Source: an uncultured Prevotellaceae bacterium (GTDB lineage: Bacteria > Bacteroidota > Bacteroidia > Bacteroidales > Bacteroidaceae). From it: 64,000 bases of DNA. Shown piece by piece: positions 1-64,000 of the stretch; positions within the stretch are counted from its first letter, which is position 1, and every line of letters begins with the position of its first letter. A model generated the notes under the pieces. That model did no database searches. It was not told where the DNA came from and saw only the letters and a list, made by a program, of their open reading frames with translations. The stretch lies in contig OMXS01000013.1 of assembly GCA_900315095.1 (NCBI GenBank), positions 1-64,000 on the forward strand, in the 5' to 3' direction. The position numbers and the translations under genes are program-made.

Positions 1-215
1 ACGAGAGTCATCGCCTGGTTGTCGGCATCGGCAGCACGCGCCTCGCTATCGGCAAGAATACACATCAGCGAGAAGTCGTTAGGGTCAAGCAAAGTGCCGT
101 CGGCGCCAGTAAGGTCGTAGCCCTCTGTCGTCGTCACTTCATATCCCATTGCCGCCATTTGCGACTTAATGTCTTCTTTTGCTGGGTGCCTTCCAATAAT
201 TAAAGCATTTTTCAT
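1..215 (-). CDS. N-terminal part of an unidentified protein (cut by window edge)
   Basis: The reading frame starts at an ATG at 215 and runs off the left edge after 71 codons. The first residues (MKNALIIGRHPAKEDIKSQM) look like the first beta-strand and helix of a Rossmann-type nucleotide-binding fold, as in TrkA-N/RyR-like proteins, but there is too little sequence to name a family. A good Bacteroidota promoter lies just upstream (266-296), which supports this start and makes it the first gene of its transcript. The product is not recognised. Confidence 0.7.
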   Translation of the reverse strand, partial: MKNALIIGRHPAKEDIKSQMAAMGYEVTTTEGYDLTGADGTLLDPNDFSLMCILADSEARAADADNQAMTL

Positions 216-265
216 TCTCGCCGAAATGTCTGTTCTCGTTGGTTGGTATAGGTCGATATTCCCTG

Positions 266-296
266 CAAAGATATGGAATTTTTAGTTAAACAGCAA
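266..296 (-). promoter_or_regulatory. Promoter for the gene at 1-215
   Basis: On the minus strand, TATCTTTG (266-273) is preceded by TTG (294-296) with a 20-bp gap. This matches the Bacteroidota sigma-ABfr consensus (TTG, 19-21 bp, TAnnTTTG). Confidence 0.7.
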
Positions 297-350
297 CATT
301 TTAGCAGAAAAGATTGTGTTTATAAGGAGTTCGGGGGTAGATTAATGAAA

Positions 351-460
351 TTCCATTAATATCCTTTTGCTTTCCAATTGATGCCCTTTCACTTTCCCAT
401 TAATATCCTTTCGGTTTCCCATTGATGCCCTTTCGCAACCTCAAATGGAATCTTTCGCAT
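351..460. repeat. 22-bp-period tandem array, five units
   Basis: Equivalent points of the unit fall at 355, 377, 399, 421 and 443, exactly 22 bp apart. Units alternate between ATTAATATCCTTTYG and ATTGATGCCCTTTCGC versions, so the higher-order period is 44 bp. There are no spacers between units and no open frame, so this is not a CRISPR. The same ATTGATGCCCTTTCGC word returns at 15203-15290. Together with the next array it fills most of the 216-601 intergenic region. Confidence 0.8.
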
Positions 461-483
461 GCTCACCAGTATCAAGTGACGAG

Positions 484-540
484 ACAAAGTTAATAACTTT
501 GTTCAACAAAGTTAATAAGATAGTCGAACAAAGTTATTAA
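484..540. repeat. 22-bp-period tandem array, three units
   Basis: The word ACAAAGTTAATAA occurs at 484, 506 and, as ACAAAGTTATTAA, at 528, each 22 bp apart. The spacer between the first two units contains the reverse complement (TTAATAACTTTGTT), so the array can also fold into a hairpin. It lies downstream of the frame-disrupted gene at 602-1623 and could act as its terminator, although there is no T-run. Confidence 0.75.
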
Positions 541-601
541 CATTGTTACCTCATTTGTATGCTTTTGAAATCCAAGCAGTTACAAAGGGCACTTTTAAAG
601 G

Positions 602-1623
602 TTATTTTAGCCTGATGTATTTCTTCTCGCCGTTGAAGAAACTCTTGAGCGTTGACCATTCCTTGGGAATGCAGGCATTGTTCTCGCGGTCTGCGATGGC
701 TACGTAGTAACCTTTGGGGGTGATGCCAAAGAGAACGCACGTTGAAACATGACCTTTGCCAGTAGTTCCTTCAAACAATGTGCTTATATGTACATGAACA
801 TTTGCTCTGGATGAATCTCGGTATAGTTGAGCGTGATGCTGTCGATGGCTGTGAATATTTCTTCTGCCAGGCGGGTTTTCTCCCGCGGAATGAAATACAT
901 GGTTCCTATAATCTGTCCGGCATTTTTAGGTAGATGGACTCTTGTTGCAGAATAAATCTCCTTGTTGTGATGGGCATCTATGTCATAGTCATCACTTTGT
1001 GCCCATTTGAAACTCCATGATTTGATGTCCTTTCGTTTGAGAACGGGTATGATTTTGTCCAGATATGGCTGCTTGACAAAATAATAACTCTTTCCACCAG
1101 GCAAGGGAAGTCTCTTGTTATATCCTAACGTCCCGAAGCCTCTGATGTGCTTACCGCATGGTTTCGGACTTGCCGTATAGTTGAGAAACACGGTTTCGAG
1201 TGCTTCGGGATAAAACATGGTGCCGTCGTTTGCAGTGTCAGCATCGTGGCTATGTGACTCGAAGTGATAACTCTCTTCCGAGATGGACATCAATGAGTCG
1301 AGGTTGTGCCTGATGGCGCCGAAGATTCCGTCGAACACTTTCCGGTTCCTTTCGTTTGCCGCTTCTATTTGTTCTGGTGTGAAATTATTAAAAGAAGTTG
1401 TAACGCCTTCGCAGTCGGTTGAACAAAGGAATTCCTTTCCGACTATACCGTTGTGGACGTATAACAGTTGGCCGGCACCGTGGTTGGTCTTCATCTTACT
1501 GTCTTGGCGTGCAGTTGTTATCTTTTCTATTTCTTCCCAAATCTTGTCCATGGGTGTGCGGTCCTGTGCCGAAACCGCTACAGACAGGATGAATGATATT
1601 GTTGCTATGATGATTCTTTTCAT
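602..1623 (-). pseudogene. Secreted DUF5024-like protein, frameshifted near the C-terminus
   Basis: The frame from 1623 encodes 279 residues with a signal peptide (MKRIIIATISFILSVAVSAQ) and stops at 784 after HPEQMFMYI. In another frame the coding sequence continues without a break to a TAA at 602 (NVHVHISTLFEGTTGKG ... FFNGEKKYIRLK). That stretch has protein-like composition and a plausible C-terminus, so an indel near 790-810 separates the last ~65 codons. It is the third gene of an operon with an ECF sigma factor and an anti-sigma-like membrane protein (3-bp gap to the latter). It resembles uncharacterised Bacteroidales secreted proteins (DUF5024 type, from memory). Whether the frameshift is real or an assembly error cannot be told from the sequence. 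Confidence 0.65.
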
Positions 1624-1626
1624 TGT

Positions 1627-2367
1627 TTATAAATTGTTTAGTTGATTATTGCTTGAAGGTATGCTATTTGCTGCGACTCTTTGAATCACGCGGTTGCCTC
1701 TCTCACGCAGACTTCTTGTCTGTTCTGCAAATTGCATCATCGGGTCTTCGTAGGGAACAATGTCTTCCTTTTCAACAGCAATAAGGCCGTCGGTTTTGCT
1801 CTTTGGCTCTGTCTCTTCTGCGATGAGAGTCTCTTGTTTTTCTTTTGTTATTCTCTTTGAAACACTCACTTGTTGCTTTGTAGTGTGTACTTGCTGGGGC
1901 TTTGGCGCTGCCTGATTCTGGTTTTTCTCCTTTGTCTCAGTCGCTTTTACCTCTACTGCCTTTGTTTTAGGTTGGTTTTCAACCGACCTTTCCCTTGCCT
2001 CGGCATAGTCCATGCGAGCATTGCCTCTGCTCTCGGCTGCATGAAAACGTTCATCCTTGGCGATGGGAGGTTTGGAGGCAGAGTCTTCTTTTGGTGGGGC
2101 AAGGAAAACGATGAGCAAGGCGGCAACACAAGCAGCGGCCACCCAAGGCCATATCTTCATGATGCGTGACTTATGCTTGCGTTCTGCCATCATCTGGTCG
2201 AAAAGAGCCTCGTCGACAGTAAGCTCGCCCAGCATCTCGGCAATTATCTTCCAGTTGGCTGGGGCATCCTCGCGAGACACCTCAAGGGCAAGGAGTTTCT
2301 CCTCCTCGACACTCGTCTCGCCGTTGAGATATTTCTGGATAAGTGTTTCGGTTTGCTTGTATGTCAT
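1627..2367 (-). CDS. Anti-sigma-factor-like single-pass membrane protein
   Basis: 246 residues. An N-terminal helical segment (residues 1-65: QKYLNGETSVEEEKLLALEV) resembles the zinc-less anti-sigma/FecR N-termini of Bacteroidota. One transmembrane helix follows (about 72-90, WPWVAAACVAALLIVFL), then a long low-complexity Lys/Glu/Gln-rich region predicted to lie outside the cytoplasm. It overlaps the ECF sigma gene by 4 bp (ATGA), the classic arrangement of a sigma factor with its regulator. There is no FecR carbohydrate-binding-like domain, so it is probably not a TonB-type transducer. The role is inferred from position and topology. Confidence 0.7.
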   Translation of the reverse strand: MTYKQTETLIQKYLNGETSVEEEKLLALEVSREDAPANWKIIAEMLGELTVDEALFDQMMAERKHKSRIMKIWPWVAAACVAALLIVFLAPPKEDSASKPPIAKDERFHAAESRGNARMDYAEARERSVENQPKTKAVEVKATETKEKNQNQAAPKPQQVHTTKQQVSVSKRITKEKQETLIAEETEPKSKTDGLIAVEKEDIVPYEDPMMQFAEQTRSLRERGNRVIQRVAANSIPSSNNQLNNL

Positions 2368-2831
2368 GATTTTATCCTTTCTTTCAGTTCGTTGAAGACT
2401 TTCTTTCTTGCCGCAGACAGCATGCTTTTTATTGATGGTTTGGCGATGCCCGTCTGCTCGGAGATGTCGTCGAGTGAAGAACCTTCTATTTGTCTCAGTT
2501 CAAAAAGTCTGCGCTCGCTCGGCTTCAGGTGTCCAATGGTCTCTGTCACGGCCTTTAGCGTTTCCTTTGCTACCAGTTCTTCGTGTGGCGAAGAACCGAC
2601 ATCTGTGCCTGGCGGAGTATGTACGGCATCGAAAGAGACAATAGTAGCGTGTTTACGTTTTCTCATTATGTCTATGCAGCAATGCTTTGCTATCCTTACG
2701 GCAAAAGCATTATGGTTCTTCCCTGCATCCATACGCTCCAGATATTTGAGCATAGCAAGCATCCCATCTTGCGCAACATCCTCGGCATCTTGTTCGTTGC
2801 CGAAGAAACTACGACCTACAGAGAGCATCAC
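2364..2831 (-). CDS. ECF-type RNA polymerase sigma factor, start displaced
   Basis: 155 residues from a GTG at 2831. It contains sigma-2 (GNEQDAEDVAQDGMLAMLKY) and sigma-4 (LKPSERRLFELRQIEG, helix-turn-helix SLDDISEQTGIAKPSIKSML). In frame upstream of the GTG, the sequence TFRLIEFEHIAPKLRDV reads as the missing first helix of sigma-2. The ATG at 2886 that should start it is out of frame because TGAC is duplicated (ATGAC-TGAC-ATTT); without the extra 4 bp it would read MTFRLIEFEH. The functional start is therefore unclear: GTG 2831, CTG 2882, or none. The gene is first in an operon with its likely anti-sigma partner. Confidence 0.8.
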   Translation of the reverse strand: MMLSVGRSFFGNEQDAEDVAQDGMLAMLKYLERMDAGKNHNAFAVRIAKHCCIDIMRKRKHATIVSFDAVHTPPGTDVGSSPHEELVAKETLKAVTETIGHLKPSERRLFELRQIEGSSLDDISEQTGIAKPSIKSMLSAARKKVFNELKERIKS

Positions 2832-2896
2832 ATCTCTTAGTTTTGGGGCTATATGTTCAAATTCTATTAATCTAAATGTCAGTCATACGGATAAAA

Positions 2897-2968
2897 ACAA
2901 GGGTTCGCCCCTACAATGTTAGTGATAACAATTAAAATGTCATACGCATTGTAGGGGCGAACCCCTGT
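2897..2968. repeat. Palindromic intergenic element with 22-bp arms
   Basis: Arms at 2897-2918 and 2947-2968 are reverse complements at 21 of 22 positions (core word GTAGGGGCGAACCC). They are separated by 28 bp. The element lies between the stop of korB and the start of the sigma gene and could terminate korAB transcripts. It resembles widespread REP-like palindromes rather than a terminator with a T-run. Confidence 0.8.
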
Positions 2969-2986
2969 GTTAGCATGTAAAGTTTA

Positions 2987-3942
2987 TTATTTCACTTCCC
3001 AGATGTCATTGGTTTCAAGCAGTTCGCTGAAGTTGTGATACTTCTTTGCTGCCTTGACCTCCTCTATCTGCTGGGTTACAGCCTCGTCGTAGGTAGGAGC
3101 ATCAACGTCGCGGATAACACCAAGAGCAACAGGGAAACCGTCGTTGTTGCCCATCAGCGCGAGCTTCAGCTGCAGAGTGTTGTCCTCGCAGTGTGCATCG
3201 TGAACAAGGATATCGTTCTCGGTGATGCCGTTTTCGCCTATCTTCACTATCTTAAGGCTGAAACCATCCTGTACAAGGCCGAACTCGTTGTTTGGACCGA
3301 AGATTAGTGGTTTGCCGTGTTCAACGTAGATAGCGTTCTCCTTACGACCTTGTGCGTTATACACAGCGTCATGACATCCGTTGTTAAAGATGACGCAGTT
3401 CTGCAGTATCTCGCAAACAGCAGCACCCTTGTGCTGATATGCTGCCTTCAGAATCTCAACAGTGCCCTTTGCATCGGTGGCAACGGCGCGAGCAAAGAAA
3501 TGTCCACGTGCACCGAAGCACAGTTCTGCAGGACGGAACGGGTCCTCAACGGTGCCGTAAGGACTCGACTTTGACACGAAACCGCGTGGAGAGGTAGGAC
3601 TATACTGTCCTTTCGTCAAACCATAGATGCGGTTGTTCAGCAGTATCATGTTGAGGTTGATGTTGCGGCGGTTGGCGTGAATGAAGTGGTTACCGCCGAT
3701 GGCGAGACCGTCACCGTCGCCACTTACCTGCCAAACGGTGAGGTTTGGGTTAGCCACTTTTGCTCCTGTGGCGATTGCTGCGGCACGACCGTGAATGGTG
3801 TTCATACCATACGTTGCCATGTAGTGGGGCAGACACCGATTTCTGCCAATGCCTTGTGGAAAGAAGCCAGGAAGAAGTGGTCGCCACAACCCGGGCACCA
3901 CCTGGGTTGTCCCTTCTTATAATCGTTTGCTGTATATGTCAT
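2987..3942 (-). pseudogene. korB: 2-oxoacid:ferredoxin oxidoreductase beta subunit, one-base frameshift
   Basis: This is the thiamine-diphosphate-binding subunit of 2-oxoglutarate (or related 2-oxoacid) ferredoxin oxidoreductase, which oxidatively decarboxylates the 2-oxoacid to its acyl-CoA with ferredoxin as acceptor. The true N-terminus starts at 3942 (MTYTANDYKKGQPRWCPGCG, with the CxxC cluster motif) and runs to GVCP. The rest (HYMATYGMNTIHGRA, ThDP motif GDGDGLAIGGNH, NNRIYGLTKGQYSPTS) is in another frame. A run of four C (3826-3829 on the plus strand, GGGG) where five are needed restores the frame exactly (GTC TGC CCC CAC TAC). This single homopolymer deletion is probably a sequencing error. 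korA lies 40 bp upstream. Confidence 0.9.
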
Positions 3943-3982
3943 AATGCTTGATTTTCTTTGATGTTTTGTTTTCTGTGGTATC

Positions 3983-5765
3983 TTATTTCAACAAATCTTC
4001 GAAGTTAGCAACTAGTTCTTCAACTACGAAAGGCTGTCCTTTTACCTGGTTGAACTGGCAAGGCACGAAATTATCTACCTTCATGCGCAGATAAGCGGCG
4101 AGTTGTCCCATGTTCTGTTCTGCCACAACCACCTTCTTGTACTTCTTCATCACCTCGGCAGTATTCTTTGGCAGCGGGTTAAGATACTTAAAGTGGGTTT
4201 GTGCCACCTTGTAACCTTTCTGGCGCAATTCGTCCATAGCAGAATGCAAGTGACCATATGTACTGCCGAAGCCCACGATGAGCAAGTCGGCATCGTCAAC
4301 ATCACCATCAACGGTGAGGTCGGGCACTTGGATGTTTGCAATCTTTTGTGCGCGCAGGCGAGTCATCAAGTCGTGATTCTCAGGGTTGGTTGATATCGCA
4401 CCGGTATTAGAGTCTTTCTCCAGACCGCCGAGGATATGCTCGAATCCTTCACGACCAGGCACTGCCCAGTAACGTGTGCCGTTCTCGGCGCGCATGTATG
4501 GTGTCCATTTGCCCTTCAGTTCCTCAGGAACATACGGTGGGTTAATGGCATCAAGTTTTTCTATATCAGGCAGTTTGAAAGCTCCAGAACTGGTAAGCGG
4601 CGTCGAAGCAGTCGGTAGGACTTATTGCTGCCATCACTGGCATAGGACTCTCGCCGTTACGGCCGAACAGCACTTGCAGAAGGTCGGTCTGCTCTGACTT
4701 TGTTGGAAGTCCTGTTGCTGGTCCGCCGCGCTGCACATCGAGTACCACGATAGGCAACTCCATGATAACAGCAAGGTTCATAGCCTCGCTCTTGAGACAG
4801 ACACCAGGACCGGAGGTGCTTGTAACGGCCAGTGCTCCAGCGAAAGAGGCGCCCAGTGCACTTGCAGCACCAGAGATTTCATCCTCGCACTGCACGGTGG
4901 TAACACCCAGTGACTTATGTTTTGAGAGTTCATGAAGCACGTCGGTGGCGGGAGTGATAGGATATGAACCAAGGTAGAGTTTCAGTCCTGCCTTCTCGGC
5001 GGCGGCGATGAAACCATAGGCTGTTGCCTTGTTTCCCGTGATGTCCATATATCGTCCAGGCTCTTTTGTCTTCGACTCTATGCGATAAACGTTCACTGCC
5101 GATGAGTGAGTGTTATGTCCGTAGTCGAAGCCTGCCTGTACAACCTTTATATTGTTCTCAGCGATGGCTGGTTTCTTGGCGAACTTGTCGCGAAGGAAAT
5201 TGGCAACGAGGTCAAGGTCGCGGTCAAAGAGCCAGCAAACAAGCCCCAGCGCGAACATGTTGCGGCACTTCAGAATAGCCTTGTTGTCCATTCCTGAGTC
5301 CTTGAGGCAGTCCTTCACCATTGTCGTAAGCGGGCACTGGATAACGCGGTCGGGATCGATGCCCATCTCGCCGAGATAGTCTTCTGTCTCGAAAGCTGCC
5401 TTCTTGAGGTCATTAGGACCGAAAGAATCGGTGTCAATGATTATTGTTGCCTGTGGTTTGGCGTATTTGTACTGTGTTTTCAGTGCTGCAGCGTTCATTG
5501 CAACGAGTACGTCGCATTTGTCGCCTGGTGTGTAAACCTTGCCTTCACCAATGTGCACCTGGAATCCAGATACGCCTGTTAGCGATCCTTGCGGGGCGCG
5601 GATATCTGCTGGATAGTCAGGGAATGTGCTGATGCCGTTACCCACTGTAGCAGAAATCGTAGAGAAAATGTTTCCGGCGAGCTGCATACCGTCGCCTGAG
5701 TCTCCTGAGAATCGAACCACCACTTGGTCGAGTTCCTTAATCTCTAATTTGTCTTGTTCAGTCAT
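3983..5765 (-). pseudogene. korA: 2-oxoacid:ferredoxin oxidoreductase alpha (gamma-alpha fused) subunit with internal deletion
   Basis: The N-terminal gamma domain (VVRFSGDSGDGMQLAGNIF) is fused to the pyrimidine-binding alpha domain (LGSYPITPATDVLHEL), and the C-terminal domain (YWAVPGREGFEHILGGLEKD) is in a different frame. The first part ends at DCFDAAYQ near 4590 and the second resumes at GAFKLPDIEKL. Family members have about 22-25 more residues here (ending in a DGYIANGS-like stretch). So roughly 65-75 bp, not a multiple of three, are missing at 4587-4591. The C-terminal frame runs from there to a stop at 3983. The gene forms an operon with korB. Real inactivation would remove the reductive/oxidative 2-oxoglutarate step; a collapsed assembly is the alternative. 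Confidence 0.88.
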
Positions 5766-5808
5766 TTTATTCTGTTTGACATTACTGATTTATAGATATT
5801 TGCGCGTG

Positions 5809-5838
5809 CAAAGTTCTTAAAAACAAATGAAATAACAA
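5809..5838 (-). promoter_or_regulatory. Probable promoter of korAB
   Basis: On the minus strand GAACTTTG (5809-5816) has TTG 19 bp upstream (5836-5838). The first base pair of the -7 box deviates from TAnnTTTG. The rest of 5839-6038 shows no further signal or gene. Confidence 0.5.
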
Positions 5839-6038
5839 AATAAAAACGCATAAATTTTATCTTTTGACAGTTTTATTATTTAATTATGGAATATCCAATG
5901 CAAATTGTTGCAAAATTATGCACAATCCGTTTAATTTGTTACTAAATTTCTGTTATCACTTACAAACTGATTTATGGATATCCTGTGAATTCCTTGAAAC
6001 TGTTATATTGGTTAAAATGTCTTTGTGTATATACGAAA

Positions 6039-6067
6039 GAAGTCCCAGAGCTATGCTCCGGGACTTC
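6039..6067 (-). terminator. Hairpin terminator after pckA
   Basis: Arms GAAGTCCC (6039-6046) and GGGACTTC (6060-6067) extend inward with one mismatch to GAGC/GCTC, leaving a 3-base loop. It starts 28 bp beyond the pckA stop. Confidence 0.75.
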
Positions 6068-6094
6068 CTTATTATAAATAATGTGTAGTCTCGA

Positions 6095-7622
6095 TTAGAG
6101 TTTTGGACCAGCAGCAACAAGTGCCTTACCAGCCTCGTTAGTCTCGTACTTCTTGAAGTTCTTGATGAAGCGAGCAGCAAGATCCTTAGCCTTCTCATCC
6201 CACTGTGCTGGATCAGCATAAGTGTCACGTGGGTCAAGGATTGCTGGGTCAACGCCCTCAAGCTGTGTAGGAACAACAAAGTCGAAATATGGAATCTTCT
6301 TTGTTGGGGCTTCGTCGATAGAGTGGTTCAGGATTGCATCGATGATACCGCGTGTATCCTTGATAGAGATACGCTTGCCTGTACCGTTCCATCCTGTGTT
6401 AACGAGGTATGCCTTAGCGCCGCTCTTCTGCATCTTCTTAACCAGTTCCTCAGCATACTTTGTTGGGTGCAACTCGAGGAATGCCTGACCGAAGCAAGCA
6501 GAGAATGTAGGAGTTGGCTCAGTGATACCGCGCTCTGTACCTGCCAGTTTTGCTGTGAAGCCAGAGAGGAAGTAGTACTTTGTCTGCTCTGCGTCGAGGA
6601 TAGATACTGGAGGCAGTACTCCGAACGCGTCAGCACTCAGGAAGATAACCTGCTTAGCATCTGGACCTGCGCTCTTGCCATTCACCTTCTGTGCAATGTT
6701 GGTGATGTGATCGATAGGATAAGAAACGCGAGTGTTCTCAGTAACGCTCTTGTCAGCGAAGTCAATCTTGCCGTCCTTGTCTACTGTTACGTTCTCGAGC
6801 AATGCGTTGCGACGAATAGCGTTGTAGATGTCTGGCTCGCTCTCTTTGTCGAGGTTGATAACCTTAGCGTAGCAGCCGCCCTCGAGGTTGAACACACCCT
6901 CGTCGTCCCATCCGTGCTCGTCGTCACCAATGAGGAGACGCTTTGGATCGGTAGAAAGAGTGGTCTTACCTGTACCCGAGAGACCGAAGAAGATAGCGGT
7001 GTTCTTACCTTCCATGTCGGTGTTTGCAGAGCAGTGCATTGAAGCGATGCCCTGCAGTGGGAGGTAGTAGTTCTGCATAGAGAACATGCCCTTCTTCATC
7101 TCACCACCATACCATGTGTTGATGATGCACTGTTCGCGGCTTGTTGTGTTGAATGCAACACAGGTCTCGCTATTCAGGCCCAGTTCCTTATAGTTCTCTA
7201 CCTTTGCCTTAGAAGCGTTGTAGATAACGAAGTTCGGCTCAAAGTTCTCCAGTTCCTCTGCTGTAGGAAGGATGAACATGTTCTCTACGAAGTGTGCCTG
7301 CCATGCTACTTCAACGATGAAACGTACTGCCAGACGTGTAGCCTTGTTAGCACCGCAGAAAGCATCAACTACATAGAGGTTCTTGTTGCAAAGTTCCTTG
7401 ATGGCGATTTCCTTTACCTTTGCCCATACCTCCTCGCTCATTGGGTGGTTGTCGTTCTTGTATCCCTCTGTTGTCCACCATACCTTGTCATGGCTCTGTG
7501 CATCGTCAACGATGTACTTATCCTTAGGACATCTCCTCCTCGAAGAGGAACTCATAAGACGGATTGTGGGCTATCACGGTAGAACCGGTGATGCCATACT
7601 GTGTCAAATCTAACTTTGCCAT
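6095..7622 (-). pseudogene. pckA: ATP-dependent phosphoenolpyruvate carboxykinase with N-terminal internal deletion
   Basis: PEPCK converts oxaloacetate and ATP to PEP, CO2 and ADP; in Bacteroidota it usually runs towards oxaloacetate during fermentation. The true start at 7622 encodes [20 protein letters not shown] ... YEFLFEEE and then stops. The remainder is in another frame from [11 protein letters not shown] onward, with all catalytic motifs present (P-loop [24 protein letters not shown], Mn ligand region [10 protein letters not shown]). The family has about 30 residues between FEEE and (GR)SPKDKY, so about 90 bp are missing near 7529-7534 with loss of frame. This is the second such deletion within 3 kb; a mis-assembly is likely. 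Confidence 0.92.
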
Positions 7623-7695
7623 AAATGATTATAATATTAAGTTGTGAAAAATTTCTTTACCTTAAAACAAAAGGGAGTATCCCAATTAGCGGTTG

Positions 7696-7725
7696 CAAAG
7701 TTACGCATTTTTCGTTGACTAACAA
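7696..7725 (-). promoter_or_regulatory. Promoter of pckA
   Basis: On the minus strand TAACTTTG (7696-7703) has TTG at 7723-7725, 19 bp upstream. It lies about 75 bp from the ATG at 7622, supporting that start. Confidence 0.8.
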
Positions 7726-7874
7726 AAATAAAGTTTATCAAAAATCATTATTTGTATACGTTTTTCGGTTAAAGTATTTAAATTTTGTATATAATGAAAC
7801 CTTTTTGGAAACTCCACTTTGCAAATAGTCAGAAGAAATAACACGCGAAATTAGCATAATTCATTGTTTTAGTG

Positions 7875-7882
7875 TATCTTTG
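7875..7882 (+). promoter_or_regulatory. -7 box of the upp promoter
   Basis: TATCTTTG, 26 bp before the upp ATG. The expected -33 position carries TTAG rather than a clean TTG. Confidence 0.65.
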
Positions 7883-7908
7883 CAAACAGAAACAATAGAA
7901 TTTATCTT

Positions 7909-8568
7909 ATGAAAACAATAAATCTTTCAGAACAAAACTCCGTGCTCAACCAGTACATGGCGGAGATTCGCGACATCGACTATCAAAAGAACCGTATGCT
8001 TTTCCGCAACAATATAAAGCGCATAGGGCAGGTAATGGCTTATGAAATTTCTAAGTCGTTGACCTATGAGCCGTCGTTTGTGGAAACACCTTTAGGCACT
8101 GCCAACTTGCAGTTGATGAAAGATAGTATTGTAGTTGCCACAGTGCTTCGCGCCGGACTTCCATTCCACGAGGGCTTCCTCGAAATGTTCGACCATGCAG
8201 AGAACGGTTTTGTGTCCGCATTCCGCATGTACACCAACCGTGAGCATACCGAGGTGGGCATACATACCGAATACATTGCATGTCCTTCGGTTGAAGGAAA
8301 GACGTTGTTGATTGTCGACCCAATGCTTGCCACAGGTGGCTCGATGGCTGCTGCTTATGAGGCAATCATCAAGCACGGGAAACCAAAGTGCGTGCATGTG
8401 GCATGTGTCATTGCTACGCCGGAAGGAATAGACGTGGTGAAGCAGGCTCTGCCCGACGAACAGTCAACAATATGGGCTGCCGCAATCGACCCTGGAATGA
8501 ACGAACATAAGTATATAGTTCCAGGTTTTGGTGATGCAGGTGACCTTTGTTATGGGGAGAAAATGTAG
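7909..8568 (+). CDS. upp: Uracil phosphoribosyltransferase
   Basis: 219 residues. It salvages uracil to UMP with PRPP in the cytoplasm. The PRPP-binding loop LLIVDPMLATGGSM lies at about residues 128-141 and the C-terminal uracil-binding segment YIVPGFGDAGDLCYG is typical of the family. The gene is a single transcription unit, divergent from pckA, with its own promoter. The start is supported by the -7 box 26 bp upstream. Confidence 0.95.
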   Translation: MKTINLSEQNSVLNQYMAEIRDIDYQKNRMLFRNNIKRIGQVMAYEISKSLTYEPSFVETPLGTANLQLMKDSIVVATVLRAGLPFHEGFLEMFDHAENGFVSAFRMYTNREHTEVGIHTEYIACPSVEGKTLLIVDPMLATGGSMAAAYEAIIKHGKPKCVHVACVIATPEGIDVVKQALPDEQSTIWAAAIDPGMNEHKYIVPGFGDAGDLCYGEKM

Positions 8569-8637
8569 AATTACGATCTTTGCAGCAATGTGGAGCGACT
8601 AAAAGAACTCAACATTCAAAACGCGTAATTAAGTAAT

Positions 8638-9264
8638 TCATAGTTTCCTAATTATCGTTAGGCCGTCACGAAGTGGAAGTATTACTCTTTCCACTCTTTT
8701 ATCGCGTGCAATATAGTCATTGAAATCCTCAATGCCTTGTGTCTGCCGGTCTGCCGGTTTTGGAATTTCCAGCACATGGCCGTCCCAGAGAGTGTTGTCT
8801 GCAAGAATGAAACCGCCAGGCCGTAACAGACGCAGGATCGTTTCATACGTTTCAAGATAAGTTCGCTTGTCTCCGTCGATGAAAGCCATGTCGAACTCTA
8901 TGCCAAGTTTAGGTGCTTCCACATTGGCGTCGCCGATAATGAATTCTATCTTGTCACTTACTGCCGAACCTTCTATCCACGGGCGGGTGAAGTCTTCCAT
9001 CTCGTCGTTAATCTCATAGGTGTAAAGACGTCCGCCCTCAGGAAGCCCCTCAGCCATGCATATGGCACTATAACCGCTGAATGTGCCTACCTCAAGGATA
9101 TTCTTGGGGCGTATCATGCTGACTATCATTTTCAACAAACGTCCTTGCAAATGACCGCTTGCCATACGCCCGCGAAGCAGATGCACGTTAGTTGCCCTCC
9201 AAAGACGATAAAGGTAATCGCCTTCTGGGTCAATGTGTTTGAGAATATAGTCGTCGAGAGACAT
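8638..9264 (-). CDS. Class I SAM-dependent O-methyltransferase (family 3)
   Basis: 208 residues. It matches the catechol-O-methyltransferase-like family: SAM motif NILEVGTFSGYSAICMAEGL (about residues 55-74), acidic ribose-binding segment LYTYEIND, and the metal/substrate motif FIDGDKRTYLETYE followed by GGFILADNTLWDG. The substrate cannot be inferred. It sits 27 bp downstream of aroQ and is probably co-transcribed. The gene is convergent with upp, with 69 bp between stops. Confidence 0.9.
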   Translation of the reverse strand: MSLDDYILKHIDPEGDYLYRLWRATNVHLLRGRMASGHLQGRLLKMIVSMIRPKNILEVGTFSGYSAICMAEGLPEGGRLYTYEINDEMEDFTRPWIEGSAVSDKIEFIIGDANVEAPKLGIEFDMAFIDGDKRTYLETYETILRLLRPGGFILADNTLWDGHVLEIPKPADRQTQGIEDFNDYIARDKRVERVILPLRDGLTIIRKL

Positions 9265-9291
9265 TATATTTGACTGCTTGTAATGTCATTT

Positions 9292-9708
9292 TTACATTAA
9301 AAATGAGTACACAGCCAGTTTATAACTGTCCATGCCAAAACCGCAGATGACACCTTTACAGGCTGCGGAAATCATTGACTTATGGCGGAACTCCTCGCGC
9401 GTGTGAACATTAGAGATGTGTACTTCTATTACAGGAGTATTTATAGCGCGAATGCAATCGTGCAGAGCTACGCTTGTGTGTGTATAAGCGCCTGCATTAA
9501 GTACGATACCGTCGTAGGAATAACCCACTTGTTGCATCTTGTCAATCATCTCACCTTCTATATTGCTTTGAAAATATTCAATTTCCACTTGTGGGAATTC
9601 TTTACGCAGCGTTTCAAGATAGCTCTCCATGCTATCGTTACCATAGATTCCCGGTTCGCGAACTCCGAGAAGGTTGAGGTTTGGACCGTTAAGAATGAGA
9701 AGTTTCAT
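9292..9708 (-). CDS. aroQ: 3-dehydroquinate dehydratase, type II
   Basis: 138 residues, the normal length of the type II enzyme. It dehydrates 3-dehydroquinate to 3-dehydroshikimate in the shikimate pathway. The N-terminus LNGPNLNLLGVREPGIYG carries the catalytic Arg and Tyr. The segment NAGAYTHTSVALHDCI and the catalytic His in VIEVHISNVHTREEFRHKS are present. It is followed by the O-methyltransferase gene. No clear promoter was seen in the 39 bp upstream. Confidence 0.95.
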   Translation of the reverse strand: MKLLILNGPNLNLLGVREPGIYGNDSMESYLETLRKEFPQVEIEYFQSNIEGEMIDKMQQVGYSYDGIVLNAGAYTHTSVALHDCIRAINTPVIEVHISNVHTREEFRHKSMISAACKGVICGFGMDSYKLAVYSFLM

Positions 9709-9747
9709 TATGTAAAGTTCTTAATTATTTATAATCTGACTAGTTTG

Positions 9748-10542
9748 TCAATCATCAATTACCTTTATCACCGTGTCGCAGAATTGTGTTACGATGTCAA
9801 GCATGTCTTTGGGAAGATAGCTCAAGGCTTTGTCTATGATTTCATCGGGAATCTCGTAGTAGGCTTCGGCGATTGAGCCTGTTATTGCACCCTTGGTGTC
9901 GGTGTCGCCATCGGCGAGCACCGCCTTTCTTATTGCGTCCTCGAAACTCTCGCTGTCTATGAAACAGCGGATGGCAGCAGGCACTGTCTCTTGGCATGTG
10001 CCATCGAAATGCCCCAATGATCCAATGCGCATAACGTCTTTCAGTGATGGTATCTCATACCCAAACTTCCTTCTAATGGAATGCTCAACCTCGTCTTTTG
10101 TTATGCGCACAGTGCGAAGCCAATAGATGAGCGTTGCTGTACACACTGCACCTCGGATACCTTCCTCGTGGTTGTGGCTTACCTCTGCTGAGCGTTTCGC
10201 TTCCTCCATCACTGTGTTTATATCGTTGAACAACCAACCCACAGAACTGACGCGCATTGCAGAACCGTTGCCATAAGAACCATATGGCTTGTGTTCATCT
10301 GCAAAAACCCATTCGGAGAACATGCCTCCGTAACTACCCATTGGTGTGGGGTAGCGTCGGCACCAGTCAACAAGAGACTCTGCATAATCGCGATGATTCA
10401 TTATTGCATCGGCAATAGCAATGGTGCATATGGTATCGTCTGTATAATCACAGTCGGAAGTGAATAGTTCAAAACCAGCCATCGGTGCTGGGCCGAACTC
10501 AAATCTTGAACCAACTATGTCGCCGATAATTGCTCCTAACAT
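9748..10542 (-). CDS. ADP-ribosylglycohydrolase family protein
   Basis: 264 residues from the ATG at 10542 (MLGAIIGDIVGSRFEFG). A longer frame exists, but its first 25 codons cover the promoter and repetitive leader, so the internal Met is preferred. The dinuclear Mg-binding motifs of the DraG/ARH fold are visible: DCDYTDDTICTIAIADAIM near residues 37-55 and LADGDTDTKGAITGSIAEAY near the C-terminus. GNGSAMRVSSVG lies between them. It removes ADP-ribose from proteins or hydrolyses ADP-ribosyl conjugates; the substrate here is unknown. It is divergent from the RNase H gene. Confidence 0.9.
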   Translation of the reverse strand: MLGAIIGDIVGSRFEFGPAPMAGFELFTSDCDYTDDTICTIAIADAIMNHRDYAESLVDWCRRYPTPMGSYGGMFSEWVFADEHKPYGSYGNGSAMRVSSVGWLFNDINTVMEEAKRSAEVSHNHEEGIRGAVCTATLIYWLRTVRITKDEVEHSIRRKFGYEIPSLKDVMRIGSLGHFDGTCQETVPAAIRCFIDSESFEDAIRKAVLADGDTDTKGAITGSIAEAYYEIPDEIIDKALSYLPKDMLDIVTQFCDTVIKVIDD

Positions 10543-10587
10543 TTTTGTATAGTGTTTGATGTTTAGAGTATGATGTTCTATGTTCAG

Positions 10588-10617
10588 CAAAGGTATGACT
10601 TTTTTATTAATTTTCAA
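10588..10617 (-). promoter_or_regulatory. Promoter of the ADP-ribosylglycohydrolase gene
   Basis: On the minus strand TACCTTTG (10588-10595) with TTG at 10615-10617, 19 bp upstream. Its position decides the start at 10542 rather than the upstream in-frame ATG. Confidence 0.8.
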
Positions 10618-10670
10618 AGTAATTTTGCAAAAAAGAAAGAGGGTGATGGTCTTTTTACAAAAACAAGTTG

Positions 10671-10678
10671 TATCTTTG
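10671..10678 (+). promoter_or_regulatory. -7 box of the RNase H-comF promoter
   Basis: TATCTTTG, 22 bp upstream of the ATG at 10700. The -33 region is not clear. It lies inside a longer open frame, which argues against the upstream start codons. Confidence 0.65.
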
Positions 10679-10699
10679 CATCTTGAAAAACAATTTGTT

Positions 10700-11161
10700 A
10701 TGCAGAATCCCCCAGATTACAGACACGACACAGTGCTTCCATTGCCGATGGAGGTTACTGCAGATGCATGGGCAGTGGATGCTGGATGTTCAGGAAATCC
10801 CGGTCCTATGGAATACCAGTGTATAGACCTCGCAACTGGAGAGAGGGTGTTCCATTTCGGGCCAATGAAAGGCACGAACAACATCGGAGAGTTCCTTGCC
10901 ATAGTGCATGCACTAGCACTCTGCTGGCAGCGTGGACTTCATAACAAGACAATCTATAGTGACTCTTATAATGCCATACTTTGGGTGCAGAAACGTAAGT
11001 GCAAGACAAAGTTGGAGCATACACCAGAAACAGAACACCTGTATAATATTCTTTTCCGTGCCGAACAGTGGCTTCTTACCCACGACTACCATAACCCAAT
11101 CATTAAGTGGGAAACATCTAAATGGGGTGAGATTCCCGCTGACTTTGGAAGAAAGAAGTGA
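10700..11161 (+). CDS. Ribonuclease H family protein
   Basis: 153 residues from MQNPPDYRHDTV. The RNase H fold is recognisable by the first catalytic Asp in WAVDAGCSGNPGPMEYQ, the Glu in GTNNIGEFLAIVHALAL and the Asp in TIYSDSYNAILWV. It probably cleaves RNA in RNA-DNA hybrids. The start is chosen just after a -7 box at 10671-10678. It overlaps comF by 4 bp (ATGA), so the two are co-transcribed and probably translationally coupled. Confidence 0.88.
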   Translation: MQNPPDYRHDTVLPLPMEVTADAWAVDAGCSGNPGPMEYQCIDLATGERVFHFGPMKGTNNIGEFLAIVHALALCWQRGLHNKTIYSDSYNAILWVQKRKCKTKLEHTPETEHLYNILFRAEQWLLTHDYHNPIIKWETSKWGEIPADFGRKK

Positions 11162-11850
11162 TGATTCGCAGAATACTAGATGTCATAGCGCCTCGCCAGT
11201 GCCAGATATGCAATAACAGGCTGGCAATTGACGAGGAATTGATATGCGCAGCATGCAATATGCACTTGCCGCGCACCCTATATTCTGCAAATGCCTACGA
11301 CAACCCGATGGCACGCCTGTTTTGGGGACAGATACCTGTAGAGCGTGCAGCGGCGTGGTTTTTCTATGAATCACATTCGGAAGCGTCAAAGATGATTTAC
11401 AAACTGAAGTATGGCGATCATCCGGAATACGGTTATCTGATAGGACAGTTCCTGGCAGAGGATTTCCAATGCGATGGTTTCTTTGATGACATAGATGCAA
11501 TAGTTCCTATACCTATTTCAAGGAAAAGGAAATGGAGCAGAGGATACAACCAAAGCGAGCATATCGCTAAAGGGATAGCAGTAGTAACAGGGCTGCCAGT
11601 GCGCACCGATATAGTGAAGCGCAATTCGTTCATAGCAAGTCAGACACACATGAACTGGTGGCAGCGACATGGGAATGTGGAGAATGCTTTTACATTGAAA
11701 AAAGCTGAGTTGGCAAGAGACAAACATCTGCTTATCGTTGACGATGTGATAACTACAGGATCCACGATTCTTTCTTGCTCAAAAGAAATATGTCGTGCAG
11801 GCAACGTAAAAATCAGCGTTGCCACTATCGGTTTTGCAGGAAAGAGTTAG
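11158..11850 (+). CDS. comF: ComF family phosphoribosyltransferase-like protein
   Basis: 230 residues. An N-terminal zinc-ribbon (CQICNN ... ICAAC, residues 17-36) is followed by a type I phosphoribosyltransferase domain. The PRPP loop LLIVDDVITTGSTIL lies near residue 190, and AIVPIPISRKRKWSRGYNQS precedes it. ComF proteins are linked to DNA uptake or recombination in other bacteria; the biochemical role is not settled. It is the second gene of the RNase H operon. Confidence 0.92.
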   Translation: MMIRRILDVIAPRQCQICNNRLAIDEELICAACNMHLPRTLYSANAYDNPMARLFWGQIPVERAAAWFFYESHSEASKMIYKLKYGDHPEYGYLIGQFLAEDFQCDGFFDDIDAIVPIPISRKRKWSRGYNQSEHIAKGIAVVTGLPVRTDIVKRNSFIASQTHMNWWQRHGNVENAFTLKKAELARDKHLLIVDDVITTGSTILSCSKEICRAGNVKISVATIGFAGKS

Positions 11851-11860
11851 GAGTTAAGAA

Positions 11861-11893
11861 TGTTGAGATGTCGTCGACGATAGAATCTCAACA
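11861..11893. terminator. Hairpin between convergent comF and the TlpA-like gene
   Basis: TGTTGAGAT (11861-11869) pairs with ATCTCAACA (11885-11893) around a loop that itself contains GTCGTCGACGA. It probably serves both strands. Confidence 0.6.
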
Positions 11894-11901
11894 ATAAATA
11901 A

Positions 11902-12909
11902 TCATTTAACCAGTTCTTCGATCTTGCTCAGCAGAGCTTGGGTGTCGAGGTCGCGGTCAACGATGTGGCCTTGTTTGTTTATAAGGATATTCCCTGGTAC
12001 ACGGTAAAGTCCGAGCTTTGAAACAAGCGGACTCTCGAACATCTGTTCATCGCAGATGATGGGCCATGGAATAGAGTCGCGTTGCGTGGAACTGCGTATT
12101 TGGTCTGCGCTGCCGTCAAGGCAGAGGCTCACAACGCTGAAGGCATTGCCGGTGTCACGGCGTTTTCTTTTCAGTTGTCGCAACTGGTTCATGCTTTCGT
12201 AAGCCCATGTCGAACAAGTCATAATCACCGCCACACGTCCTTTCAGGTCACTGCTGCTGGCCGTCTGTCCGTTTATTCCTTCTGCCGAGAACTCAGGCAA
12301 TGCCATTCCTGTGCCTGTGTTCTGCATGTGCTTGATGTCATTTTTCAGTTGTAGCAGTCTGCCGTTTTCCTTTTGTGCTCCGATAACCTTGTCAAGCAAT
12401 GCGTTTGCCTTGGCAAAGTCAGGTTTTGCTGACATAATGAAATAGCGTCGTAAAAGATATTCGCATACGGGAGAGTTAAGGTGGTCACCGATGAACAGTT
12501 CGGCATGATGAACTACATCGGGCGGTGCCATCTGCTCCGTCTGCATGCGAAAATCGGTCATCAGTTCATTGTCCTTCGTACCTGTTATCTCCATTGTCTT
12601 CAGGTGAGAAGCATCGGCTTTGATATCTACGCTCTTTCCCGATTCGGCAAAAACAGGTTGCTCGGAGAAATTAGGGAATACGAGCATCAGGGTACTTGGT
12701 TTCGTGCATGGAATCTCGTAAGAGAACCTTCCGCCCGAAATCTTTATTGTGTCGATGCCGTTCACCGTTCCATCGGTGCTGTAGACAAGCAACACTCCTT
12801 GGTTCATGTGCAGGAAATGTCCCTCAATGCGAAACCACCCGCTTCGTGTGGAGCACGAGGCGAGTAGTAATAATGTGCCTAATAATATAATATGTATTTG
12901 GCGGGACAT
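11902..12909 (-). CDS. DUF4369/TlpA-like thioredoxin-fold lipoprotein without a CxxC
   Basis: 335 residues. A lipoprotein signal (LLGTLLLLASCSTRSG) is followed by a beta-sandwich resembling DUF4369 (residues 25-125: FRIEGHFLHMNQGVLLVYST) and a C-terminal thioredoxin-like domain (residues 205-335). That domain retains IPWPIICDEQ and YRVPGNILINKQGHIVDRDL. The active-site CxxC is replaced by TCSTWAYES, leaving one Cys. It is anchored in the envelope; redox activity is doubtful. Confidence 0.8.
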   Translation of the reverse strand: MSRQIHIILLGTLLLLASCSTRSGWFRIEGHFLHMNQGVLLVYSTDGTVNGIDTIKISGGRFSYEIPCTKPSTLMLVFPNFSEQPVFAESGKSVDIKADASHLKTMEITGTKDNELMTDFRMQTEQMAPPDVVHHAELFIGDHLNSPVCEYLLRRYFIMSAKPDFAKANALLDKVIGAQKENGRLLQLKNDIKHMQNTGTGMALPEFSAEGINGQTASSSDLKGRVAVIMTCSTWAYESMNQLRQLKRKRRDTGNAFSVVSLCLDGSADQIRSSTQRDSIPWPIICDEQMFESPLVSKLGLYRVPGNILINKQGHIVDRDLDTQALLSKIEELVK

Positions 12910-12974
12910 TTTCTTAAAGTGTTTCCTAGAATACTTTATTCTTAGACAATATATAGTTTCTAGTAGTTAACTCG

Positions 12975-14654
12975 TCATTTCTTAACGTTCTGCATCTCGA
13001 TATCTCTGTCGGCGAAAGAGGCAAGAGACGGGTCGGCAAATGCTGCTTTGCGGAGGAACTCCGATGCCTTGTCGTTCTGTCCTGTGCGAGCCAGCAACAG
13101 AGCATTGAGATAGTCGGTCAGAGCGTCGCCGTCCTTGATGCGTGCAAGAGTCTGAGTCGCTGTGCTGTAGTCCTTGTTCAGAATCTGTGCCAAAGCAGCC
13201 ATGTTGCTCGACTCTCCTGTGAGATTCTGTTGTGCCAGGCTATAGTTGCCTTTGGCGATGTTTAAGGTGCCAAGTACACGGTTCATTCCTGCTGCACCTG
13301 TAGCATTAGAGAGATATTCCTCTGCTGTGTCCAGACCGCCGTGCTGCAGAGCCATCATTGCCATATTGGCGTAAGACTCTGGCTGCTTTCCCTTGTCCAT
13401 AGCCTCTTGGAAGTTGTCGAGAGCATTCAGTTCGTTGCCGCGAATCATCTCCATCACACCCACGTTGTTCTTTGCACGGTAGTCGTTGGGGAACAACTCG
13501 GCAGCCTTCTTATATACAGCCTCGCTTTCTGCAGGGTTCTCATAGAGTGTTGCGGTGTAGAGAAGTTCGTCAAGTGAGAGTTTCGTCGGGTCGGCAGCAT
13601 ACTGCTGTTTCAGTTGTTCGTCGCTGCGGCCAACGGTCTCATAGTTGATAATCATGCGTGCACGGCGCAGTTCTGGCAGAATGCCGTCGGCCAGTTCGCG
13701 GAATCCCTCGCTCATGTTGCGTATCTGCTGTTCGCGCTGCTCAGGGTCTTGATACATCGAAAGCACGCGCAGAATGACATCCTTGTCTTGTATGTTGCTG
13801 GCGGCCACCAGTTTCTGGAAACCGTCCCAGTCTTCAGCGGTATAATGTGAGGTGACATCGCCTGAAACACGTGCTTGTTTCATTTGTCCTTTCACAAATT
13901 CTTCAGAAACCGACTGGCGTTGGTTTGCCAAGCGGTCGTTCACAGCAAAGTTGCCTTCGGGTGATGCATAACCCAACACCTCCACGTTCTTCAGGTTCAG
14001 ACTCTCATGCTCGCGGTTTATCTTGCGCAGCATTTCCACGAAGTCTTTTACCGAGTTGCTTGCCAGTTCGCTCTTTCGCAGATTTGCTTGGTTCACAAGG
14101 AACTTCACCTGTGCCTCCATTTTCTGGTTGGTAACGCGCTGGAAAGAGTCGGGGGCCAGACATGGTTGCTCTGATTTGAGTGCTTTCTGGTAGAGTTCAG
14201 ATGTGGCAATAATGCCCGAAGCCACTTTTACAAGCGGTTGCTTTGTCTCTTTCTTGCCCTGTTTCGCCACGATATTCATGTAGAGGTCACTACGGTGCAG
14301 AGCATCGGCATAGTCGAACGACTGGCGCATTGTGAAGTTTCCGCCGTGCTCGTAGCTTATCGTTTGGAAGTTGTTTCTCACCTTCTCGCCCTGGAATGAT
14401 GTTCCTTCTTCTGCACGTAGGTTGTATCCGTTGCTGCCACGCAGTTCAGGAGTGATAGTAACAATGACGTTCTTCTTCATGTACTTGGCAGGAAACTTGC
14501 CGTTTATGGTAACTGTCACTTTTCCTGCCTGAGTCTCCATAGGGTTTGGCGTCACCTCAAAGTTAGCAGAAGTGAGCTGCCCCATCGTTGATGAGCATGA
14601 TGATGTTATGACTAAGACAGAGGCTGCGAGGAAATAAAAAACACTTTTGCGCAT
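12975..14654 (-). CDS. Envelope lipoprotein with OmpA-like segment and TPR repeats
   Basis: 559 residues. The signal peptide ends in a lipobox (VLVITSSCSS). Residues about 30-165 are beta-rich (VTVTINGKFPAKYMKKNVIV). A central segment (VEVLGYASPEGNFAVNDRLA near residue 225) resembles the peptidoglycan-binding OmpA-like fold. TPR-like repeats cover about 355-545 (ESEAVYKKAAELFPNDYRA). Similar proteins are common in Bacteroidota and annotated only as TPR proteins; the function is unknown. It stands alone, with a tRNA gene upstream. Confidence 0.75.
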   Translation of the reverse strand: MRKSVFYFLAASVLVITSSCSSTMGQLTSANFEVTPNPMETQAGKVTVTINGKFPAKYMKKNVIVTITPELRGSNGYNLRAEEGTSFQGEKVRNNFQTISYEHGGNFTMRQSFDYADALHRSDLYMNIVAKQGKKETKQPLVKVASGIIATSELYQKALKSEQPCLAPDSFQRVTNQKMEAQVKFLVNQANLRKSELASNSVKDFVEMLRKINREHESLNLKNVEVLGYASPEGNFAVNDRLANQRQSVSEEFVKGQMKQARVSGDVTSHYTAEDWDGFQKLVAASNIQDKDVILRVLSMYQDPEQREQQIRNMSEGFRELADGILPELRRARMIINYETVGRSDEQLKQQYAADPTKLSLDELLYTATLYENPAESEAVYKKAAELFPNDYRAKNNVGVMEMIRGNELNALDNFQEAMDKGKQPESYANMAMMALQHGGLDTAEEYLSNATGAAGMNRVLGTLNIAKGNYSLAQQNLTGESSNMAALAQILNKDYSTATQTLARIKDGDALTDYLNALLLARTGQNDKASEFLRKAAFADPSLASFADRDIEMQNVKK

Positions 14655-14743
14655 ATTAATTAGTGAAGTTTATAAGTTTGGGAGTTAGTAAGTCCTTAAG
14701 TTTGTAATTTCATGTTTTTGAGCAAACTCCTAACTCTAAATAG

Positions 14744-14828
14744 TGCCGCGAGCGGGACTCGAACCCGCACAGCCATTCCTGGCCAAGGGATTTTAAGTCC
14801 CTCGTGTCTACCATTCCACCATCGCGGC
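14744..14828 (-). tRNA. tRNA-Leu (anticodon TAA)
   Basis: 85 nt with acceptor stem GCCGCGA/TCGCGGC, discriminator A and no encoded CCA. The anticodon loop is CTTAAAA between stems GGGA/TCCC, giving TAA. A long variable arm (TTGGCCAGGAATGGCT region) identifies class II tRNA-Leu. The T-arm GGGTTCGAGTCCC is perfect. Confidence 0.97.
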
Positions 14829-14982
14829 TACGCATTTTTTCAAAGAACAACAGAGGCATAACCCTTTGCCTCAGCGTATTGCGGTGCAAAGGTACACCGA
14901 TTATTCCAAATTGCCAAAACATTTAGCATTTTTTATAGCAACTTCTATAATACGTGTTTGGTTCAGGTTAAAAGTCTCGTAG

Positions 14983-15139
14983 AAACGGTCACGGTCACAG
15001 CTGTGACCATGTGACCGCAGGAGGCGAAGCGATAATCGTTAAACTCTATAATGTATTGAAATACAGATATTTATATACAGTCCAAGGTTTTATCATGTGT
15101 TGATTGGTCACATGGTCACAGCTGTGACCGTGACCGTTT
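14983..15139. repeat. Inverted-repeat element with 34-bp perfect arms built from GGTCAC words
   Basis: Arms 14983-15016 and 15106-15139 are exact reverse complements over 34 bp and each contains the 16-bp palindrome GGTCACAGCTGTGACC. The 89-bp core is A+T-rich. No open frame spans it. It lies between tRNA-Leu and tRNA-Gln. Confidence 0.9.
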
Positions 15140-15202
15140 TTGCCAAATATTCAGGCCGTCCATTCTTGTTATATGAAATGCGAGATGCTATGCTTTCGCT
15201 CT

Positions 15203-15290
15203 TCAATTGATGCCCTTTCGCATGCTCAAACATGGCCTTTTATCATGCGAAAGGCCATCAATGGGATTGCGAAAGGGCATCAATTGTAAA
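15203..15290. repeat. Palindromic 22-bp-period array (two units each way)
   Basis: CAATTGATGCCCTTTCGCA (15204-15222) is exactly inverted at 15268-15286. Between them an inner pair (ATGGCCTTT/AAAGGCCAT) is also inverted. The units GCGAAAGGCC and GCGAAAGGGC start at 15247 and 15269, 22 bp apart. The unit is the same as in the 351-460 array. Confidence 0.85.
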
Positions 15291-15387
15291 GTCGATGCTG
15301 AGGACATGTTGATATATAAAGTACCTTACTAACGTCAAATACCCAAGAGGTCAAATTATATAGTTCCACAAAAAAACGGGCAAAAAT

Positions 15388-15418
15388 TTGGCAGAAGAGC
15401 AAAAAAAGCGTACCTTTG
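15388..15418 (+). promoter_or_regulatory. Promoter of tRNA-Gln
   Basis: TTG (15388-15390), 20 bp, TACCTTTG (15411-15418). The tRNA starts 10 bp beyond the -7 box. Confidence 0.8.
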
Positions 15419-15428
15419 CACCCGCTAT

Positions 15429-15499
15429 TGTCCTATGGTGTAATGGTAGCACAACAGGTTTTGGTTCTGTTTGTGGTGGTTCGAATCCGCCTAGGACAA
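15429..15499 (+). tRNA. tRNA-Gln (anticodon TTG)
   Basis: 71 nt; acceptor stem TGTCCTA/TAGGACA with discriminator A. The anticodon loop TTTTGGT lies between ACAGG and TCTGT, giving TTG. The T-arm GGTTCGAATCC is normal. There is no encoded CCA. Confidence 0.96.
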
Positions 15500-15504
15500 C
15501 GGTT

Positions 15505-15540
15505 AAAGCCGCGCTGGAATCACTTCCCGCGCGGCTTTTT
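15505..15540 (+). terminator. Intrinsic terminator of tRNA-Gln
   Basis: AAAGCCGCGC (15505-15514) pairs with GCGCGGCTTT (15529-15538), followed by more T. The structure starts 6 bp after the tRNA. Confidence 0.9.
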
Positions 15541-15670
15541 CATGATTTTAAACCACTTTTTTTGTTATTACTTTTGCATTACCATTTGTGTTGGCATCTA
15601 ATTAGTCTGCATCGGTTTCAATCAATGTATGTATCTTCAGCCTATTTGTATGAAAGGAACTAATTAAGTT

Positions 15671-16450
15671 CTAATAAGCACCAAAGCCATGAGCCAACTG
15701 CTGAATGTTAGTTGGATAGAAGTAGTCGTACTTTCCGTCGCCATTGGAGTCGTAGCACCAGATGGTGTTTTCCTTCGGAGACGACTGCTTCGATGACTTA
15801 ATGCGCAAAACCAGCGCATCTTTTGATGCCGTGTAACTTGTGTTGGTGAGTTCTATAGTCATTGTGTAGGGAGCTCTTGCGCTGTCGAAATAGGTGAGCA
15901 CCGACTCCATGTAGTCGGGATTGACGCGGCTGTTGCAGTACTGGTCTATTTGAGAATACTGCGAACTGATGACGAGAGATTCCGGTTTTCCTGTGCCCAG
16001 ATTCTTTTGCCTGCCGATATACTCAATCATTGCCTTGCCCACAGCCTTGTTCTTTGAATACTGATAAAGAGCAGCAACATAGAGAGGCAGCAACACATAT
16101 GGGCTCTCATGAATGTCCTTCATTCTTCCCGGGAGATTAATTGTGCGCAGTTCTTCTACGCTCTCAGGCAGTTTCGACAGGGTTACTATCACTTTTCCAA
16201 CGTAGGCATTGGGGTAAGTGTAGTAGTCGAATTCTCCGTCACCCACGGTCACTTTAGTCTTGGATAGCCCTCTTGTGTTCATTGAAACGGTAACGTTTCC
16301 ATTGCCAGAGCCTGCCACCATTCCTGCAGCACCTTTTCCTGAAACTGCAGATGTAAGTATTGATGACAACTGCTCGCTGCCACAAGAGATAGATGCTAAT
16401 GCCAAAATGGTAATCAGCAATCCAGAAGTGATGAATGACATTCGTTTCAT
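15671..16450 (-). CDS. Uncharacterised lipoprotein
   Basis: About 259 residues from MKRMSFITSG; an ATG two codons earlier (16456) is possible. The signal ends in a lipobox (LALASISCGSEQ), so the product is membrane-anchored. A Gly-rich stretch (SGKGAAGMVAGSGNGNVTV) precedes a mixed alpha/beta region. The C-terminus has a calcium-site-like DSNGDGKYDYF (D-x-N-x-D-G). I do not recognise the family with certainty. It stands alone, convergent with tRNA-Gln. Confidence 0.7.
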   Translation of the reverse strand: MKRMSFITSGLLITILALASISCGSEQLSSILTSAVSGKGAAGMVAGSGNGNVTVSMNTRGLSKTKVTVGDGEFDYYTYPNAYVGKVIVTLSKLPESVEELRTINLPGRMKDIHESPYVLLPLYVAALYQYSKNKAVGKAMIEYIGRQKNLGTGKPESLVISSQYSQIDQYCNSRVNPDYMESVLTYFDSARAPYTMTIELTNTSYTASKDALVLRIKSSKQSSPKENTIWCYDSNGDGKYDYFYPTNIQQLAHGFGAY

Positions 16451-16511
16451 AATCATTTGGTTTTAGTTTGAATTACTTTTGTTTGGCATGTATGTCACGC
16501 CAGTTCTCTTC

Positions 16512-16730
16512 TCATCTTGAAGTTGTCATCATTGCAGCCAATTGCTGGAACAAAGACGGTTTCTGGTTCTCTTGTGTGCCAGCCTTCGCATGTAGCACTG
16601 TGTTGCTTCTTTTCTCTTCTTCGGCCACCTGGTTAATGAAATTCTCTATTTCACTATTCATTCTTTCGTAGGCAGATGGCCTGTGGACATCTGATTTGTT
16701 ATGTGTTGATTGAGGACCTTGTTGCGTCAT
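16512..16730 (-). CDS. Small hypothetical protein (72 aa)
   Basis: The frame starting MTQQGPQSTHNKSDVHRPSA is preferred over an ATG 22 codons earlier, because the upstream part covers an AACTTTG promoter-like box near 16781. It is soluble and polar, with a predicted amphipathic helix (MNSEIENFINQVAEEEKR) and a C-terminal helix (LFQQLAAMM). No family is recognised. It could also be non-coding. Confidence 0.45.
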   Translation of the reverse strand: MTQQGPQSTHNKSDVHRPSAYERMNSEIENFINQVAEEEKRSNTVLHAKAGTQENQKPSLFQQLAAMMTTSR

Positions 16731-16882
16731 AGGTATATATAATGTGTAGCGTTGGCAATATTTGTTGGACGCTGCAAAGTTGCGAAGAAAGTTCAAATGT
16801 CCTTGTCACAATGCGGACAAAAAGTGTAATAAACGGGACATTTTGCCCTTAAATGATTGTAACTGTGAGGACAAAATAAAAA

Positions 16883-16909
16883 GCAAGTAATTGAAAAACA
16901 ATTACTTGC
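16883..16909 (-). terminator. Intrinsic terminator of the hybrid sensor kinase gene
   Basis: On the minus strand GCAAGTAATTG, a five-T loop, CAATTACTTGC and then TTTTTATTTT. The perfect 11-bp stem lies 28 bp after the stop at 16937. Confidence 0.9.
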
Positions 16910-16936
16910 AGATTTTCCAAAATACAAATTGATAAC

Positions 16937-19645
16937 TTAAATGCCACGATTCTTTTTTCGATATTCTGTAGGTGTCATTCCTACTGATTGCTTGAATATC
17001 TTAGAGAAGTATGAGGGCGATTCAAAACCGCATTGTATATAAATGTCTGTTATTGAGCTGTCAGTATTCTTTAGCATCTGCTTGGCGAACAGGATGCGGA
17101 ACTCTCGGATGTAGGTTGCGGTGTCCACATTGGTCAGCATCTTCACCTTGCGGTTTAATTGGCGCTGACTGATAAACATTTTTTCGGCAACAAGGGTTGA
17201 TCCTAGTGCCGTGTCGCCCATGTTTGCTTGGAGTATCTGGTGGAGTTGTGACATGAATTTCTGGTCGGCTGCCGAGGTGTCTATTTGCTCCACGCTATCA
17301 TCCAGCAGCGCATTGGAGTATTTGTCGCGCAACATGCGTCGCAGTTCGAGCAGTTTCTCCACGCGCAACATCAGCTCGTCGCTGTTGAATGGCTTAGTGA
17401 TGAAGGCATCAGCACCTGCCTCATAACTTTTAATGCGGTCGGCATTCTCGTTGCGTGCCGTTACCACAAGTATGGGTAGATGTTTCAGCAACTCACTTTT
17501 TCTGACATAGCTGCACAATTTGAAACCGTCCATTTCTGGCATCATAAGGTCTGTCACGATGATGTCTGGCACATATTCGAGTGCTTTTGCCAGTGCTTCT
17601 TTTCCGTTTGGTGCGTACATCACGCGGTATTTCTCACTCAGAATTTCACGCATATAACGTGCAACCTCTGAATTATCCTCCACCAGCAACACTTGCGGCT
17701 TTTCACCATCGGCAACATTTTCTACGTCATTATCATCCAATTCCGCTTGTTTGTTGTTCACTCCTGGTTCCACGACTGTGGTTCCTGTGGAGAGTACCGA
17801 TGGAATCCAACGAGGCAACTCGCGGTTTGAGTGCCGTTGAGGCAATGTTATTATAAAGAGTGTTCCTTTGCCTTCGATGCTCTTCACCTCTATGGTTCCT
17901 TTCATGGTAAGCACCATTTGCTGTGTCAGCGATAGCGAGATGCTTGTTCCGAGATTCGCTTCTGTGTTGCTGCCTTTGTATGATGGTTCGAAGATATGCG
18001 GCAGGTCTTTTGCAGCAATGCCTATTCCCGTGTCAGCAATATTCACCACCACCTTGTCGCCCTCTTTCTTCATTGTGACGATGATTCTACCTCCTCGCGG
18101 TGTAAACTTCAGAGAATTGGATATTAAGTTGGCGATAATTTTCTGCATAAAGCCAGGAATGAAGTCCATTTCTATATGTGGTTGCTTCGGTTCAAACTCT
18201 GTTGTGATGAGTTTTTCGGCAGCATTTATACGCAAACTCTCAATAACCATACGCATCAAAGCCACAGCATCACCTGTTTGCCAGCCGTTGTTTTCATACT
18301 CATCGCGCACCTTTGTGATGTCAAGCAGTTGGTTGACGAGGTTCAACAGCACGTCCGACTGTCCTATAATAGAATCGAAAGCCTTCTTTCGTTGCGGGTC
18401 GCTTTCCTTCTCCATCATGCGGTTTGCTTGTCCCTGTATCACGGTAATAGGAGTGCGGAACTCATGAGTGATATCGGCAAGAAAGTCCTGTCTCTGACTA
18501 TTCATACGTTCCACCATGCTCTGCTTCTGCGAACGCAGACGGGCGATGTAGAACAGGGCCACACTGAGGAACAAAAGTAGGAGCAACAGCGCAAGACTTC
18601 CCCAAATCACCACCTTGTGGATTGTAAGCATCGCCTCCTGCTCTTCAATGGTATTTTGTTTTTTAGCCACCTCGTATTGTGCGGCATAGTTCTCTTTCAG
18701 TTCGTTGGTGCGGTCGGTGTAAATGCTGTCTTTTAGGGTGTTGGCCTGTTGCATGTAACTCACGGCAAGCACCGGTTGCTGAGTCTTATATATGTCAGCC
18801 AGAATCTCAAGGTCTTGCAATAACAGGTATCGTACGCCCATGCTGCGTGCCATCTGTGCGCTCTGCTCGAGCACGTTCACCGCTTCGTTGCGCTTGCCCA
18901 TCTTTAGGTAGAGGTTGCCCAACTGTTTCATGTTGATGCACACCGATATGTTCTTTGGGCGACTCTTCATCATCTCGTTCGACTCAAGATAGCGTTTCTC
19001 AGCATTGGCGTAGTCACCCTTTGCGGCAAAAACATCAGCCATCTGCGACAGTCGGCGTCCCATCTTCAGCGAGTCGTTTGCTTCCTTGTCCTTCTCGTAA
19101 GCCAGTGTGGCAAACTGCAGCGCCTCATCGTAGTTTCCCTGTTTATTATACACTTCGCAGGCAATGCCAAGATGCACAGATGCCGACTTGGCATTGCCCA
19201 CGATGCGGTCCATCTCGAGCGAGCGGTCGATGAATTTCCGCGCGTTTTCATTGTCTTTTATAGATAGGTAAACGGCTGCGATGTTGTTATAGGCAGAGCC
19301 CATTGCCTCGTAGTCATGTCGCAGGCTGTCTATGTGAAGTGCCTTAAACCCCATCGTGATGGCCCTCTCTGCATCACTCGTTCGCATGTAGCAAGCACAG
19401 AGATGAGTGTAGCAGTCGCGCTGGTTTATAGTGTCTTCTGCTTCAATATAAATGGCCAAGGCCTTCTCTCCATACTCCTGTGCCTTTGCGAAATCATTAG
19501 AGTCGAAAGCATCGTACGAAGCCTCGAGCAGCGTGTCGGCCTCTGCCAATCCCGCTGTCTTATACACTTCGCCCGAATTTTTCCCTCCGCAAGCGCAGAG
19601 TAACAATAATAATAAGGAAGATAGAAATATAGAGAGATACTTCAT
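16937..19645 (-). CDS. Hybrid two-component system protein: TPR sensor, histidine kinase, receiver, AraC output
   Basis: 902 residues. The N-terminus (LLLLLLCACGGKNSG) is a lipoprotein-like signal. TPR-like repeats occupy about 30-330 (EYGEKALAIYIEAED, AYNNIAAVYLSI), probably periplasmic, and a transmembrane helix lies near 345-368. HisKA follows with phospho-acceptor His in DITHEFRTPI (near residue 394), then HATPase (NLISNSLKFTPRGG, DTGIGIAAKD). The receiver has VLLVEDNSEVARY and phospho-acceptor Asp in IIVTDLMMPEMDG (near 699). A C-terminal AraC HTH (FESPSYFSKIFKQSVGMTP) ends the protein. HTCS proteins usually control carbohydrate loci, but most have beta-propeller sensors, so the TPR sensor is a variant. 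CE2 and GH97 genes lie 2-5 kb away as possible targets. Confidence 0.93.
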   Translation of the reverse strand: MKYLSIFLSSLLLLLLCACGGKNSGEVYKTAGLAEADTLLEASYDAFDSNDFAKAQEYGEKALAIYIEAEDTINQRDCYTHLCACYMRTSDAERAITMGFKALHIDSLRHDYEAMGSAYNNIAAVYLSIKDNENARKFIDRSLEMDRIVGNAKSASVHLGIACEVYNKQGNYDEALQFATLAYEKDKEANDSLKMGRRLSQMADVFAAKGDYANAEKRYLESNEMMKSRPKNISVCINMKQLGNLYLKMGKRNEAVNVLEQSAQMARSMGVRYLLLQDLEILADIYKTQQPVLAVSYMQQANTLKDSIYTDRTNELKENYAAQYEVAKKQNTIEEQEAMLTIHKVVIWGSLALLLLLLFLSVALFYIARLRSQKQSMVERMNSQRQDFLADITHEFRTPITVIQGQANRMMEKESDPQRKKAFDSIIGQSDVLLNLVNQLLDITKVRDEYENNGWQTGDAVALMRMVIESLRINAAEKLITTEFEPKQPHIEMDFIPGFMQKIIANLISNSLKFTPRGGRIIVTMKKEGDKVVVNIADTGIGIAAKDLPHIFEPSYKGSNTEANLGTSISLSLTQQMVLTMKGTIEVKSIEGKGTLFIITLPQRHSNRELPRWIPSVLSTGTTVVEPGVNNKQAELDDNDVENVADGEKPQVLLVEDNSEVARYMREILSEKYRVMYAPNGKEALAKALEYVPDIIVTDLMMPEMDGFKLCSYVRKSELLKHLPILVVTARNENADRIKSYEAGADAFITKPFNSDELMLRVEKLLELRRMLRDKYSNALLDDSVEQIDTSAADQKFMSQLHQILQANMGDTALGSTLVAEKMFISQRQLNRKVKMLTNVDTATYIREFRILFAKQMLKNTDSSITDIYIQCGFESPSYFSKIFKQSVGMTPTEYRKKNRGI

Positions 19646-19749
19646 TCTTGTTTTACATAAAGGAGTTATTGGGATTTAAAGGGTGATATAGAGAACTATA
19701 TGGCATCGTTAATAATCAACACCTGTCATTCTTCACCCGACACTTAATT

Positions 19750-20181
19750 TCAAGGCATTCCTATTGTGAAATGATGGTAAAGATTTAGTGCTTCAGCTGT
19801 TATCTCAAAGATGGCGAAAGGCACAATGAAACTCCATTTCTTGCACACCTTATCGGTGATGTTAAGCAACTTCAGCTGGAAGTTCTTGCCTGTGGCCAGT
19901 CCTAAGATGCCCGCTATTGGGAAGATGATATATGCAGGAAAGAGCAGCAGAACATTTATGTTCATCTGCAGTGCTTCGGCAAAACGCCCGTGCGCTGTGA
20001 GCAGAAAAGCTCGTGTAACGCCGCATGTGGGACACGGAATGTGCCACACCAGTTTTGTGGGACACACCGTAATGGTTTCCCTATAGCTGCTGTCGGTCCA
20101 TCCAACTGCAAGCCACAGCAGCAGAGCAAACCACATGAGGTTGCATATCCACAGGGTTCTCCGTTCCTGCTTTGTCATCAT
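19750..20181 (-). CDS. DUF2752 membrane protein
   Basis: About 143 residues from MMTKQERRTLW. The ATG overlaps the stop of the TM2 gene (TGATG), so translation is probably coupled; a longer in-frame start would overlap that gene heavily. DUF2752 is recognised by IPCPTCGVTRAFLLTAHGRF with its Cys pair, flanked by transmembrane helices (ICNLMWFALLLWLAVGW; INVLLLFPAYIIFPIAGILG). The function is unknown. Confidence 0.85.
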   Translation of the reverse strand: MMTKQERRTLWICNLMWFALLLWLAVGWTDSSYRETITVCPTKLVWHIPCPTCGVTRAFLLTAHGRFAEALQMNINVLLLFPAYIIFPIAGILGLATGKNFQLKLLNITDKVCKKWSFIVPFAIFEITAEALNLYHHFTIGMP

Positions 20182-20516
20182 CAGAATATCTGCATCAGTT
20201 TTTCTGCATTCTTCTGCTTGGTGGCATCCATTATCAGAAACCAGTCTATGACGGTCCAAATGCCCAAGCCGCCACAGGTAACCAACTTCAGTATGCCCAT
20301 CGTAGTGTCTCCGATGTAGAAGCGGTCGATACCATACACACCGAGAACCAGCGACAGTACCAATGACACCAACGGACTCTTGAGGTCTGCAGCCAGAAAA
20401 ACATACTCCTTATCGTCGTCGAGCGACTCCAGTTTCTGACGTATGGCAAAAGCGTACTCTGGAGGAATCTTGCCTTGCAGGGATACGAGTATCGCGCTAA
20501 TTTTATTAGAATCCAT
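20181..20516 (-). CDS. TM2 domain-containing protein
   Basis: 111 residues: a cytoplasmic helical N-terminus (about 1-50) and the TM2 hairpin (VSLVLSLVLGVYGIDRFYIG ... LVTCGGLGIWTVIDWFLIMD). TM2 proteins are small membrane proteins of unknown function. It is paralogous to the gene at 20670-21008 and overlaps the DUF2752 gene. Confidence 0.9.
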   Translation of the reverse strand: MDSNKISAILVSLQGKIPPEYAFAIRQKLESLDDDKEYVFLAADLKSPLVSLVLSLVLGVYGIDRFYIGDTTMGILKLVTCGGLGIWTVIDWFLIMDATKQKNAEKLMQIF

Positions 20517-20587
20517 ATTAAATGCTGATTTTATATAAATCTTTAGTAAAGCATTCGCTGCATGAACACATTGCTCTTACATAAAGA

Positions 20588-20631
20588 AAAGACTATAAGC
20601 AACGTGCTGTTGCACGCTGCAAATAGTCTTT
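20588..20631 (-). terminator. Hairpin after the second TM2 gene
   Basis: AAAGACTAT (20588-20596) pairs with ATAGTCTTT (20623-20631), with CAACGTG/CACG pairing inside. It sits between the two TM2 genes on the minus strand. Confidence 0.7.
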
Positions 20632-20669
20632 GTGATTAAGTTTTGGAACGGACAAAATCCGGAACGGAA

Positions 20670-21008
20670 TTATCCGAGAACCTCCATGATCTTCTTGTAG
20701 TTGTACTGCTTGGTCATGTCACCGATCTTGAACCAGTCGATGATAGTCCAGATACCGCAACCACCACAGGTGAGGAGCTTGATAACACCATTTGTTGTGT
20801 CGCCCAGCATGAAGCGGTCAACGCCATAGCTACCAAGGAAGATAGAGATGATAAGCATCATTGTCTTGCCCTTCAGTGAAATAGCGTTCAGCAAGTTTGC
20901 CTTGTTGTCGTCTGCGTCTGCGAGCAGTTCACGAAGTTCGTTGATTTTCTCCTCTGGGAGATTCTCACTGTTCAGTGCTAAAAACTGATCAATCTGATTT
21001 GCGTCCAT
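20670..21008 (-). CDS. TM2 domain-containing protein (paralogue)
   Basis: 112 residues with the same layout as the neighbour: helical N-terminus ([20 protein letters not shown]) and TM2 hairpin ([20 protein letters not shown] ... [17 protein letters not shown]). Its own promoter lies about 105 bp upstream and a terminator follows it. Partial read-through may feed the TM2-DUF2752 pair. The function is unknown. Confidence 0.9.
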
Positions 21009-21113
21009 AATTTATTTAAGTTTAGATTAATAATGTTACTACTTTCGTTTCTAATTTAAATTGCATTTATATGTCGGCATCGATAGATTCAAGCCATTTT
21101 CCTAAATGTGGTG

Positions 21114-21143
21114 CAAAGATAAAGATTTTACTTTATAATGCAA
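21114..21143 (-). promoter_or_regulatory. Promoter of the TM2 gene at 20670-21008
   Basis: On the minus strand TATCTTTG (21114-21121), with TTG at 21141-21143 and a 19-bp gap. Confidence 0.8.
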
Positions 21144-21228
21144 ACATTTTTTATCTTTTTTTTGCCAACATGTCCCTTTTTTCCTAAATTTTCTTATTAA
21201 AACTGAAAAACTAACGGGAAACAAACAG

Positions 21229-22320
21229 TTACCAATTCATCAGCGATTGCAGATAAGTGGTGAGCTCTTTAGCCATTTGTTCATGCTGAGCAATGCTTGG
21301 ATGCCAGTCTGCTCCATACCCCAAACTGCCGGTTTGCGGTGTCATGTCGAAGCGGTAAATCTCCTTATCGCCTGCTTTGCGGGCGCGGTTGCGCGTGTTG
21401 TCGAGTGCTTTTTTAACGATGTTAAGTTCCTCACCGCCAAGCATTGAGCCTGTCAGGAGCACTATCTTAGCATTAGGATAATATCCGCGGAGCGTTTTCA
21501 CAAAGTTATAATAAGCCTCCTCCAGCCGTGCTTGGTCAGCAATACCCGTTGAAGTGTCGTTGGTTCCAAGGTTGAGGCACACCACTTGCGGGGTGAATCG
21601 TGAGAAATCCCACAACTGCGACTTGTCGTGATAGTTGGTATATGGATATTCTGCCGGCATGCAGTCTGGGTTTCCGGTCTCAGGGCCATCATAGTTGCGA
21701 TATATGCCTATGCCGCTTCTGCATACTGCTTGATACTCGGCTCCCAATGCACGGGCAGTTCTGGCGGCGTAGGTGTAATAGTGATTCTCCGTCTCATTGC
21801 TGAAATGCTCGTTCGGGTCGTCACTTTCGCAGCCGTATCCGCATGTGATGCTGTTGCCGATAAATTCTATCTTGCGGTCCGGTCGAGGGCCTAGTCTCAT
21901 TAGAGCGCCATCCTCATCGAGGATAAATCCCCAGAATTCAGCCTTCAACTGATATCCTTCGATGATGTATGTGAGCTTCACATGATGCTCGCCTGCTGGC
22001 AACGCCGTAGCCAACTGCACTATGCTGTCCTGCTTGCCGGTGAACGCCACCTTGAACGGTTCTGCGTGGTCAATCTCCGCCATGAAGTAACCGCTCTCTG
22101 GCTTTGCCATCATTCGCAGCGAAGTTCCTGTGAAGCGTGCCTCTATCTGCACGCCGGGATAGACAAACATCGGGCGGAACGGGTCGTTGATGTTTATTCT
22201 TCCAGTGTATCGTATGTTGAGGTCGGTGGGCAGAATCACCGTTCCTTTAGGCTTCACTGGCGATGCATTCATGGTGATGCAAGCTACCAAGAAAGTGATG
22301 AAAAGAATGATTTTTCTCAT
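21229..22320 (-). CDS. Secreted SGNH esterase, carbohydrate esterase family 2 type
   Basis: 363 residues with a cleavable signal (KIILFITFLVACITMNAS). The N-terminal jelly-roll (about 30-135, INDPFRPMFVYPGVQIEARF) precedes an SGNH hydrolase domain. The catalytic Ser lies in IEFIGNSITCGYG, block III in VVCLNLGTNDTS, and the Asp/His in YGADWHPSIAQHEQMA. This two-domain layout is that of CE2 acetyl esterases, which deacetylate plant polysaccharides or oligosaccharides. It is divergent from the GH97 gene, 131 bp away, each with its own promoter. Confidence 0.88.
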   Translation of the reverse strand: MRKIILFITFLVACITMNASPVKPKGTVILPTDLNIRYTGRININDPFRPMFVYPGVQIEARFTGTSLRMMAKPESGYFMAEIDHAEPFKVAFTGKQDSIVQLATALPAGEHHVKLTYIIEGYQLKAEFWGFILDEDGALMRLGPRPDRKIEFIGNSITCGYGCESDDPNEHFSNETENHYYTYAARTARALGAEYQAVCRSGIGIYRNYDGPETGNPDCMPAEYPYTNYHDKSQLWDFSRFTPQVVCLNLGTNDTSTGIADQARLEEAYYNFVKTLRGYYPNAKIVLLTGSMLGGEELNIVKKALDNTRNRARKAGDKEIYRFDMTPQTGSLGYGADWHPSIAQHEQMAKELTTYLQSLMNW

Positions 22321-22351
22321 TGATTATTGCAGTTTTATTTGTTTCGTTGTG

Positions 22352-22382
22352 CAAAAGTAAAGAATTATTTTTTAAGAACCAA
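22352..22382 (-). promoter_or_regulatory. Promoter of the CE2 esterase gene
   Basis: On the minus strand TACTTTTG (22352-22359), with TTG at 22380-22382 and a 20-bp gap. Confidence 0.7.
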
Positions 22383-22385
22383 ATT

Positions 22386-22415
22386 TTGCCATATAAAGAA
22401 TAATGTGTATTTTTG
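22386..22415 (+). promoter_or_regulatory. Promoter of GH97-metY
   Basis: TTG (22386-22388), 19 bp, TATTTTTG (22408-22415), 36 bp before the ATG. Confidence 0.8.
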
Positions 22416-22451
22416 CAGACTTTAAAACTATAAAAAGAGAGAACTACTGAT

Positions 22452-24428
22452 ATGAAAAGACTATTTGCGGTATTTGCATTTGCTGTCGTGACTCTTGGAG
22501 TTATGGCAAAGGGCGGTGTCGGCCAAGTGAAATCGCCCGACGGAACAGTAACAGTGAGCATCGAGTGCGATGGAGTGTTAACGATAAGTGCCTCTCAAGA
22601 CGGCGTTGTTGTGCTTTCCCCGTCGGAAATAGGCATAGCAACTGCTGATGGCAAAACGCCTCTGAAGGTTAAGAAGACAGAGAAGAGCAGCACCGACAGA
22701 ACAATAGCGATGCCGGTATATAAGAGGAAAGAGGTGCGCGACCACTATAACGAGCTGCGCCTGACGCTTTCAAATGGTTTCCGTCTTGACGTGCGTGCCT
22801 ATGACGACGGCATTGCCTACCGTTTCGTGAACATTCAGAAGGGAAAACAGCGCATCATAAATGAAGAGGTGGCACACTATAACTTCGCCGGCAACTACAA
22901 GGCATTCGTTCCTTATGTCAACGACAACCGCGGTGGCGAACGCTACTGCTATAGTTTCGAGTCGTACTATGACGAGCAGTCACTTTCGGAGATGTTCGCC
23001 GACAGCATTGCCACTACGCCGCTTGCTGTGTGCCTTCCGCAAGGCAAGAAGGCGGTGATTCTGGAGACTGGTGTTGAGAACTATCCCGGCATGTTCTTAA
23101 AAAAAGGCAATGGAAACCAGCTTGTTGCCGAGATGGCACCGTTGCCCGCAGAAGAGGAGATTGGCGGATTCTCACGCCTGAATCTTGTCCCTACTCGCCG
23201 CGAGTCCTTCATTGCGAGGATAAACTCTCAGCAGTCACTTCCTTGGCGTATAGTTGCCATCAGCCGGGAGGATAGGGAGCTGGCTGTTACCGATATCGCC
23301 ATGCGTCTGGCTCCACAGTGCCGCATCAAAGACACATCATGGATAAAGCCCGGAAAGGTGGCTTGGGACTGGTGGAACAACACCAACCTTACGGGCGTGG
23401 ACTTCCGTTCGGGAATGAACACGCCTACATATATGTATTACATTGACTTCGCTCGCGACAATAATCTCGAGTATATCATTATAGATGAAGGATGGAGTGG
23501 TGAGGAGTCTCTTATGGAATTGAGCAGCGAGATAGACCTTCCCGAACTGCTTGCATACGCTAAGGAACGTGGCATAGGCATCATCTTGTGGAGCAGTTGG
23601 CGCAATATGCTCAAGGACACGGAGGCTGTAATGAGCCACTATGCGGCAATGGGAGTGAAGGGATTTAAGATAGATTTCTTCGACCGCGACGACCAGAAGG
23701 TGATGGCTTCGGCGTTCCAGTTGGCCGAGATGGGTGCTCGTCACCACTTGCTGCTAGACTTCCACGGTCTGAAGCCTATGGGAGTGCAGTGCGCTTACCC
23801 CAATGTGGTGAACTTCGAGGGCGTGAAGGGACTTGAGAATGCTAAATGGGAGCCACGTGTTGGAGACGGTCCGATGCACGATTTCCCACGCTATGATGTG
23901 TCTATTCCTTACCTCCGCATGATGCCAGGACCGCTCGACTATACACCAGGAGCGATGAACAACGCCACGCGCGATAACTTCTTCGGCAACAACAATCACC
24001 CGATGAGTCAGGGAACACGCGTTCATCAGATGGCAATGTACATTATCTACGACGCGCCTCTGCAGATGCTGGCAGACAGTCCGACAAACTATAAGCATAA
24101 CCAAGAATGCACCGACTTTATCAGTCAGATACCAACGACCTTCGACGAGACAGTGGCTCTCGCAGGTGAGATGGGCGAATATGTGGCGATAGCAAAGCGC
24201 AAGGGCAACCGTTGGTATGTTGCGGCGATGACAAACTGGACTCCTCGCACTATCTCATTACCTATAGGAGCGCTTAATAATATTGGTACACGCGCAAAAG
24301 TATTCCGCGACGGCATCAATGCAGACAAGGATGCAACCGACTATCGGGCTGAGAACATCACGCTCAACGGCAACAGCATCAACGTCGAACTGGCTCCCGG
24401 CGGCGGATGGGCGGCAATAATAGAATAA
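22452..24428 (+). CDS. Glycoside hydrolase family 97, retaining (alpha-galactosidase-like)
   Basis: 658 residues, secreted (signal MKRLFAVFAFAVVTLGVMAK). The N-terminal beta-supersandwich (about 25-275) is followed by a TIM barrel (VAWDWWNNTNLTGVDFR, YIIIDEGWSGEESLMEL) and a C-terminal beta-sheet domain. The barrel carries an Asp in GVKGFKIDFFDRDDQKVM at the nucleophile position of retaining GH97 enzymes; inverting SusB-type members lack it and use Glu bases. This suggests an alpha-galactosidase-like retaining enzyme, acting in the periplasm or at the surface. metY follows 19 bp downstream, probably by co-transcription rather than shared function. Confidence 0.92.
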   Translation: MKRLFAVFAFAVVTLGVMAKGGVGQVKSPDGTVTVSIECDGVLTISASQDGVVVLSPSEIGIATADGKTPLKVKKTEKSSTDRTIAMPVYKRKEVRDHYNELRLTLSNGFRLDVRAYDDGIAYRFVNIQKGKQRIINEEVAHYNFAGNYKAFVPYVNDNRGGERYCYSFESYYDEQSLSEMFADSIATTPLAVCLPQGKKAVILETGVENYPGMFLKKGNGNQLVAEMAPLPAEEEIGGFSRLNLVPTRRESFIARINSQQSLPWRIVAISREDRELAVTDIAMRLAPQCRIKDTSWIKPGKVAWDWWNNTNLTGVDFRSGMNTPTYMYYIDFARDNNLEYIIIDEGWSGEESLMELSSEIDLPELLAYAKERGIGIILWSSWRNMLKDTEAVMSHYAAMGVKGFKIDFFDRDDQKVMASAFQLAEMGARHHLLLDFHGLKPMGVQCAYPNVVNFEGVKGLENAKWEPRVGDGPMHDFPRYDVSIPYLRMMPGPLDYTPGAMNNATRDNFFGNNNHPMSQGTRVHQMAMYIIYDAPLQMLADSPTNYKHNQECTDFISQIPTTFDETVALAGEMGEYVAIAKRKGNRWYVAAMTNWTPRTISLPIGALNNIGTRAKVFRDGINADKDATDYRAENITLNGNSINVELAPGGGWAAIIE

Positions 24429-24447
24429 AAACAACATAACAGTAAAG

Positions 24448-25734
24448 ATGAAAAAGAATCTAAAACAAGCCACGCTCTGCGTACAGGCAGGGTGGCAACC
24501 GAAGAATGGAGAATCGCGAGTGCTGCCGATAGTGCAGAGCACAACATTCAAATATGACAACAGCGAAGAGATGGCGATGCTCTTCGACCTTAAGAAAGAG
24601 GGTTATTTCTATACCCGTTTGCAAAACCCAACCAATGATGCGGTGGCAAGCAAGATAGCTGCTCTCGAGGGCGGTGTCGGCGCGGTGCTCACAAGTAGCG
24701 GACAGGCAGCAAACTTCTATGCCATTTTCAATATCTGCGAGGCAGGCAGTCACATTGTCACTTCCAATGAAATCTACGGCGGAACATTCAACCTCTTCGG
24801 TGTCACTCTTAAGAAACTGGGCATCGAATGCACCTTTGTAAACCCCGAGGCAAGTGAGGAAGAGATACAGCAGGCTTTCCGTCCGAATACCAAGGCATTG
24901 TTTGGCGAGACCATAACAAACCCTGGCTGCAACGTGCTCGACATAGAGAAGTTTGCGCACATAGCACATCGCAACGGCGTACCTCTCATCATAGACAACA
25001 CATTTGCGACTCCGATAAACTGCCGCCCGTTTGAGTGGGGTGCGGACATCGTCACCCATTCAACGACGAAATATATGGACGGACATGCCACACAGGTGGG
25101 CGGTTGTGTCGTTGACAGCGGCAATTTCGACTGGGATGCGCATGCAGAGAAGTTCCCGGGACTCACTACACCTGACGAGAGTTACCACGGACTGACCTAT
25201 ACAAAACAGTTTGGACGTATGGCATATTGTACCAAACTGGTGAGCCAGCTGATGCGTGACCTCGGTTCTATTCCTGCTCCGCAGAACTCGTTCTTGCTGA
25301 ACCTTGGACTCGAAACGCTACATCTCCGCATGCCTCAGCATTGCAGGAATGCACTCGCTGTGGCTCGTTTCCTGCACGATGACCCGCGCGTGGCATGGGT
25401 ACATTATAGCGGTCTGGAGGACGATCCAAACTATGAGCGCGCTCAAAAATATCTGCCTAACGGTTCTTGTGGCGTGCTTGCCTTCGGACTAAAAGGTGAC
25501 CGTGAGACAGCCATCAAGTTTATGGATGCTCTGCAGCTTATCTGCATCGTGACGCATGTTGCCGATGCGCGCACTTGTGTGCTCCATCCCGCCAGCCATA
25601 CCCATCGCCAGCTCACTGACGAGCAACTGCGTGAGGCAGGCGTAGCACCCGACCTTATCCGCCTGAGTGTAGGTATAGAGGACGTAACAGATATCATCGA
25701 CGACCTGAAGCAAGCCCTTCAGACAATTGGTTGA
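24448..25734 (+). CDS. metY: O-acetylhomoserine aminocarboxypropyltransferase (sulfhydrylase)
   Basis: 428 residues, PLP-dependent Cys/Met metabolism family. It makes homocysteine from O-acetylhomoserine and sulfide. The PLP lysine lies in TLTHSTTKY-like context (IVTHSTTKYMDGHATQVGG), with YTRLQNPTNDAVASKIAALE and the C-terminal LSVGIEDVTDIIDDL. The length, about 430, fits MetY rather than the shorter MetB/MetC. A strong terminator follows. Confidence 0.93.
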   Translation: MKKNLKQATLCVQAGWQPKNGESRVLPIVQSTTFKYDNSEEMAMLFDLKKEGYFYTRLQNPTNDAVASKIAALEGGVGAVLTSSGQAANFYAIFNICEAGSHIVTSNEIYGGTFNLFGVTLKKLGIECTFVNPEASEEEIQQAFRPNTKALFGETITNPGCNVLDIEKFAHIAHRNGVPLIIDNTFATPINCRPFEWGADIVTHSTTKYMDGHATQVGGCVVDSGNFDWDAHAEKFPGLTTPDESYHGLTYTKQFGRMAYCTKLVSQLMRDLGSIPAPQNSFLLNLGLETLHLRMPQHCRNALAVARFLHDDPRVAWVHYSGLEDDPNYERAQKYLPNGSCGVLAFGLKGDRETAIKFMDALQLICIVTHVADARTCVLHPASHTHRQLTDEQLREAGVAPDLIRLSVGIEDVTDIIDDLKQALQTIG

Positions 25735-25747
25735 GACCTATAATTTT

Positions 25748-25784
25748 AAGGCACGGAATAGGGAAATAACTTATTCCGTGCCTT
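25748..25784 (+). terminator. Intrinsic terminator of metY
   Basis: AAGGCACGGAATA (25748-25760) pairs with TATTCCGTGCCTT (25772-25784), a perfect 13-bp stem followed by CTTT. Confidence 0.85.
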
Positions 25785-25841
25785 CTTTGCAAATTAATTG
25801 CCCTAGGCGTGTCCCGCTTTATTTACAATTTACGTTAGGAG

Positions 25842-25888
25842 TTCTCCGCAAATTATTTTTCGTTTATTAGTGTTACATTTGCGGAGAA
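25842..25888 (-). terminator. Inverted repeat after the M50 protease gene
   Basis: TTCTCCGCAAAT (25842-25853) and ATTTGCGGAGAA (25877-25888) are a perfect 12-bp pair around an A+T-rich 23-nt loop, directly after the stop at 25890. Confidence 0.65.
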
Positions 25889-25889
25889 A

Positions 25890-26762
25890 TCAGAAGAACA
25901 ACCTGTAAACGAAGTCTATGATGCCGTTCAACCATCCCGGGAACACCCAGAAGAACAGTATGATAAAGATGAAACCTATCCAACCGCAGACCTTGGTGAA
26001 GGCTGGTGATGGCTTCTTGCCTGATATTATCTCATACAGCGCGAACACTATTGCACCGCCGTCAAGAGGGTAGACGGGCAGGATGTTCAGCAATGCCAAC
26101 ATAAGAGACAAATATATCAACGGCCAGAAAAAGGTAAGGCATTCACTTGACATGTGTGGCATAGCAATGTAAAGGATGAGGAAAGTGACGATATTAAAGA
26201 GCACACCTGCAGCAGAGATAAGCAGACGCTGCCATGCTGGTTTGTCTTCGATATAAGGCGAGGCAGCAGGTGTCAGTTCCATTCGCGGGTCTCTGCCGTC
26301 CCTGCCACCTGATGCCCTTGACTTGAATATCGTCACACCGCCCAGGGGAATGACTCCCAGACTCCATGTGATATCTCGCCATGAGTTGCCTTTCAGACTT
26401 GGCTTAGGTTTGTATTTTAGAAATGTGAAGAAGAACACTTGCATCTCTTGGATAAAACACCCGAAAGACTTGCCCATAATAACATGTCCCAGTTCGTGAA
26501 TGATAACGACGACGGCAAGGTAGATATAGAAAGTCCAGTCATCGGTGAAGATGTTACTCCCGTTAAACAACCCGAAAAAGAGGAAAGCACCTATAAGAAG
26601 GTTTGTCCAGTTGAAGGTAACCCCCTCTTTCGGTTGCCTGCCACCATTGAGGTTTGGTGACTGAGGTGCTGACTCCATATTAATGTCAGTCATTTCGTTC
26701 CTTTCTTCATTGAGTGCAGGATAGCCCTCTGACAGGTTTTTGTTTATTTCGTTCTCGTTCAT
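25890..26762 (-). CDS. M50 family (site-2) intramembrane zinc metalloprotease
   Basis: 290 residues. The zinc motif HExxH is present (VVVIIHELGHVIMGKSFG, near residue 88), with the third ligand region LNILPVYPLDGGAIVFALYE near 230. Several transmembrane helices surround them. The first 45 residues are polar and cytoplasmic. There is no PDZ domain, so it is closer to the compact Bacteroidota M50 proteins than to RseP. The substrate is unknown. It follows the nucleoside kinase gene by 51 bp. Confidence 0.88.
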   Translation of the reverse strand: MNENEINKNLSEGYPALNEERNEMTDINMESAPQSPNLNGGRQPKEGVTFNWTNLLIGAFLFFGLFNGSNIFTDDWTFYIYLAVVVIIHELGHVIMGKSFGCFIQEMQVFFFTFLKYKPKPSLKGNSWRDITWSLGVIPLGGVTIFKSRASGGRDGRDPRMELTPAASPYIEDKPAWQRLLISAAGVLFNIVTFLILYIAMPHMSSECLTFFWPLIYLSLMLALLNILPVYPLDGGAIVFALYEIISGKKPSPAFTKVCGWIGFIFIILFFWVFPGWLNGIIDFVYRLFF

Positions 26763-26813
26763 TCTTAAATCGTCATTAATGATTCGTAGTACCTGAAAAG
26801 TCCGTTCTAGAAA

Positions 26814-28481
26814 TCAATACTTGAATGAAGACCCTCCGAGGAACTCGCGAAGTAGCGATGTAGGCGGTATTTCGAGGTCGTTGATGGGCGCGATGTAACT
26901 GAGGAACTTAAGCAGTCGGTATGCCTCGGCATGCTCCGGCGCGTTTTGCGGCACCTGGCGGAGTATCGGTTCCGCCTGGTTTTTTATTACCGCGAGTTCG
27001 AAGAGCATAGCTGTATTGAACATCACGTCGGCATTTTCCTGATAAGGGAATATCCATTTGTTCTCTCCGGCACGCACCGATGCCCAACGGCGTATGGTGT
27101 CTTGTGCCGAACAACCACGGTATTTATAGTCGCGGATGATGCGTCGCAGCAGACGGTTGTCGGTTGTCGGGATGTAATTATGATTGTCCAGAAGAATCGT
27201 TGTCAATGCAGATGCATAGACACGGTATTTCTTCTCCTCCGGGATTTGTGCCGTCAGTTCAGGGTTCAGGGCATGAATTCCCTCCACCACGAGGATGTCG
27301 TTCTCGCGCAACACTAGTTTTCTGCCACTCTCCAGTTCGCTTGTACCGGTGTGGAAGTTATAACGTGGCAGCGTAATCTCTTCTCCGTCAAAGAGTTGTT
27401 GCAGGTGTTTGTTCAGCAGTGGGATATTGAGTGCATATAGACTTTCATAGTCGTAGTCGCCCTTTTCGTCGCGAGGGGTTTTAGTACGGTCAACGAAATA
27501 GTCGTCGAGTGATATCTGTACGGGGTGCAGTCCGCACGTCATCAATTGTATAGAGAGTCGCTTACATGTTGTGGTTTTTCCGCTTGAAGAAGGTCCAGCG
27601 AGTAACACCATGCGTACGCCCTTGCGGTGGAAAATGTCCTCTGCTATGTGTGCAATCTTTTTCTCCTGCAAAGCCTCAGAGACGTTGATCATGTCTGTGG
27701 CGTTACCTAATGCCACCTGCTCGTTGAAGTCGCCCACAGTGGAGATGCCCATGATGTTCTGCCAGCGATGATGTTCTTGGAAAATCTCGAACATCTTGTC
27801 CTGACGCACCATCGGACCCAGTTCGTCTGGATTGCTCGTTGACGGTATGCGCAGCAGCAGACCGTCGTAATATTTCTCCAAACCGAAGAGATATAGCTGG
27901 CTAGTATTGGTGAGCAGAGTGCCGTAGTAATAGTCCATGTAGCCGTCAATCTCGTAATATACGGTATAGAGAGAACCAATGGAGCGCAGCAGTTTCACCT
28001 TGGACGAGTGGGTAGAGGTGCGGCTGAACACCTCGATAGCTTCCTCCGTGGGACACTCATGACGGCGAATGGGAATCTTGGCGGCAATGATTTCCTGCAT
28101 CTTTTGCCTTAGCAGAGCCACATCTTCCAATGTTACGGCACGCCCGATTTGCAGGTTACAGTAGTAGCCGTTGCTTACAGGGATGTCTATCACCACATGA
28201 CTGTCGGGGTAAACCTCGTGCACCGCCTTGCACAAGACAAAGAAGAGCGAGCGCACATAGGCACGTATGCCGCTGGAACTTGTTATGTCGAGGAACTCCA
28301 CATCTTGGTTGTGATAGACGCGGTAGTGCATTCCCTCAACCTTGTTGTTAACTTCAGCACTTATCGGTCCGTGCTTCATTTTCAATCCGGAAATAGAAAA
28401 AATATCAGAAAGTGTGCTTCCGATTTCTACGTTTACCGTTTTTTTATTATTTTTGCAACGGATTTTGACTGTTTGTTTCAT
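26814..28481 (-). CDS. TGS-domain nucleoside (uridine) kinase-like protein
   Basis: About 555 residues from MKQTVKIRCKNNKKTVN; an upstream in-frame ATG at 28526 is less likely because it approaches the promoter. Order: TGS-like ubiquitin fold (1-65), threonyl-tRNA-synthetase second-additional-domain-like region (about 70-250, RAVTLEDVALLRQKMQEII), then a PRK/uridine-kinase domain. That domain has P-loop VLLAGPSSSGKTTTCKRLS and VQISLDDYFVDRTKTPRDE and IVVEGIHALNPEL-like segments. It is predicted to phosphorylate nucleosides; the substrate is unproven. The family is common in Bacteroidota. Confidence 0.88.
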   Translation of the reverse strand: MKQTVKIRCKNNKKTVNVEIGSTLSDIFSISGLKMKHGPISAEVNNKVEGMHYRVYHNQDVEFLDITSSSGIRAYVRSLFFVLCKAVHEVYPDSHVVIDIPVSNGYYCNLQIGRAVTLEDVALLRQKMQEIIAAKIPIRRHECPTEEAIEVFSRTSTHSSKVKLLRSIGSLYTVYYEIDGYMDYYYGTLLTNTSQLYLFGLEKYYDGLLLRIPSTSNPDELGPMVRQDKMFEIFQEHHRWQNIMGISTVGDFNEQVALGNATDMINVSEALQEKKIAHIAEDIFHRKGVRMVLLAGPSSSGKTTTCKRLSIQLMTCGLHPVQISLDDYFVDRTKTPRDEKGDYDYESLYALNIPLLNKHLQQLFDGEEITLPRYNFHTGTSELESGRKLVLRENDILVVEGIHALNPELTAQIPEEKKYRVYASALTTILLDNHNYIPTTDNRLLRRIIRDYKYRGCSAQDTIRRWASVRAGENKWIFPYQENADVMFNTAMLFELAVIKNQAEPILRQVPQNAPEHAEAYRLLKFLSYIAPINDLEIPPTSLLREFLGGSSFKY

Positions 28482-28546
28482 ATTTATGGGATTCTTAGTT
28501 TCTTTCCAAGGATGCGCTGCAAACAACGCTTTCGATAATCACAAGG

Positions 28547-28554
28547 CAAAGATA
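28547..28554 (-). promoter_or_regulatory. -7 box of the nucleoside kinase promoter
   Basis: TATCTTTG on the minus strand, 65 bp upstream of the ATG at 28481. No clean TTG is found 19-21 bp upstream. Confidence 0.5.
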
Positions 28555-28623
28555 GTAATATTCTTTGCTAAAAGAGAAATAAGACATTAATTTATTTTAT
28601 TATTTATATTTTTTTAATCCGTT

Positions 28624-30342
28624 ATGGATGCTTGGGTATATTTAAAGTTGATAGGCTCGCTTGCGTTGCTCATGTTCGGTATGAAGTTGATGAGCGAGAG
28701 CCTTCAGAAGATGGCAGGACCACAACTGCGCCACGTTCTCGGAGCCATGACCACCAACCGTTTCACCGGTATGCTTGCGGGCATCTTTGTGACAGCGACT
28801 GTGCAGAGTTCTACAGCGACGGCGCTGATGACCGTCTCCTTTGTTAGTGCCGGACTGCTGACGCTTATGCAGGCCATAGCGGTAATTATGGGTACACACA
28901 TCGGCACCACGGTGACGGCGTGGATAATGTCACTCGGATTTGTGTTCAACATCACTCCATACGTCTATCCTGCACTCTTCATCGCTATCATACTGATATA
29001 CATGAAGAAGAGGCGCATCATGGGAGACTTCCTTTTCGGTGTGTCGTTCCTCTTCCTTGGTCTGAGCACACTTAAAGACTCAGGGTTCAGCCTGATGCAA
29101 GATCCTGACGCAAGCGCTGCCATCAGCACCTTCTTCGCAAACTTCAATGAGCCTACATTCTGGAATTCGCTTCTATTCCTCTTCATGGGAATGGTTCTCA
29201 CTCTATGTGTTCAGTCGAGTGCAGCCATAATGGCGATAACAATGATTCTATGCTCCACAGGTATGCTGCATATAGACCAAGGCATCATGTTGGTTTTGGG
29301 TGAGAACATCGGAACGACCATTACATCGAACATTGTGGCGCAGAAATCCAACACACCAGCACGACGGGCAGCCTTCGCTCACCTCGCAATCAACGTCGTT
29401 GGTGTGACATGGGCAATCGTGTTGCTGCAGCCGTTTGTTGATTTCGTATGCAACCTCGTGGGCTTCGACCGTACAATGGCACTTGGGAATGCGGCATCAG
29501 CAGCCAATCTCGTTAAAGCCTCATTGGTACTGGCGGCGTTCCACTCCCTTTTCAACATCTTCAACACTTTGTTGCTCATAGGTTTTGTACGATACATAGA
29601 AAAGTTTGTGTGCTGGGTAATTAAGCCGAAGAAGGTTGACGACGAAGAAGACTTCCGCCTGAACTTCATCACATCGGGCATCATGAAGACTCCAGAACTC
29701 TCTGTACTCAATGCACAGAAGGAGATAGTGAGCTTCTCTGAGCGCATGCAAAGCATGTTCTCTATGGTGCGCGAACTGCTTGTTGAGAAAGATGAGGCCA
29801 AGTTCAATAAACTGTTCACGAGGATAGAGAAATATGAAAGCATATCAGACAACATGGAACTGGAAATTGCCAAGTATCTCGATGAGGTGGGCGATGCCCA
29901 TCTCTCTGATGACACGAAGGCAAAAATTCGTGCTATGCTGCGTGAGATAAGTGAACTGGAAAGCATCGGCGACTCGTGCTATAATATGGCGAGAACAATC
30001 AGTCGCAAGGTGCAGAACAAGCAAGAGCATTTCACCGAGAAACAGTACGAGCACATGCACCAGATGATGGAACTAACCGACAACGCTCTCTCGCAGATGA
30101 ATGTGCTTATGGCAGGGCGCAAGGAGGCGCATAACGTGAACACGTCGTTTAACATCGAGAACGAGATAAATAACTTCCGCGACCAACTGAAGAGCCAGAA
30201 CATCAACGACGTGAATAACCACGTTTACACCTATGGCATCGGTACCATTTACATGGATATCATCAACGAGTGCGAGAAACTTGGTGACTACGTCGTGAAT
30301 GTCGTTGAGGCACGCATGGGAAGAAAACAACACGAGCCCTAA
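28624..30342 (+). CDS. Na/Pi cotransporter family protein with PhoU-like domain
   Basis: 572 residues. Two NptA/PNaS repeats carry the QSS signatures (VTATVQSSTATALMTVSFVS near residue 60 and LTLCVQSSAAIMAITMIL near 200) within 8-9 transmembrane helices (1-340). A cytoplasmic PhoU-like helical domain follows (about 355-560, RISELESIGDSCYNMAR-type pattern). It is predicted to import phosphate, driven by sodium. The exonuclease gene starts 5 bp after its stop. Confidence 0.92.
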   Translation: MDAWVYLKLIGSLALLMFGMKLMSESLQKMAGPQLRHVLGAMTTNRFTGMLAGIFVTATVQSSTATALMTVSFVSAGLLTLMQAIAVIMGTHIGTTVTAWIMSLGFVFNITPYVYPALFIAIILIYMKKRRIMGDFLFGVSFLFLGLSTLKDSGFSLMQDPDASAAISTFFANFNEPTFWNSLLFLFMGMVLTLCVQSSAAIMAITMILCSTGMLHIDQGIMLVLGENIGTTITSNIVAQKSNTPARRAAFAHLAINVVGVTWAIVLLQPFVDFVCNLVGFDRTMALGNAASAANLVKASLVLAAFHSLFNIFNTLLLIGFVRYIEKFVCWVIKPKKVDDEEDFRLNFITSGIMKTPELSVLNAQKEIVSFSERMQSMFSMVRELLVEKDEAKFNKLFTRIEKYESISDNMELEIAKYLDEVGDAHLSDDTKAKIRAMLREISELESIGDSCYNMARTISRKVQNKQEHFTEKQYEHMHQMMELTDNALSQMNVLMAGRKEAHNVNTSFNIENEINNFRDQLKSQNINDVNNHVYTYGIGTIYMDIINECEKLGDYVVNVVEARMGRKQHEP

Positions 30343-30347
30343 GAAGC

Positions 30348-30839
30348 ATGCGAGATTTTGCAGCAATAGATTTTGAGACGGCCAATAGCGAGCCTTCTTC
30401 AGTTTGCTCCGTTGGCATCGTCATTGTGAGGGACGGGGAGATAGTGGATTCCTTCTATTCCCTTATTCAGCCAGAGCCCAACTATTATAATTATTGGTGT
30501 CGCAGAGTGCATGGCCTTTGCTGTGCCGACACCGATGAAGCCCCTGTTTTTCCCAAGGTATGGGCACAGATAGAGCCGCTTATCGAGGGCCTGCCACTTG
30601 TTGCCCACAACAAACCTTTTGACGAAGGATGTCTGAAAGCGGTATTCCGTGTCTATCAGATGGACTATCCCGACTACGAGTTTTACGACACCCTTTGCGT
30701 CTCCCGCCGCAAGTTCCGCAACCTTCCCAACCACCAACTGCAAACCGTTGCTGCCGCTTGTGGCTACAACCTTACGAACCACCATCATGCCCTCGCCGAT
30801 GCCGAAGCCTGTGCGTGGATTGCAAGAGAGATATTATAA
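30348..30839 (+). CDS. DEDDh 3'-5' exonuclease (DnaQ/epsilon-like)
   Basis: 163 residues. The exonuclease motifs are visible: I, FAAIDFETANSEPSSVCSVG (D and E); II, PLVAHNKPFDEGCL (D); III, NHHHALADAEACAWI (H and D). It is a stand-alone exonuclease, like the short DnaQ-like proteins found beside repair genes, not a full polymerase subunit. It is co-transcribed with the Na/Pi transporter. The spacing allows translational coupling. Confidence 0.88.
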   Translation: MRDFAAIDFETANSEPSSVCSVGIVIVRDGEIVDSFYSLIQPEPNYYNYWCRRVHGLCCADTDEAPVFPKVWAQIEPLIEGLPLVAHNKPFDEGCLKAVFRVYQMDYPDYEFYDTLCVSRRKFRNLPNHQLQTVAAACGYNLTNHHHALADAEACAWIAREIL

Positions 30840-30989
30840 TATTGAATTTAACTATTGCGAGCATTGCAACCTCGTAGATAGATGTAGTTAAAGGGAGATA
30901 TGTGTCTTCGCCACGAAGATAAAGGACAACACACTTTCTTTTTCATTTTTGCCATGTGGGCTAGAGTTATGTTTAGATTCCATTAAATA

Positions 30990-31031
30990 AATGTAGAGGA
31001 TATACACCTTGATGTGTGTATCCTCTACATT
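30990..31031 (-). terminator. Terminator hairpin after the LRR surface protein gene
   Basis: An 18-bp stem (30990-31007 with 31014-31031) with one G-U pair and a 6-nt loop, 17 bp beyond the stop at 31048. The stretch 30840-30989 shows nothing else. Confidence 0.85.
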
Positions 31032-31047
31032 TTATATTATAGCATTT

Positions 31048-32691
31048 CTACTTTTTTATCACTTTTTTCATTGTACCATCATTTGTTCGCATGATGTTGA
31101 TACCACGCTGTGGTTGGTTGAGACGTTTACCGTCAGGAGAAAAATATATGGCATCGTTCAGAGTATCAGTGTTTATTTCCTCTATTCCAGTTGCTGATTC
31201 CACGGTTACTGTGCAGTATGCCATAAAACCACCATCTACCGTCGTTGCGATAACAAGCGTAGAACCATAACCCGTTGCAATAACAAGCCCACTGTTAGTT
31301 ACCATACATATCTGCTCATTAGCACTTTTCCATGTAACTGTTTTGTCTATTGCATTTTCAGGTAAAACAGTTACTTCCAGTTGATAAGTATCTCCTATAT
31401 TTGCCAGTTTAATTGACGAAGTTTGTAGAGAAATACTCTCTGCATGCGTCTTCACAATCACCTTGCAAGCATCTTTGATAGTGCCATCGGCAGAACATGC
31501 GGTGATGTTTGCTTCTCCACAAGCGATTGCTTTAACGATACCAGTTCCGTTTACTGTTGCTACTTGCTCGTTATCGCTGCTCCATATTATAGTAATGTCA
31601 TCTGCATTTGCAGGGATGGGGTTGGCCGTCAGTTGATGATGCTCATCAACGTCAAGAGCAATTTCATGTTCAGTTAATTCAATTTGCTCTAATGGTTTAG
31701 GTTCAGCTAGTATATTAGCATATTTCCATCCAGAGTGTGCTTTATATGTTTCTACTGCCTCTTTGGGAACATAGACCTTTAGACCATTATTCCATCCGCC
31801 ACCAGTACTTGGAGGTGTTAATGCAGCAATATGAAAAGTTACGTTCGTTAATGAGGGCATCCAGTCTTTAGAGTATGCTGTCTTAGATTTGGGATAAACA
31901 TTTGTAACATCTTCCCCTAAGAAAATATGCATACCTTCCTTATAGTCAAATGCAGCAACGGAGTATTCTTTAATTTTTGGAAGTTTAATAGTATCGGGCA
32001 ATGTTTCCCTATTGCGTTGTGGTGGTTGAGAACTGCTTGTCATGTCGTTCACAAAAGCAAGATAACCGATATATTCAAGATTTGGGAATTCGGATATATT
32101 AGAAGATGACAAATCGTTAAGTCCATTATTGAATGCGAAATCTTCAATTGTAATCAGAGATGACGGAAGATTAATGGACTTGAAATATAAATAATGAGGC
32201 ATTGCGTAGCCATTGACCGTTGTAACATTTTCTCCCAATATAAGATGCTGGATGTTTTTACTACGGAAATAAGATTTTGTAATAACCGATATTTTTGTAT
32301 CAAAAACCACACTGTCAGCCTTCATGTTTATGTCCCACCCATTGTAAGATTCTAAACTTTTCGGGAAAATCATTTTCTGAAGTGGATAGTGAAACACACC
32401 GCCTGTAGCAGGTAATCCAAAATTTCCATCCAAAGAATTGTTTACCATAGAAACATCTCCTAAATCAAGAACTCCGTGCAAGTTCATCATTATCAAAGTC
32501 CCGATAAATTTGATGTCGTCATCATTGAGATACCCCGTCACCTTCAGATTCTGTACCGTCTGTTGGTCGCCATAGTTAATCTTACTCGACAGCCATCCTG
32601 GTGTCTGGCAGTCAACTACTAAATCCGTTGCTTGTGCAAAAGTCATCTGACTGATGCAGATTGTCATGAATAATAATATAAGTTTTTTCAT
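31048..32691 (-). CDS. Secreted BspA-like LRR protein with Big2 domains and a C-terminal tail motif
   Basis: 547 residues. The signal peptide is MKKLILLFMTICISQMTFAQ. Leucine-rich repeats of the BspA (LRR_5) type span about 60-280 (HLILGENVTTVNGYAMPHYL, NLEYIGYLAFVND). Two Big2 immunoglobulin-like domains follow (IELTEHEIALDVDEHHQLTA; AESISLQTSSIKLANIGDTY, about 345-505). The end is FSPDGKRLNQPQRGINIMRT...KKVIKK, the tail shared with four other proteins here and presumably a sorting or anchoring signal. BspA-like proteins mediate adhesion; the ligand is unknown. No promoter is visible between 32692 and the small ORF upstream. Confidence 0.85.
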   Translation of the reverse strand: MKKLILLFMTICISQMTFAQATDLVVDCQTPGWLSSKINYGDQQTVQNLKVTGYLNDDDIKFIGTLIMMNLHGVLDLGDVSMVNNSLDGNFGLPATGGVFHYPLQKMIFPKSLESYNGWDINMKADSVVFDTKISVITKSYFRSKNIQHLILGENVTTVNGYAMPHYLYFKSINLPSSLITIEDFAFNNGLNDLSSSNISEFPNLEYIGYLAFVNDMTSSSQPPQRNRETLPDTIKLPKIKEYSVAAFDYKEGMHIFLGEDVTNVYPKSKTAYSKDWMPSLTNVTFHIAALTPPSTGGGWNNGLKVYVPKEAVETYKAHSGWKYANILAEPKPLEQIELTEHEIALDVDEHHQLTANPIPANADDITIIWSSDNEQVATVNGTGIVKAIACGEANITACSADGTIKDACKVIVKTHAESISLQTSSIKLANIGDTYQLEVTVLPENAIDKTVTWKSANEQICMVTNSGLVIATGYGSTLVIATTVDGGFMAYCTVTVESATGIEEINTDTLNDAIYFSPDGKRLNQPQRGINIMRTNDGTMKKVIKK

Positions 32692-32726
32692 AATAGTTTA
32701 TTTTATGGGTTAATATTTTTATGAGT

Positions 32727-32870
32727 TTAATTGAAGATGGTTTTTCGCTCAACCAATGACACAACCTCCACCAAAGGATGAATTCCTTTGTTCTCGAATT
32801 CGTTATAATTGCAGATGATATCGTTAATCACATTAACCATTGTATAATGATATAAAATTACCATGTCCAT
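32727..32870 (-). CDS. Small ORF or gene remnant (47 aa)
   Basis: MDMVILYHYTMVNVINDIIC ... VERKTIF reads like real protein, ending at a TAA at 32727. The same frame is open for about 20 more codons upstream with plausible sequence (LYINLINIQNCHLGS) but has no start codon there and overlaps the terminator of the ncRNA candidate. It may be a short gene between the ncRNA and the LRR gene, or the 3' end of a decayed gene. No family is recognised. Confidence 0.4.
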   Translation of the reverse strand: MDMVILYHYTMVNVINDIICNYNEFENKGIHPLVEVVSLVERKTIFN

Positions 32871-32919
32871 TTCACTCCCTAAATGGCAATTCTGAATATT
32901 AATGAGATTGATATATAAG

Positions 32920-33226
32920 AAAAAGCGTGGGAGTCAACATTTCACTCGTCCCACCCTTAGAGGCTCTGGCATCGCCCAACTAGTAAGAACGAGCAACGCC
33001 GAAGCCCACGCCGTATGTATATATACACGAAATACAGAAAACCAATAATGGCTCTGTCATTTATGTGGATATTACATACCCATGAACGCCTTTGTTGCTT
33101 TGTCTCTCAACTAGTTTTGTGGAACTGCCAGATTCCTAAGGGTCAAGAACAAAGCGCAAGTACGCTTTTCAATATATATGTCTCTACGTCCTTCCGCCCC
33201 ACTTGCAAGTAGGACATCAGCGTAAG
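32920..33226 (-). ncRNA. Structured non-coding RNA candidate, about 300 nt
   Basis: A clean promoter (33233-33262) fires leftward and the transcript ends in a terminator: stem GTGGGA-GAGT/ACTC-TCCCAC (32927-32954) followed by GCTTTTTC. There is no long ORF on this strand. Long-range pairing joins 33126-33143 (ACCCTTAG and TCTGGCA on the transcript) to 32953-32971 (TGCCAGA and CTAAGGGT). Local hairpins near 33194-33221 (GTCCTACTTGCAAGT) and around 33160 (GCGTACTTGCGC) add to it. It could be a 6S-type RNA or a known Bacteroidales RNA motif; I cannot assign it. Confidence 0.6.
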
Positions 33227-33232
33227 ACATTG

Positions 33233-33262
33233 CAAATATACGAACTTTTTATATAATCGCAA
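33233..33262 (-). promoter_or_regulatory. Promoter of the ncRNA candidate
   Basis: On the minus strand TATATTTG (33233-33240), with TTG-type -33 (33260-33262) and a 19-bp gap. Confidence 0.75.
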
Positions 33263-33442
33263 AATAGTTGTACTTTTTTTGCGCATTATACAAGTCATTA
33301 TAGTTCATATGGGAGAAATCGTTAGTTTTACATATTAATAATATGTTGTTTTACTCTACATTTGGGTGACAAAGAATAAAAGATTGGGGAATATACAATA
33401 ATACCTTATATCTCTATTGTATGTGTTTCATGGTTGAGTCAT

Positions 33443-33508
33443 ATATCAGTCGCATCCCAAAGGCATATCAGTCGCATCTCAAATACGTATCTATCGCTTC
33501 CTCATTGG
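33443..33508. repeat. 22-bp-period array, two clear and one degenerate unit
   Basis: ATATCAGTCGCATCYCAAA starts at 33443 and 33465, 22 bp apart. A weaker third copy (GTATCTATCGCTTCCTCAT) starts at 33487. It has no spacers and is directly followed by the inverted-repeat element at 33549. Confidence 0.65.
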
Positions 33509-33548
33509 TATATAATTCACTTTTCGTTCACGCAAAAAAGAATTATTG

Positions 33549-33836
33549 CGAAAAAGACCTCACCACCTCACTTTCCCTCTCAAAATCCCAGTATTTACAG
33601 GGGTTTTCACGAGGGAGGTGTTTGCCAAACAGGTCACTCAACACCTCCCTTAACACCTCCCTAATATTATTTGCGTATTATTACTTTTGAACAACCTGAT
33701 GAGGTTGATAAACTTTAGGAGATAGTGACCTGTAGAGTGAGGTGTTGGGTGAGGTGTTTACAAAACACCTCCCTCTCCAGAACCCTTATAAACAAAGGAG
33801 TTTCAGGCGATAAAGTGAGGTGGGGAGGTCTTTTCG
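33549..33836. repeat. 288-bp inverted-repeat element with CACCTC-word arms
   Basis: Outer arms 33549-33574 and 33812-33836 (AAAGACCTC, CACCTCACTTT) are inverted with one mismatch and one gap. Inside them GAGGGAGGTGTTT and ACACCTCCCT words recur in both orientations, some as 12-bp tandems (AACACCTCCCTT twice; GTGAGGTGTTGG twice). The core (33660-33725) is A+T-rich with a small CAACCT/AGGTTG hairpin. Short frames across it are repeat translations and not genes. Confidence 0.85.
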
Positions 33837-33939
33837 TGATTTCCTTTCATTTGTTTTCATTTAAAGCAATAATGGTGGGAAAAACAAAAAAGATTCAAAA
33901 ATGTTTCTTCCTTCAGCGAATTATTAATAACTTTGCAGA

Positions 33940-34105
33940 AACAATGCAGGTGTCTCGTTTGATGAGATGAAAAGGGAACCGAGTGAGAGTCTCGGACAGT
34001 CCCGCTGCTGTGAGCCGACCTTAACGGCGCAAACAACAAGTCACTGGTTTCTCGGGAAGACGTTTGCGGCTGTCGGTAAGTCAGAAGACCTGCCTGCATA
34101 ATCTT
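33940..34105 (+). promoter_or_regulatory. Cobalamin riboswitch upstream of btuB-btuG
   Basis: The leader carries the conserved cobalamin features: GCAGGTG near the 5' side, GGGAACCGAGTGAGAGTC, CGGACAGTCCCGCTGCTGTG, the B12-box region AAGTCACTGGTTTCTCGGGA, and GTCAGAAGACCTGC at the 3' end pairing back to GCAGGTG. A -7 box TAACTTTG lies at 33928-33935. In Bacteroidota such switches repress btuB translation or transcription when cobalamin is high. Confidence 0.93.
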
Positions 34106-34136
34106 TGTTCGTGCTCTTTCCACGGGGATGGAGGGT

Positions 34137-36206
34137 ATGGAAACTAAGAAAATCATGTGCAAAGTGCTTAGATATTGCGTAGCATTAATGGTGCTTCTTA
34201 CCGTCCAAATAGCATACGGACAGCAGAAGAAAAGCCGCCTCGACAGCATTCAGAGTGTCGGGGAGGTGGTGGTGACATCGCGACTTACATTCCGCGAGGT
34301 GATCCCGTCGCACACGATGAAGGGCGAGCAACTGCAACGCCTGAACACTCATAACATCGCAGACGCATTGCGCTATTTCGCTGGCCTTCAGTTGAAGGAC
34401 TACGGAGGAGTGGGCGGTATCAAGACGGTGAATATCCGTTCGATGGGCAGCAATCACCTCGGCATCTTCTACGACGGCATACAGTTGGGAAACGCGCAGA
34501 ACGGTCAGGTGGACCTGGGACAGTTCTCGATGGACAATGTTGACGAGATAACACTTTACAACGGACAGAAGAGCGCCATCTTCCAACCTGCATCGGAGTT
34601 CGGCAACGCTGGTTCGGTGTATATCAAGACACGCCGCCCGAAGTTTACCGATGGCAAGAGAACAAACCTGAAGTTCAAGACGAAATACGGTTCGAGCGAC
34701 CATTTCCGTTTCTCCGCATTGTGGGAGCAGAAGATTTTACGCATGCTTACGAGTTCTGTTAATGCTGAGTTTCTTAACTCTAGTGGCAAGTACGATTTTC
34801 GTTACCGTCGTAAGAATGCCGATGGCACCGTGGCTTACGATACTACTGCCACCCGTCAGAACGGCGATATCTGGGCATTGCGTGCCGAGGCTAACATCTA
34901 CGGCATCTTCAACGAAGGTGGGTGGAACATGAAGGCCTACACTTACCATTCTAAGCGCGGTATACCAGGAGCGATAGTGAACAATGTGTGGCGCCGCGGC
35001 GAGCGACAGTCAGACCATAACACCTTTGTTCAGGCATACGTAAACAAGAGCATAGGGCAGAAATACAGCACCCGCTTGCTCACCAAATATGCCTATTATA
35101 ACACCCACTATATCAATCGCGACACCACCACGTTGCGCGTTGATAATACCTACCGTCAGCAGGAATTCTTCGTGTCGTCGTCCCACGTCTATGAGATACT
35201 GCCGTTCTGGAGTGCCAGCGCTGCGTACGATTTCAAGTGGAATAAACTGAATGCTGACATGAAGAACTTTGTGCGCCCTCATCGTATCAGTCATTACGCT
35301 TCTATCGCCACCGCATTCAACCACCCGTGGTTCAATGCACAAGGTTCGTTGATGGTTCAGTATATAAGCGACACCCGCCATCCTGCTGCTAGTCAACAGC
35401 CATCTACCATCACCAAACATCAGTCGGCCTTGACGCCCGCAATATTCATAAATGCCTACCCGCTGAGGAACAAGGTGTTGTCTTTGCGTGCCTTCGCAAA
35501 GAAGAGTTACCGCATGCCAACATTCAACGACCTCTATTACACCGACCTTGGAAATGCTTTACTGAAACCAGAGACAGCATTGCAATACGACTTTGGATTT
35601 GTCGTTGAAAAGCAATTCCAGAACTTGTCATCTAATGCACGCCGTCCTGTAATACAGCGCATAAGGTGGCAAACGGACATATACTATAACAGCGTCCATG
35701 ATAAGATTGTGGCATATCCTAAGGGACAGCAGTTTCGTTGGACAATGCTCAACCTCGGAAAGGTGCATATCAAGGGAATCGATGTAGAGGCTGAGATTGA
35801 CACCGAGCCGTGGAAAGACGTGCGGTTGTCGGGCCGTGTGCAATACACTTATCAGGATGCACGTGATGTTACCGACCCTAATACTCCGTACTACAACGAC
35901 CAGATACCATATATTCCTTGGCACAGCGGTTCGGCAATTGTGGGAGTGGGTTACAAGCAATGGGATTTCAACTACAGTTTCCTTTATGCAGGCGAGAGAT
36001 ACAACCAGCAGGAGAATATCATCTACAACTACATGCAACCGTGGTACACCAGCGACCTGTCGTTGAGTTACCGTTTCAACTATTGGGGTTGTCAGTTCAA
36101 GGTGCTGCTTGAGGTGAACAATGTGTTCTCGCAGGATTATGACGTCATCCTTAACTACCCGATGCCAAAGAGAAATTACGGCATTTCGCTGGATGTGAAG
36201 ATATAG
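34137..36206 (+). CDS. btuB: TonB-dependent vitamin B12 outer-membrane transporter
   Basis: About 689 residues from METKKIMCKV, preferred over the ATG three codons earlier because GGAGGGT precedes it. Signal peptide, then TonB-box region (IQSVGEVVVTSR), plug domain (NIADALRYFAGLQLKDYGGV, KTVNIRSMGSNHLGIFYDG) and a 22-strand beta-barrel ending in an aromatic-rich strand (NYGISLDVKI). The cobalamin riboswitch directly upstream and btuG directly downstream define the substrate as cobalamin or a related corrinoid. It imports the ligand to the periplasm with TonB energy. Confidence 0.93.
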   Translation: METKKIMCKVLRYCVALMVLLTVQIAYGQQKKSRLDSIQSVGEVVVTSRLTFREVIPSHTMKGEQLQRLNTHNIADALRYFAGLQLKDYGGVGGIKTVNIRSMGSNHLGIFYDGIQLGNAQNGQVDLGQFSMDNVDEITLYNGQKSAIFQPASEFGNAGSVYIKTRRPKFTDGKRTNLKFKTKYGSSDHFRFSALWEQKILRMLTSSVNAEFLNSSGKYDFRYRRKNADGTVAYDTTATRQNGDIWALRAEANIYGIFNEGGWNMKAYTYHSKRGIPGAIVNNVWRRGERQSDHNTFVQAYVNKSIGQKYSTRLLTKYAYYNTHYINRDTTTLRVDNTYRQQEFFVSSSHVYEILPFWSASAAYDFKWNKLNADMKNFVRPHRISHYASIATAFNHPWFNAQGSLMVQYISDTRHPAASQQPSTITKHQSALTPAIFINAYPLRNKVLSLRAFAKKSYRMPTFNDLYYTDLGNALLKPETALQYDFGFVVEKQFQNLSSNARRPVIQRIRWQTDIYYNSVHDKIVAYPKGQQFRWTMLNLGKVHIKGIDVEAEIDTEPWKDVRLSGRVQYTYQDARDVTDPNTPYYNDQIPYIPWHSGSAIVGVGYKQWDFNYSFLYAGERYNQQENIIYNYMQPWYTSDLSLSYRFNYWGCQFKVLLEVNNVFSQDYDVILNYPMPKRNYGISLDVKI

Positions 36207-36271
36207 GAGGCCTCCATCTAACCTCACCCCGTAGGGGAGGAAATAATAAAACAATTAATAATGTTTACGGA

Positions 36272-37471
36272 ATGAGACTCAAGAAAAAGATAAGAAACCT
36301 TTTACGCATCACATTTCTGGTTCTCCCCATATTGGGTGGGGTAGTAGGGGGGCTGTTATCCTCCTGCCGTACAGATGATCCTATAATTTATTCCACGACA
36401 TACGATACGGGTGGCGGCACTCAACCAAGTGGCGACATCAGCGGCATGTATGTTCTATGCGAAGGAAATATGGGCAGCAACAAGTGTACTCTCGACTTCC
36501 TTGACCTCACGAAAGCACAATACCATCGCAACATATACTCGGAAATGAATCCTGAGACAGTAAAGGAACTGGGTGATGTGGGCAACGACATCAAGGTGTA
36601 TGGTTCGCGCCTGTGGATGGTCATAAACTGTTCTAACAAAGTGGAGGTTGCTGATGTGGCAACGGCAAAGCGCATAGGACAGGTGGACATTCCCAACTGC
36701 CGCTACCTTGCATTCCATGATGGTTATGCTTATGTCAGCAGCTTCGCCGGCCCTGTTATGGGTGCTGACTCGCAGATAGGACTTGTATATAAGGTGGACA
36801 CTTTGTCATTACAGATAGTTGGGCGTGTAGAAGTGGGCTACCAACCTGAAGAGATGGCTGTGCTCGATGGTAAACTCTATGTTGCCAATAGTGGTGGATA
36901 TATGCCGCCGGTATATGACAATAGGGTGAGCGTCATCGATTTGAACACGTTCCAAGTGGAGCGCACCATTGATGTAGCACCCAACCTTCACCGCTGCCGT
37001 GCTGACCATTACGGTCAGTTGTGGGTTACCTCACGCGGAAACTACGAGGATGTGCCGGCAATGGTTTATTGTCTGCAACAGAGCAGCGACGGCTATGCTG
37101 CTATTGGTGACGAGATGGAGACGTCGATTAGCGACATGTGTATTGTGGGTGACTCTTTGTATTATATCGGTACGGCCTGGAACGAGATTCTTCAGCGCAA
37201 CACCGTAAGTTATGGTATAATAAACGTAAGGACTCATCAGAAGGTGGCTGACCATCTGAGTAACGCGCCAGAGATGAGTAAGATACGCTTGCCTTACGGC
37301 ATCATCATGAATCCAGTCAACAAGGACTTCTACATCATGGATGCCAAAAATTATGTGTCGAGCGGCGAACTGTTTCACTTTCTGCCTGATGGAACCTTCG
37401 ACTGGAGCGTCCGCACAGGCGACATCCCTGCCCATGCAGTCTTCATAAGTGGTGACCGCCGTCCGTTCTGA
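36272..37471 (+). CDS. btuG: BtuG-like surface B12-binding lipoprotein (YncE beta-propeller)
   Basis: 399 residues. The lipoprotein signal ends GGLLSSCRTDD. The rest is a seven-bladed YncE/NHL-like propeller (MYVLCEGNMGSNKCTLDFLD, DGYAYVSSFAGPVM, GKLYVANSGGYMPPVYDN). In Bacteroides, BtuG binds cobalamin extremely tightly and caps BtuB; position and fold match. It is 65 bp downstream of btuB in the same riboswitch-controlled unit. The signal region is encoded partly by a G-rich repeat (CCCCATATTGGGTGGGG). Confidence 0.88.
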   Translation: MRLKKKIRNLLRITFLVLPILGGVVGGLLSSCRTDDPIIYSTTYDTGGGTQPSGDISGMYVLCEGNMGSNKCTLDFLDLTKAQYHRNIYSEMNPETVKELGDVGNDIKVYGSRLWMVINCSNKVEVADVATAKRIGQVDIPNCRYLAFHDGYAYVSSFAGPVMGADSQIGLVYKVDTLSLQIVGRVEVGYQPEEMAVLDGKLYVANSGGYMPPVYDNRVSVIDLNTFQVERTIDVAPNLHRCRADHYGQLWVTSRGNYEDVPAMVYCLQQSSDGYAAIGDEMETSISDMCIVGDSLYYIGTAWNEILQRNTVSYGIINVRTHQKVADHLSNAPEMSKIRLPYGIIMNPVNKDFYIMDAKNYVSSGELFHFLPDGTFDWSVRTGDIPAHAVFISGDRRPF

Positions 37472-37508
37472 CATTACAAAAAGGTATATGACCTTCTCAG
37501 AAGTACTT

Positions 37509-37606
37509 AGTGAGGGAGTGATTAGCGTCTAATCACTCCCTCACTTGTGTCTCCTGAGGTTGTCACTTGTGCCTTCTGAGGTTATCACTTGTATCTCCTG
37601 AGCATA
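37509..37606. repeat. Perfect 17-bp-arm hairpin plus 22-bp-period array
   Basis: AGTGAGGGAGTGATTAG (37509-37525) and its exact complement (37529-37545) enclose a 3-nt loop, 38 bp after btuG; it may terminate btuBG although no T-run follows. It merges into an array whose TCACTTGTGTCTCCTGAGG-like units start at 37541, 37563 and 37585, 22 bp apart. Confidence 0.85.
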
Positions 37607-37690
37607 CATAAAGCATGCCCCTATACGTTGAGAAAGTAAAACCGTTTGAATATCCCTATGGTCCTGATGGTCCATAGAGCGCCCCAGCAC

Positions 37691-38350
37691 TTAATTATTC
37701 ACCGTCAGCACTCGACGCACGCCCGTGTCAACGTATGAACAACGGTAACGCTTGAGTTTACGGTCGCTGCTTTTGCCGTTCTCTGCCACGATGCCTCCAT
37801 TGTTCATGTCATATACTCGTTTGCAGGTGTTGCATGTGGCAAAGCCGATGTCTGACATCGAGAGAATGTGGTGCGAGGAGTTATCCTCATAACAGTTAGG
37901 ACAAAGAGCATCGAAGGCATAGAGTTCGCCGCTAAGGTTGCCATAGCCCACAATAATGCCGCTGGAGTTTGAAATGCCGAGAATACGGGTGCGACGTTCA
38001 TCTTCAATGTTCATTACCGCCTCGGAAGTCAAACCGCGGTTGCTTTCAAAACCGAACTTCTTGCCAGCCTTTGTGTATATACGGCAGAAGGTACCTGGTG
38101 ATGTGGCTATTAGAGCACTCGTAAGCGTGGGGTCGTTATGCTGAGCGTTGTCGAACACGAAATAGCAACTGTTGTTGCTGTACTCGAACTCAGAGTTAGA
38201 GCAGGATATGAGAAGGAAAACGAGCCCCAAGCATATATAACCCACTTTAAGCCTCTCCCCAAAGGAGGAACTTGAGGCGCATAAAGAGTTCTTGACACTT
38301 GTTAGGGTGTTCCTTACCATATTGTACGTAACGTGTATAAGACTATTCAT
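37691..38350 (-). CDS. Lipoprotein with Rieske-like two-CxxC domain
   Basis: 219 residues from 38350; MVRNTLTSVKN at 38320 is an alternative start. The lipobox is LGLVFLLISCSNSE. Near the C-terminus ALCPNCYED and FATCNTCKRVYDMNNGG resemble a Rieske fold with the His ligands replaced by Cys, so zinc or structural binding is more likely than a 2Fe-2S cluster. The N-terminal stretch SSSFGERLKVGYICLG is translated from the G-rich palindromic repeat (CTCCCCAAAGGAGG on the plus strand), an in-frame repeat insertion before the signal peptide. The function is unknown. Confidence 0.7.
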   Translation of the reverse strand: MNSLIHVTYNMVRNTLTSVKNSLCASSSSFGERLKVGYICLGLVFLLISCSNSEFEYSNNSCYFVFDNAQHNDPTLTSALIATSPGTFCRIYTKAGKKFGFESNRGLTSEAVMNIEDERRTRILGISNSSGIIVGYGNLSGELYAFDALCPNCYEDNSSHHILSMSDIGFATCNTCKRVYDMNNGGIVAENGKSSDRKLKRYRCSYVDTGVRRVLTVNN

Positions 38351-38434
38351 TTAATAGTGATTTAATAAACTCCCTTGAGGAGATAAATTGGATAGTGGTA
38401 GAGACCCCTCCCTTGGGGAGGGGCATAGGGTGGG

Positions 38435-39769
38435 TTAACCCATCGTTAATTTCCTCTCAGCCTCCTCCACTCTATTGAAGTGGAAGTCGCTAAGCGTTTT
38501 GTCCATAAGTGCCGTGATGCGGTCGTTGCACAAGTTGCCGATGCTTCCTTCATGGGTGTGGTGGATATTATGGTCGGCACGGAACTCGCCAGCCTCTATC
38601 TCAAGTCCCACTTTCTTGTAAGCATCGCGGAATGGCATGCCGTTGGTGGCGAGGCGGTTCACCTCCTCTACAGAGAATATTGGGTCGTACATTGGGTTGT
38701 CGAGGATATGCTCGTTCACCTCCATCTTGTTTATGATATATGCCGCCATATTGAGGCAGTCTTTCAGTTCATCGAAGGCAGGGAGGAACACCTCTTTTAT
38801 TATCTGCAGGTCACGGAAGTATCCCACAGGTAGGTTGTTCATGATGAGTGTCACCTGCTGCGGCAGCGCTTGTAGTTTATTGCTCTTGGCACGTATCAGC
38901 TCGAAGACATCAGGATTCTTCTTGTGTGGCATGATGCTTGAGCCTGTGGTGCACTCCTTAGGCAGCTTCACAAACGAGAAGTTCTGCGAGTTGAAGAGGC
39001 ATGCATCGTACGCCATCTTAGCAAGTGTGCCTGCCACCGAAGCCATAGCAAACGCCACGTTGCGCTCCATCTTGCCACGCCCCATCTGCGCATACACCAC
39101 ATTATAGTCCATAGAGTCGAAGCCCAGCAAGTCGGTAGTCATCTGACGGTTCAACGGGAACGACGAGCCATAGCCTGCCGCAGAGCCCAAGGGGTTGCGA
39201 TTGGTGAGGCGATAGGCTGCCTGCAGGAACAGCATGTCGTCGGCAAGCGACTCGGCATAAGCACCAAACCACAGTCCGAAAGAACTGGGCATTGCTATCT
39301 GCATATGAGTGTAACCAGGCATAAGGATGTCCTTATACTGGTTGCTCTTGGCAATGAGCTCGTCGAAGAGTGTCTTCACACCATCTACAATCACACGAAG
39401 TTCATGACGGGTGAAGAGTTTCAGGTCAACAAGTACCTGGTCGTTGCGTGAGCGACCCGAGTGAATCTTCTTTCCCATATCACCGAGCTTGCGGGTGAGC
39501 ATCAGTTCCACCTGCGAGTGAACATCCTCGACATCGTCTTCGATGACGAAGTCGCCGCTCTCGCACACGGCATAGATGTTACGCAGTTCGGCAAGAAGTG
39601 CAGTCAGTTCCTCTTTGGTTAGCAGGCCTATTGACTCCAGCATAGTGATATGAGCCATACTGCCCAGCACATCGTACTTGGCAAGATAGAGGTCCATGTC
39701 GCGGTCGCGTCCCACGGTGAACCTCTCTATTTCCTTGTTTATCTCAAAGTTCTTTTCCCAGAGTTTCAT
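38435..39769 (-). CDS. argH: Argininosuccinate lyase
   Basis: 444 residues. It splits argininosuccinate to arginine and fumarate, the last step of arginine synthesis. The superfamily signature GSSIMPHKKNPDVFELIR is near residue 275, and KIHSGRSRNDQVLVDLKLF near 100 and MPGYTHMQIAMPSSFGLWF near 155 are typical. It is the last gene of the run pyrE-SRPBCC-argH. A G-rich repeat (CCCCTCCCTTGGGGAGGGG) lies just past its stop, around 38400-38435, and may serve as terminator. Confidence 0.95.
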   Translation of the reverse strand: MKLWEKNFEINKEIERFTVGRDRDMDLYLAKYDVLGSMAHITMLESIGLLTKEELTALLAELRNIYAVCESGDFVIEDDVEDVHSQVELMLTRKLGDMGKKIHSGRSRNDQVLVDLKLFTRHELRVIVDGVKTLFDELIAKSNQYKDILMPGYTHMQIAMPSSFGLWFGAYAESLADDMLFLQAAYRLTNRNPLGSAAGYGSSFPLNRQMTTDLLGFDSMDYNVVYAQMGRGKMERNVAFAMASVAGTLAKMAYDACLFNSQNFSFVKLPKECTTGSSIMPHKKNPDVFELIRAKSNKLQALPQQVTLIMNNLPVGYFRDLQIIKEVFLPAFDELKDCLNMAAYIINKMEVNEHILDNPMYDPIFSVEEVNRLATNGMPFRDAYKKVGLEIEAGEFRADHNIHHTHEGSIGNLCNDRITALMDKTLSDFHFNRVEEAERKLTMG

Positions 39770-39873
39770 TGTGAATTACGAATTTTGAATTACGATGGTT
39801 GAATTGTGAATTCATAATTGGAGCATGCTCTAGCACAATCCGTCAACCCTCAACCGTCCAACTCTTAACTATC

Positions 39874-40287
39874 CTATACGTCATACGGTATCGTTGCGAG
39901 AGCCTCGGCGATTTTCTCCACTCCTTCCTCAAGAGGCTTCTTTGCCATTGCAGCCATGAAGAACGGGAGGTCTGCCTTTATTGTCACCTTGAGTTTCGAC
40001 TCTGTCTCACTCGTTGGGAGCATCTGAATCCAGAGATTCATAGGAACGGGAGACTGCTCTGCCTCAAACTTCACACACTTAGGCTCATCACGCTCCACTA
40101 CGCGGAGTGTCACAGGCCCCATCGGGGAGGTTATTGACACGCTGTCGCTATCGAAGGTCAGGTCTTTCAACTTGTCTTCGGGAATGCGGTCGCGCACACG
40201 TTCAATGTTGCTGAGGTCGCTCAGCATCTTATAAACGTTCTCCTGTGGATAAGCCACTTTCTTTATACTGCTTTCAAACTTGCTCAT
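39874..40287 (-). CDS. SRPBCC (START-like) family protein
   Basis: 137 residues. The pattern of an N-terminal strand (KFESSIKKVAYPQENVYKML), a long inter-strand region (SDSVSITSPMGPVTLRVVER) and a C-terminal helix (PLEEGVEKIAEALATI) matches the helix-grip fold of polyketide cyclase/SRPBCC proteins. The ligand is unknown. It sits between pyrE (30 bp) and argH (104 bp), probably in one transcript. Confidence 0.75.
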   Translation of the reverse strand: MSKFESSIKKVAYPQENVYKMLSDLSNIERVRDRIPEDKLKDLTFDSDSVSITSPMGPVTLRVVERDEPKCVKFEAEQSPVPMNLWIQMLPTSETESKLKVTIKADLPFFMAAMAKKPLEEGVEKIAEALATIPYDV

Positions 40288-40317
40288 GTTTTTTGTTTTT
40301 AAAGGATGAAGGAATGG

Positions 40318-40950
40318 TTATTTCTTCCAGTTTGCAGGGTCTTTGCGCCATTCGTTCAGCACCTCGATATCTGCTTCCTTGATATATCCTGTCTCTGAAG
40401 CCTCTGCCACAACGTGCTCATAGTCGGTAAGAGTAACCAACTTTACATTGGCAGCATCGAACGCTTCCTTAGCAACGGGGAAACCATAGGTGTAACTTGC
40501 AACCATTCCGATGACCTCGCTACCGCCCTTGCGGAGTGCCTCAACAGCCTTAAGTGAACTGCCGCCAGTAGAGATAAGGTCTTCAACCACCACCACCTTC
40601 ATTCCAGGTTTCAACTCTCCCTCGATGAGGTTCTCAAGACCGTGGTCCTTTGGTTTCGAGCGAACGTAAACGAACGGCAGGTTAAGTGCGTCGGCAACCA
40701 ATGCGCCTTGTGCTATTGCTCCAGTAGCCACACCTGCCACCGCCTCAGCCTCTGGGAAGTTCTCCAGTACAGCATGAGTCAGTTCCTGCTTAACGTAGTT
40801 GCGCAGTTCAGGGAACGATAGAGTCTTGCGGTTGTCGCAATAGAATGGTGATTTCCATCCCGATGCCCATGTAAACGGGTCGTTTGGCTGCAACTTGATT
40901 GCTTTGATTTTCAAAAGTTTTGAGGCGAATGCCTTCTTCATTTTATCCAT
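40318..40950 (-). CDS. pyrE: Orotate phosphoribosyltransferase
   Basis: 210 residues from MDKMKKAFASKLLKI. A longer frame covers the promoter and an A/T-rich tandem stretch, so the later Met is chosen. It converts orotate and PRPP to OMP in pyrimidine synthesis. The PRPP loop is KVVVVEDLISTGGSSLKAVE (about 118-137), and TWASGWKSPFYCDNRKTLSF is the substrate region. Confidence 0.94.
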   Translation of the reverse strand: MDKMKKAFASKLLKIKAIKLQPNDPFTWASGWKSPFYCDNRKTLSFPELRNYVKQELTHAVLENFPEAEAVAGVATGAIAQGALVADALNLPFVYVRSKPKDHGLENLIEGELKPGMKVVVVEDLISTGGSSLKAVEALRKGGSEVIGMVASYTYGFPVAKEAFDAANVKLVTLTDYEHVVAEASETGYIKEADIEVLNEWRKDPANWKK

Positions 40951-40991
40951 ATTCTTTGTTTTTATTATTGTCGTTATACTGCTTTCGGGGG

Positions 40992-40999
40992 CAAAGGTA
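40992..40999 (-). promoter_or_regulatory. -7 box of the pyrE promoter
   Basis: TACCTTTG on the minus strand, 41 bp upstream of the pyrE ATG. It is followed upstream by a tandem of AAAAAGT/AAAAAGC words (41006-41045). Confidence 0.6.
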
Positions 41000-41072
41000 A
41001 TAAAAAAGTAAAAAGTAAAAAAGCAAAAAGGTAAAAAGTACAAATAAAACGCTATGCTCTAAGCATTATACA

Positions 41073-41576
41073 TTAGTCTGCCTCTACATCGATGCATTGG
41101 CGTATCTGCTCAATGGTGAAGCCGCGAGAGGCAGCGAAACGCATAAGTTTCATGTTCATCTCATACTCGCTGTTAGCACGTGTCTGCCGACGTTTCTGCG
41201 CTATCAAAGGGCGCAGGATGTCAATGAAATCCTCGTCGGGAATCTCATCGAGCACGGTCTTCTGTATCGCCTTGTCCACGTGCTTTGCATAGAGAGCCTG
41301 TTCTATCTTGCGCCGTCCCCAATGGTTATACTCCATCTTGTCATGCACGAAGGCACGGCAATAGCGCTCATCATCTATGTACTTGTTCTTTACGAGATGT
41401 TCCATGATGCGAGCCTGTGCCTCTTCGGATATTTCCCATTTCGTCATCTTGTCAATCATCTCGCCTGTGCAATGCTCGGCACTAGCACAAAGGGCTGTGA
41501 GACGGGCAAGGGCCTGCTCCTCTGACATAGGTTTTCCTGCTGATTCCTTTGTGGAATTATATTTATTGAATGGCAT
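41073..41576 (-). CDS. recX: RecX family regulatory protein
   Basis: 167 residues of three-helix repeats: ALARLTALCASAEHCTGEMI, NKYIDDERYCRAFVHDKMEY, WGRRKIEQALYAKHVDKAIQ. RecX binds RecA filaments and limits recombination. It begins 3 bp after the prmC stop and is therefore co-transcribed with btuFC-prmC. recA is not in the window. Confidence 0.9.
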   Translation of the reverse strand: MPFNKYNSTKESAGKPMSEEQALARLTALCASAEHCTGEMIDKMTKWEISEEAQARIMEHLVKNKYIDDERYCRAFVHDKMEYNHWGRRKIEQALYAKHVDKAIQKTVLDEIPDEDFIDILRPLIAQKRRQTRANSEYEMNMKLMRFAASRGFTIEQIRQCIDVEAD

Positions 41577-41579
41577 AGT

Positions 41580-42461
41580 TCATTTATTTAGTGTTGCTCT
41601 GACAAAGCGTTGCTTTCCATATTGGTCGTTCTTGAATGTAATATCGCCAAAACCTTGCTCTTTTAGAAGTGCTTCCAACTGCTGGGCAAAGAGCGGGTTA
41701 ATCTCGAAGTATAGCTTTCCTTGTGGCAAGAGTGCCGTCTTTGCATAGTCGCTGATGGCGCGGTAGAACTTCAACGGGTCGTCCTCGGGAGTGAAAAGGG
41801 CGATGTCAGGTTCGTGGTTTAGCACGGTCTCAGACATTGCTGCGGATTCTGAAGGAACAATATACGGAGGGTTGGAGACGATGATATCTACCTTATACCC
41901 ATCCCCAAGGGCGGGGTTTAAACCGCATTTAATGATATCTTTCTCTTTGAATGATACGTTTGCATTGAGTGCTTTGGCGTTTTGTTGGGCTATTGCCAAA
42001 GCCTCATTACTAATGTCCCATGTCTCCACCTCAGCATTAGGTATGTCGAGTGCCAGCGTTATGGCAATGCAACCAGAGCCAGTACCGATATCGAGAATGG
42101 AAAGCGCCCCTCTTATACCCCCAACAGGGGAATGTTGGGTGTTGGGTGTTGGGTGATGGTCTTCTGTTATCCATTGGCATAACTCTGCCGTTTCTGGACG
42201 GGGAATGAGTACACCAGGGGCTACATGGAAACGGCGGCCACAGAATTCTGCTGTGCCAACTACATATTGCACGGGCTCACCGTCGACTAATCTCTGCATT
42301 TTCTCCTTGAGTTCTGCCTGAGGCAGTTGCTCAACGGCACCACAAAGAATATCTGACATCGAGAGACCGTAACCCACTTCAAGAAGATAACGGGCAACGG
42401 CACGAGCCTCTCCCTCATCGTAACGGCAACATAAGAACTGACAGATGTCTCTGTATGTCAT
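41580..42461 (-). CDS. prmC: Release factor glutamine methyltransferase with in-frame repeat insertions
   Basis: 293 residues. It N5-methylates the GGQ glutamine of release factors. SAM motif LDIGTGSGCIAITLALDIP, catalytic VDIIVSNPPYIVPSE, and the N-terminal helical domain (LEVGYGLSMSDILCG, VQYVVGTAEFCGRRF) are intact. Two short in-frame insertions are odd: HHPTPNTQHSPVGGIRGA before the SAM motif, from CACCCAACACCCAACAC-type intergenic repeat, and NPALGDGYK before NPPY, from a CCCCGCCCTTGGGGATGGG repeat. Both lie in loops, so activity may survive. It overlaps btuC by 4 bp. Confidence 0.93.
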   Translation of the reverse strand: MTYRDICQFLCCRYDEGEARAVARYLLEVGYGLSMSDILCGAVEQLPQAELKEKMQRLVDGEPVQYVVGTAEFCGRRFHVAPGVLIPRPETAELCQWITEDHHPTPNTQHSPVGGIRGALSILDIGTGSGCIAITLALDIPNAEVETWDISNEALAIAQQNAKALNANVSFKEKDIIKCGLNPALGDGYKVDIIVSNPPYIVPSESAAMSETVLNHEPDIALFTPEDDPLKFYRAISDYAKTALLPQGKLYFEINPLFAQQLEALLKEQGFGDITFKNDQYGKQRFVRATLNK

Positions 42462-43489
42462 CGCGTGCGTTGTTTCAGAAGAACGTAGATAATTACCGGA
42501 GCACCCATGATTGGAGTCACGGCGTTCAGCGGAATAATGCCGTTATTACCTGGAAGTACGCAGATGATATTGCACAACAAGGCGATAGCAGCACCGCAAA
42601 AGAGAGTGGCTGGCAACAGACGACGATGGTTCTCTGTGCCCAGCAGCATGCGGGCAATATGAGGAACGGCGAGTCCGATGAATGCTACAGGACCGCAGAA
42701 GGCGGTACTAACAGCCGTCAGTACTCCAGTAACAAAGAGAAGATAATTGCGCACGCGCTTGGTGTTAATGCCCAGATTCTCTGCATACTGCTCGCCCAAA
42801 AGCAGCGCATTGAGCGGTTTTATCAATAGCATAGCAGCAATAAGACCGAGTATAGTTACCGATGCAAAAGCAGGCATCTGCTGCATGGTGACGCCGCCGA
42901 AATTTCCTAATCCCCATACCATATATGACTGCACGCCCTCCTCGGTGGCGAAAAAGTTGAGCAGAGATATGGCAGACGATGCGATATAGCCTATCATGAT
43001 GCCGATGATGAGCAGCATCACATTATTTTTCACTATCGTAGAAAAGAACATTATGAGCGCCATCACAGCCATTGCACCAACAAAGGCAGCCACAAGAACG
43101 GCGACAAAACCTGTAAGCGAGAACGACCCAGCAGTAATGCTGCCGCCAAGGAGAAGCATCACAAGAGCCACACCAAGTGAAGCGCCGCTGTTTATACCGA
43201 AGATGCTGGGACCTGCCAGAGGGTTGCGGAATGCTGTCTGAAGCATCAGACCACTTACCGCGAGTGATGCACCGCAAAGCATCGCCGTCAGCGCCTGCGG
43301 CAAACGGTTTTGCAATATGATGTAGTTCCATGAAGGATGCGCCGTATCCTCGCTGCCAAGAAGTATGCTCACAACATCTTTCACGGGGATGTCAGCGGCG
43401 CCTAGCAGCAGGTTGATGGCGAAGAGCAGCACTATCACAAGCACTATGATGCCCACGCTCATTACTCCTTTATGTGAGTTTTCTTTCAT
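42458..43489 (-). CDS. btuC: FecCD/BtuC-family ABC transporter permease
   Basis: 343 residues with about 10 transmembrane helices. Family motifs are LPQALTAMLCGASLAVSGLM, QTAFRNPLAGPSIFGINSGA and GLAVPHIARMLLGTENHRRL (interaction with the ATPase). Together with the BtuF-like gene 48 bp upstream and the B12 genes nearby it probably imports cobalamin across the inner membrane. Siderophore import is the alternative. No ATPase gene (btuD) follows; prmC does. Confidence 0.88.
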   Translation of the reverse strand: MKENSHKGVMSVGIIVLVIVLLFAINLLLGAADIPVKDVVSILLGSEDTAHPSWNYIILQNRLPQALTAMLCGASLAVSGLMLQTAFRNPLAGPSIFGINSGASLGVALVMLLLGGSITAGSFSLTGFVAVLVAAFVGAMAVMALIMFFSTIVKNNVMLLIIGIMIGYIASSAISLLNFFATEEGVQSYMVWGLGNFGGVTMQQMPAFASVTILGLIAAMLLIKPLNALLLGEQYAENLGINTKRVRNYLLFVTGVLTAVSTAFCGPVAFIGLAVPHIARMLLGTENHRRLLPATLFCGAAIALLCNIICVLPGNNGIIPLNAVTPIMGAPVIIYVLLKQRTR

Positions 43490-43537
43490 GTTCTTGTTTC
43501 CAGAGATTACGGACTATATAGTTATCCCGTTTTCTCT

Positions 43538-44692
43538 CTATTTCTTTACTTTGATAAAATATTTTGGCTCTCCAAGATTCTTCTCGGGATGAGCAATGCA
43601 AATGAAGTCGCGCAGCAGTCGCTCGGGGTGGAACGGTGTGTCCTCGTAGAAGGTGTTCAGAGAGTTATTGCATCCGTAGATGTTTCCTTCACGGAAAGCA
43701 CGGAACTGACTATATCCCGCCTTCTCTGAAAGCAGTTCTTTTGACGTGATATCATGCGGAGCGCTATAGCGGAAAAGCCAAATGTCAGCATCCATAGCCT
43801 TCTCAAGCACCGCCTCGAACGGCAACGAGAGAGAGCCGCTCGACTCATCCTCACTCCATGCATAACCGATGTCGGCATCACTAATCATTTGTCCTATGGT
43901 GCTCTTGCCACCAGGCACATACCATACCGAGCCTGTTAGCTTGTCCATAAGAACTGTTTTCTTTCCTCCCTCGTCCTTCCTCATTCCTCCTTCTGCCTTG
44001 AGTCTCCCGTATTCTTTATCCACTTCGGCAAACAAAGAGTCGGCCTGCTGTTCCTTTCCGAACAACATTCCATAGAAGCGCATCCACTCGGCACGTCCGA
44101 GAGGCGAGGTCTCCATGTAGTCGGCTGTCTCGATAACAGGGATGTTCAACTCACTTACGCGGCCATAACCGCCGCTGTTCTGGAACGGCGAGAGGAATAT
44201 GGCATCAGGTGCAAGGTCGATAATAGTCTCTATTGTAGGACTCAGCGCACTTCCGCAATCGCGTATCTTGCCCGACTTGACACCCTCTTTCACCCACGGA
44301 AGATTGATGTATTGCAGGTCGCACACACCGCCGACGGCATCGGCAGCACCCAGTTCGTCTGTCAAAGCACAATGAACGCTGGTCGCGATGAGTGCTTTCT
44401 TCAAAGGAGTGTGTACTATAGTGGCACCTGGGTGCAATACCTTGAGACTGTCATCACTTGCACCACTACCGTCACCAGGCACCAGCAGATAGGCATGAAG
44501 CGTCTTCCCCATGTTCCAGGGGTCGGCAAGTGTTACTACACTATAGCCGTCGCACTCCACAATCTTTATGCGTTCGGCATATTTCAATTGCAGGGTGTCG
44601 CCCACAGCGTTGCTTACCATCACACCCTTGCATCCCGTTCCCGCGACTATCGTAAGCGCAACGGCAACGGCAAAGAAAAAGAGTTTCTTCAT
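43538..44692 (-). CDS. btuF: BtuF-like periplasmic/lipoprotein corrinoid-binding protein
   Basis: 384 residues. The lipobox is ALTIVAGTGCKG, so it is tethered to the inner membrane. It has a type III (helical-backbone) binding fold: KKALIATSVHCALTDELGAA, PTIETIIDLAPDAIFLSPFQ, TVLMDKLTGSVWYVPGGKST. BtuF and FhuD-type proteins share this fold; the neighbouring btuC and the B12 context favour cobalamin. There is no riboswitch on its own leader, only a promoter (44712-44742). Confidence 0.83.
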   Translation of the reverse strand: MKKLFFFAVAVALTIVAGTGCKGVMVSNAVGDTLQLKYAERIKIVECDGYSVVTLADPWNMGKTLHAYLLVPGDGSGASDDSLKVLHPGATIVHTPLKKALIATSVHCALTDELGAADAVGGVCDLQYINLPWVKEGVKSGKIRDCGSALSPTIETIIDLAPDAIFLSPFQNSGGYGRVSELNIPVIETADYMETSPLGRAEWMRFYGMLFGKEQQADSLFAEVDKEYGRLKAEGGMRKDEGGKKTVLMDKLTGSVWYVPGGKSTIGQMISDADIGYAWSEDESSGSLSLPFEAVLEKAMDADIWLFRYSAPHDITSKELLSEKAGYSQFRAFREGNIYGCNNSLNTFYEDTPFHPERLLRDFICIAHPEKNLGEPKYFIKVKK

Positions 44693-44711
44693 CTATATAT
44701 TATATATGCTG

Positions 44712-44742
44712 CAAAGTTACTCATTTTTCCAATGTATACCAA
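44712..44742 (-). promoter_or_regulatory. Promoter of btuF-btuC-prmC-recX
   Basis: On the minus strand TAACTTTG (44712-44719), with a TTG (44740-44742) 20 bp upstream. The start codon is 20 bp downstream of the box, leaving no room for a riboswitch. Confidence 0.75.
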
Positions 44743-44759
44743 ACGTTTGGTAATCTTTT

Positions 44760-44847
44760 TACATGTGGCTTATAATAGTGTTACATGTGGCTTGTAATAG
44801 TGTTACATGTGGCTTGTAACAACATTACAGACGGTTTGTAATAATAC
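44760..44847. repeat. 22-bp-period tandem array, four units
   Basis: Units TACATGTGGCTTRTAATAGT begin at 44760, 44782 and 44804, with a degraded fourth (TACAGACGGTTTGTAATAAT) at 44826; all are 22 bp apart. They are unrelated in sequence to the other arrays. It lies just upstream of the btuF promoter. Confidence 0.9.
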
Positions 44848-44850
44848 GAA

Positions 44851-44884
44851 AAAGGTGCAGCACGTTTTATTGTGCCACACCTTC
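44851..44884 (-). terminator. Terminator hairpin after the 44961-46484 gene
   Basis: AAGGTGcaGCAC pairs with GTGCcaCACCTT around GTTTTATT. A nearly identical stem follows the giant gene at 46677-46708. Confidence 0.75.
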
Positions 44885-44960
44885 TAAAGCTTCACATTAT
44901 CACCCAGAGTTTCTTCCTCCGACGTGTGACAGGAAGCCGCGTGTTAAGCATTAGTATTAT

Positions 44961-46484
44961 TTACTTTATTGCAACCTTATGACCGTTGTGGATATACAAG
45001 CCTTTCTGCATTGGCTTGCCGTTGCACAGACGGCCGTCGATGGTGTACCATTCGCCGTTCTCGTCAACACTCCAATTATCGTCTGAAAAGACTGTCGATA
45101 TTGCGGTTGACGTATCATTATTAGCTGTGTTGGACAATGGAATGAATGATACGGTCTTCTGTTCATGGTCCAGTGTAAAGGTGTATATTCCGGGTTTTCC
45201 TACGCAGTACATGTTTCTTCTTTCACCTGTGATGTATCCTACGGAATTGTTATCTTCGCTGAACTCCCAGATGTAATAAGCATTGTTCCCTTTTTTGACG
45301 TTTCTTTCAGCAGCTGTCAATTCGAAGATTCCGTAATCGTCACTTCTAACAATGAAGAACGCCTCGGTGGTCATTTCCTTCGTTAGTTTGTTGTCTACGA
45401 ATACATACTCGCTCTCCTCATTGAGCATCTCTGTTATCATGTATTTCGTCTCGCTCTCGGTCTGTGGAGCGATGGTTAGGGTCATCCCATTATCGGCAGT
45501 TTCATTAAGAGTGAATACCCATGTGTTTGCCTTAATGATGTAGAAATTCTTTCCACTATCGAATGTCGGCAGATTCTCATGGTTCTCTGCGGTGATGATA
45601 ACCGCGTCTAAAATGGTATTGCCAGCGTAGTATTTTTTCCCATTGTTGTCCTTGATATAAAACTCAGTCTGTGCAGGAATTGCCTGTGTGAGAGTTAGTT
45701 TGTCGAAAGCATACTCGTTGCCGTCATTGGTAACCAAAGTGTACTCCTTACCATCGCTGAGTTCTGCTGTTACCGCATTGTTTTTCAGGTCGAGAGTGAA
45801 AGTGTATGTTCCTTTTTTCGCCATTCTGTACATGCATCTTCTTTCGCCAGGAATGAAGTTTGTGGTGTTGTTGTCTTCGCTGAACTCCCATATGAAGTAA
45901 CCTTCTTTATTGTTACGGTCAACAGCAGTCATTTCTGCTATTCCGTAATCGTCACTACGTATGATAAAGAACGGTGTTGTGGTCATTTCCTTCGTCAGTT
46001 TGTTGTCCACGAAGACGTCTTCACTCTCTTCTTCGCGCGACTGCGAAATCATATACTTTGTTTCGCCTTTCTTTTTAGGTCTCACAGTAAGTTTAACGCT
46101 TCCGTCCTCTGCCTCGTTAATTTCGAATATCCATGTATTTGCCTTAGATATGTAGAAGTTCTCACCCTCTTTAGATGTGTTCAATTTCTTATGATTTTCT
46201 GCCCTGATGATATTTTTGTATTCATCTGCTGCATGGTATTCTATTCCATTGCTGTCCTTAATGAAGAAACTTACATGTGCAGGGAGTGCTTTCGTCAAGG
46301 TCTTGCCATCAAAGTAGAATTCGCCATAGTCTTCGACAACAAGAGTGTACACCTTTGTGGATAATAGTGTAACATCCCCTCCATTCTCCAACCCTGAATT
46401 TGCTGTTTCTGCTGCCTGTGCCCTTGTGCCAAATATCATCGCGATCAATAGGCTAAGGGTAAACCACTTGAATTGATTTTTCAT
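44961..46484 (-). CDS. Secreted protein with two ~200-residue repeat modules and C-terminal tail motif
   Basis: 507 residues from MKNQFKWFTLSLLIAMIFG; the frame extends upstream but through promoter DNA. After the signal peptide two homologous modules follow (about 38-241 and 245-445). Each has the pattern [V/A]LPAH/IPAQ..FFIKD, KANTWIFEINEAEDGSVKLT, KYMISQSREEES, and FIIRSDDYGIAEMTA, IWEFSEDNNTTNFIPGERR. A third copy of the module is in the 1218-aa protein at 56742. The fold resembles SusE/SusF-type beta-sandwiches by eye only. The tail (WYTIDGRLCNGK ... KGLYIHNGHKVAIK) is the shared sorting-like motif. It is probably surface-exposed; the ligand is unknown. Confidence 0.75.
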   Translation of the reverse strand: MKNQFKWFTLSLLIAMIFGTRAQAAETANSGLENGGDVTLLSTKVYTLVVEDYGEFYFDGKTLTKALPAHVSFFIKDSNGIEYHAADEYKNIIRAENHKKLNTSKEGENFYISKANTWIFEINEAEDGSVKLTVRPKKKGETKYMISQSREEESEDVFVDNKLTKEMTTTPFFIIRSDDYGIAEMTAVDRNNKEGYFIWEFSEDNNTTNFIPGERRCMYRMAKKGTYTFTLDLKNNAVTAELSDGKEYTLVTNDGNEYAFDKLTLTQAIPAQTEFYIKDNNGKKYYAGNTILDAVIITAENHENLPTFDSGKNFYIIKANTWVFTLNETADNGMTLTIAPQTESETKYMITEMLNEESEYVFVDNKLTKEMTTEAFFIVRSDDYGIFELTAAERNVKKGNNAYYIWEFSEDNNSVGYITGERRNMYCVGKPGIYTFTLDHEQKTVSFIPLSNTANNDTSTAISTVFSDDNWSVDENGEWYTIDGRLCNGKPMQKGLYIHNGHKVAIK

Positions 46485-46517
46485 TTTCTTTCTCTTTTTT
46501 GTGTCAAATAATCGGCG

Positions 46518-46525
46518 CAAAGTTA
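46518..46525 (-). promoter_or_regulatory. -7 box of the 44961-46484 gene
   Basis: TAACTTTG on the minus strand, 33 bp before the ATG at 46484. Upstream (46563-46632) TTGCGACAAA words occur twice and once inverted. Confidence 0.6.
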
Positions 46526-46676
46526 CTATCATCTGAATGGTATATTGTAAAACATACACTGTTTGTGACACATATTGTTGCGACAAATGCAGTTTTTTGC
46601 GACAAAATGGGGGAATGGTGCCAAAATTTGTCGCAAATACCCGTCGTTTTGAGAAAACTATAATAATAAAAATAAA

Positions 46677-46708
46677 AAGGTGTGACACATGTTGCTGTGC
46701 CACACCTT
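46677..46708 (-). terminator. Terminator hairpin after the giant surface protein gene
   Basis: AAGGTGTGACAC (46677-46688) pairs with GTGCCACACCTT (46697-46708) with one mismatch. On the minus strand it is followed by TTTTTATTTTTATTATTA. Confidence 0.85.
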
Positions 46709-46727
46709 AAAACTAAAGAGCGAATAT

Positions 46728-49700
46728 TTACTTAACCACTACCTTGCGAACGCTGCCGTCCTTCATGCGGACAACCTCGATGCCACGATGGTTCTTGTCA
46801 ATAATCTTCTTTCCGTCGAGAGTGTAACGACCCTCGATGTTCTCGTCGTCAGCGTTGAACTCGATGATGCCTGTGGTAACACTCTTCGATACGTTGTATC
46901 TCACATATTGTGTCTTACCGCGCTGTGTTGCGCTGATGACTATCTCAAAGTCCTTAGCGTCATTGGTGTCAACAGTAAGTACATCACCCTCGAGACTTAC
47001 TATGCCTGCAAGTTCCTCGGGCAGAGCGTCAGCGATGGCATATGTCACCGTGCCTTGCTCGTCAAGAGTGAATGCTTCGGCGATACTTGCTGTCGTACCC
47101 TCGGTAATCTCAAGCGTTGCAGTTGTCTCTGGTCTCTTGTCACCAAGATTGTCAAGACAGAAGTAAGTGGCTGTTGTGAGGCCCCAACTGTTCTTGCGTG
47201 ATCCGTCGAACGAGAATGAGAGGTTCTTCACCGTGCCTAACTTACTGAGGTCTATCCACTGCCATGCGTCGAGATAGTAGCGGTCGGCCTCCTGTACTGC
47301 ACGATAGTCTGCAAGATAATACTCCGTGCTATTGCCGTTGTCAGCGGTGATGGTCAGTTTGAACCAGTCACCTTGCTTGAATACGCCGTCGGTCATGCCG
47401 TCGCCATTGAGGATATTGTCAACAACCCATGCGTCGTTGGTGATATACATTCCAGGAATAACATCACCATCGGCGTTGTTCATGACATATATCTTGCCAC
47501 CCTGCGGGTATGCCACAACGTAGTTCTCCGAACCATTTACGCCTCCTCCAACAGCATTGTTGAACTGGTCAGTAACGTATGTGCTGAACGAAGTGCTTGT
47601 GGTGTTAGCGTACATGAAGTCATAGAAGTAAGACCATTCAGGCATACAGCCGTTATCGAACTTGAATGAACCGCTCACGAATGAGCCAAGCTGTAGGTTC
47701 TCGCCTCTCTCGAAGCTCTCCTCTGGGAGGTAGAGTTTCTCGAAGTCAGCCACCTGAAGGTCACCTGTTACGATAGCGCGAACAGTTGCTGTGTCGCCCT
47801 TCTCTGCTGCATCGGTGACAACGAAGATGTAGTCGGTACACTCGGTAGGAGTATCCGCTGTCATGAAGATGTCATCAATGTCATCTGCACTCTCGAAGGT
47901 CTCGGTGAGCAGCACGTTGTGCTTGCTGTCCATCCATGTGAGAGTGTAAGGAGCGGTGCGCTCGTCAACGAGTACCATTGCCATAAGGTTAACGGTCTCT
48001 CCTGATGCAATGGTCTCCTCTTCGGTTGAATTGTTGATGTAAACCTCAGCCTCTGGAGCATCGGTTACAGGAGGAGTAACGTCCATTGTGAATGCTGTTG
48101 TCTGGCTGGTGCTTTCTGCATCGACGCCGCGCAGACTTACAGGCAGGAAGTATGCGATGTACTCGGCATTGTCTTCAAGACCTTCCACCTCGATGATGGC
48201 CTCAGCATTGGCAGCTACGTCCTTCTTCGTCTCGCTTGCCTTCAGTTCTTCTGCTGTAGGAGCGGTCTCGTCAGACTTCTTCACGATATAGTAAACAGTA
48301 GACGCGAGGTCGGTCTTCACTGAGAACGAAGCCTTGCCGTCAAGATGAGTGATTACCTGTGGATAGCCATCCTGCATAACAGGAGCGCTCATTGCGTTCG
48401 GGTCATACTCGTAAGCACCGATGGTGATGTTCTCTGCCGGACGCTCCTTGCCGTTGATGTCGGTGGTGACGTATGCAAGAGCCTTTGCTGTGAGCAGGTC
48501 ACCGTCGAGGTCGTTGGCTGGCTCCAGAATCTCGTTGCTCAGGAATGTCACTTGCTTGTTGATACTTCCCGTTGCACCTGTTGCTGCCACGAAAGCGTCG
48601 AAGTCGCCAGTAGTGCTCGATGAAGCACGGAAGAATGTCTCGCCACTTGTATAGATGACGTTGTTCTGGAAGTTAATTTTGTCTATTCCCAGATTAGCGT
48701 CGTTATAGAGGTTAACGGCATAGCCGCTGGTCTCGTTCTGGATGATATTGTTCACCACGTTCACGTTACCATAGCCGTCGTCCAGTTTTGACGAAGCCCA
48801 GAAGGCAGCACCGCCCTCGGTACCTGTCATGCGGATGGTGTTGTATGCCACGTTCACGTTCTTTACCTTTGTACCGTTAAACTTGAAGGCTGCGTAGCTG
48901 GCACTGAGCGAAGCCAGGTTAATGACGTTGTTGGCAATCAGCACAGGAGCCTCAGCCTTACCTTCCAGTTGGCGAAGGTTCATTACGGCAGCGTAGGTCT
49001 TTGGTGCTACGTTGAAGATGTTACCAGTGATTTCAGTTGCCTCGTCATATTCGTCGCGCAGTTGCATGTCAAGGATGCCCACGCTTATCTTTGTCTCTGC
49101 ATCGGCGTCAATGGTAACGGTGTTGTTCTTAATCTTCACACCCAGTTCGTCCATTACATAGATAGCCTTCGTACCATTGTTTTTGAAGGTGTTGCCTTCA
49201 ATCACACCGCCCGCTTCCTTAGGCAGCGCAAGGTAAGTAGTTCCACCCATAGAGACACCTATTTTACCGCCTTCGAGCAGACAGTTCTTCACGGTGAGAT
49301 AGTCGTTGTTCTTGTTCTCCTCGTCGATAATGGTGTGTCCCACAAGACAAACATCCTCGCCCGTGATAGTGCATATCGGAGCATGCAGGTAGCAGTTGTC
49401 TATGGTAGCATGACGACTCTCGTCCTTTACCATCACCACAGCCTTATATGCCTTGTCGGTAGTGTAGATTTCGAGGTTCTTCAGCGTGACATAGTTGGCT
49501 TGGTAGAGCGTCACAACACCGTAGTCTTTCTTATGCTGGTCGTCGCTGTAACCGCCTGTGGTGTAGTTGTTATGATATATCTTAACGTCACGCTCGCCGC
49601 TCTCGCTCTCAATGGTGAGAGTGTTCACGCCACCCATTCCCTTGATGTTAGGAATGCGCACCTTCTCGTTATAGTCGCCTGCCTTGATCTTCAGAGTCAC

Positions 49701-52700
49701 CGCACCGTCCATACCAAGTACACCGATATCGTCAATGGCACCTTGAATGGTAGCATAGTCACCACCTTGTCCTACGGTATAAGTTCCGCTCTTTCCGCTT
49801 GCAACAGTGAATGTGGCAGTAACGGGTTCTTCCATTGGGATTGTTGTGCCGTCAACAGTGATGCTGTTCAGCGTTGCAGAAACTTCTGTTCCTACCGAAG
49901 CATCAGCCTTCACGTCGTATGTAAGCCAGAAGTAGTAGGTTCCAAACTTTGTTACTGAATAGCTGCCGTTGAATTCCTCGTTGGCAGAGAAGGTTGTAGT
50001 AGTGCCCGTCTGATAGATGTGGTAGTTCTTAACAGCCTCGCCGTCGGTTCCTGTGATGTCGAACGCGGTAATCTCAACAGGTGTGAGGTCACCCTTTGCC
50101 TCTACCATAATCTTCAGCATCTTGGTGTCGGTCTGTCCCTTCAGTACCTCGTTGGTGCTGATGTCTTCGGCGGTAACGCCAGTAACCACCACGTCGGTCT
50201 TCTTGTAACCTTCAACCAACATTGCGAAGTTAGGTTTGATGTAGCTGCCCTTGCCTATATATTTTATAGTAATCTTGCCACCATTGACATCGGCGTCAGA
50301 GATGATTGGGTCGAACTTAGCAGACGAACCACTAAGGTCGATGATTTGATTCTCATCGAGTTCCTCACTGCCTTCGTATATATATAGGTGTGCTGTTGAT
50401 GAGAAGTCGATACCCTTGTCGGTAAGCCTAATGCAGTCGGCATCGCCAGTAGGAGCGAAAGTGATGGTGGCAGTCACACCATCGGCACCGTCACCCTCTG
50501 GACCGCCGTCGTCATAGAGGTTAACTATCTGTCCCAGTCCAAGACTAACAGTACCGTGGAAGCCTTGAGTCATCAGAATCTGGTTCTTCAGAGTGCGCTC
50601 ACCCTCCGGGTCGCCGTTTGCAACTTCAACCTCAGAGCCTGCATTGACAGACACCAGTTTTGCATCGATGGTGCTGTTTTCTTCTGCGTCAGCCTTTACA
50701 TCTACTTTCACCGTGAAGATATTGTCACCCTCTGCAAGGGCTACGGCTTCAGAAAGAGTTACTGTTACCTCGGCTGCTGCGGTTGCCTCGCCGAGTTTTG
50801 TATCGTCTTGCCAAACACTAACATTTGAAATGTTAGCCTCAGTACCTTTAAGGTTAATCTTCATGCTGCTCAACTGCAGAGCCTCGAGATTGCCTTCGGT
50901 CTTAACATTAACGTTCAGAAGATCCTGCTCGTTAGCACCTATTGAAGCGTTGGCAGTGCTTGCCTGCTCTACCTCAACACCCGTCACTGCCATTGGCTTC
51001 GAGAGATATTCGCTGACAGTGGCTTTGAATCCCTTATAATAATATGAATAAGAAGACTTTGGATTAAAGACGATTGTAAGAGAACCGTCGGCAGCAGTAG
51101 AACGGATGGTCTTTCCAGGACCTGTTGACTCCTGGTCGTTGCTGTTGAGTTCCCACAACAGTTCTCCGCTTGTGCCTTGTCCTGCATAAATCTTGAAGGT
51201 AGACTTGTTTCCATAACTTGAAGAAGCATACTGCACGTTGAACTCCGAGAAGTCTATCTGTGTCACCATACCCTCATGCTTCGGAATGAAGATGTTGATA
51301 CGGTCGTCGGTTCCTGCCTCGCAGTACGAACTGTAAGTGCCTGCTGTCTTGGTGTAGAAGTCGATGGAACCGTTCACGGTCTTGGTCACAGTACCTTGGT
51401 CAGCATGTGAAACCACCTCGTTCTTCACCATGCGGTCGGCAATAGTGCCATCGCTGACGTTCTCAGTCTTTGCAGAGCCGTTGACAAGTGCAGTAACGCT
51501 AACAACCTCGGCGCTTACGAACTCACTGTTCAGAGCCTCTTCGCTGATGTCATACTTCAGCGTGAACACGTTCTCGCCCTCTACAAGTGTTTGCGGAGTG
51601 GTGAGAGTTATCTCGAAGTTGTCGGCATTTACCTCAGCCTCGCCCACCTTTGTTGTTCCGAAGTAAAGCGATGCCTTGCTTATGAGAGCATAGGTGTCAT
51701 CGGCAGAGAATGCCATCTTCTGCACCTGCATTGCTGGTTCTGTATCCTTTGCCTTGACAGTGATGGTAAGAATGTCCTGCTCGGTGTCGCCAGCGGCAAC
51801 AGTTTCTGTAGAGGCTACTGCAGATGTTATGCCGTCGAAGTCCATTGGCTGTGGCACAAAGAGACTTACCTCTGCCTCAAATCCGTCGTAGTCGTAGTCT
51901 TGCGATGCGGCCTCAAGCACAACGGTCATCGACCCGTCTTCAGCGGTAGAGCGCACGATGCCTGTCTCTCCGTTAAGTTTCTCGGCAATCAGATTCGCCG
52001 CTGTGGCCTCAGTTCCATTGTAGAACTTAAGTGTCTGGTGATACATGCTGCCGTTGTTAATAACGAGTTTCGACAAGTCAACCATCACTTTCTTGCCTTC
52101 AACACCAGAAAGGAATGTCACCTGACCGCTTGCAGTACCCTTAATGCTGCCGTCCTTGCCGCCTTCGTCATAGAACTGCAGCGGTGTCTCGCCAACGGTT
52201 ATTGTCTGCGGTGTCGATGTCATGATGACAATGGCGGGATTCTCTACTGCAACTGATGTGCCGGCGGTGAACGGAGTTACGCCTTCGGGCTGTCCTTCGG
52301 TGGCAATCTTCGTAACGTCGAGTTGCACCTTCGCGCCTATCTCGGCAGTTCCGAGAATGTCGCCCTTTATGATGAAGTTGTTGGTGCCGTCGCTCAGTGC
52401 CTGATTCAGGGCGAACTTATAGCCGCTTCCCTCTTCAGTGACAGCAGCGTCAATGGCAGCGTCGCCATAATAGAGTTTCAGGGCTGTGGGTTCCACCATG
52501 CCCTCGTTCTGTGTCAAATTGAATGAGATTGATGTCACCTTGTCGGGGTTCATCACACCCTCGGCGGTGACGTAAGCTGTTGCAAGGTCAACGTCCTGCT
52601 TCTTTGTAATTGTTGCAGAAACATTGTCGTAGTTTGAACCAGCACCAGTTACAGTCATGTTCTCCAAGGTAACGCATTTTACCGTTGCTTTCCAACCCTT

Positions 52701-53231
52701 GCACTTCTTAGCATAGACATAAATAAATCCTACAGCCATGCTGCCGTCTGCGGCTTCAGAGACATAGGTTTCGGGAGTTGTGGACGTGTAGGCCTCGCTA
52801 TTCTTCATGCCGCCACGTGTGACGAGTACATTGCCGTCAGGAAGTGAAGAATTCTTATTCACATCAGACGCCTGAGTCGCCCATGTGAAACCCTCGTCGG
52901 ATGGTGTTCCGCTATACACTTTCATGTAAGCGGGATAACTGCCAGAAGACATATCGGGGATGATGTCAATCTCCTCGAAGGTGATTTGAATAGACTTTCC
53001 TGCTTCTGCGGGCGTAAACACTGTCAACGACTGTGAGTTGCTGGAGTTGGCTGACGGAATGTCGTCATTCCCCATGAAGTCATAGAACGTAATCACCTCA
53101 TCAGAAGCAACAGTAATAGTCTGCTTCCCGAATTGCAACTGATTGACTTCGCGGTCGGCAAATGCCTCGAGAGGCACACCGAGCAGCATCGTCATCAGAA
53201 GAAACAATGATGATAGTACTTTTTGTTTCAT
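46728..53231 (-). CDS. Giant secreted multidomain protein: four CUB-like repeats, beta-helix, DUF4465-like domain, tail motif
   Basis: 2167 residues with a signal peptide (LLMTMLLGVPLEAFA). Four units of about 275 residues begin near 35, 340, 610 and 890. Each has a CUB-like beta-sandwich (TITVGETPLQFYDEGGKDGS; SLGLGQIVNLYDDGG) followed by an Ig-like half (DTEQDILTITVKAKDTEPAM). A right-handed beta-helix spans about 1155-1560 (GQGGDYATIQGAIDDIGV, NNVINLAS). Fn3/Ig-like domains follow (1615-1830). A DUF4465-like domain (about 1845-2025) contains QFNNAVGGG, DWFKLTITADNG, WQWIDLSKLGTVKNLSFSFD. It is homologous to the 54940 gene. The protein ends YTLDGKKIIDKNHRGIEVVR...KVVVK. It starts 38 bp after the 53270-54379 gene, so it is probably in a cobalamin-riboswitch operon. 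Binding of B12 or mucosal glycans is inference only. Confidence 0.85.
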   Translation of the reverse strand: MKQKVLSSLFLLMTMLLGVPLEAFADREVNQLQFGKQTITVASDEVITFYDFMGNDDIPSANSSNSQSLTVFTPAEAGKSIQITFEEIDIIPDMSSGSYPAYMKVYSGTPSDEGFTWATQASDVNKNSSLPDGNVLVTRGGMKNSEAYTSTTPETYVSEAADGSMAVGFIYVYAKKCKGWKATVKCVTLENMTVTGAGSNYDNVSATITKKQDVDLATAYVTAEGVMNPDKVTSISFNLTQNEGMVEPTALKLYYGDAAIDAAVTEEGSGYKFALNQALSDGTNNFIIKGDILGTAEIGAKVQLDVTKIATEGQPEGVTPFTAGTSVAVENPAIVIMTSTPQTITVGETPLQFYDEGGKDGSIKGTASGQVTFLSGVEGKKVMVDLSKLVINNGSMYHQTLKFYNGTEATAANLIAEKLNGETGIVRSTAEDGSMTVVLEAASQDYDYDGFEAEVSLFVPQPMDFDGITSAVASTETVAAGDTEQDILTITVKAKDTEPAMQVQKMAFSADDTYALISKASLYFGTTKVGEAEVNADNFEITLTTPQTLVEGENVFTLKYDISEEALNSEFVSAEVVSVTALVNGSAKTENVSDGTIADRMVKNEVVSHADQGTVTKTVNGSIDFYTKTAGTYSSYCEAGTDDRINIFIPKHEGMVTQIDFSEFNVQYASSSYGNKSTFKIYAGQGTSGELLWELNSNDQESTGPGKTIRSTAADGSLTIVFNPKSSYSYYYKGFKATVSEYLSKPMAVTGVEVEQASTANASIGANEQDLLNVNVKTEGNLEALQLSSMKINLKGTEANISNVSVWQDDTKLGEATAAAEVTVTLSEAVALAEGDNIFTVKVDVKADAEENSTIDAKLVSVNAGSEVEVANGDPEGERTLKNQILMTQGFHGTVSLGLGQIVNLYDDGGPEGDGADGVTATITFAPTGDADCIRLTDKGIDFSSTAHLYIYEGSEELDENQIIDLSGSSAKFDPIISDADVNGGKITIKYIGKGSYIKPNFAMLVEGYKKTDVVVTGVTAEDISTNEVLKGQTDTKMLKIMVEAKGDLTPVEITAFDITGTDGEAVKNYHIYQTGTTTTFSANEEFNGSYSVTKFGTYYFWLTYDVKADASVGTEVSATLNSITVDGTTIPMEEPVTATFTVASGKSGTYTVGQGGDYATIQGAIDDIGVLGMDGAVTLKIKAGDYNEKVRIPNIKGMGGVNTLTIESESGERDVKIYHNNYTTGGYSDDQHKKDYGVVTLYQANYVTLKNLEIYTTDKAYKAVVMVKDESRHATIDNCYLHAPICTITGEDVCLVGHTIIDEENKNNDYLTVKNCLLEGGKIGVSMGGTTYLALPKEAGGVIEGNTFKNNGTKAIYVMDELGVKIKNNTVTIDADAETKISVGILDMQLRDEYDEATEITGNIFNVAPKTYAAVMNLRQLEGKAEAPVLIANNVINLASLSASYAAFKFNGTKVKNVNVAYNTIRMTGTEGGAAFWASSKLDDGYGNVNVVNNIIQNETSGYAVNLYNDANLGIDKINFQNNVIYTSGETFFRASSSTTGDFDAFVAATGATGSINKQVTFLSNEILEPANDLDGDLLTAKALAYVTTDINGKERPAENITIGAYEYDPNAMSAPVMQDGYPQVITHLDGKASFSVKTDLASTVYYIVKKSDETAPTAEELKASETKKDVAANAEAIIEVEGLEDNAEYIAYFLPVSLRGVDAESTSQTTAFTMDVTPPVTDAPEAEVYINNSTEEETIASGETVNLMAMVLVDERTAPYTLTWMDSKHNVLLTETFESADDIDDIFMTADTPTECTDYIFVVTDAAEKGDTATVRAIVTGDLQVADFEKLYLPEESFERGENLQLGSFVSGSFKFDNGCMPEWSYFYDFMYANTTSTSFSTYVTDQFNNAVGGGVNGSENYVVAYPQGGKIYVMNNADGDVIPGMYITNDAWVVDNILNGDGMTDGVFKQGDWFKLTITADNGNSTEYYLADYRAVQEADRYYLDAWQWIDLSKLGTVKNLSFSFDGSRKNSWGLTTATYFCLDNLGDKRPETTATLEITEGTTASIAEAFTLDEQGTVTYAIADALPEELAGIVSLEGDVLTVDTNDAKDFEIVISATQRGKTQYVRYNVSKSVTTGIIEFNADDENIEGRYTLDGKKIIDKNHRGIEVVRMKDGSVRKVVVK

Positions 53232-53269
53232 ACGTTTTAAATTTAATGTTAATAATTGGTTAGAATTTA

Positions 53270-54379
53270 CTAGTTATTTAGGAAAACTTTTCTTACGCTG
53301 CCGTCACTCATCTTTATGATGTTAAGGCCGCGCTGCGGAGTAGCCATACGGATGCCGTCTGCACCATATCGTGCCACCTCTGTCACTTCTCCATTGCCAT
53401 AAACGCCATTTATTCCCGACGCGATAATAGCATCGATAGATGCCTCAAGATGCAGGTCGTGCGCTCCTACCACCTCCGTGGAGGTCTCGCCCAACTGAGG
53501 CACCACTTGATTCATGCCGTTATATATACGCACAAAGTCTATGAAGTCGAGGTCTTTGGGTTGTCTGTTCTCGTCCACCGCCCAGCTGATATCAATAGAA
53601 CACCCTTCTTCGTTGCTATTTGGCAGGTTATCGGCATAGCCGTAACGGAGGAACATCAGCACCCATTGCTTGTTGTACATATCGTGTTCAAGGAACCATG
53701 CGTTCCTTGGCAGCCGTGTTCCGCTGAAGGTGAGGTTATCCTCAAGCCAACAAGGGTAGTACTCCTGTGGGTGGCCAAATGCGTCCATACGCGGGATAAC
53801 GCCATTGTTCCCATGATTGTCTGTCCAGGGAATATCATTCATGGGATTCTTCTTATATGTAATGCTATAAGCATAATCCACCTTCCCCACACTGTCCACA
53901 TCGGCAGAGCCGCTGATTTCGTACCAAGGGTCATCGGGCAGGTTATTGTGGTTAATGTCCTTTGAGACCATAACGATACCAGGCTCGCTAGAACCGCCAA
54001 AGGCATCGGGGAACATCTTGCTCTGCATTGAATTGCCGCGGATGCAGAAGTCGCGCTGACCGCTGATGTTGGCAATGCTATGGTCGAAATGGAATGTGAC
54101 GTAGCCGCCATAACCACCCAGCGAAATCATGCTGTGGTCATCGTCGGCGTAGTCGCCGGCAATGGATGCCGTGCATTTTGCGGCCATCGCGGCTGCATCG
54201 TCGCCTTCTTCCCATTCAGGTATGTCATTAATAAACTGTCCCGGAGCGGGCACATACTCATCTACAGCCAGGATATACTGGCTATGTTCAGCGTCATCGG
54301 TCATCTGCTGCGCTTGTAGCGGCGATACACTGACAACTGCTATAAGGCATACCAATGCCCCAATAGCTGATTTTTTCAT
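53270..54379 (-). CDS. Secreted protein of B12-regulated locus with C-terminal tail motif
   Basis: 369 residues from MKKSAIGALVCLIAVVSVSP (signal peptide); an ATG nine codons earlier lies close to the riboswitch. It is a beta-rich protein: SLGGYGGYVTFHFDHSI, RDFCIRGNS, calcium-loop-like DINHNNLPDDPWYEISG, FIDFVRIYNGMNQ. Similar proteins sit beside btuB/btuG/DUF4465 genes in other Bacteroidota B12 loci, which suggests a surface helper in corrinoid capture; the family has no name I can give. The tail is GADGIRMATPQRGLNIIK...RKVFLNN. A cobalamin riboswitch precedes it and the giant gene follows by 38 bp. Confidence 0.78.
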   Translation of the reverse strand: MKKSAIGALVCLIAVVSVSPLQAQQMTDDAEHSQYILAVDEYVPAPGQFINDIPEWEEGDDAAAMAAKCTASIAGDYADDDHSMISLGGYGGYVTFHFDHSIANISGQRDFCIRGNSMQSKMFPDAFGGSSEPGIVMVSKDINHNNLPDDPWYEISGSADVDSVGKVDYAYSITYKKNPMNDIPWTDNHGNNGVIPRMDAFGHPQEYYPCWLEDNLTFSGTRLPRNAWFLEHDMYNKQWVLMFLRYGYADNLPNSNEEGCSIDISWAVDENRQPKDLDFIDFVRIYNGMNQVVPQLGETSTEVVGAHDLHLEASIDAIIASGINGVYGNGEVTEVARYGADGIRMATPQRGLNIIKMSDGSVRKVFLNN

Positions 54380-54433
54380 GTCTTTTTCTTTTAAATCATC
54401 TTCCACGTCCTCCTCGAGACAGGAAAGAATAAA

Positions 54434-54600
54434 TTTGGTGAGGGGCAGGTCTTCTGACTTGTTGCCGATGCAAACGTCTTCCCGAAAAGTTCAGTGACGC
54501 ATTAGTTTGCACCATGAAGGGCAACTCACAGCTGCGGGACAGTTCTGGATTTCCACCTGATTCCCATTTTAATCGCTTGTACAGCGAACCCAACACGTTT
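54434..54600 (-). promoter_or_regulatory. Cobalamin riboswitch upstream of the 53270/46728 operon
   Basis: Read on the minus strand: GGTGGAAATCCAGAACTGTC, GCGTCACTGAACTTTTCGGG (B12-box region), GAAGACGTTTGCATCGGCAA, and GTCAGAAGACCTGCC at the 3' end. The order and spacing match the btuB switch at 33940. The promoter at 54608-54637 places the start of the RNA here. Confidence 0.92.
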
Positions 54601-54607
54601 CTGGGAG

Positions 54608-54637
54608 CAAAGTTACGAAAAGTAAAGCGAAATGCAA
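54608..54637 (-). promoter_or_regulatory. Promoter of the second cobalamin-riboswitch operon
   Basis: On the minus strand TAACTTTG (54608-54615), with TTG at 54635-54637 and a 19-bp gap. Confidence 0.8.
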
Positions 54638-54704
54638 AAGAAATGCATGCTTTTTTCTTTTCCGAGACAGAGAAAGTTCGGCACTGCCCAAGTTATAAAA
54701 CAAA

Positions 54705-54728
54705 AGAGAGCAGTGCGAACTGCTCTCT
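54705..54728 (-). terminator. Hairpin downstream of the DUF4465 lipoprotein gene
   Basis: AGAGAGCAGT (54705-54714) and ACTGCTCTCT (54719-54728), a perfect 10-bp stem with GCGA loop, followed on the minus strand by TTTTGTTTTATA. Confidence 0.85.
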
Positions 54729-54776
54729 ATAAACCAAGAAATGGAAATTCTCTATATTACTTATAGCATTACTCAA

Positions 54777-54935
54777 GTTTCGCTTGTTAAGAAGATATAG
54801 GAAGATAATGGGAGATAGTCGCCTGACGGCGACGGGAGATAGAGGACATCACTCTACCTGCAATTATCACGCGGCAAAACTATTGTCTTATAACTCCCTC
54901 TATCTACAAAGCAAGCGTGCTTGCGAAAGTTGAAT
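54777..54935. repeat. Weak inverted-repeat element with GGGAGATAG words
   Basis: CAAGTTTCGCTTG near 54776 and GCTTGCGAAAGTTGAA near 54920 are roughly inverted. GGGAGATAG occurs at about 54809 and 54834 and as CTATCT...CTCCC near 54893-54905, and GTCGCCTGACGGCGAC forms a local palindrome. It resembles the word-arm elements at 14983 and 61346 in style but is less regular. Confidence 0.4.
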
Positions 54936-54939
54936 AGTA

Positions 54940-55719
54940 TTATTCAACCTCGTAGGTCAGGTCGTCAATGCAGACATACGAAGGAGTGTTAAGTCCCCAG
55001 CTGCCCTTGTCTGTTCCGTCAAAGGTGAAAGTCAGGACCTTCACTCTACCCAGAGAACTCAGGTCGAGCCATTTCCAGTCTTTCACAACTGTTACGCCTG
55101 TGCGATAATCAGCAGGATAGAAATCAACGCTCTTGCCGTTGTCGGCGGTAACAGTAACCTTCAAGTAGTCACCAGTTTCAAACTTCTTGGCATAGCTGTC
55201 GCCGTTCTCAACAGAGTTAACTAGATAAGAAGAGTTAGTGAAGAAGAAACCTTTCACGTTCACTCCCTTGGTGTTGCTAACAGTTATAGTGGCTGCCTGG
55301 CCGTATACTACGGCAAACTGCTTTCCATCGTGAGCCTTGCCAGTAACGTTGTTGAACTGGTCTATGGTTAGATTAGTAGCCGAGAAACCTGTGGCTGTGC
55401 GGTTAGAAATGCCGAAGCCCATGAAGCTAAAACCATAGCTAGATACAGTGTAAGAAGTATTGAAACTCAAATCTTTCTCTGCATACGAGCAGATGTAAGT
55501 GGTGCCGCCCCATTCATCAGAGACGCCCGTTCCGTTCTCTTCACCCATCCAGAATCCCTGCTCATTGAGTTTCTGGTTTTCAAACGAGATAACTTCTGTT
55601 TTAATCTTGTCATCGATGACTGCACTATCTTTGTCGTCATCACTACACGAAGTAATTAAAACTGGTACTCCGATAAGGGCGAGAACCATAAGGCTCTTCA
55701 AAATGCTTTTTGTTTCCAT
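54940..55719 (-). CDS. DUF4465 lipoprotein under cobalamin riboswitch control
   Basis: 259 residues. The lipobox is LIGVPVLITSCSDDD. A DUF4465 beta-sandwich fills residues 35-259: SFENQKLNEQGFWMGEENG, NQFNNVTGKAHDGKQFAVVY, DYLKVTVTADNGKSVDFYPA, WKWLDLSSLGRVKVLTFTFD, GLNTPSYVCIDDLTYEVE. DUF4465 proteins recur in B12 loci of Bacteroidota and may overlap with the described BtuH-type surface B12 binders; I cannot confirm that identity from sequence. It has its own riboswitch and terminator, so it is a separate unit. Confidence 0.9.
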   Translation of the reverse strand: METKSILKSLMVLALIGVPVLITSCSDDDKDSAVIDDKIKTEVISFENQKLNEQGFWMGEENGTGVSDEWGGTTYICSYAEKDLSFNTSYTVSSYGFSFMGFGISNRTATGFSATNLTIDQFNNVTGKAHDGKQFAVVYGQAATITVSNTKGVNVKGFFFTNSSYLVNSVENGDSYAKKFETGDYLKVTVTADNGKSVDFYPADYRTGVTVVKDWKWLDLSSLGRVKVLTFTFDGTDKGSWGLNTPSYVCIDDLTYEVE

Positions 55720-55856
55720 TGAAAATATAATTTAACTTGTTAATGAAATCAAGACATGTTTACCGTTTCCAAGAATACGGCATTACATTTCATCGTTATA
55801 GTTTTTAAATTACCTCTTCTGCGTCTTCCTCGAGACAGAGAAAATTAAAGATGAAA

Positions 55857-56044
55857 GGCAGGTCTTCTGACTTGTTGCCGATGCAAACGTCTTCCCGAGA
55901 AATGCTTATTAATGACTCAGCGCTCAACAATACTCTCAGTGACGTTGTGTTTGCACCATGAAGGACAACTTACAGCTGCGGGACAGTTCAGGATTCACAC
56001 CAGATTCCCTTTTAATCACTTCGCAAGTGAACCAATCATGTAAC
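55857..56044 (-). promoter_or_regulatory. Cobalamin riboswitch upstream of the DUF4465 lipoprotein gene
   Basis: On the minus strand: GGTGTGAATCCTGAACTGTC, CCGCAGCTGTAAGTTG, AACGTCACTGAGAGTATTG (B12-box region), CTCGGGAAGACGTTTGCATC, GTCAGAAGACCTGCCT. The variable arm is about 25 nt longer than in the 54434 switch (it includes GAGCGCTGAGTCATT). The promoter is at 56051-56080. Confidence 0.92.
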
Positions 56045-56050
56045 CGATTG

Positions 56051-56080
56051 CAAAGGTATAACAAAAAACGGATACCGCAA
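56051..56080 (-). promoter_or_regulatory. Promoter of the third cobalamin-riboswitch unit
   Basis: On the minus strand TACCTTTG (56051-56058), with TTG at 56078-56080 and a 19-bp gap. Confidence 0.8.
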
Positions 56081-56138
56081 AAAATAACTTGTTTTTTATT
56101 TGGTATTACTTATTATTTGCCTCATATCTTTAACAACT

Positions 56139-56263
56139 CCCCGCCCCTGTAGGGGAGGGGCTGGGGTGGGGTCAGTGTCTTCTATCCCTACATAATTCTT
56201 TTTATCTTCTTTTCTCTAATATCACCGACCCGCCCCTATCCCCGCCCCTGCATGGGTGGGGAA
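56139..56263. repeat. G-rich palindromic repeat, left copy flanking the 80-aa/1218-aa gene pair
   Basis: CCCCGCCCCTGTAGGGGAGG, GGGGTGGGG, a pyrimidine-rich middle, ATATCACCGACC and CGCCCCTATCCCCGCCCCT then CATGGGTGGGGAA. The same order recurs at 60880-61017 in the same orientation. The following bases (GGAACCAACGGTCGCTG, about 56300) recur inverted near 60864. Confidence 0.85.
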
Positions 56264-56439
56264 TTGCCTGGAAGCAGACTCTTTATTGCATGGGCGTGGA
56301 ACCAACGGTCGCTGGTCGAAGGGGAAAAGCAATCGCCAGAAACGGAATCTATCGGAATACTGTCCCAATGCTGGGATAACTGCAAAAATATAGTGGTATG
56401 TGGAAGATGACTCTTCACTACCAGAGTTTCCGTAGAGAT

Positions 56440-56475
56440 AAGAAATGGGAACCAGAAACCTGATTCCCACTTCTT
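56440..56475 (-). terminator. Terminator hairpin after the 80-aa gene
   Basis: AAGAAATGGGAACCAG (56440-56455) pairs with CTGATTCCCACTTCTT (56460-56475) with two G-T mismatches, 6 bp beyond the stop at 56482. Confidence 0.8.
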
Positions 56476-56481
56476 GTTATC

Positions 56482-56724
56482 TTACCAGTCGAGCACTGTG
56501 CCTTTCCAGTCGTCAAATGGTTTGTAGCGTTTGTACGATGGCGAGTACTTCACGGAGTCGTTCTCCATTTCCTCTTCTTCATCGTCAACGACAGTCATAT
56601 CGTTCTTCTTTCCCAGTCCGTCATTCACACTTTGTGTAAAGAAAGGGAAATCAATCATAACGTTGTCGCTTGTCTTCAGCAACAGCATCGATGCCTCTGG
56701 CTTGATATATCTTTTCTTGTTCAT
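56482..56724 (-). CDS. Small protein of the MnKKxYxKPE type (80 aa)
   Basis: MNKKRYIKPEASMLLLKTSD starts like many short Bacteroidales proteins (M-K-K-x-Y-x-x-P-x). Then a hydrophobic patch (VMIDFPFFTQSVND), an acidic run (VVDDEEEEMENDS) and a C-terminal aromatic/basic stretch (YKRYKPFDDWKGTVLDW). It lies 17 bp after the 1218-aa gene and is followed by a terminator, so it is co-transcribed with it. No signal peptide is seen. The function is unknown; an accessory or precursor peptide role is conjecture. Confidence 0.7.
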   Translation of the reverse strand: MNKKRYIKPEASMLLLKTSDNVMIDFPFFTQSVNDGLGKKNDMTVVDDEEEEMENDSVKYSPSYKRYKPFDDWKGTVLDW

Positions 56725-56741
56725 AGTCGTTACGTTTTAAA

Positions 56742-59700
56742 TTACTTAATCACCACTTTCTTACCGTTGTGGATATAGATGCCTCTCTGTGGGTTTGTAA
56801 CCTTCACGCCCTGGAGGTTGTACCAGTCGCCGTCGCTGAAGTCAACGGTGCTCTCGATGCCGCGGATGTCTGAAGACTCACCGTCGAAGATGAGGTTAAT
56901 CTTAGCACCTGAAGCATTGTCAACCTGCAAGTAAGCCTTACCAGCAGAGAGTTTCTTGCCGTTAGCGAGTGGAGCGAAGCCAGGCTGTCCGCCCTCTACT
57001 GCCAGCACGAAAATTGTACCGTCGCCAGTAACGTTGCCGTCAGAAACCTGAAGCATATTCGTATAATCAAGAACAGCGTCTTCAACCTTAAGCAGTTTAT
57101 GAACGCCCGCGGTACCGTTCACTATTACTGGAGTGCCTGCAGGTGCCTCAGTGATTTGCTCTGCTTTTGCATTACCACCTGTGATTTCAGTGATGATATA
57201 AGCAGTAACGTCGTCTGGGAACTGCACTGCTGAAGGAGTTACGAACGTTGCCCACTCGTAAGAAGAGATTGTCAGATCAACATACTCTACTGTCTTTTCT
57301 GCAGTTACTGTATTATTGGTAAGGTCGATTGTGAATGTGTATGTTCCAGCCTCGCCCACCGTGTACGATCCACGTATTTCACCAGCGATGAATTCCACAG
57401 TAGGATCATCTTCGCTGAATATCCAGTAACGGCGGTCTTCTGGGGCATTGAAGGTGGTAGGTGTCAGGTTGGTCAGTCCGTAGTCATCGCTGCGAGTGAA
57501 GTAGAACTCTTCCGTAGTCGAAGTCATCTCCTTCGTCAGCTTGAGGTTCTCATCGAACACATCGTTACTCTCCTGGAGATAGCCTGAAAGCATATACTTC
57601 GTCTCGCCTTCCGTCTCTGGGCTAACCGTCAGCATCAGACCATCAGAAGCCTCAGTAAGCGTGAATACCCATGTGTTAGCCTTCTTCAGGTAGAAGTCCT
57701 TACCGTCCGCCGAAGTCGGCAGGTTCTCGTGGTTCTCCGCAATGATAATCAATTCCGATTGAGCGTCAGCGCTGTGGTACTCATTACCCATGTTGTCTTT
57801 GATGTAGAACTGCGTGTGTGCAGGCAGTTCCTTAGTGAGAGAGAGACTTTCAAATGGAGTCTCTTCTTCTCCAACAACTAGAGAATAAGTAGTAGCTGAT
57901 GTGGCTCCCTTCTTGTATATCTGGACTGGAGATTGCGATGCAGACGCATAGCAACTGAAAATATCACTACCAGAATTATACTGCAATACATTTCTTCCGT
58001 TAGTTCTTTGGAATACTACCGAAGTGCCTTCATCAGTAATTGTAATCACAGCCTTTGCGTTATCATTCTTTTCATCCTCTGTCTTCAGATGATTTGAAGA
58101 ATTGCTTGCTGCATAGATATAACCATCGCCCGTATTGAAATACCATCCTTCAGAGTTTCCTTCGAGGGTGAATACCTGTATCTCACCTGAATTTGAAACA
58201 AGGGCATTGCCTGTCTCATCGAATGTAACTCCAGTGGCAGCACGATTATTAGAGTTCTGAGTAGAACTCATTGCTTTACCAGCGTCAGTATTCACGATTA
58301 TCACTTCGTCGCCTTCTGAAAGAGCAGAAACACTAGTAACCAAGGAATAAGGTTCTGTCTTCAACTCTACCACGTGTATCGTGCACGCACCAAAAATATC
58401 ATCATTGTCAGCAGCCGCTGCTTTGATAATGATGTTTCCTGCTCCGACTGCTGTCACCTTACCATCCTGGTCGACAGTTGCCACAGACTCGTCTTCTGAG
58501 GTCCATATCAAGTTTACGGTCGCATTATCAGGTTCAATGGTGGCATTGATTTTCTTTGTCTGACCAACTACTAATGTAGCCTCGATGACATCGAGAGAGA
58601 TTCCTGTCACAGCCACAGCGTTCACGGTGATGTTATAAGTGGCGGTCTTTGTCACGTCAGCCTTTGTATATGATACTGTTACCGTCTGAGTTCCTGCGGT
58701 GCTCATGTCATAGCCTTCGAACGTAGCGTCTGCAGTGACATCCTCTGAAGTGTTGTTATCGTAAGCGGCGGTAACCGTCATTCCCTCATGTGAGAACTCA
58801 TCACCTACATTGAATGTTGTGGGATAGTCGCCGCTGAGCGTAATACTGCTCAGTGCACGATTATTTACTGTGATTTCGTAAGTCTTTGTCTTCGTCACTC
58901 CTCTTTCCGTATAACTTACTGTCACCGTCTGGGTTCCCGCAGTGTTCATATCATATCCCGTGAACGTGGCTTTATCGGTCACCACTTTCGTCGAATTGTC
59001 ATCGTATACTGCTGTCACAGTTCCTGTTTCTCCGAAAGAGAACTCGTCGCCCACAAAGAACGTGGTGGGATATTCACCGCTAAGCATTATACCTGTCAAC
59101 GTCTTGTTTACAGGTTTACTGTAAATCTGGACTGGTTGTTGGCTACCTGCATAACAGGAGAATATATTATTTCCAGAATTATACTGAAGGTAATTATGAG
59201 TGTTAGTACCCTGGAACTTTATGTCTGCATCGTCACCACTGATGGTTATGCTTGCCTTTGCATTGTTATTGTTATCTTTCTCTGCTTCCGTCCTCAAGTA
59301 ATTCTTATCACTGCTTGCTGCATATAGATAACCGCTAACCTCACCATTTACAGTTTTGAAATACCATCCTTCAGAGTTTCCTTCAAGGGTGAACACCTGA
59401 ATATCAGTAGAAGCTGGAACGATAGCGTTATCCGCATCGAAGGTAACTACAGTAGCACCACGATTGTTATTGTTCTGTGTCGTACTAATTGCTTTGCCAG
59501 CAGCCTTATTCACGATAATGACATTATCGCCTTCTGCAAGGTCATCAGCATTTGTAACCAAAGTATAAGCATCTCCAGTCAAGGCGTTCACCGTGATGGT
59601 ATAAGTTGCGGTCTTTGTCACTTCACGTTCCGTGTATGATACGGTCACATCATACGTGTCAGCGATACTCATGTCATAGCCGTCGAAAGTAGCGTCTGCA

Positions 59701-60398
59701 GTGACATCCTCTGAAGTATTGTCATCGTAATTTGCGGTGACTGTCATTCCCTCATGAGAGAACGTATCACCAACTGTGAATGTTGTGGGGTAATTACCTG
59801 ATAATGTTATGCCCGTAAGAATCTTAGCGGGAGTGGAAGATTCCACTTTCTTATAAAAAGCCGTTTTTGTGTTCTGGATATTGCTATTAACCGATCCATA
59901 GCAACGCCAATCCACACTGTTATACACACCCAAGAAACGCGAAGTGGAAACGTTCTTTAGATATTTGTCAGAACTATTAAATGTACTATTTGGATCGTTT
60001 TCAAATGTGAAAGTATTGTTCTCATTTGTGCCAACACGAACACCATTGTTAGAATTAGTGCAATAGAGATAATTAGTAGTTTCACCACTTGTTACGCCAA
60101 ACTTGTAGGAACCATTGTCAACAGTGACTTCCCATTGCAAATTTGCACCAACATCTGACGTAATTTGAGATTGATTGCCAAGTAAACTCACTGTTGTAGC
60201 CGCTGGGGCAGCAGAAGTTCCTTTGTCGTTAGACATTGCCATTTTAGTGGTAAGGTCAACGATGACCACCACGTCACCAGTAACCAACTCCGATGGATCT
60301 GTCTTTACCCATGTGTCGGCCGCTGAAGCGACATTAACTCCACCCACTACTATCATCAGTAGCGATAGGAATAAAGATTTTAAATAGGTTTGTTTCAT
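56742..60398 (-). CDS. Secreted 1218-aa protein with Big-type domains, repeated modules and C-terminal tail motif
   Basis: The signal peptide is LSLLMIVVGGVNVASA. Modules alternate: a ~150-residue beta-rich unit repeated about three times (DLAEGDNVIIVNKAAGKAIS, EGNSEGWYFKT, LQYNSGNNIFSCYAGSQQPV; near 30, 275, 690). Big_3-like units lie near 196, 436 and 519 (GIMLSGEYPTTFFVGDEFSF, TVTAVYDDNSTKVVT). One Big2 lies at about 596-680 (VTGISLDVIEATLVVGQTKK). One copy of the module shared with the 44961 protein is at about 840-1037. The end is WYNLQGVKVTNPQRGIYIHN-GKKVVIK. It is probably surface-anchored and possibly adhesive; the ligand is unknown. The near-identical repeats suggest recent internal duplication. 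Confidence 0.8.
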   Translation of the reverse strand: MKQTYLKSLFLSLLMIVVGGVNVASAADTWVKTDPSELVTGDVVVIVDLTTKMAMSNDKGTSAAPAATTVSLLGNQSQITSDVGANLQWEVTVDNGSYKFGVTSGETTNYLYCTNSNNGVRVGTNENNTFTFENDPNSTFNSSDKYLKNVSTSRFLGVYNSVDWRCYGSVNSNIQNTKTAFYKKVESSTPAKILTGITLSGNYPTTFTVGDTFSHEGMTVTANYDDNTSEDVTADATFDGYDMSIADTYDVTVSYTEREVTKTATYTITVNALTGDAYTLVTNADDLAEGDNVIIVNKAAGKAISTTQNNNNRGATVVTFDADNAIVPASTDIQVFTLEGNSEGWYFKTVNGEVSGYLYAASSDKNYLRTEAEKDNNNNAKASITISGDDADIKFQGTNTHNYLQYNSGNNIFSCYAGSQQPVQIYSKPVNKTLTGIMLSGEYPTTFFVGDEFSFGETGTVTAVYDDNSTKVVTDKATFTGYDMNTAGTQTVTVSYTERGVTKTKTYEITVNNRALSSITLSGDYPTTFNVGDEFSHEGMTVTAAYDNNTSEDVTADATFEGYDMSTAGTQTVTVSYTKADVTKTATYNITVNAVAVTGISLDVIEATLVVGQTKKINATIEPDNATVNLIWTSEDESVATVDQDGKVTAVGAGNIIIKAAAADNDDIFGACTIHVVELKTEPYSLVTSVSALSEGDEVIIVNTDAGKAMSSTQNSNNRAATGVTFDETGNALVSNSGEIQVFTLEGNSEGWYFNTGDGYIYAASNSSNHLKTEDEKNDNAKAVITITDEGTSVVFQRTNGRNVLQYNSGSDIFSCYASASQSPVQIYKKGATSATTYSLVVGEEETPFESLSLTKELPAHTQFYIKDNMGNEYHSADAQSELIIIAENHENLPTSADGKDFYLKKANTWVFTLTEASDGLMLTVSPETEGETKYMLSGYLQESNDVFDENLKLTKEMTSTTEEFYFTRSDDYGLTNLTPTTFNAPEDRRYWIFSEDDPTVEFIAGEIRGSYTVGEAGTYTFTIDLTNNTVTAEKTVEYVDLTISSYEWATFVTPSAVQFPDDVTAYIITEITGGNAKAEQITEAPAGTPVIVNGTAGVHKLLKVEDAVLDYTNMLQVSDGNVTGDGTIFVLAVEGGQPGFAPLANGKKLSAGKAYLQVDNASGAKINLIFDGESSDIRGIESTVDFSDGDWYNLQGVKVTNPQRGIYIHNGKKVVIK

Positions 60399-60487
60399 AG
60401 TTGTATTTGATTTTGTTATTATGTTATCTCGTTTGTTGCTATTTTTAAGCCTTTTCTTTTGTGCAAACGGTAAATGGTTTCAACATG

Positions 60488-60518
60488 CAAAGATACGAAA
60501 CATTTCGGGGATATGCAA
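60488..60518 (-). promoter_or_regulatory. Promoter of the 1218-aa gene
   Basis: On the minus strand TATCTTTG (60488-60495), with TTG-type -33 (60516-60518) and a 20-bp gap; about 90 bp from the ATG. Confidence 0.75.
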
Positions 60519-60640
60519 ATAATTTGAGGTTTTTCTTACACTAAGCGCATGTATTTTGCAAGAATGTAAACATCTTTCGCAAACTCCGCTTGCCTGTGAG
60601 AAAATGCCGGACAGGACTTGTTAACATTTTGCTGTTGTGG

Positions 60641-60815
60641 TGACAGTTGACAGATTACAGTTTTAAAGTGACCCTATGGTGGCGACAGACAAGAAAACAC
60701 GTATATATACGTATATATATTTATTATATATATAATATATATATTATATATATAATAAAACTTTCGGACAAGGTTTAGGGGGGCTTAAAATAAAACTGTA
60801 ATCTGTCAACTGTCA
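60641..60815. repeat. Inverted-repeat element with 25-bp perfect arms of TGACAGT-type words
   Basis: Arms 60641-60665 and 60791-60815 are exact reverse complements and consist of a 7-bp word (TGACAGT TGACAGA TTACAGT). The core includes about 60 bp of alternating TA/AT (60701-60759). No gene is present. Confidence 0.9.
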
Positions 60816-60879
60816 CACACCACCTTGTTTTGAATGTCTGCTGTCAGTTGTTTCTCCATTCGGTCAGCGACCGTTGGTT

Positions 60880-61017
60880 CCCCGCCCCTGAAGGGGAGGG
60901 GCCAGGGGTGGGGACTGTGTTGTCCTCTGTCTCCATCTATCTACCCTTATCTCCATTTATCTTCTTCCTTTATATCACCGACCCCGCCCCTATCCCCGCC
61001 CCTACATGGGTGGGGAA
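60880..61017. repeat. G-rich palindromic repeat, right copy
   Basis: Same module order as 56139-56263: CCCCGCCCCTGAAGGGGAGG, AGGGGTGGGG, a TCTCC/ATCTATC-rich middle, TATATCACCGACC, then CGCCCCTATCCCCGCCCCTA and CATGGGTGGGGAA. It is itself bracketed by two direct copies of the TGACAGT arm (60791 and 61055). Confidence 0.85.
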
Positions 61018-61054
61018 CCGTTAGCAATGGGGCTAATTGTATATAGTATCCTAA

Positions 61055-61100
61055 AATAAAACTGTAATCTGTCAACTGTCACCGCTCACCTTGTTTTCGA
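61055..61100. repeat. Third copy of the TGACAGT-word arm
   Basis: AATAAAACTGTAATCTGTCA-ACTGTCAC followed by CACCTTGTTTT repeats 60789-60832 in direct orientation about 265 bp away. Confidence 0.85.
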
Positions 61101-61114
61101 GTGAAACAAGTGTA

Positions 61115-61202
61115 TATCTTTCGCCCTGCGATTAAGCATCTTTCGCCCCGCGAAACATGGCTTTTCGCACCGTCAAAGGGCATCTTTGGGACGTGCAGCA
61201 CT
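61115..61202. repeat. 22-bp-period array, four units
   Basis: CATCTTTCGCCCCGCGA-type units begin at 61115, 61137, 61159 and 61181. The second half is more diverged. The CTTTCGC word links it loosely to the arrays at 351 and 15203. Confidence 0.7.
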
Positions 61203-61345
61203 AGGCCCTCAGCCCTCTATCCCCCTTGCTATAACGGACTTGTAGGTTGACTTGAAAGCGCCTTCTTCTTTGTAGGCGCCATATAAACCACTTTGTTTCA
61301 GGGATTTACAAGATAATGGAAAGATAATTCGCATGGTGATGATGG

Positions 61346-61565
61346 AAAAATTGGACATTTGGACATTTGGACAATTGGACAAATGCCCTTTTCTGGATTC
61401 AGGATTTTAGGTGTCTCATTCTTTATATTATATATATATTATAATATATATATAATATAAAATATATATACATATATTTTTGTCAAAATCTTTCACTTAC
61501 ACTCAGTCCTCGCAACGGAAAATGTCTAAATGTCCAAATGTCCAATTGTCCAATTGTCCAATTTT
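61346..61565. repeat. Inverted-repeat element with arms of 9-bp TTGGACA(A/T)T words
   Basis: The left arm (61346-61383) has four copies of TTGGACATT/TTGGACAAT. The right arm (61522-61565) carries the complements AATGTCCAA/AATTGTCCA. The core includes about 50 bp of TA/AT repeats (61424-61478). There is no reading frame across it. Confidence 0.88.
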
Positions 61566-61659
61566 GGTGATGGATGTTAGATGATGGATGATTGGTGATT
61601 GGTGATGGTGGTCAGAACTATGAACTATTAGCCAACACCAAACACCTATCACCTAAAAA

Positions 61660-62628
61660 TCAGTTGCGTCGGTACAGCGTTATGTTGTTGCCAGTGATTG
61701 TCTGCTGTCTCACCACTTCGATGTCTGCGGGCAGTTGCGGTGCCGGTGTGCCGCTGGCCACTATTTGTGGCGACTGCTCCACGCGTATCTCATCGTACAG
61801 ATGGTTGTCGATGAACGACTGCAGGGTGTGCCTGCCGCCCTCAACCATCATCGACTGTATGCTGCTGTCGTGTGCCGCCTTCATAAGTACCCGAAGCACC
61901 TCGTCGTCGGAGAGTTGTCCCTCGATGCCGGGAAGCGGTTCGGTGGCGTGTGAGAGCACCATCTTCACGGGCGACGGACCAGCCCAGTGGCGCACCGTCA
62001 GTTGCGGGTGCTCGCGCTCCTCGGTGGTCTTGCCCACCACGATGGCGTCGTTCTCCGCCCTCAGTTTGTGCATGAGCATCAGCGTTGTGGGGGTTGATAT
62101 GGCGAGCGCTTTGCCTCCGTTGTCGATGAATCCGTTTGCTGTCTGCGCCCATTTCAGCGTTATGAACGGGCGGTGGAGGCTGTGGAAGGTGAAGAAGCGC
62201 TTGTTCAGCCGCTTGCACTCCTCCTCCAGCACGCCCACGGTAACCTCTATCCCTGCGTCGCGCAGGCGTTTTATGCCTCGTCCCTGCACCTCTGCAAAGG
62301 GGTCGATGCATCCCACTACGGCGCGGCGCACCCCCTTCTTCACGATGAGGTCGGCGCACGGCGGTGTCTTGCCCCAATGAGAACAGGGCTCCAGACTGAC
62401 GTATATGGTGGCCTCGGGCAGCAGATGCTCGTCGGCAGGGCTCACCGATGCGAAGGCATTCACCTCGGCATGTCCCTCTCCACAGCGCACATGATAGCCC
62501 TCGCCGATGATTCTGCCGTCGGCAACTATCACCGCTCCCACCATTGGGTTTGGCTTTGCGTAGAACTCTCCGCAGCGTGCCAGTTGCAGGCATCGCCGCA
62601 TGTATATCTCGTCTGTTTGCATTGTCAT
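61660..62628 (-). CDS. ribD: Bifunctional riboflavin biosynthesis deaminase/reductase
   Basis: 322 residues from MTMQTDEIYMRRCLQLARCG; the frame extends upstream through repetitive GGAGGAAGG DNA, so this start (or MQTD at 62622) is chosen. It deaminates and then reduces the pyrimidine intermediate of riboflavin synthesis. The zinc deaminase motifs are GHAEVNAF and EPCSHWGKTPPCADLI (residues 50-90). The reductase domain follows (PFITLKWAQTANGFIDNGGK, VEGGRHTLQSFIDNHLYDEI). It stands alone, 88 bp downstream of the patatin gene. Confidence 0.94.
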   Translation of the reverse strand: MTMQTDEIYMRRCLQLARCGEFYAKPNPMVGAVIVADGRIIGEGYHVRCGEGHAEVNAFASVSPADEHLLPEATIYVSLEPCSHWGKTPPCADLIVKKGVRRAVVGCIDPFAEVQGRGIKRLRDAGIEVTVGVLEEECKRLNKRFFTFHSLHRPFITLKWAQTANGFIDNGGKALAISTPTTLMLMHKLRAENDAIVVGKTTEEREHPQLTVRHWAGPSPVKMVLSHATEPLPGIEGQLSDDEVLRVLMKAAHDSSIQSMMVEGGRHTLQSFIDNHLYDEIRVEQSPQIVASGTPAPQLPADIEVVRQQTITGNNITLYRRN

Positions 62629-62716
62629 TTTATTTTGAGGAAGGAGGAAGGAGGAGTGAGGAAGGAGGAGTGAGAACACTCTATTCTAATGTCGCTCAGC
62701 GCTCAACCCTCAACGC

Positions 62717-63565
62717 TCAACCCTCAACGTAACTCCTTATTTCCTCGATTCGCTTCTCTGCCAGCGCCCGTCCTATGTTGTAGGTCTCGCGCATCTTGTC
62801 GGCATCGTGCGTGATGTGGCCTATGGTGAGCGGTGCCTCGGGGCGCAGCACGAAAGCGTTCCCTATGCGTTCCTGCTCTGCCACATACTCCAGTTGCGCG
62901 TTGTACATCTCATGACGGTGGGCTACGGCGTCGAGGAAGTGGGGGTAGCGGTGAAGCGAGAGTCGCATCAGCGGCAGCAGCGCGTTCTTTTTCTTGACGT
63001 ATCCCGCCGGCTGTGTGGTCACCACGAGGTTTTTCTCGTATCCCTGCCGTTGCATGAACTTCAGCGGTATACTGTCGCTGATGCCGCCGTCGAGCACCTT
63101 GCGCCCTTTTATTCTCACTATCTTTGATGCCAGCGGCATGCTTGCCGAGGCCCGTATCCACTCGTAGCACTCATCGTCGGCCTTCATCAGCCTCTGGTAA
63201 ATAGGTTCTCCCGTCTCCACATCGGTGCATACGGCATAGAACTCCTGCGGGTTCTGGTCGAAGGCGTCGTTGTCGAAGATGTCGAGATGCTTAGGCAAAT
63301 AGTGGTAGCAGAACTCGCCCCCGAAGATGTCGCCTGTGGTGAGCAATGACCGCAGCGAGCAGTAGCGCCAGTCGTTGGCGAACTTCGTGTTATATCGTAT
63401 GGCGCGCCCCGCCTGTCGGCTCTTCATGTTGCATCCGAATGCCGCGCCTGCCGAGACACCCACGATGCCGTCGAAATTGATGCCGTGCTCCATCAGCACG
63501 TCAATCACTCCTGCCGAGAACAGCCCGCGCATTGCGCCTCCCTCGAGTACCAGTCCTGTCTTCAT
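62717..63565 (-). CDS. Patatin-like phospholipase family protein
   Basis: 282 residues. The Ser-Asp dyad is visible: oxyanion loop LVLEGGAMRGLFSAG, nucleophile in IVGVSAGAAFGCNM (residue about 40) and Asp in VLDGGISDSIPLKF (near 160). It is cytoplasmic or membrane-associated, with no signal peptide, resembling YjjU-type patatins. The lipid substrate is unknown. Confidence 0.92.
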   Translation of the reverse strand: MKTGLVLEGGAMRGLFSAGVIDVLMEHGINFDGIVGVSAGAAFGCNMKSRQAGRAIRYNTKFANDWRYCSLRSLLTTGDIFGGEFCYHYLPKHLDIFDNDAFDQNPQEFYAVCTDVETGEPIYQRLMKADDECYEWIRASASMPLASKIVRIKGRKVLDGGISDSIPLKFMQRQGYEKNLVVTTQPAGYVKKKNALLPLMRLSLHRYPHFLDAVAHRHEMYNAQLEYVAEQERIGNAFVLRPEAPLTIGHITHDADKMRETYNIGRALAEKRIEEIRSYVEG

Positions 63566-63623
63566 TTGAGTTTAGAGATGATAGTGTAGAGTTTAGAGTA
63601 TTGTGTCATGTGGTTTATTGCAG

Positions 63624-63654
63624 CAAAGGTATAAAAGGTTAGTGGAATAACCAA
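63624..63654 (-). promoter_or_regulatory. Promoter of the patatin gene
   Basis: On the minus strand TACCTTTG (63624-63631), with TTG at 63652-63654 and a 20-bp gap. Confidence 0.75.
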
Positions 63655-63744
63655 ATTTTTAAAGCAAAAGGTTGTTTGACCATCGGTTTTCTGCAGTTCT
63701 CGATGGTTGCACAAGCGCATGCAGAAAGAAAGGGCAGCGTTTAC

Positions 63745-63775
63745 TTGCGTAATATAAATTTTAGTTGTATTTTTG
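63745..63775 (+). promoter_or_regulatory. Promoter of the GH5-like gene
   Basis: TTG (63745-63747), 20 bp, TATTTTTG (63768-63775), 30 bp before the ATG. Confidence 0.7.
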
Positions 63776-63805
63776 CAATCAGTTAAAATCAAACTAACGC
63801 TAACA

Positions 63806-64000
63806 ATGATGCTTAAGAAACTCTTTTTCATAATGATGCTTGCGGCTAATGTGCTGTTATTGCATGCACAGAGTATGGACACGCCTGTGGCTCAGGTGGC
63901 TCGTGACATGATGCCGGGATGGAACCTCGGAAACACCCTGGAGGCAGGAAACGACGCCAACAACTTCACTAATAACGGCGGTCTGGGCGCTGAGACTTTC
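63806..64000 (+). CDS. Start of a secreted GH5-type glycanase (cut by window edge)
   Basis: 65 codons. The signal peptide (LFFIMMLAANVLLLHAQS) is followed by PVAQVARDMMPGWNLGNTLE, the N-terminal strand motif of GH5 endoglucanase/mannanase-type enzymes (GWNLGNTLEA). The catalytic glutamates lie beyond the window. An ATG one codon later is equally possible as start. Confidence 0.8.
   Translation, partial: MMLKKLFFIMMLAANVLLLHAQSMDTPVAQVARDMMPGWNLGNTLEAGNDANNFTNNGGLGAETF

Follow-up and report, generated by a model that had tools for sequence, protein, structure and literature searches.

What is a protein of 2167 residues doing behind a cobalamin riboswitch? In gut Bacteroidota, B12 uptake is known mainly from lipoproteins of Bacteroides thetaiotaomicron. 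The locus considered here lies in a 64,000-nucleotide stretch (the window) of contig OMXS01000013.1, from an uncultured Prevotellaceae bacterium (GCA_900315095.1). In a genome that encodes type IX secretion (T9SS), it carries BtuH- and BtuJ-type domains on proteins without a lipobox, the BtuJ-type domain being joined to a very large arm built of folds of the adhesive or polymer-binding type. It is proposed, at a probability of about 0.7, that the locus encodes a riboswitch-controlled, exported pair, one protein of BtuH type and one giant of BtuJ type, the latter with a B12-linked arm that would point outward.

Control of the two-gene unit

The unit and its flanks comprise:

54608-54638, minus strand: Bacteroidota-type promoter motif, an exact match to TTTG-N17-23-TAnnTTTG that abuts the riboswitch
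54427-54608, minus strand: cobalamin riboswitch aptamer before the two genes (Rfam RF00174, 92.7 bits, E 9.9e-22)
53270-54379, minus strand: open reading frame of the BtuH-type protein (P0002), 369 amino acids
46728-53231, minus strand: giant protein gene (P0001), 2167 amino acids, open, 38 bp after the preceding frame
46677-46708, minus strand: terminator-like hairpin after the giant gene, a 13-pair stem followed by a T-run
54705-54728, minus strand: terminator-like hairpin between a lipoprotein gene and the unit, 10-pair stem

The original prediction placed a cobalamin riboswitch ahead of an operon that includes the giant gene, and this is borne out by the RF00174 match, well above the gathering score of 31.5 bits, by the open frames and by the 38-bp gap. 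(Searching for the riboswitch core by regular expression recovered only 13 of 44 known riboswitches and was abandoned.) On the sequence, a single message for both genes is likely. The motif TTTG-N17-23-TAnnTTTG, taken here to be the Bacteroidota promoter consensus, has 17 exact matches in the window against 1.64 expected, a count reached in none of 100 shuffles, and sigma-70-type matches stay near the shuffle level (19 versus 16.1). From 54608 to the end of the giant gene, on the same strand and including the 38-bp gap, there is no exact match. The separate promoter on which the operon might have foundered thus has no motif in the gap. That the giant gene is under constitutive control of its own and merely adjoins the riboswitch unit is very improbable: the scan covered only one consensus at full stringency, which leaves this idea some room, but no motif was found in the gap or elsewhere inside the unit, and in 13 of 41 relatives the riboswitch stands directly before the giant gene.

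Terminator-like matches in the region do not exceed those in shuffles (9 versus 10.5), and both hairpins rest on stem length and position. With the hairpin at 46677-46708 intervening, the gene at 44961-46703 is unlikely to be a third member of the operon; its likely ATG, by inspection, is at residue 74, about 240 bp farther on.

Other B12 genes in the window are:

54940-55719, minus strand: DUF4465 lipoprotein of BtuJ type (DUF4465 E 4.4e-42; lipobox-like ITSC before SDDDK)
55840-56051, minus strand: cobalamin riboswitch of this separate lipoprotein gene (RF00174, 103.3 bits)
56051-56081, minus strand: promoter motif of the lipoprotein gene, consensus match
33931-34111, plus strand: cobalamin riboswitch of a separate btuB-btuG unit (RF00174, 105.2 bits)
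34128-36206, plus strand: BtuB-type TonB-dependent receptor (BtuB1, 8blw_A, E 2.5e-117)
36272-37471, plus strand: BtuG-type beta-propeller lipoprotein (8ptf, E 2.9e-31; 8blw_B, the BtuG part of BtuGH, E 1e-30)
43538-44692, minus strand: putative BtuF-type periplasmic binding protein (PF01497, E 8.3e-24)
42458-43489, minus strand: putative BtuC-type permease of the FecCD family (PF01032, E 7.3e-78)
44712-44743, minus strand: promoter motif of the BtuF-type gene, consensus match

As had been expected, the lipoprotein at 54940-55719 has a riboswitch of its own and DUF4465 in common with the giant. The BtuF- and BtuC-type genes are unlikely to belong to the giant's unit, given their own promoter motif at 44743-44712.

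Two domains of known B12-binding types

The domains of the pair, with the giant's numbered from its N-terminus, are:

P0002 residues 32-312: stand-alone BtuH-type domain (BtuGH, 8blw, E 1.3e-56; BtuH2, 7biz, E 1.1e-38)
Giant residues 30-1150 (49782-53144, minus strand): four repeats of CUB plus sialidase-N-terminal-type Ig (profiles; repeats 2 and 3 modelled)
Residues 1156-1620 (48372-49766, minus strand): right-handed parallel beta-helix (Pfam, model), the best conserved part
Residues 1621-1822 (47766-48371, minus strand): linker, FN3/Ig-like by inspection, no family match
Residues 1823-2034 (47130-47765, minus strand): DUF4465 (BtuJ-type) domain (Pfam, structure model, alignment)
Residues 2035-2120 (46872-47129, minus strand): Ig-like part from predicted strands, boundary by inspection, no family match
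Residues 2121-2167 (46731-46871, minus strand): C-terminal tail; the genome has tails of this type at 45 places

The upstream gene had been read simply as encoding a secreted protein. The open frame and an N-terminus resembling a signal peptide agree with this; what was missed is that the protein is, by sequence, of the BtuH B12-binding type, with binding predicted. Residues 32-312 match the B12-binding domain of BtuH1, BtuH2 and BtuGH of B. thetaiotaomicron, and a stand-alone domain is shared with BtuH1, as described in PMC8941943. P0002 differs from the BtuH proteins in that it has no lipobox (by inspection), ends in a tail of the same kind as the giant's and has two changed B12 contacts. 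Of the eight in BtuH2 (Gln333, Asn399, Phe401, His476, Tyr510, Trp511, Trp577 and Leu578), six are kept, as Q48, N116, F127, H203, W239 and L296, and Tyr510 and Trp577 are replaced by Q238 and Q295.

In the giant, PF14717 (DUF4465) matches residues 1865-2029 with E 8.4e-46 and 157 bits (cut-off 25), and the model has an augmented beta-jellyroll fold with a helix in the DE loop; HMM search and structure prediction thus agree with the domain's original assignment. The only PDB chains that match P0001 at E <= 0.1 are DUF4465. This is the BtuJ family, whose members are demonstrated B12 binders (PMC12751083, PMC13398666). The HI-loop tyrosine is present, and Y1885, W1935, T2019, T2020 and Y2023 occupy known B12-site positions. 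Two of the four hydrogen-bonding residues common to BtuJ1 and BtuJ2 are kept (T2020, corresponding to Thr242, and Y2023), and the other two, Tyr146 and Asn241, are changed; Tyr146, Asn241 and Thr242 are conserved in the B12-bound structures, which need not make them essential for binding. Counts from an automatic alignment of 37 giants show how far the site varies: the Y2023 position is Y in 35 and F in 2; Tyr146, W1935 in the giant, is W in 16, Y in 11, V in 8, N in 1 and F in 1; Asn241, here T2019, is T in 25, N in 9, V in 2 and a gap in 1; the loop proline, here A2021, is P in 34; and the equivalent of Tyr97, here Y1885, is Y in only 14. The solved structure 4jqr likewise has W at the Tyr146 position.

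To judge from sequence, the B12 link of the giant is real, but the domain predicted to bind the vitamin belongs to an established family. BtuJ1 and BtuJ2 (B. thetaiotaomicron) and D5EK51 (Coraliomargarita) are DUF4465 proteins (IPR027828) with chains of 244-305 residues, whereas in the giant DUF4465 is the C-terminal part of 2167 residues, joined to CUB/Ig repeats and a beta-helix and, by inspection, without a lipobox. Of the suggested new type of corrinoid capture, then, the beta-helix-DUF4465 fusion and its B12 regulation stand, and the novelty of DUF4465 capture itself does not.

The arm and its relatives

The predicted four CUB-like/Ig repeats of about 275 residues were recovered: all six pairwise profile comparisons give a probability of at least 99.65%, at 19-31% identity, and the models of repeats 2 and 3 consist of a CUB and a sialidase-type Ig domain. 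Pfam places BNR_assoc_N on three stretches, with no CUB model among the giant's matches at E <= 1. Sialidases of Bacteroidota have an N-terminal Ig-like domain like that of the repeats; Pfam finds no sialidase propeller in the giant. In the modelled repeats the CUB half adopts the CUB fold, which CUB receptors such as cubilin share, and Foldseek ranks cubilin in complex with intrinsic factor-cobalamin first (E 1.1e-11). Kinship with cubilin was nonetheless rejected, other CUB proteins being equal or better by Z (2wno 14.9 versus cubilin 13.2); as far as the models go, the match reflects the CUB fold and is not a sign of a common ligand.

The beta-helix, also predicted, is matched by Pfam Beta_helix at 1241-1373 (E 3.2e-7), and the model agrees. 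That it is an active enzyme of the lyase, epimerase or glycosidase type, which would release B12 bound to polymers or glycoprotein carriers, or loosen surface polysaccharide near the transporter, is considered unlikely.

This beta-helix was found in 25 of 201 genomes of the same genus. In 23 of them it shares one open frame with DUF4465, and upstream of it, on the same contig and strand, a cobalamin riboswitch is present in every one of the 25. In L007, L009, L021 and L010, open frames on the opposite strand between the giant and its riboswitch were dismissed as shadows of homologues, on the giant's strand, of BtuG, BtuH, BtuG and BtuF, respectively. A B12-specific beta-helix family across the order was rejected, since the profile finds generic giants in 79 of 295 genomes; the B12 link is seen only in the top-scoring beta-helix subgroup, a cut drawn post hoc from the list. 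Beta-helices of the same broad family are common in proteins without a visible B12 link.

Three relatives consist of the arm alone, without DUF4465, and each of their genes has a cobalamin riboswitch directly in front of it. On account of these genes, the CUB/beta-helix arm probably has a role of its own in B12 acquisition. Were the arm an inert spacer or rod, the giant would be a long BtuJ with all B12 function in DUF4465, the one part whose relatives are proven to bind B12 (PMC13398666). Such beta-helices are indeed common in large proteins, and L065, L066, L067 and L069, which have beta-helix and DUF4465 without CUB repeats, imply that some relatives can do without the repeats. The arm-only genes speak against a spacer, as does conservation: averaged in blocks of 50 residues, identity to P0001 is 0.59-0.74 over 1151-1500 in the beta-helix (0.52 and 0.61 in the two blocks that follow), versus 0.49-0.59 over 1851-2000 in DUF4465. 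A passive arm is considered improbable.

Probable export and a possible route for bound corrinoid

The genome encodes SprA_N (758.7 bits), Peptidase_C25 (E 2.4e-96) and, on the giant's contig, a PorV family protein (E 3.2e-130), all presumably T9SS components. The giant's own tail matches neither TIGR04183 nor PF18962; among its relatives, one or other sorting domain scores above cut-off in 13 of 16 tested. The first batch gave 6 of 8 (L033, L035, L045 and L050-L052, chosen for canonical-looking tails; L034 and L010 negative) and the second 7 of 8, with L064 at 21.2 bits against a cut-off of 23. Given the machinery and the relatives' sorting domains, type IX export of the giant is likely. T9SS anchors its cargo through the C-terminus; by this analogy DUF4465 would sit near the membrane with the CUB/beta-helix arm outward, opposite to an arrangement in which a stalk raises the B12 domain. 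T9SS export has already been proposed for the family in the available text of PMC12751083, where 229 of 824 DUF4465 members carry IPR026444. What sets the giant apart from these tailed proteins, namely its CUB/beta-helix architecture, riboswitch and arm-only relatives, goes unmentioned in the accessible parts of PMC12751083 and PMC13398666; in a word search, neither paper mentions Prevotella or multidomain. Among titles and abstracts found in an open-access library, no paper on such a giant was recognised.

The proposed sequence of events is as follows. Scarcity of B12 would lead the riboswitch to permit the two-gene message, and both products, with their signal peptides, would pass by type IX export to the cell surface or medium. 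The giant's DUF4465 would bind corrinoid in a loop pocket like that of BtuJ1 and D5EK51 and, if held C-terminally near the membrane, could pass the vitamin to BtuH and the BtuB-BtuG gate. Pointing outward, the CUB/Ig repeats and beta-helix would probably bind something on which B12 is carried or concentrated; examples are glycan polymers, the surfaces of cells or vesicles, and carrier proteins.

It is doubtful that the giant is a cobalophore, a corrinoid trap released either free or on vesicles. BtuJ on Bacteroides vesicles has been suggested to be such a trap, and in B. thetaiotaomicron extracellular vesicles are where BtuJ1/J2 act, according to the available portions of PMC12751083; the giant's tail, unlike the classical T9SS type A domain, also makes anchoring uncertain. 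Yet BtuJ1/J2 are lipoproteins, which the giant, by inspection lacking a lipobox, is not, and losing a protein of 2167 residues by diffusion would be costly.

A bolder view is offered tentatively as a possibility: that the arm is a new T9SS-exported B12-acquisition module for bound corrinoid (on polymers, on vesicles or other cells, or on carrier proteins), handing over to DUF4465, BtuH and BtuBG near the membrane. Its clearest sign is the arm-only genes directly behind cobalamin riboswitches. The arm is unlike the described Btu proteins compared, a set that does not include BtuK, BtuL and BtuX, other accessory genes of B12 loci in B. thetaiotaomicron (PMC12751083). In the boldest form the sources would be host carriers (haptocorrin, intrinsic factor), and the arm would correspond, in a bacterium, to the CUB array of cubilin. 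Attachment to host or mucin, part of the original prediction, gained no support, as no feature for tethering was found. Should the arm really help to win B12 from sources that bind it, competition for the vitamin would gain a further layer, absent from published models as far as their accessible text goes. Relatives of the giant occur in many ruminant Prevotella-like genomes and in other Bacteroidales families, where they likewise come under a cobalamin riboswitch; in rumen bacteria, propionate formation depends on B12, according to the available text of PMC11575231.

The probable transcription unit of the giant gene

Three cobalamin riboswitches were located in the window by search with the RF00174 covariance model, one of them preceding the ORFs of P0002, a BtuH-type protein (369 aa), and of the giant DUF4465 protein (2167 aa).

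33931-34111, + strand: cobalamin riboswitch upstream of a BtuB-type receptor (+ strand; match to 8blw_A, E 2.5e-117) and a BtuG-type lipoprotein (+ strand; match to 8ptf, E 2.9e-31)
56051-55840, - strand: cobalamin riboswitch upstream of a 259-residue DUF4465 lipoprotein
54608-54427, - strand: cobalamin riboswitch of the P0002/giant unit
46708-46677, - strand: hairpin of 13 pairs with a T-run, after the giant gene

A fourth riboswitch of the same genome lies beyond the window (G000:C50:18247-18441, + strand). At both minus-strand riboswitches a Bacteroidota-type promoter motif ends at the aptamer start. The scan, made with the Bacteroidota promoter consensus, gave 17 exact matches in the window against 1.64 expected, a number reached in none of 100 shuffles, and on the minus strand between the 54608-54427 riboswitch and the hairpin there were no exact motifs. 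The simplest reading of the sequence is a single riboswitch-controlled message that would carry two genes, P0002 and the giant; it probably includes neither the gene at 44961-46703 nor the more distant btuF/btuC-type genes. The two ORFs of the unit are 38 bp apart. The original prediction of a cobalamin riboswitch in front of a secreted protein and a giant is upheld, and the finding is real, with better support than sequence reading alone had given it.

Probable cobalamin-binding domains of P0002 and the giant

P0002 is homologous over residues 32-312 to the domain that binds B12 in BtuGH (8blw, E 1.3e-56) and BtuH2 (7biz, E 1.1e-38). Eight residues of BtuH2 are named as B12 contacts (PMC8941943); in the alignment P0002 keeps six of these, the other two being glutamines. 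By inspection its N-terminus is signal peptide-like, without a lipobox, and its C-terminal tail is of the same kind as that of the giant. One relative's locus (L004) encodes at 7633-9699 (+) a BtuG-BtuH fusion, resembling BtuGH of B. thetaiotaomicron, with a separate BtuH-type gene and a giant alongside.

B12 binding has been demonstrated for BtuJ1 and BtuJ2 (PMC12751083) and for six more DUF4465 members (PMC13398666). BtuJ1 and BtuJ2 have four hydrogen-bonding residues in common. Two of the four are kept in the giant: Thr242 as T2020 (T in 33 of 37 automatically aligned giants) and the hallmark Tyr245 as Y2023 (Y in 35, F in 2). The other two are changed, Tyr146 to W1935 (W 16, Y 11, V 8, N 1, F 1) and Asn241 to T2019 (T 25, N 9, V 2, gap 1). 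Where 34 of the 37 have the loop proline, the giant has A2021, and the Tyr97 equivalent is Y1885, a tyrosine in only 14 of the 37. The DUF4465 domain of the giant is likely to bind B12. Three tandem DUF4465 domains occur in a giant at L009 10001-17674 (+) (L009/L036) and in a 1408-residue protein at L054 8830-13056 (-) that has no beta-helix; both genes adjoin btuB/G/F/C-type genes, and their products are possible multivalent B12 binders.

Relatives of the giant and the arm without DUF4465

Relatives of the giant are encoded at 22 named loci, about half of which, judged by their titles, come from ruminant stomach samples (the title of L003 names no source); RUG names denote rumen genomes, and one relative (L024) is labelled Clostridiales. 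DUF4465 occurs in 76 of 201 genus genomes, and in 23 of these, own included and counted by hand, it lies within a frame of at least 1500 residues. The beta-helix alone (E <= 1e-20) recovers 25 genus genomes, namely those 23 plus G122 and G174, whose beta-helix frames have no DUF4465. Across the order, DUF4465 is present in 120 of 295 genomes, and six besides own have it in frames of at least 1500 residues; all five of the six that were fetched (L048-L052) have repeats and beta-helix too. Shorter relatives (L065, L066, L067, L069) have beta-helix and DUF4465 without CUB repeats.

After removal of duplicates (although L038 and L039 look near-identical), and with the shorter paralogues without beta-helix in L014 and L020 left out, 41 giants or scaffolds combine the repeats with a beta-helix. 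In 33 of them a same-strand cobalamin riboswitch lies upstream within the fetched stretch, and in 13 of these at no more than 500 bp. The remaining eight either have it farther upstream, beyond the fetched stretch (L034, L042, L053), or run off contigs (L010, L012, L017, L024, L048). In all 25 beta-helix genus genomes the contig carries a cobalamin riboswitch upstream and on the same strand; the intervening genes that were read, a part of them for G143, G096, G148 and G175, are homologues of btuB, btuG, btuH, btuF or of genes for DUF4465 or repeat proteins. For 13 order genes picked as the top-scoring subgroup among the matches listed (DUF4465 shares the frame in 12, the other being G339) the count is 12 of 13, G475 running off its contig.

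Three arm-only genes, having repeats and beta-helix, start by their longest frames 17 bp (G122; L059, 1432 aa), 173 bp (G174; L060, 1404 aa) and 171 bp (G339, another family; L064, 1745 aa) after a cobalamin riboswitch; in L059 and L064 the true start is likely a later Met. A profile built from the DUF4465 domains of the giants themselves detected none in the three up to E 10. Because genomes carry one to seven cobalamin riboswitches, a chance placing of all three is very unlikely, small as the number is. In six genomes with generic beta-helix giants, chosen as controls from the upper part of the matches listed with at most five candidates scored per genome (G285, G452, G359, G345, G440, G239), riboswitches are on contigs other than those of the listed beta-helix matches. 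Since the arm-only genes stand behind riboswitches and the beta-helix is the best conserved region of the giant, the sequences point to the arm itself having a B12-linked role. On G285:C35 one open frame reaches 11,871 residues and matches the broad beta-helix family at least five times. At L063 (~4200-10030), short ORFs near a relative's BtuJ-type gene repeat the peptides FNPRPHREGD, SIHAPTGRAT and FQSTPPQGGR, which look like a translated CRISPR array.

The proposal of a new type of corrinoid capture stands in part: as far as the searches show, novelty lies in the architecture of the giant, in the riboswitch-linked arm without DUF4465 and in the probable presence of BtuH and BtuJ domains on T9SS cargo in one unit, but DUF4465 is a B12-binding domain of known kind.

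Probable export and a proposed mechanism

By inspection the giant has a signal peptide-like start and no lipobox. Its genome encodes an SprA-family protein (758.7 bits) and a C25 peptidase that would fit PorU, and a PorV-family protein lies on the same contig as the giant. PF18962 matches two places in the genome, one above cut-off. TIGR04183 scores above cut-off in 13 of 16 relatives tested: six of a first eight, the six chosen for canonical-looking tails (L034 and L010 below), and seven of eight further ones. Among the arm-only relatives, L059 (27.3 bits) and L060 (25.0) exceed the cut-off of 23 and L064 (21.2) does not. From these features we infer type IX export of the window giant. It was noted earlier that 229 of 824 DUF4465 proteins have a T9SS C-terminal domain (PMC12751083).

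Under B12 shortage, the cell would produce P0002 and the giant and export both. Since the C-terminus is what anchors T9SS cargo, DUF4465, ~130 residues from the end, would be found beside BtuH and BtuBG at little distance from the membrane, with beta-helix and CUB/Ig repeats on the outside. There the arm would probably bind a corrinoid-holding carrier or polymer, from which corrinoid would pass to DUF4465. B. thetaiotaomicron BtuG2 is described as able to take B12 off human intrinsic factor (PMC6143338), so the wider system is known to capture B12 from carriers. Genes near riboswitches show strong transcript responses to cobalamin in the rumen bacterium X. ruminicola KHP1 (PMC11575231).

The tails of the window proteins match neither TIGR04183 nor PF18962. 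Their short pattern, Y..DG.....RG...V...DG..RKV.VK, recurs in many frames of the genome, a profile of 12 tails (four from the window) finding 45 places at E <= 0.01, with matches counted wherever they fell, and is a candidate for a Prevotella version of the T9SS sorting signal. Two secreted-type proteins, 44961-46703 (-) and 56742-60398 (-), lie on either side of the B12 genes and share a domain of ~200 residues (52% identity) and the same kind of tail; P0005, one of the pair, has Big_3/Big_2 domains as well.
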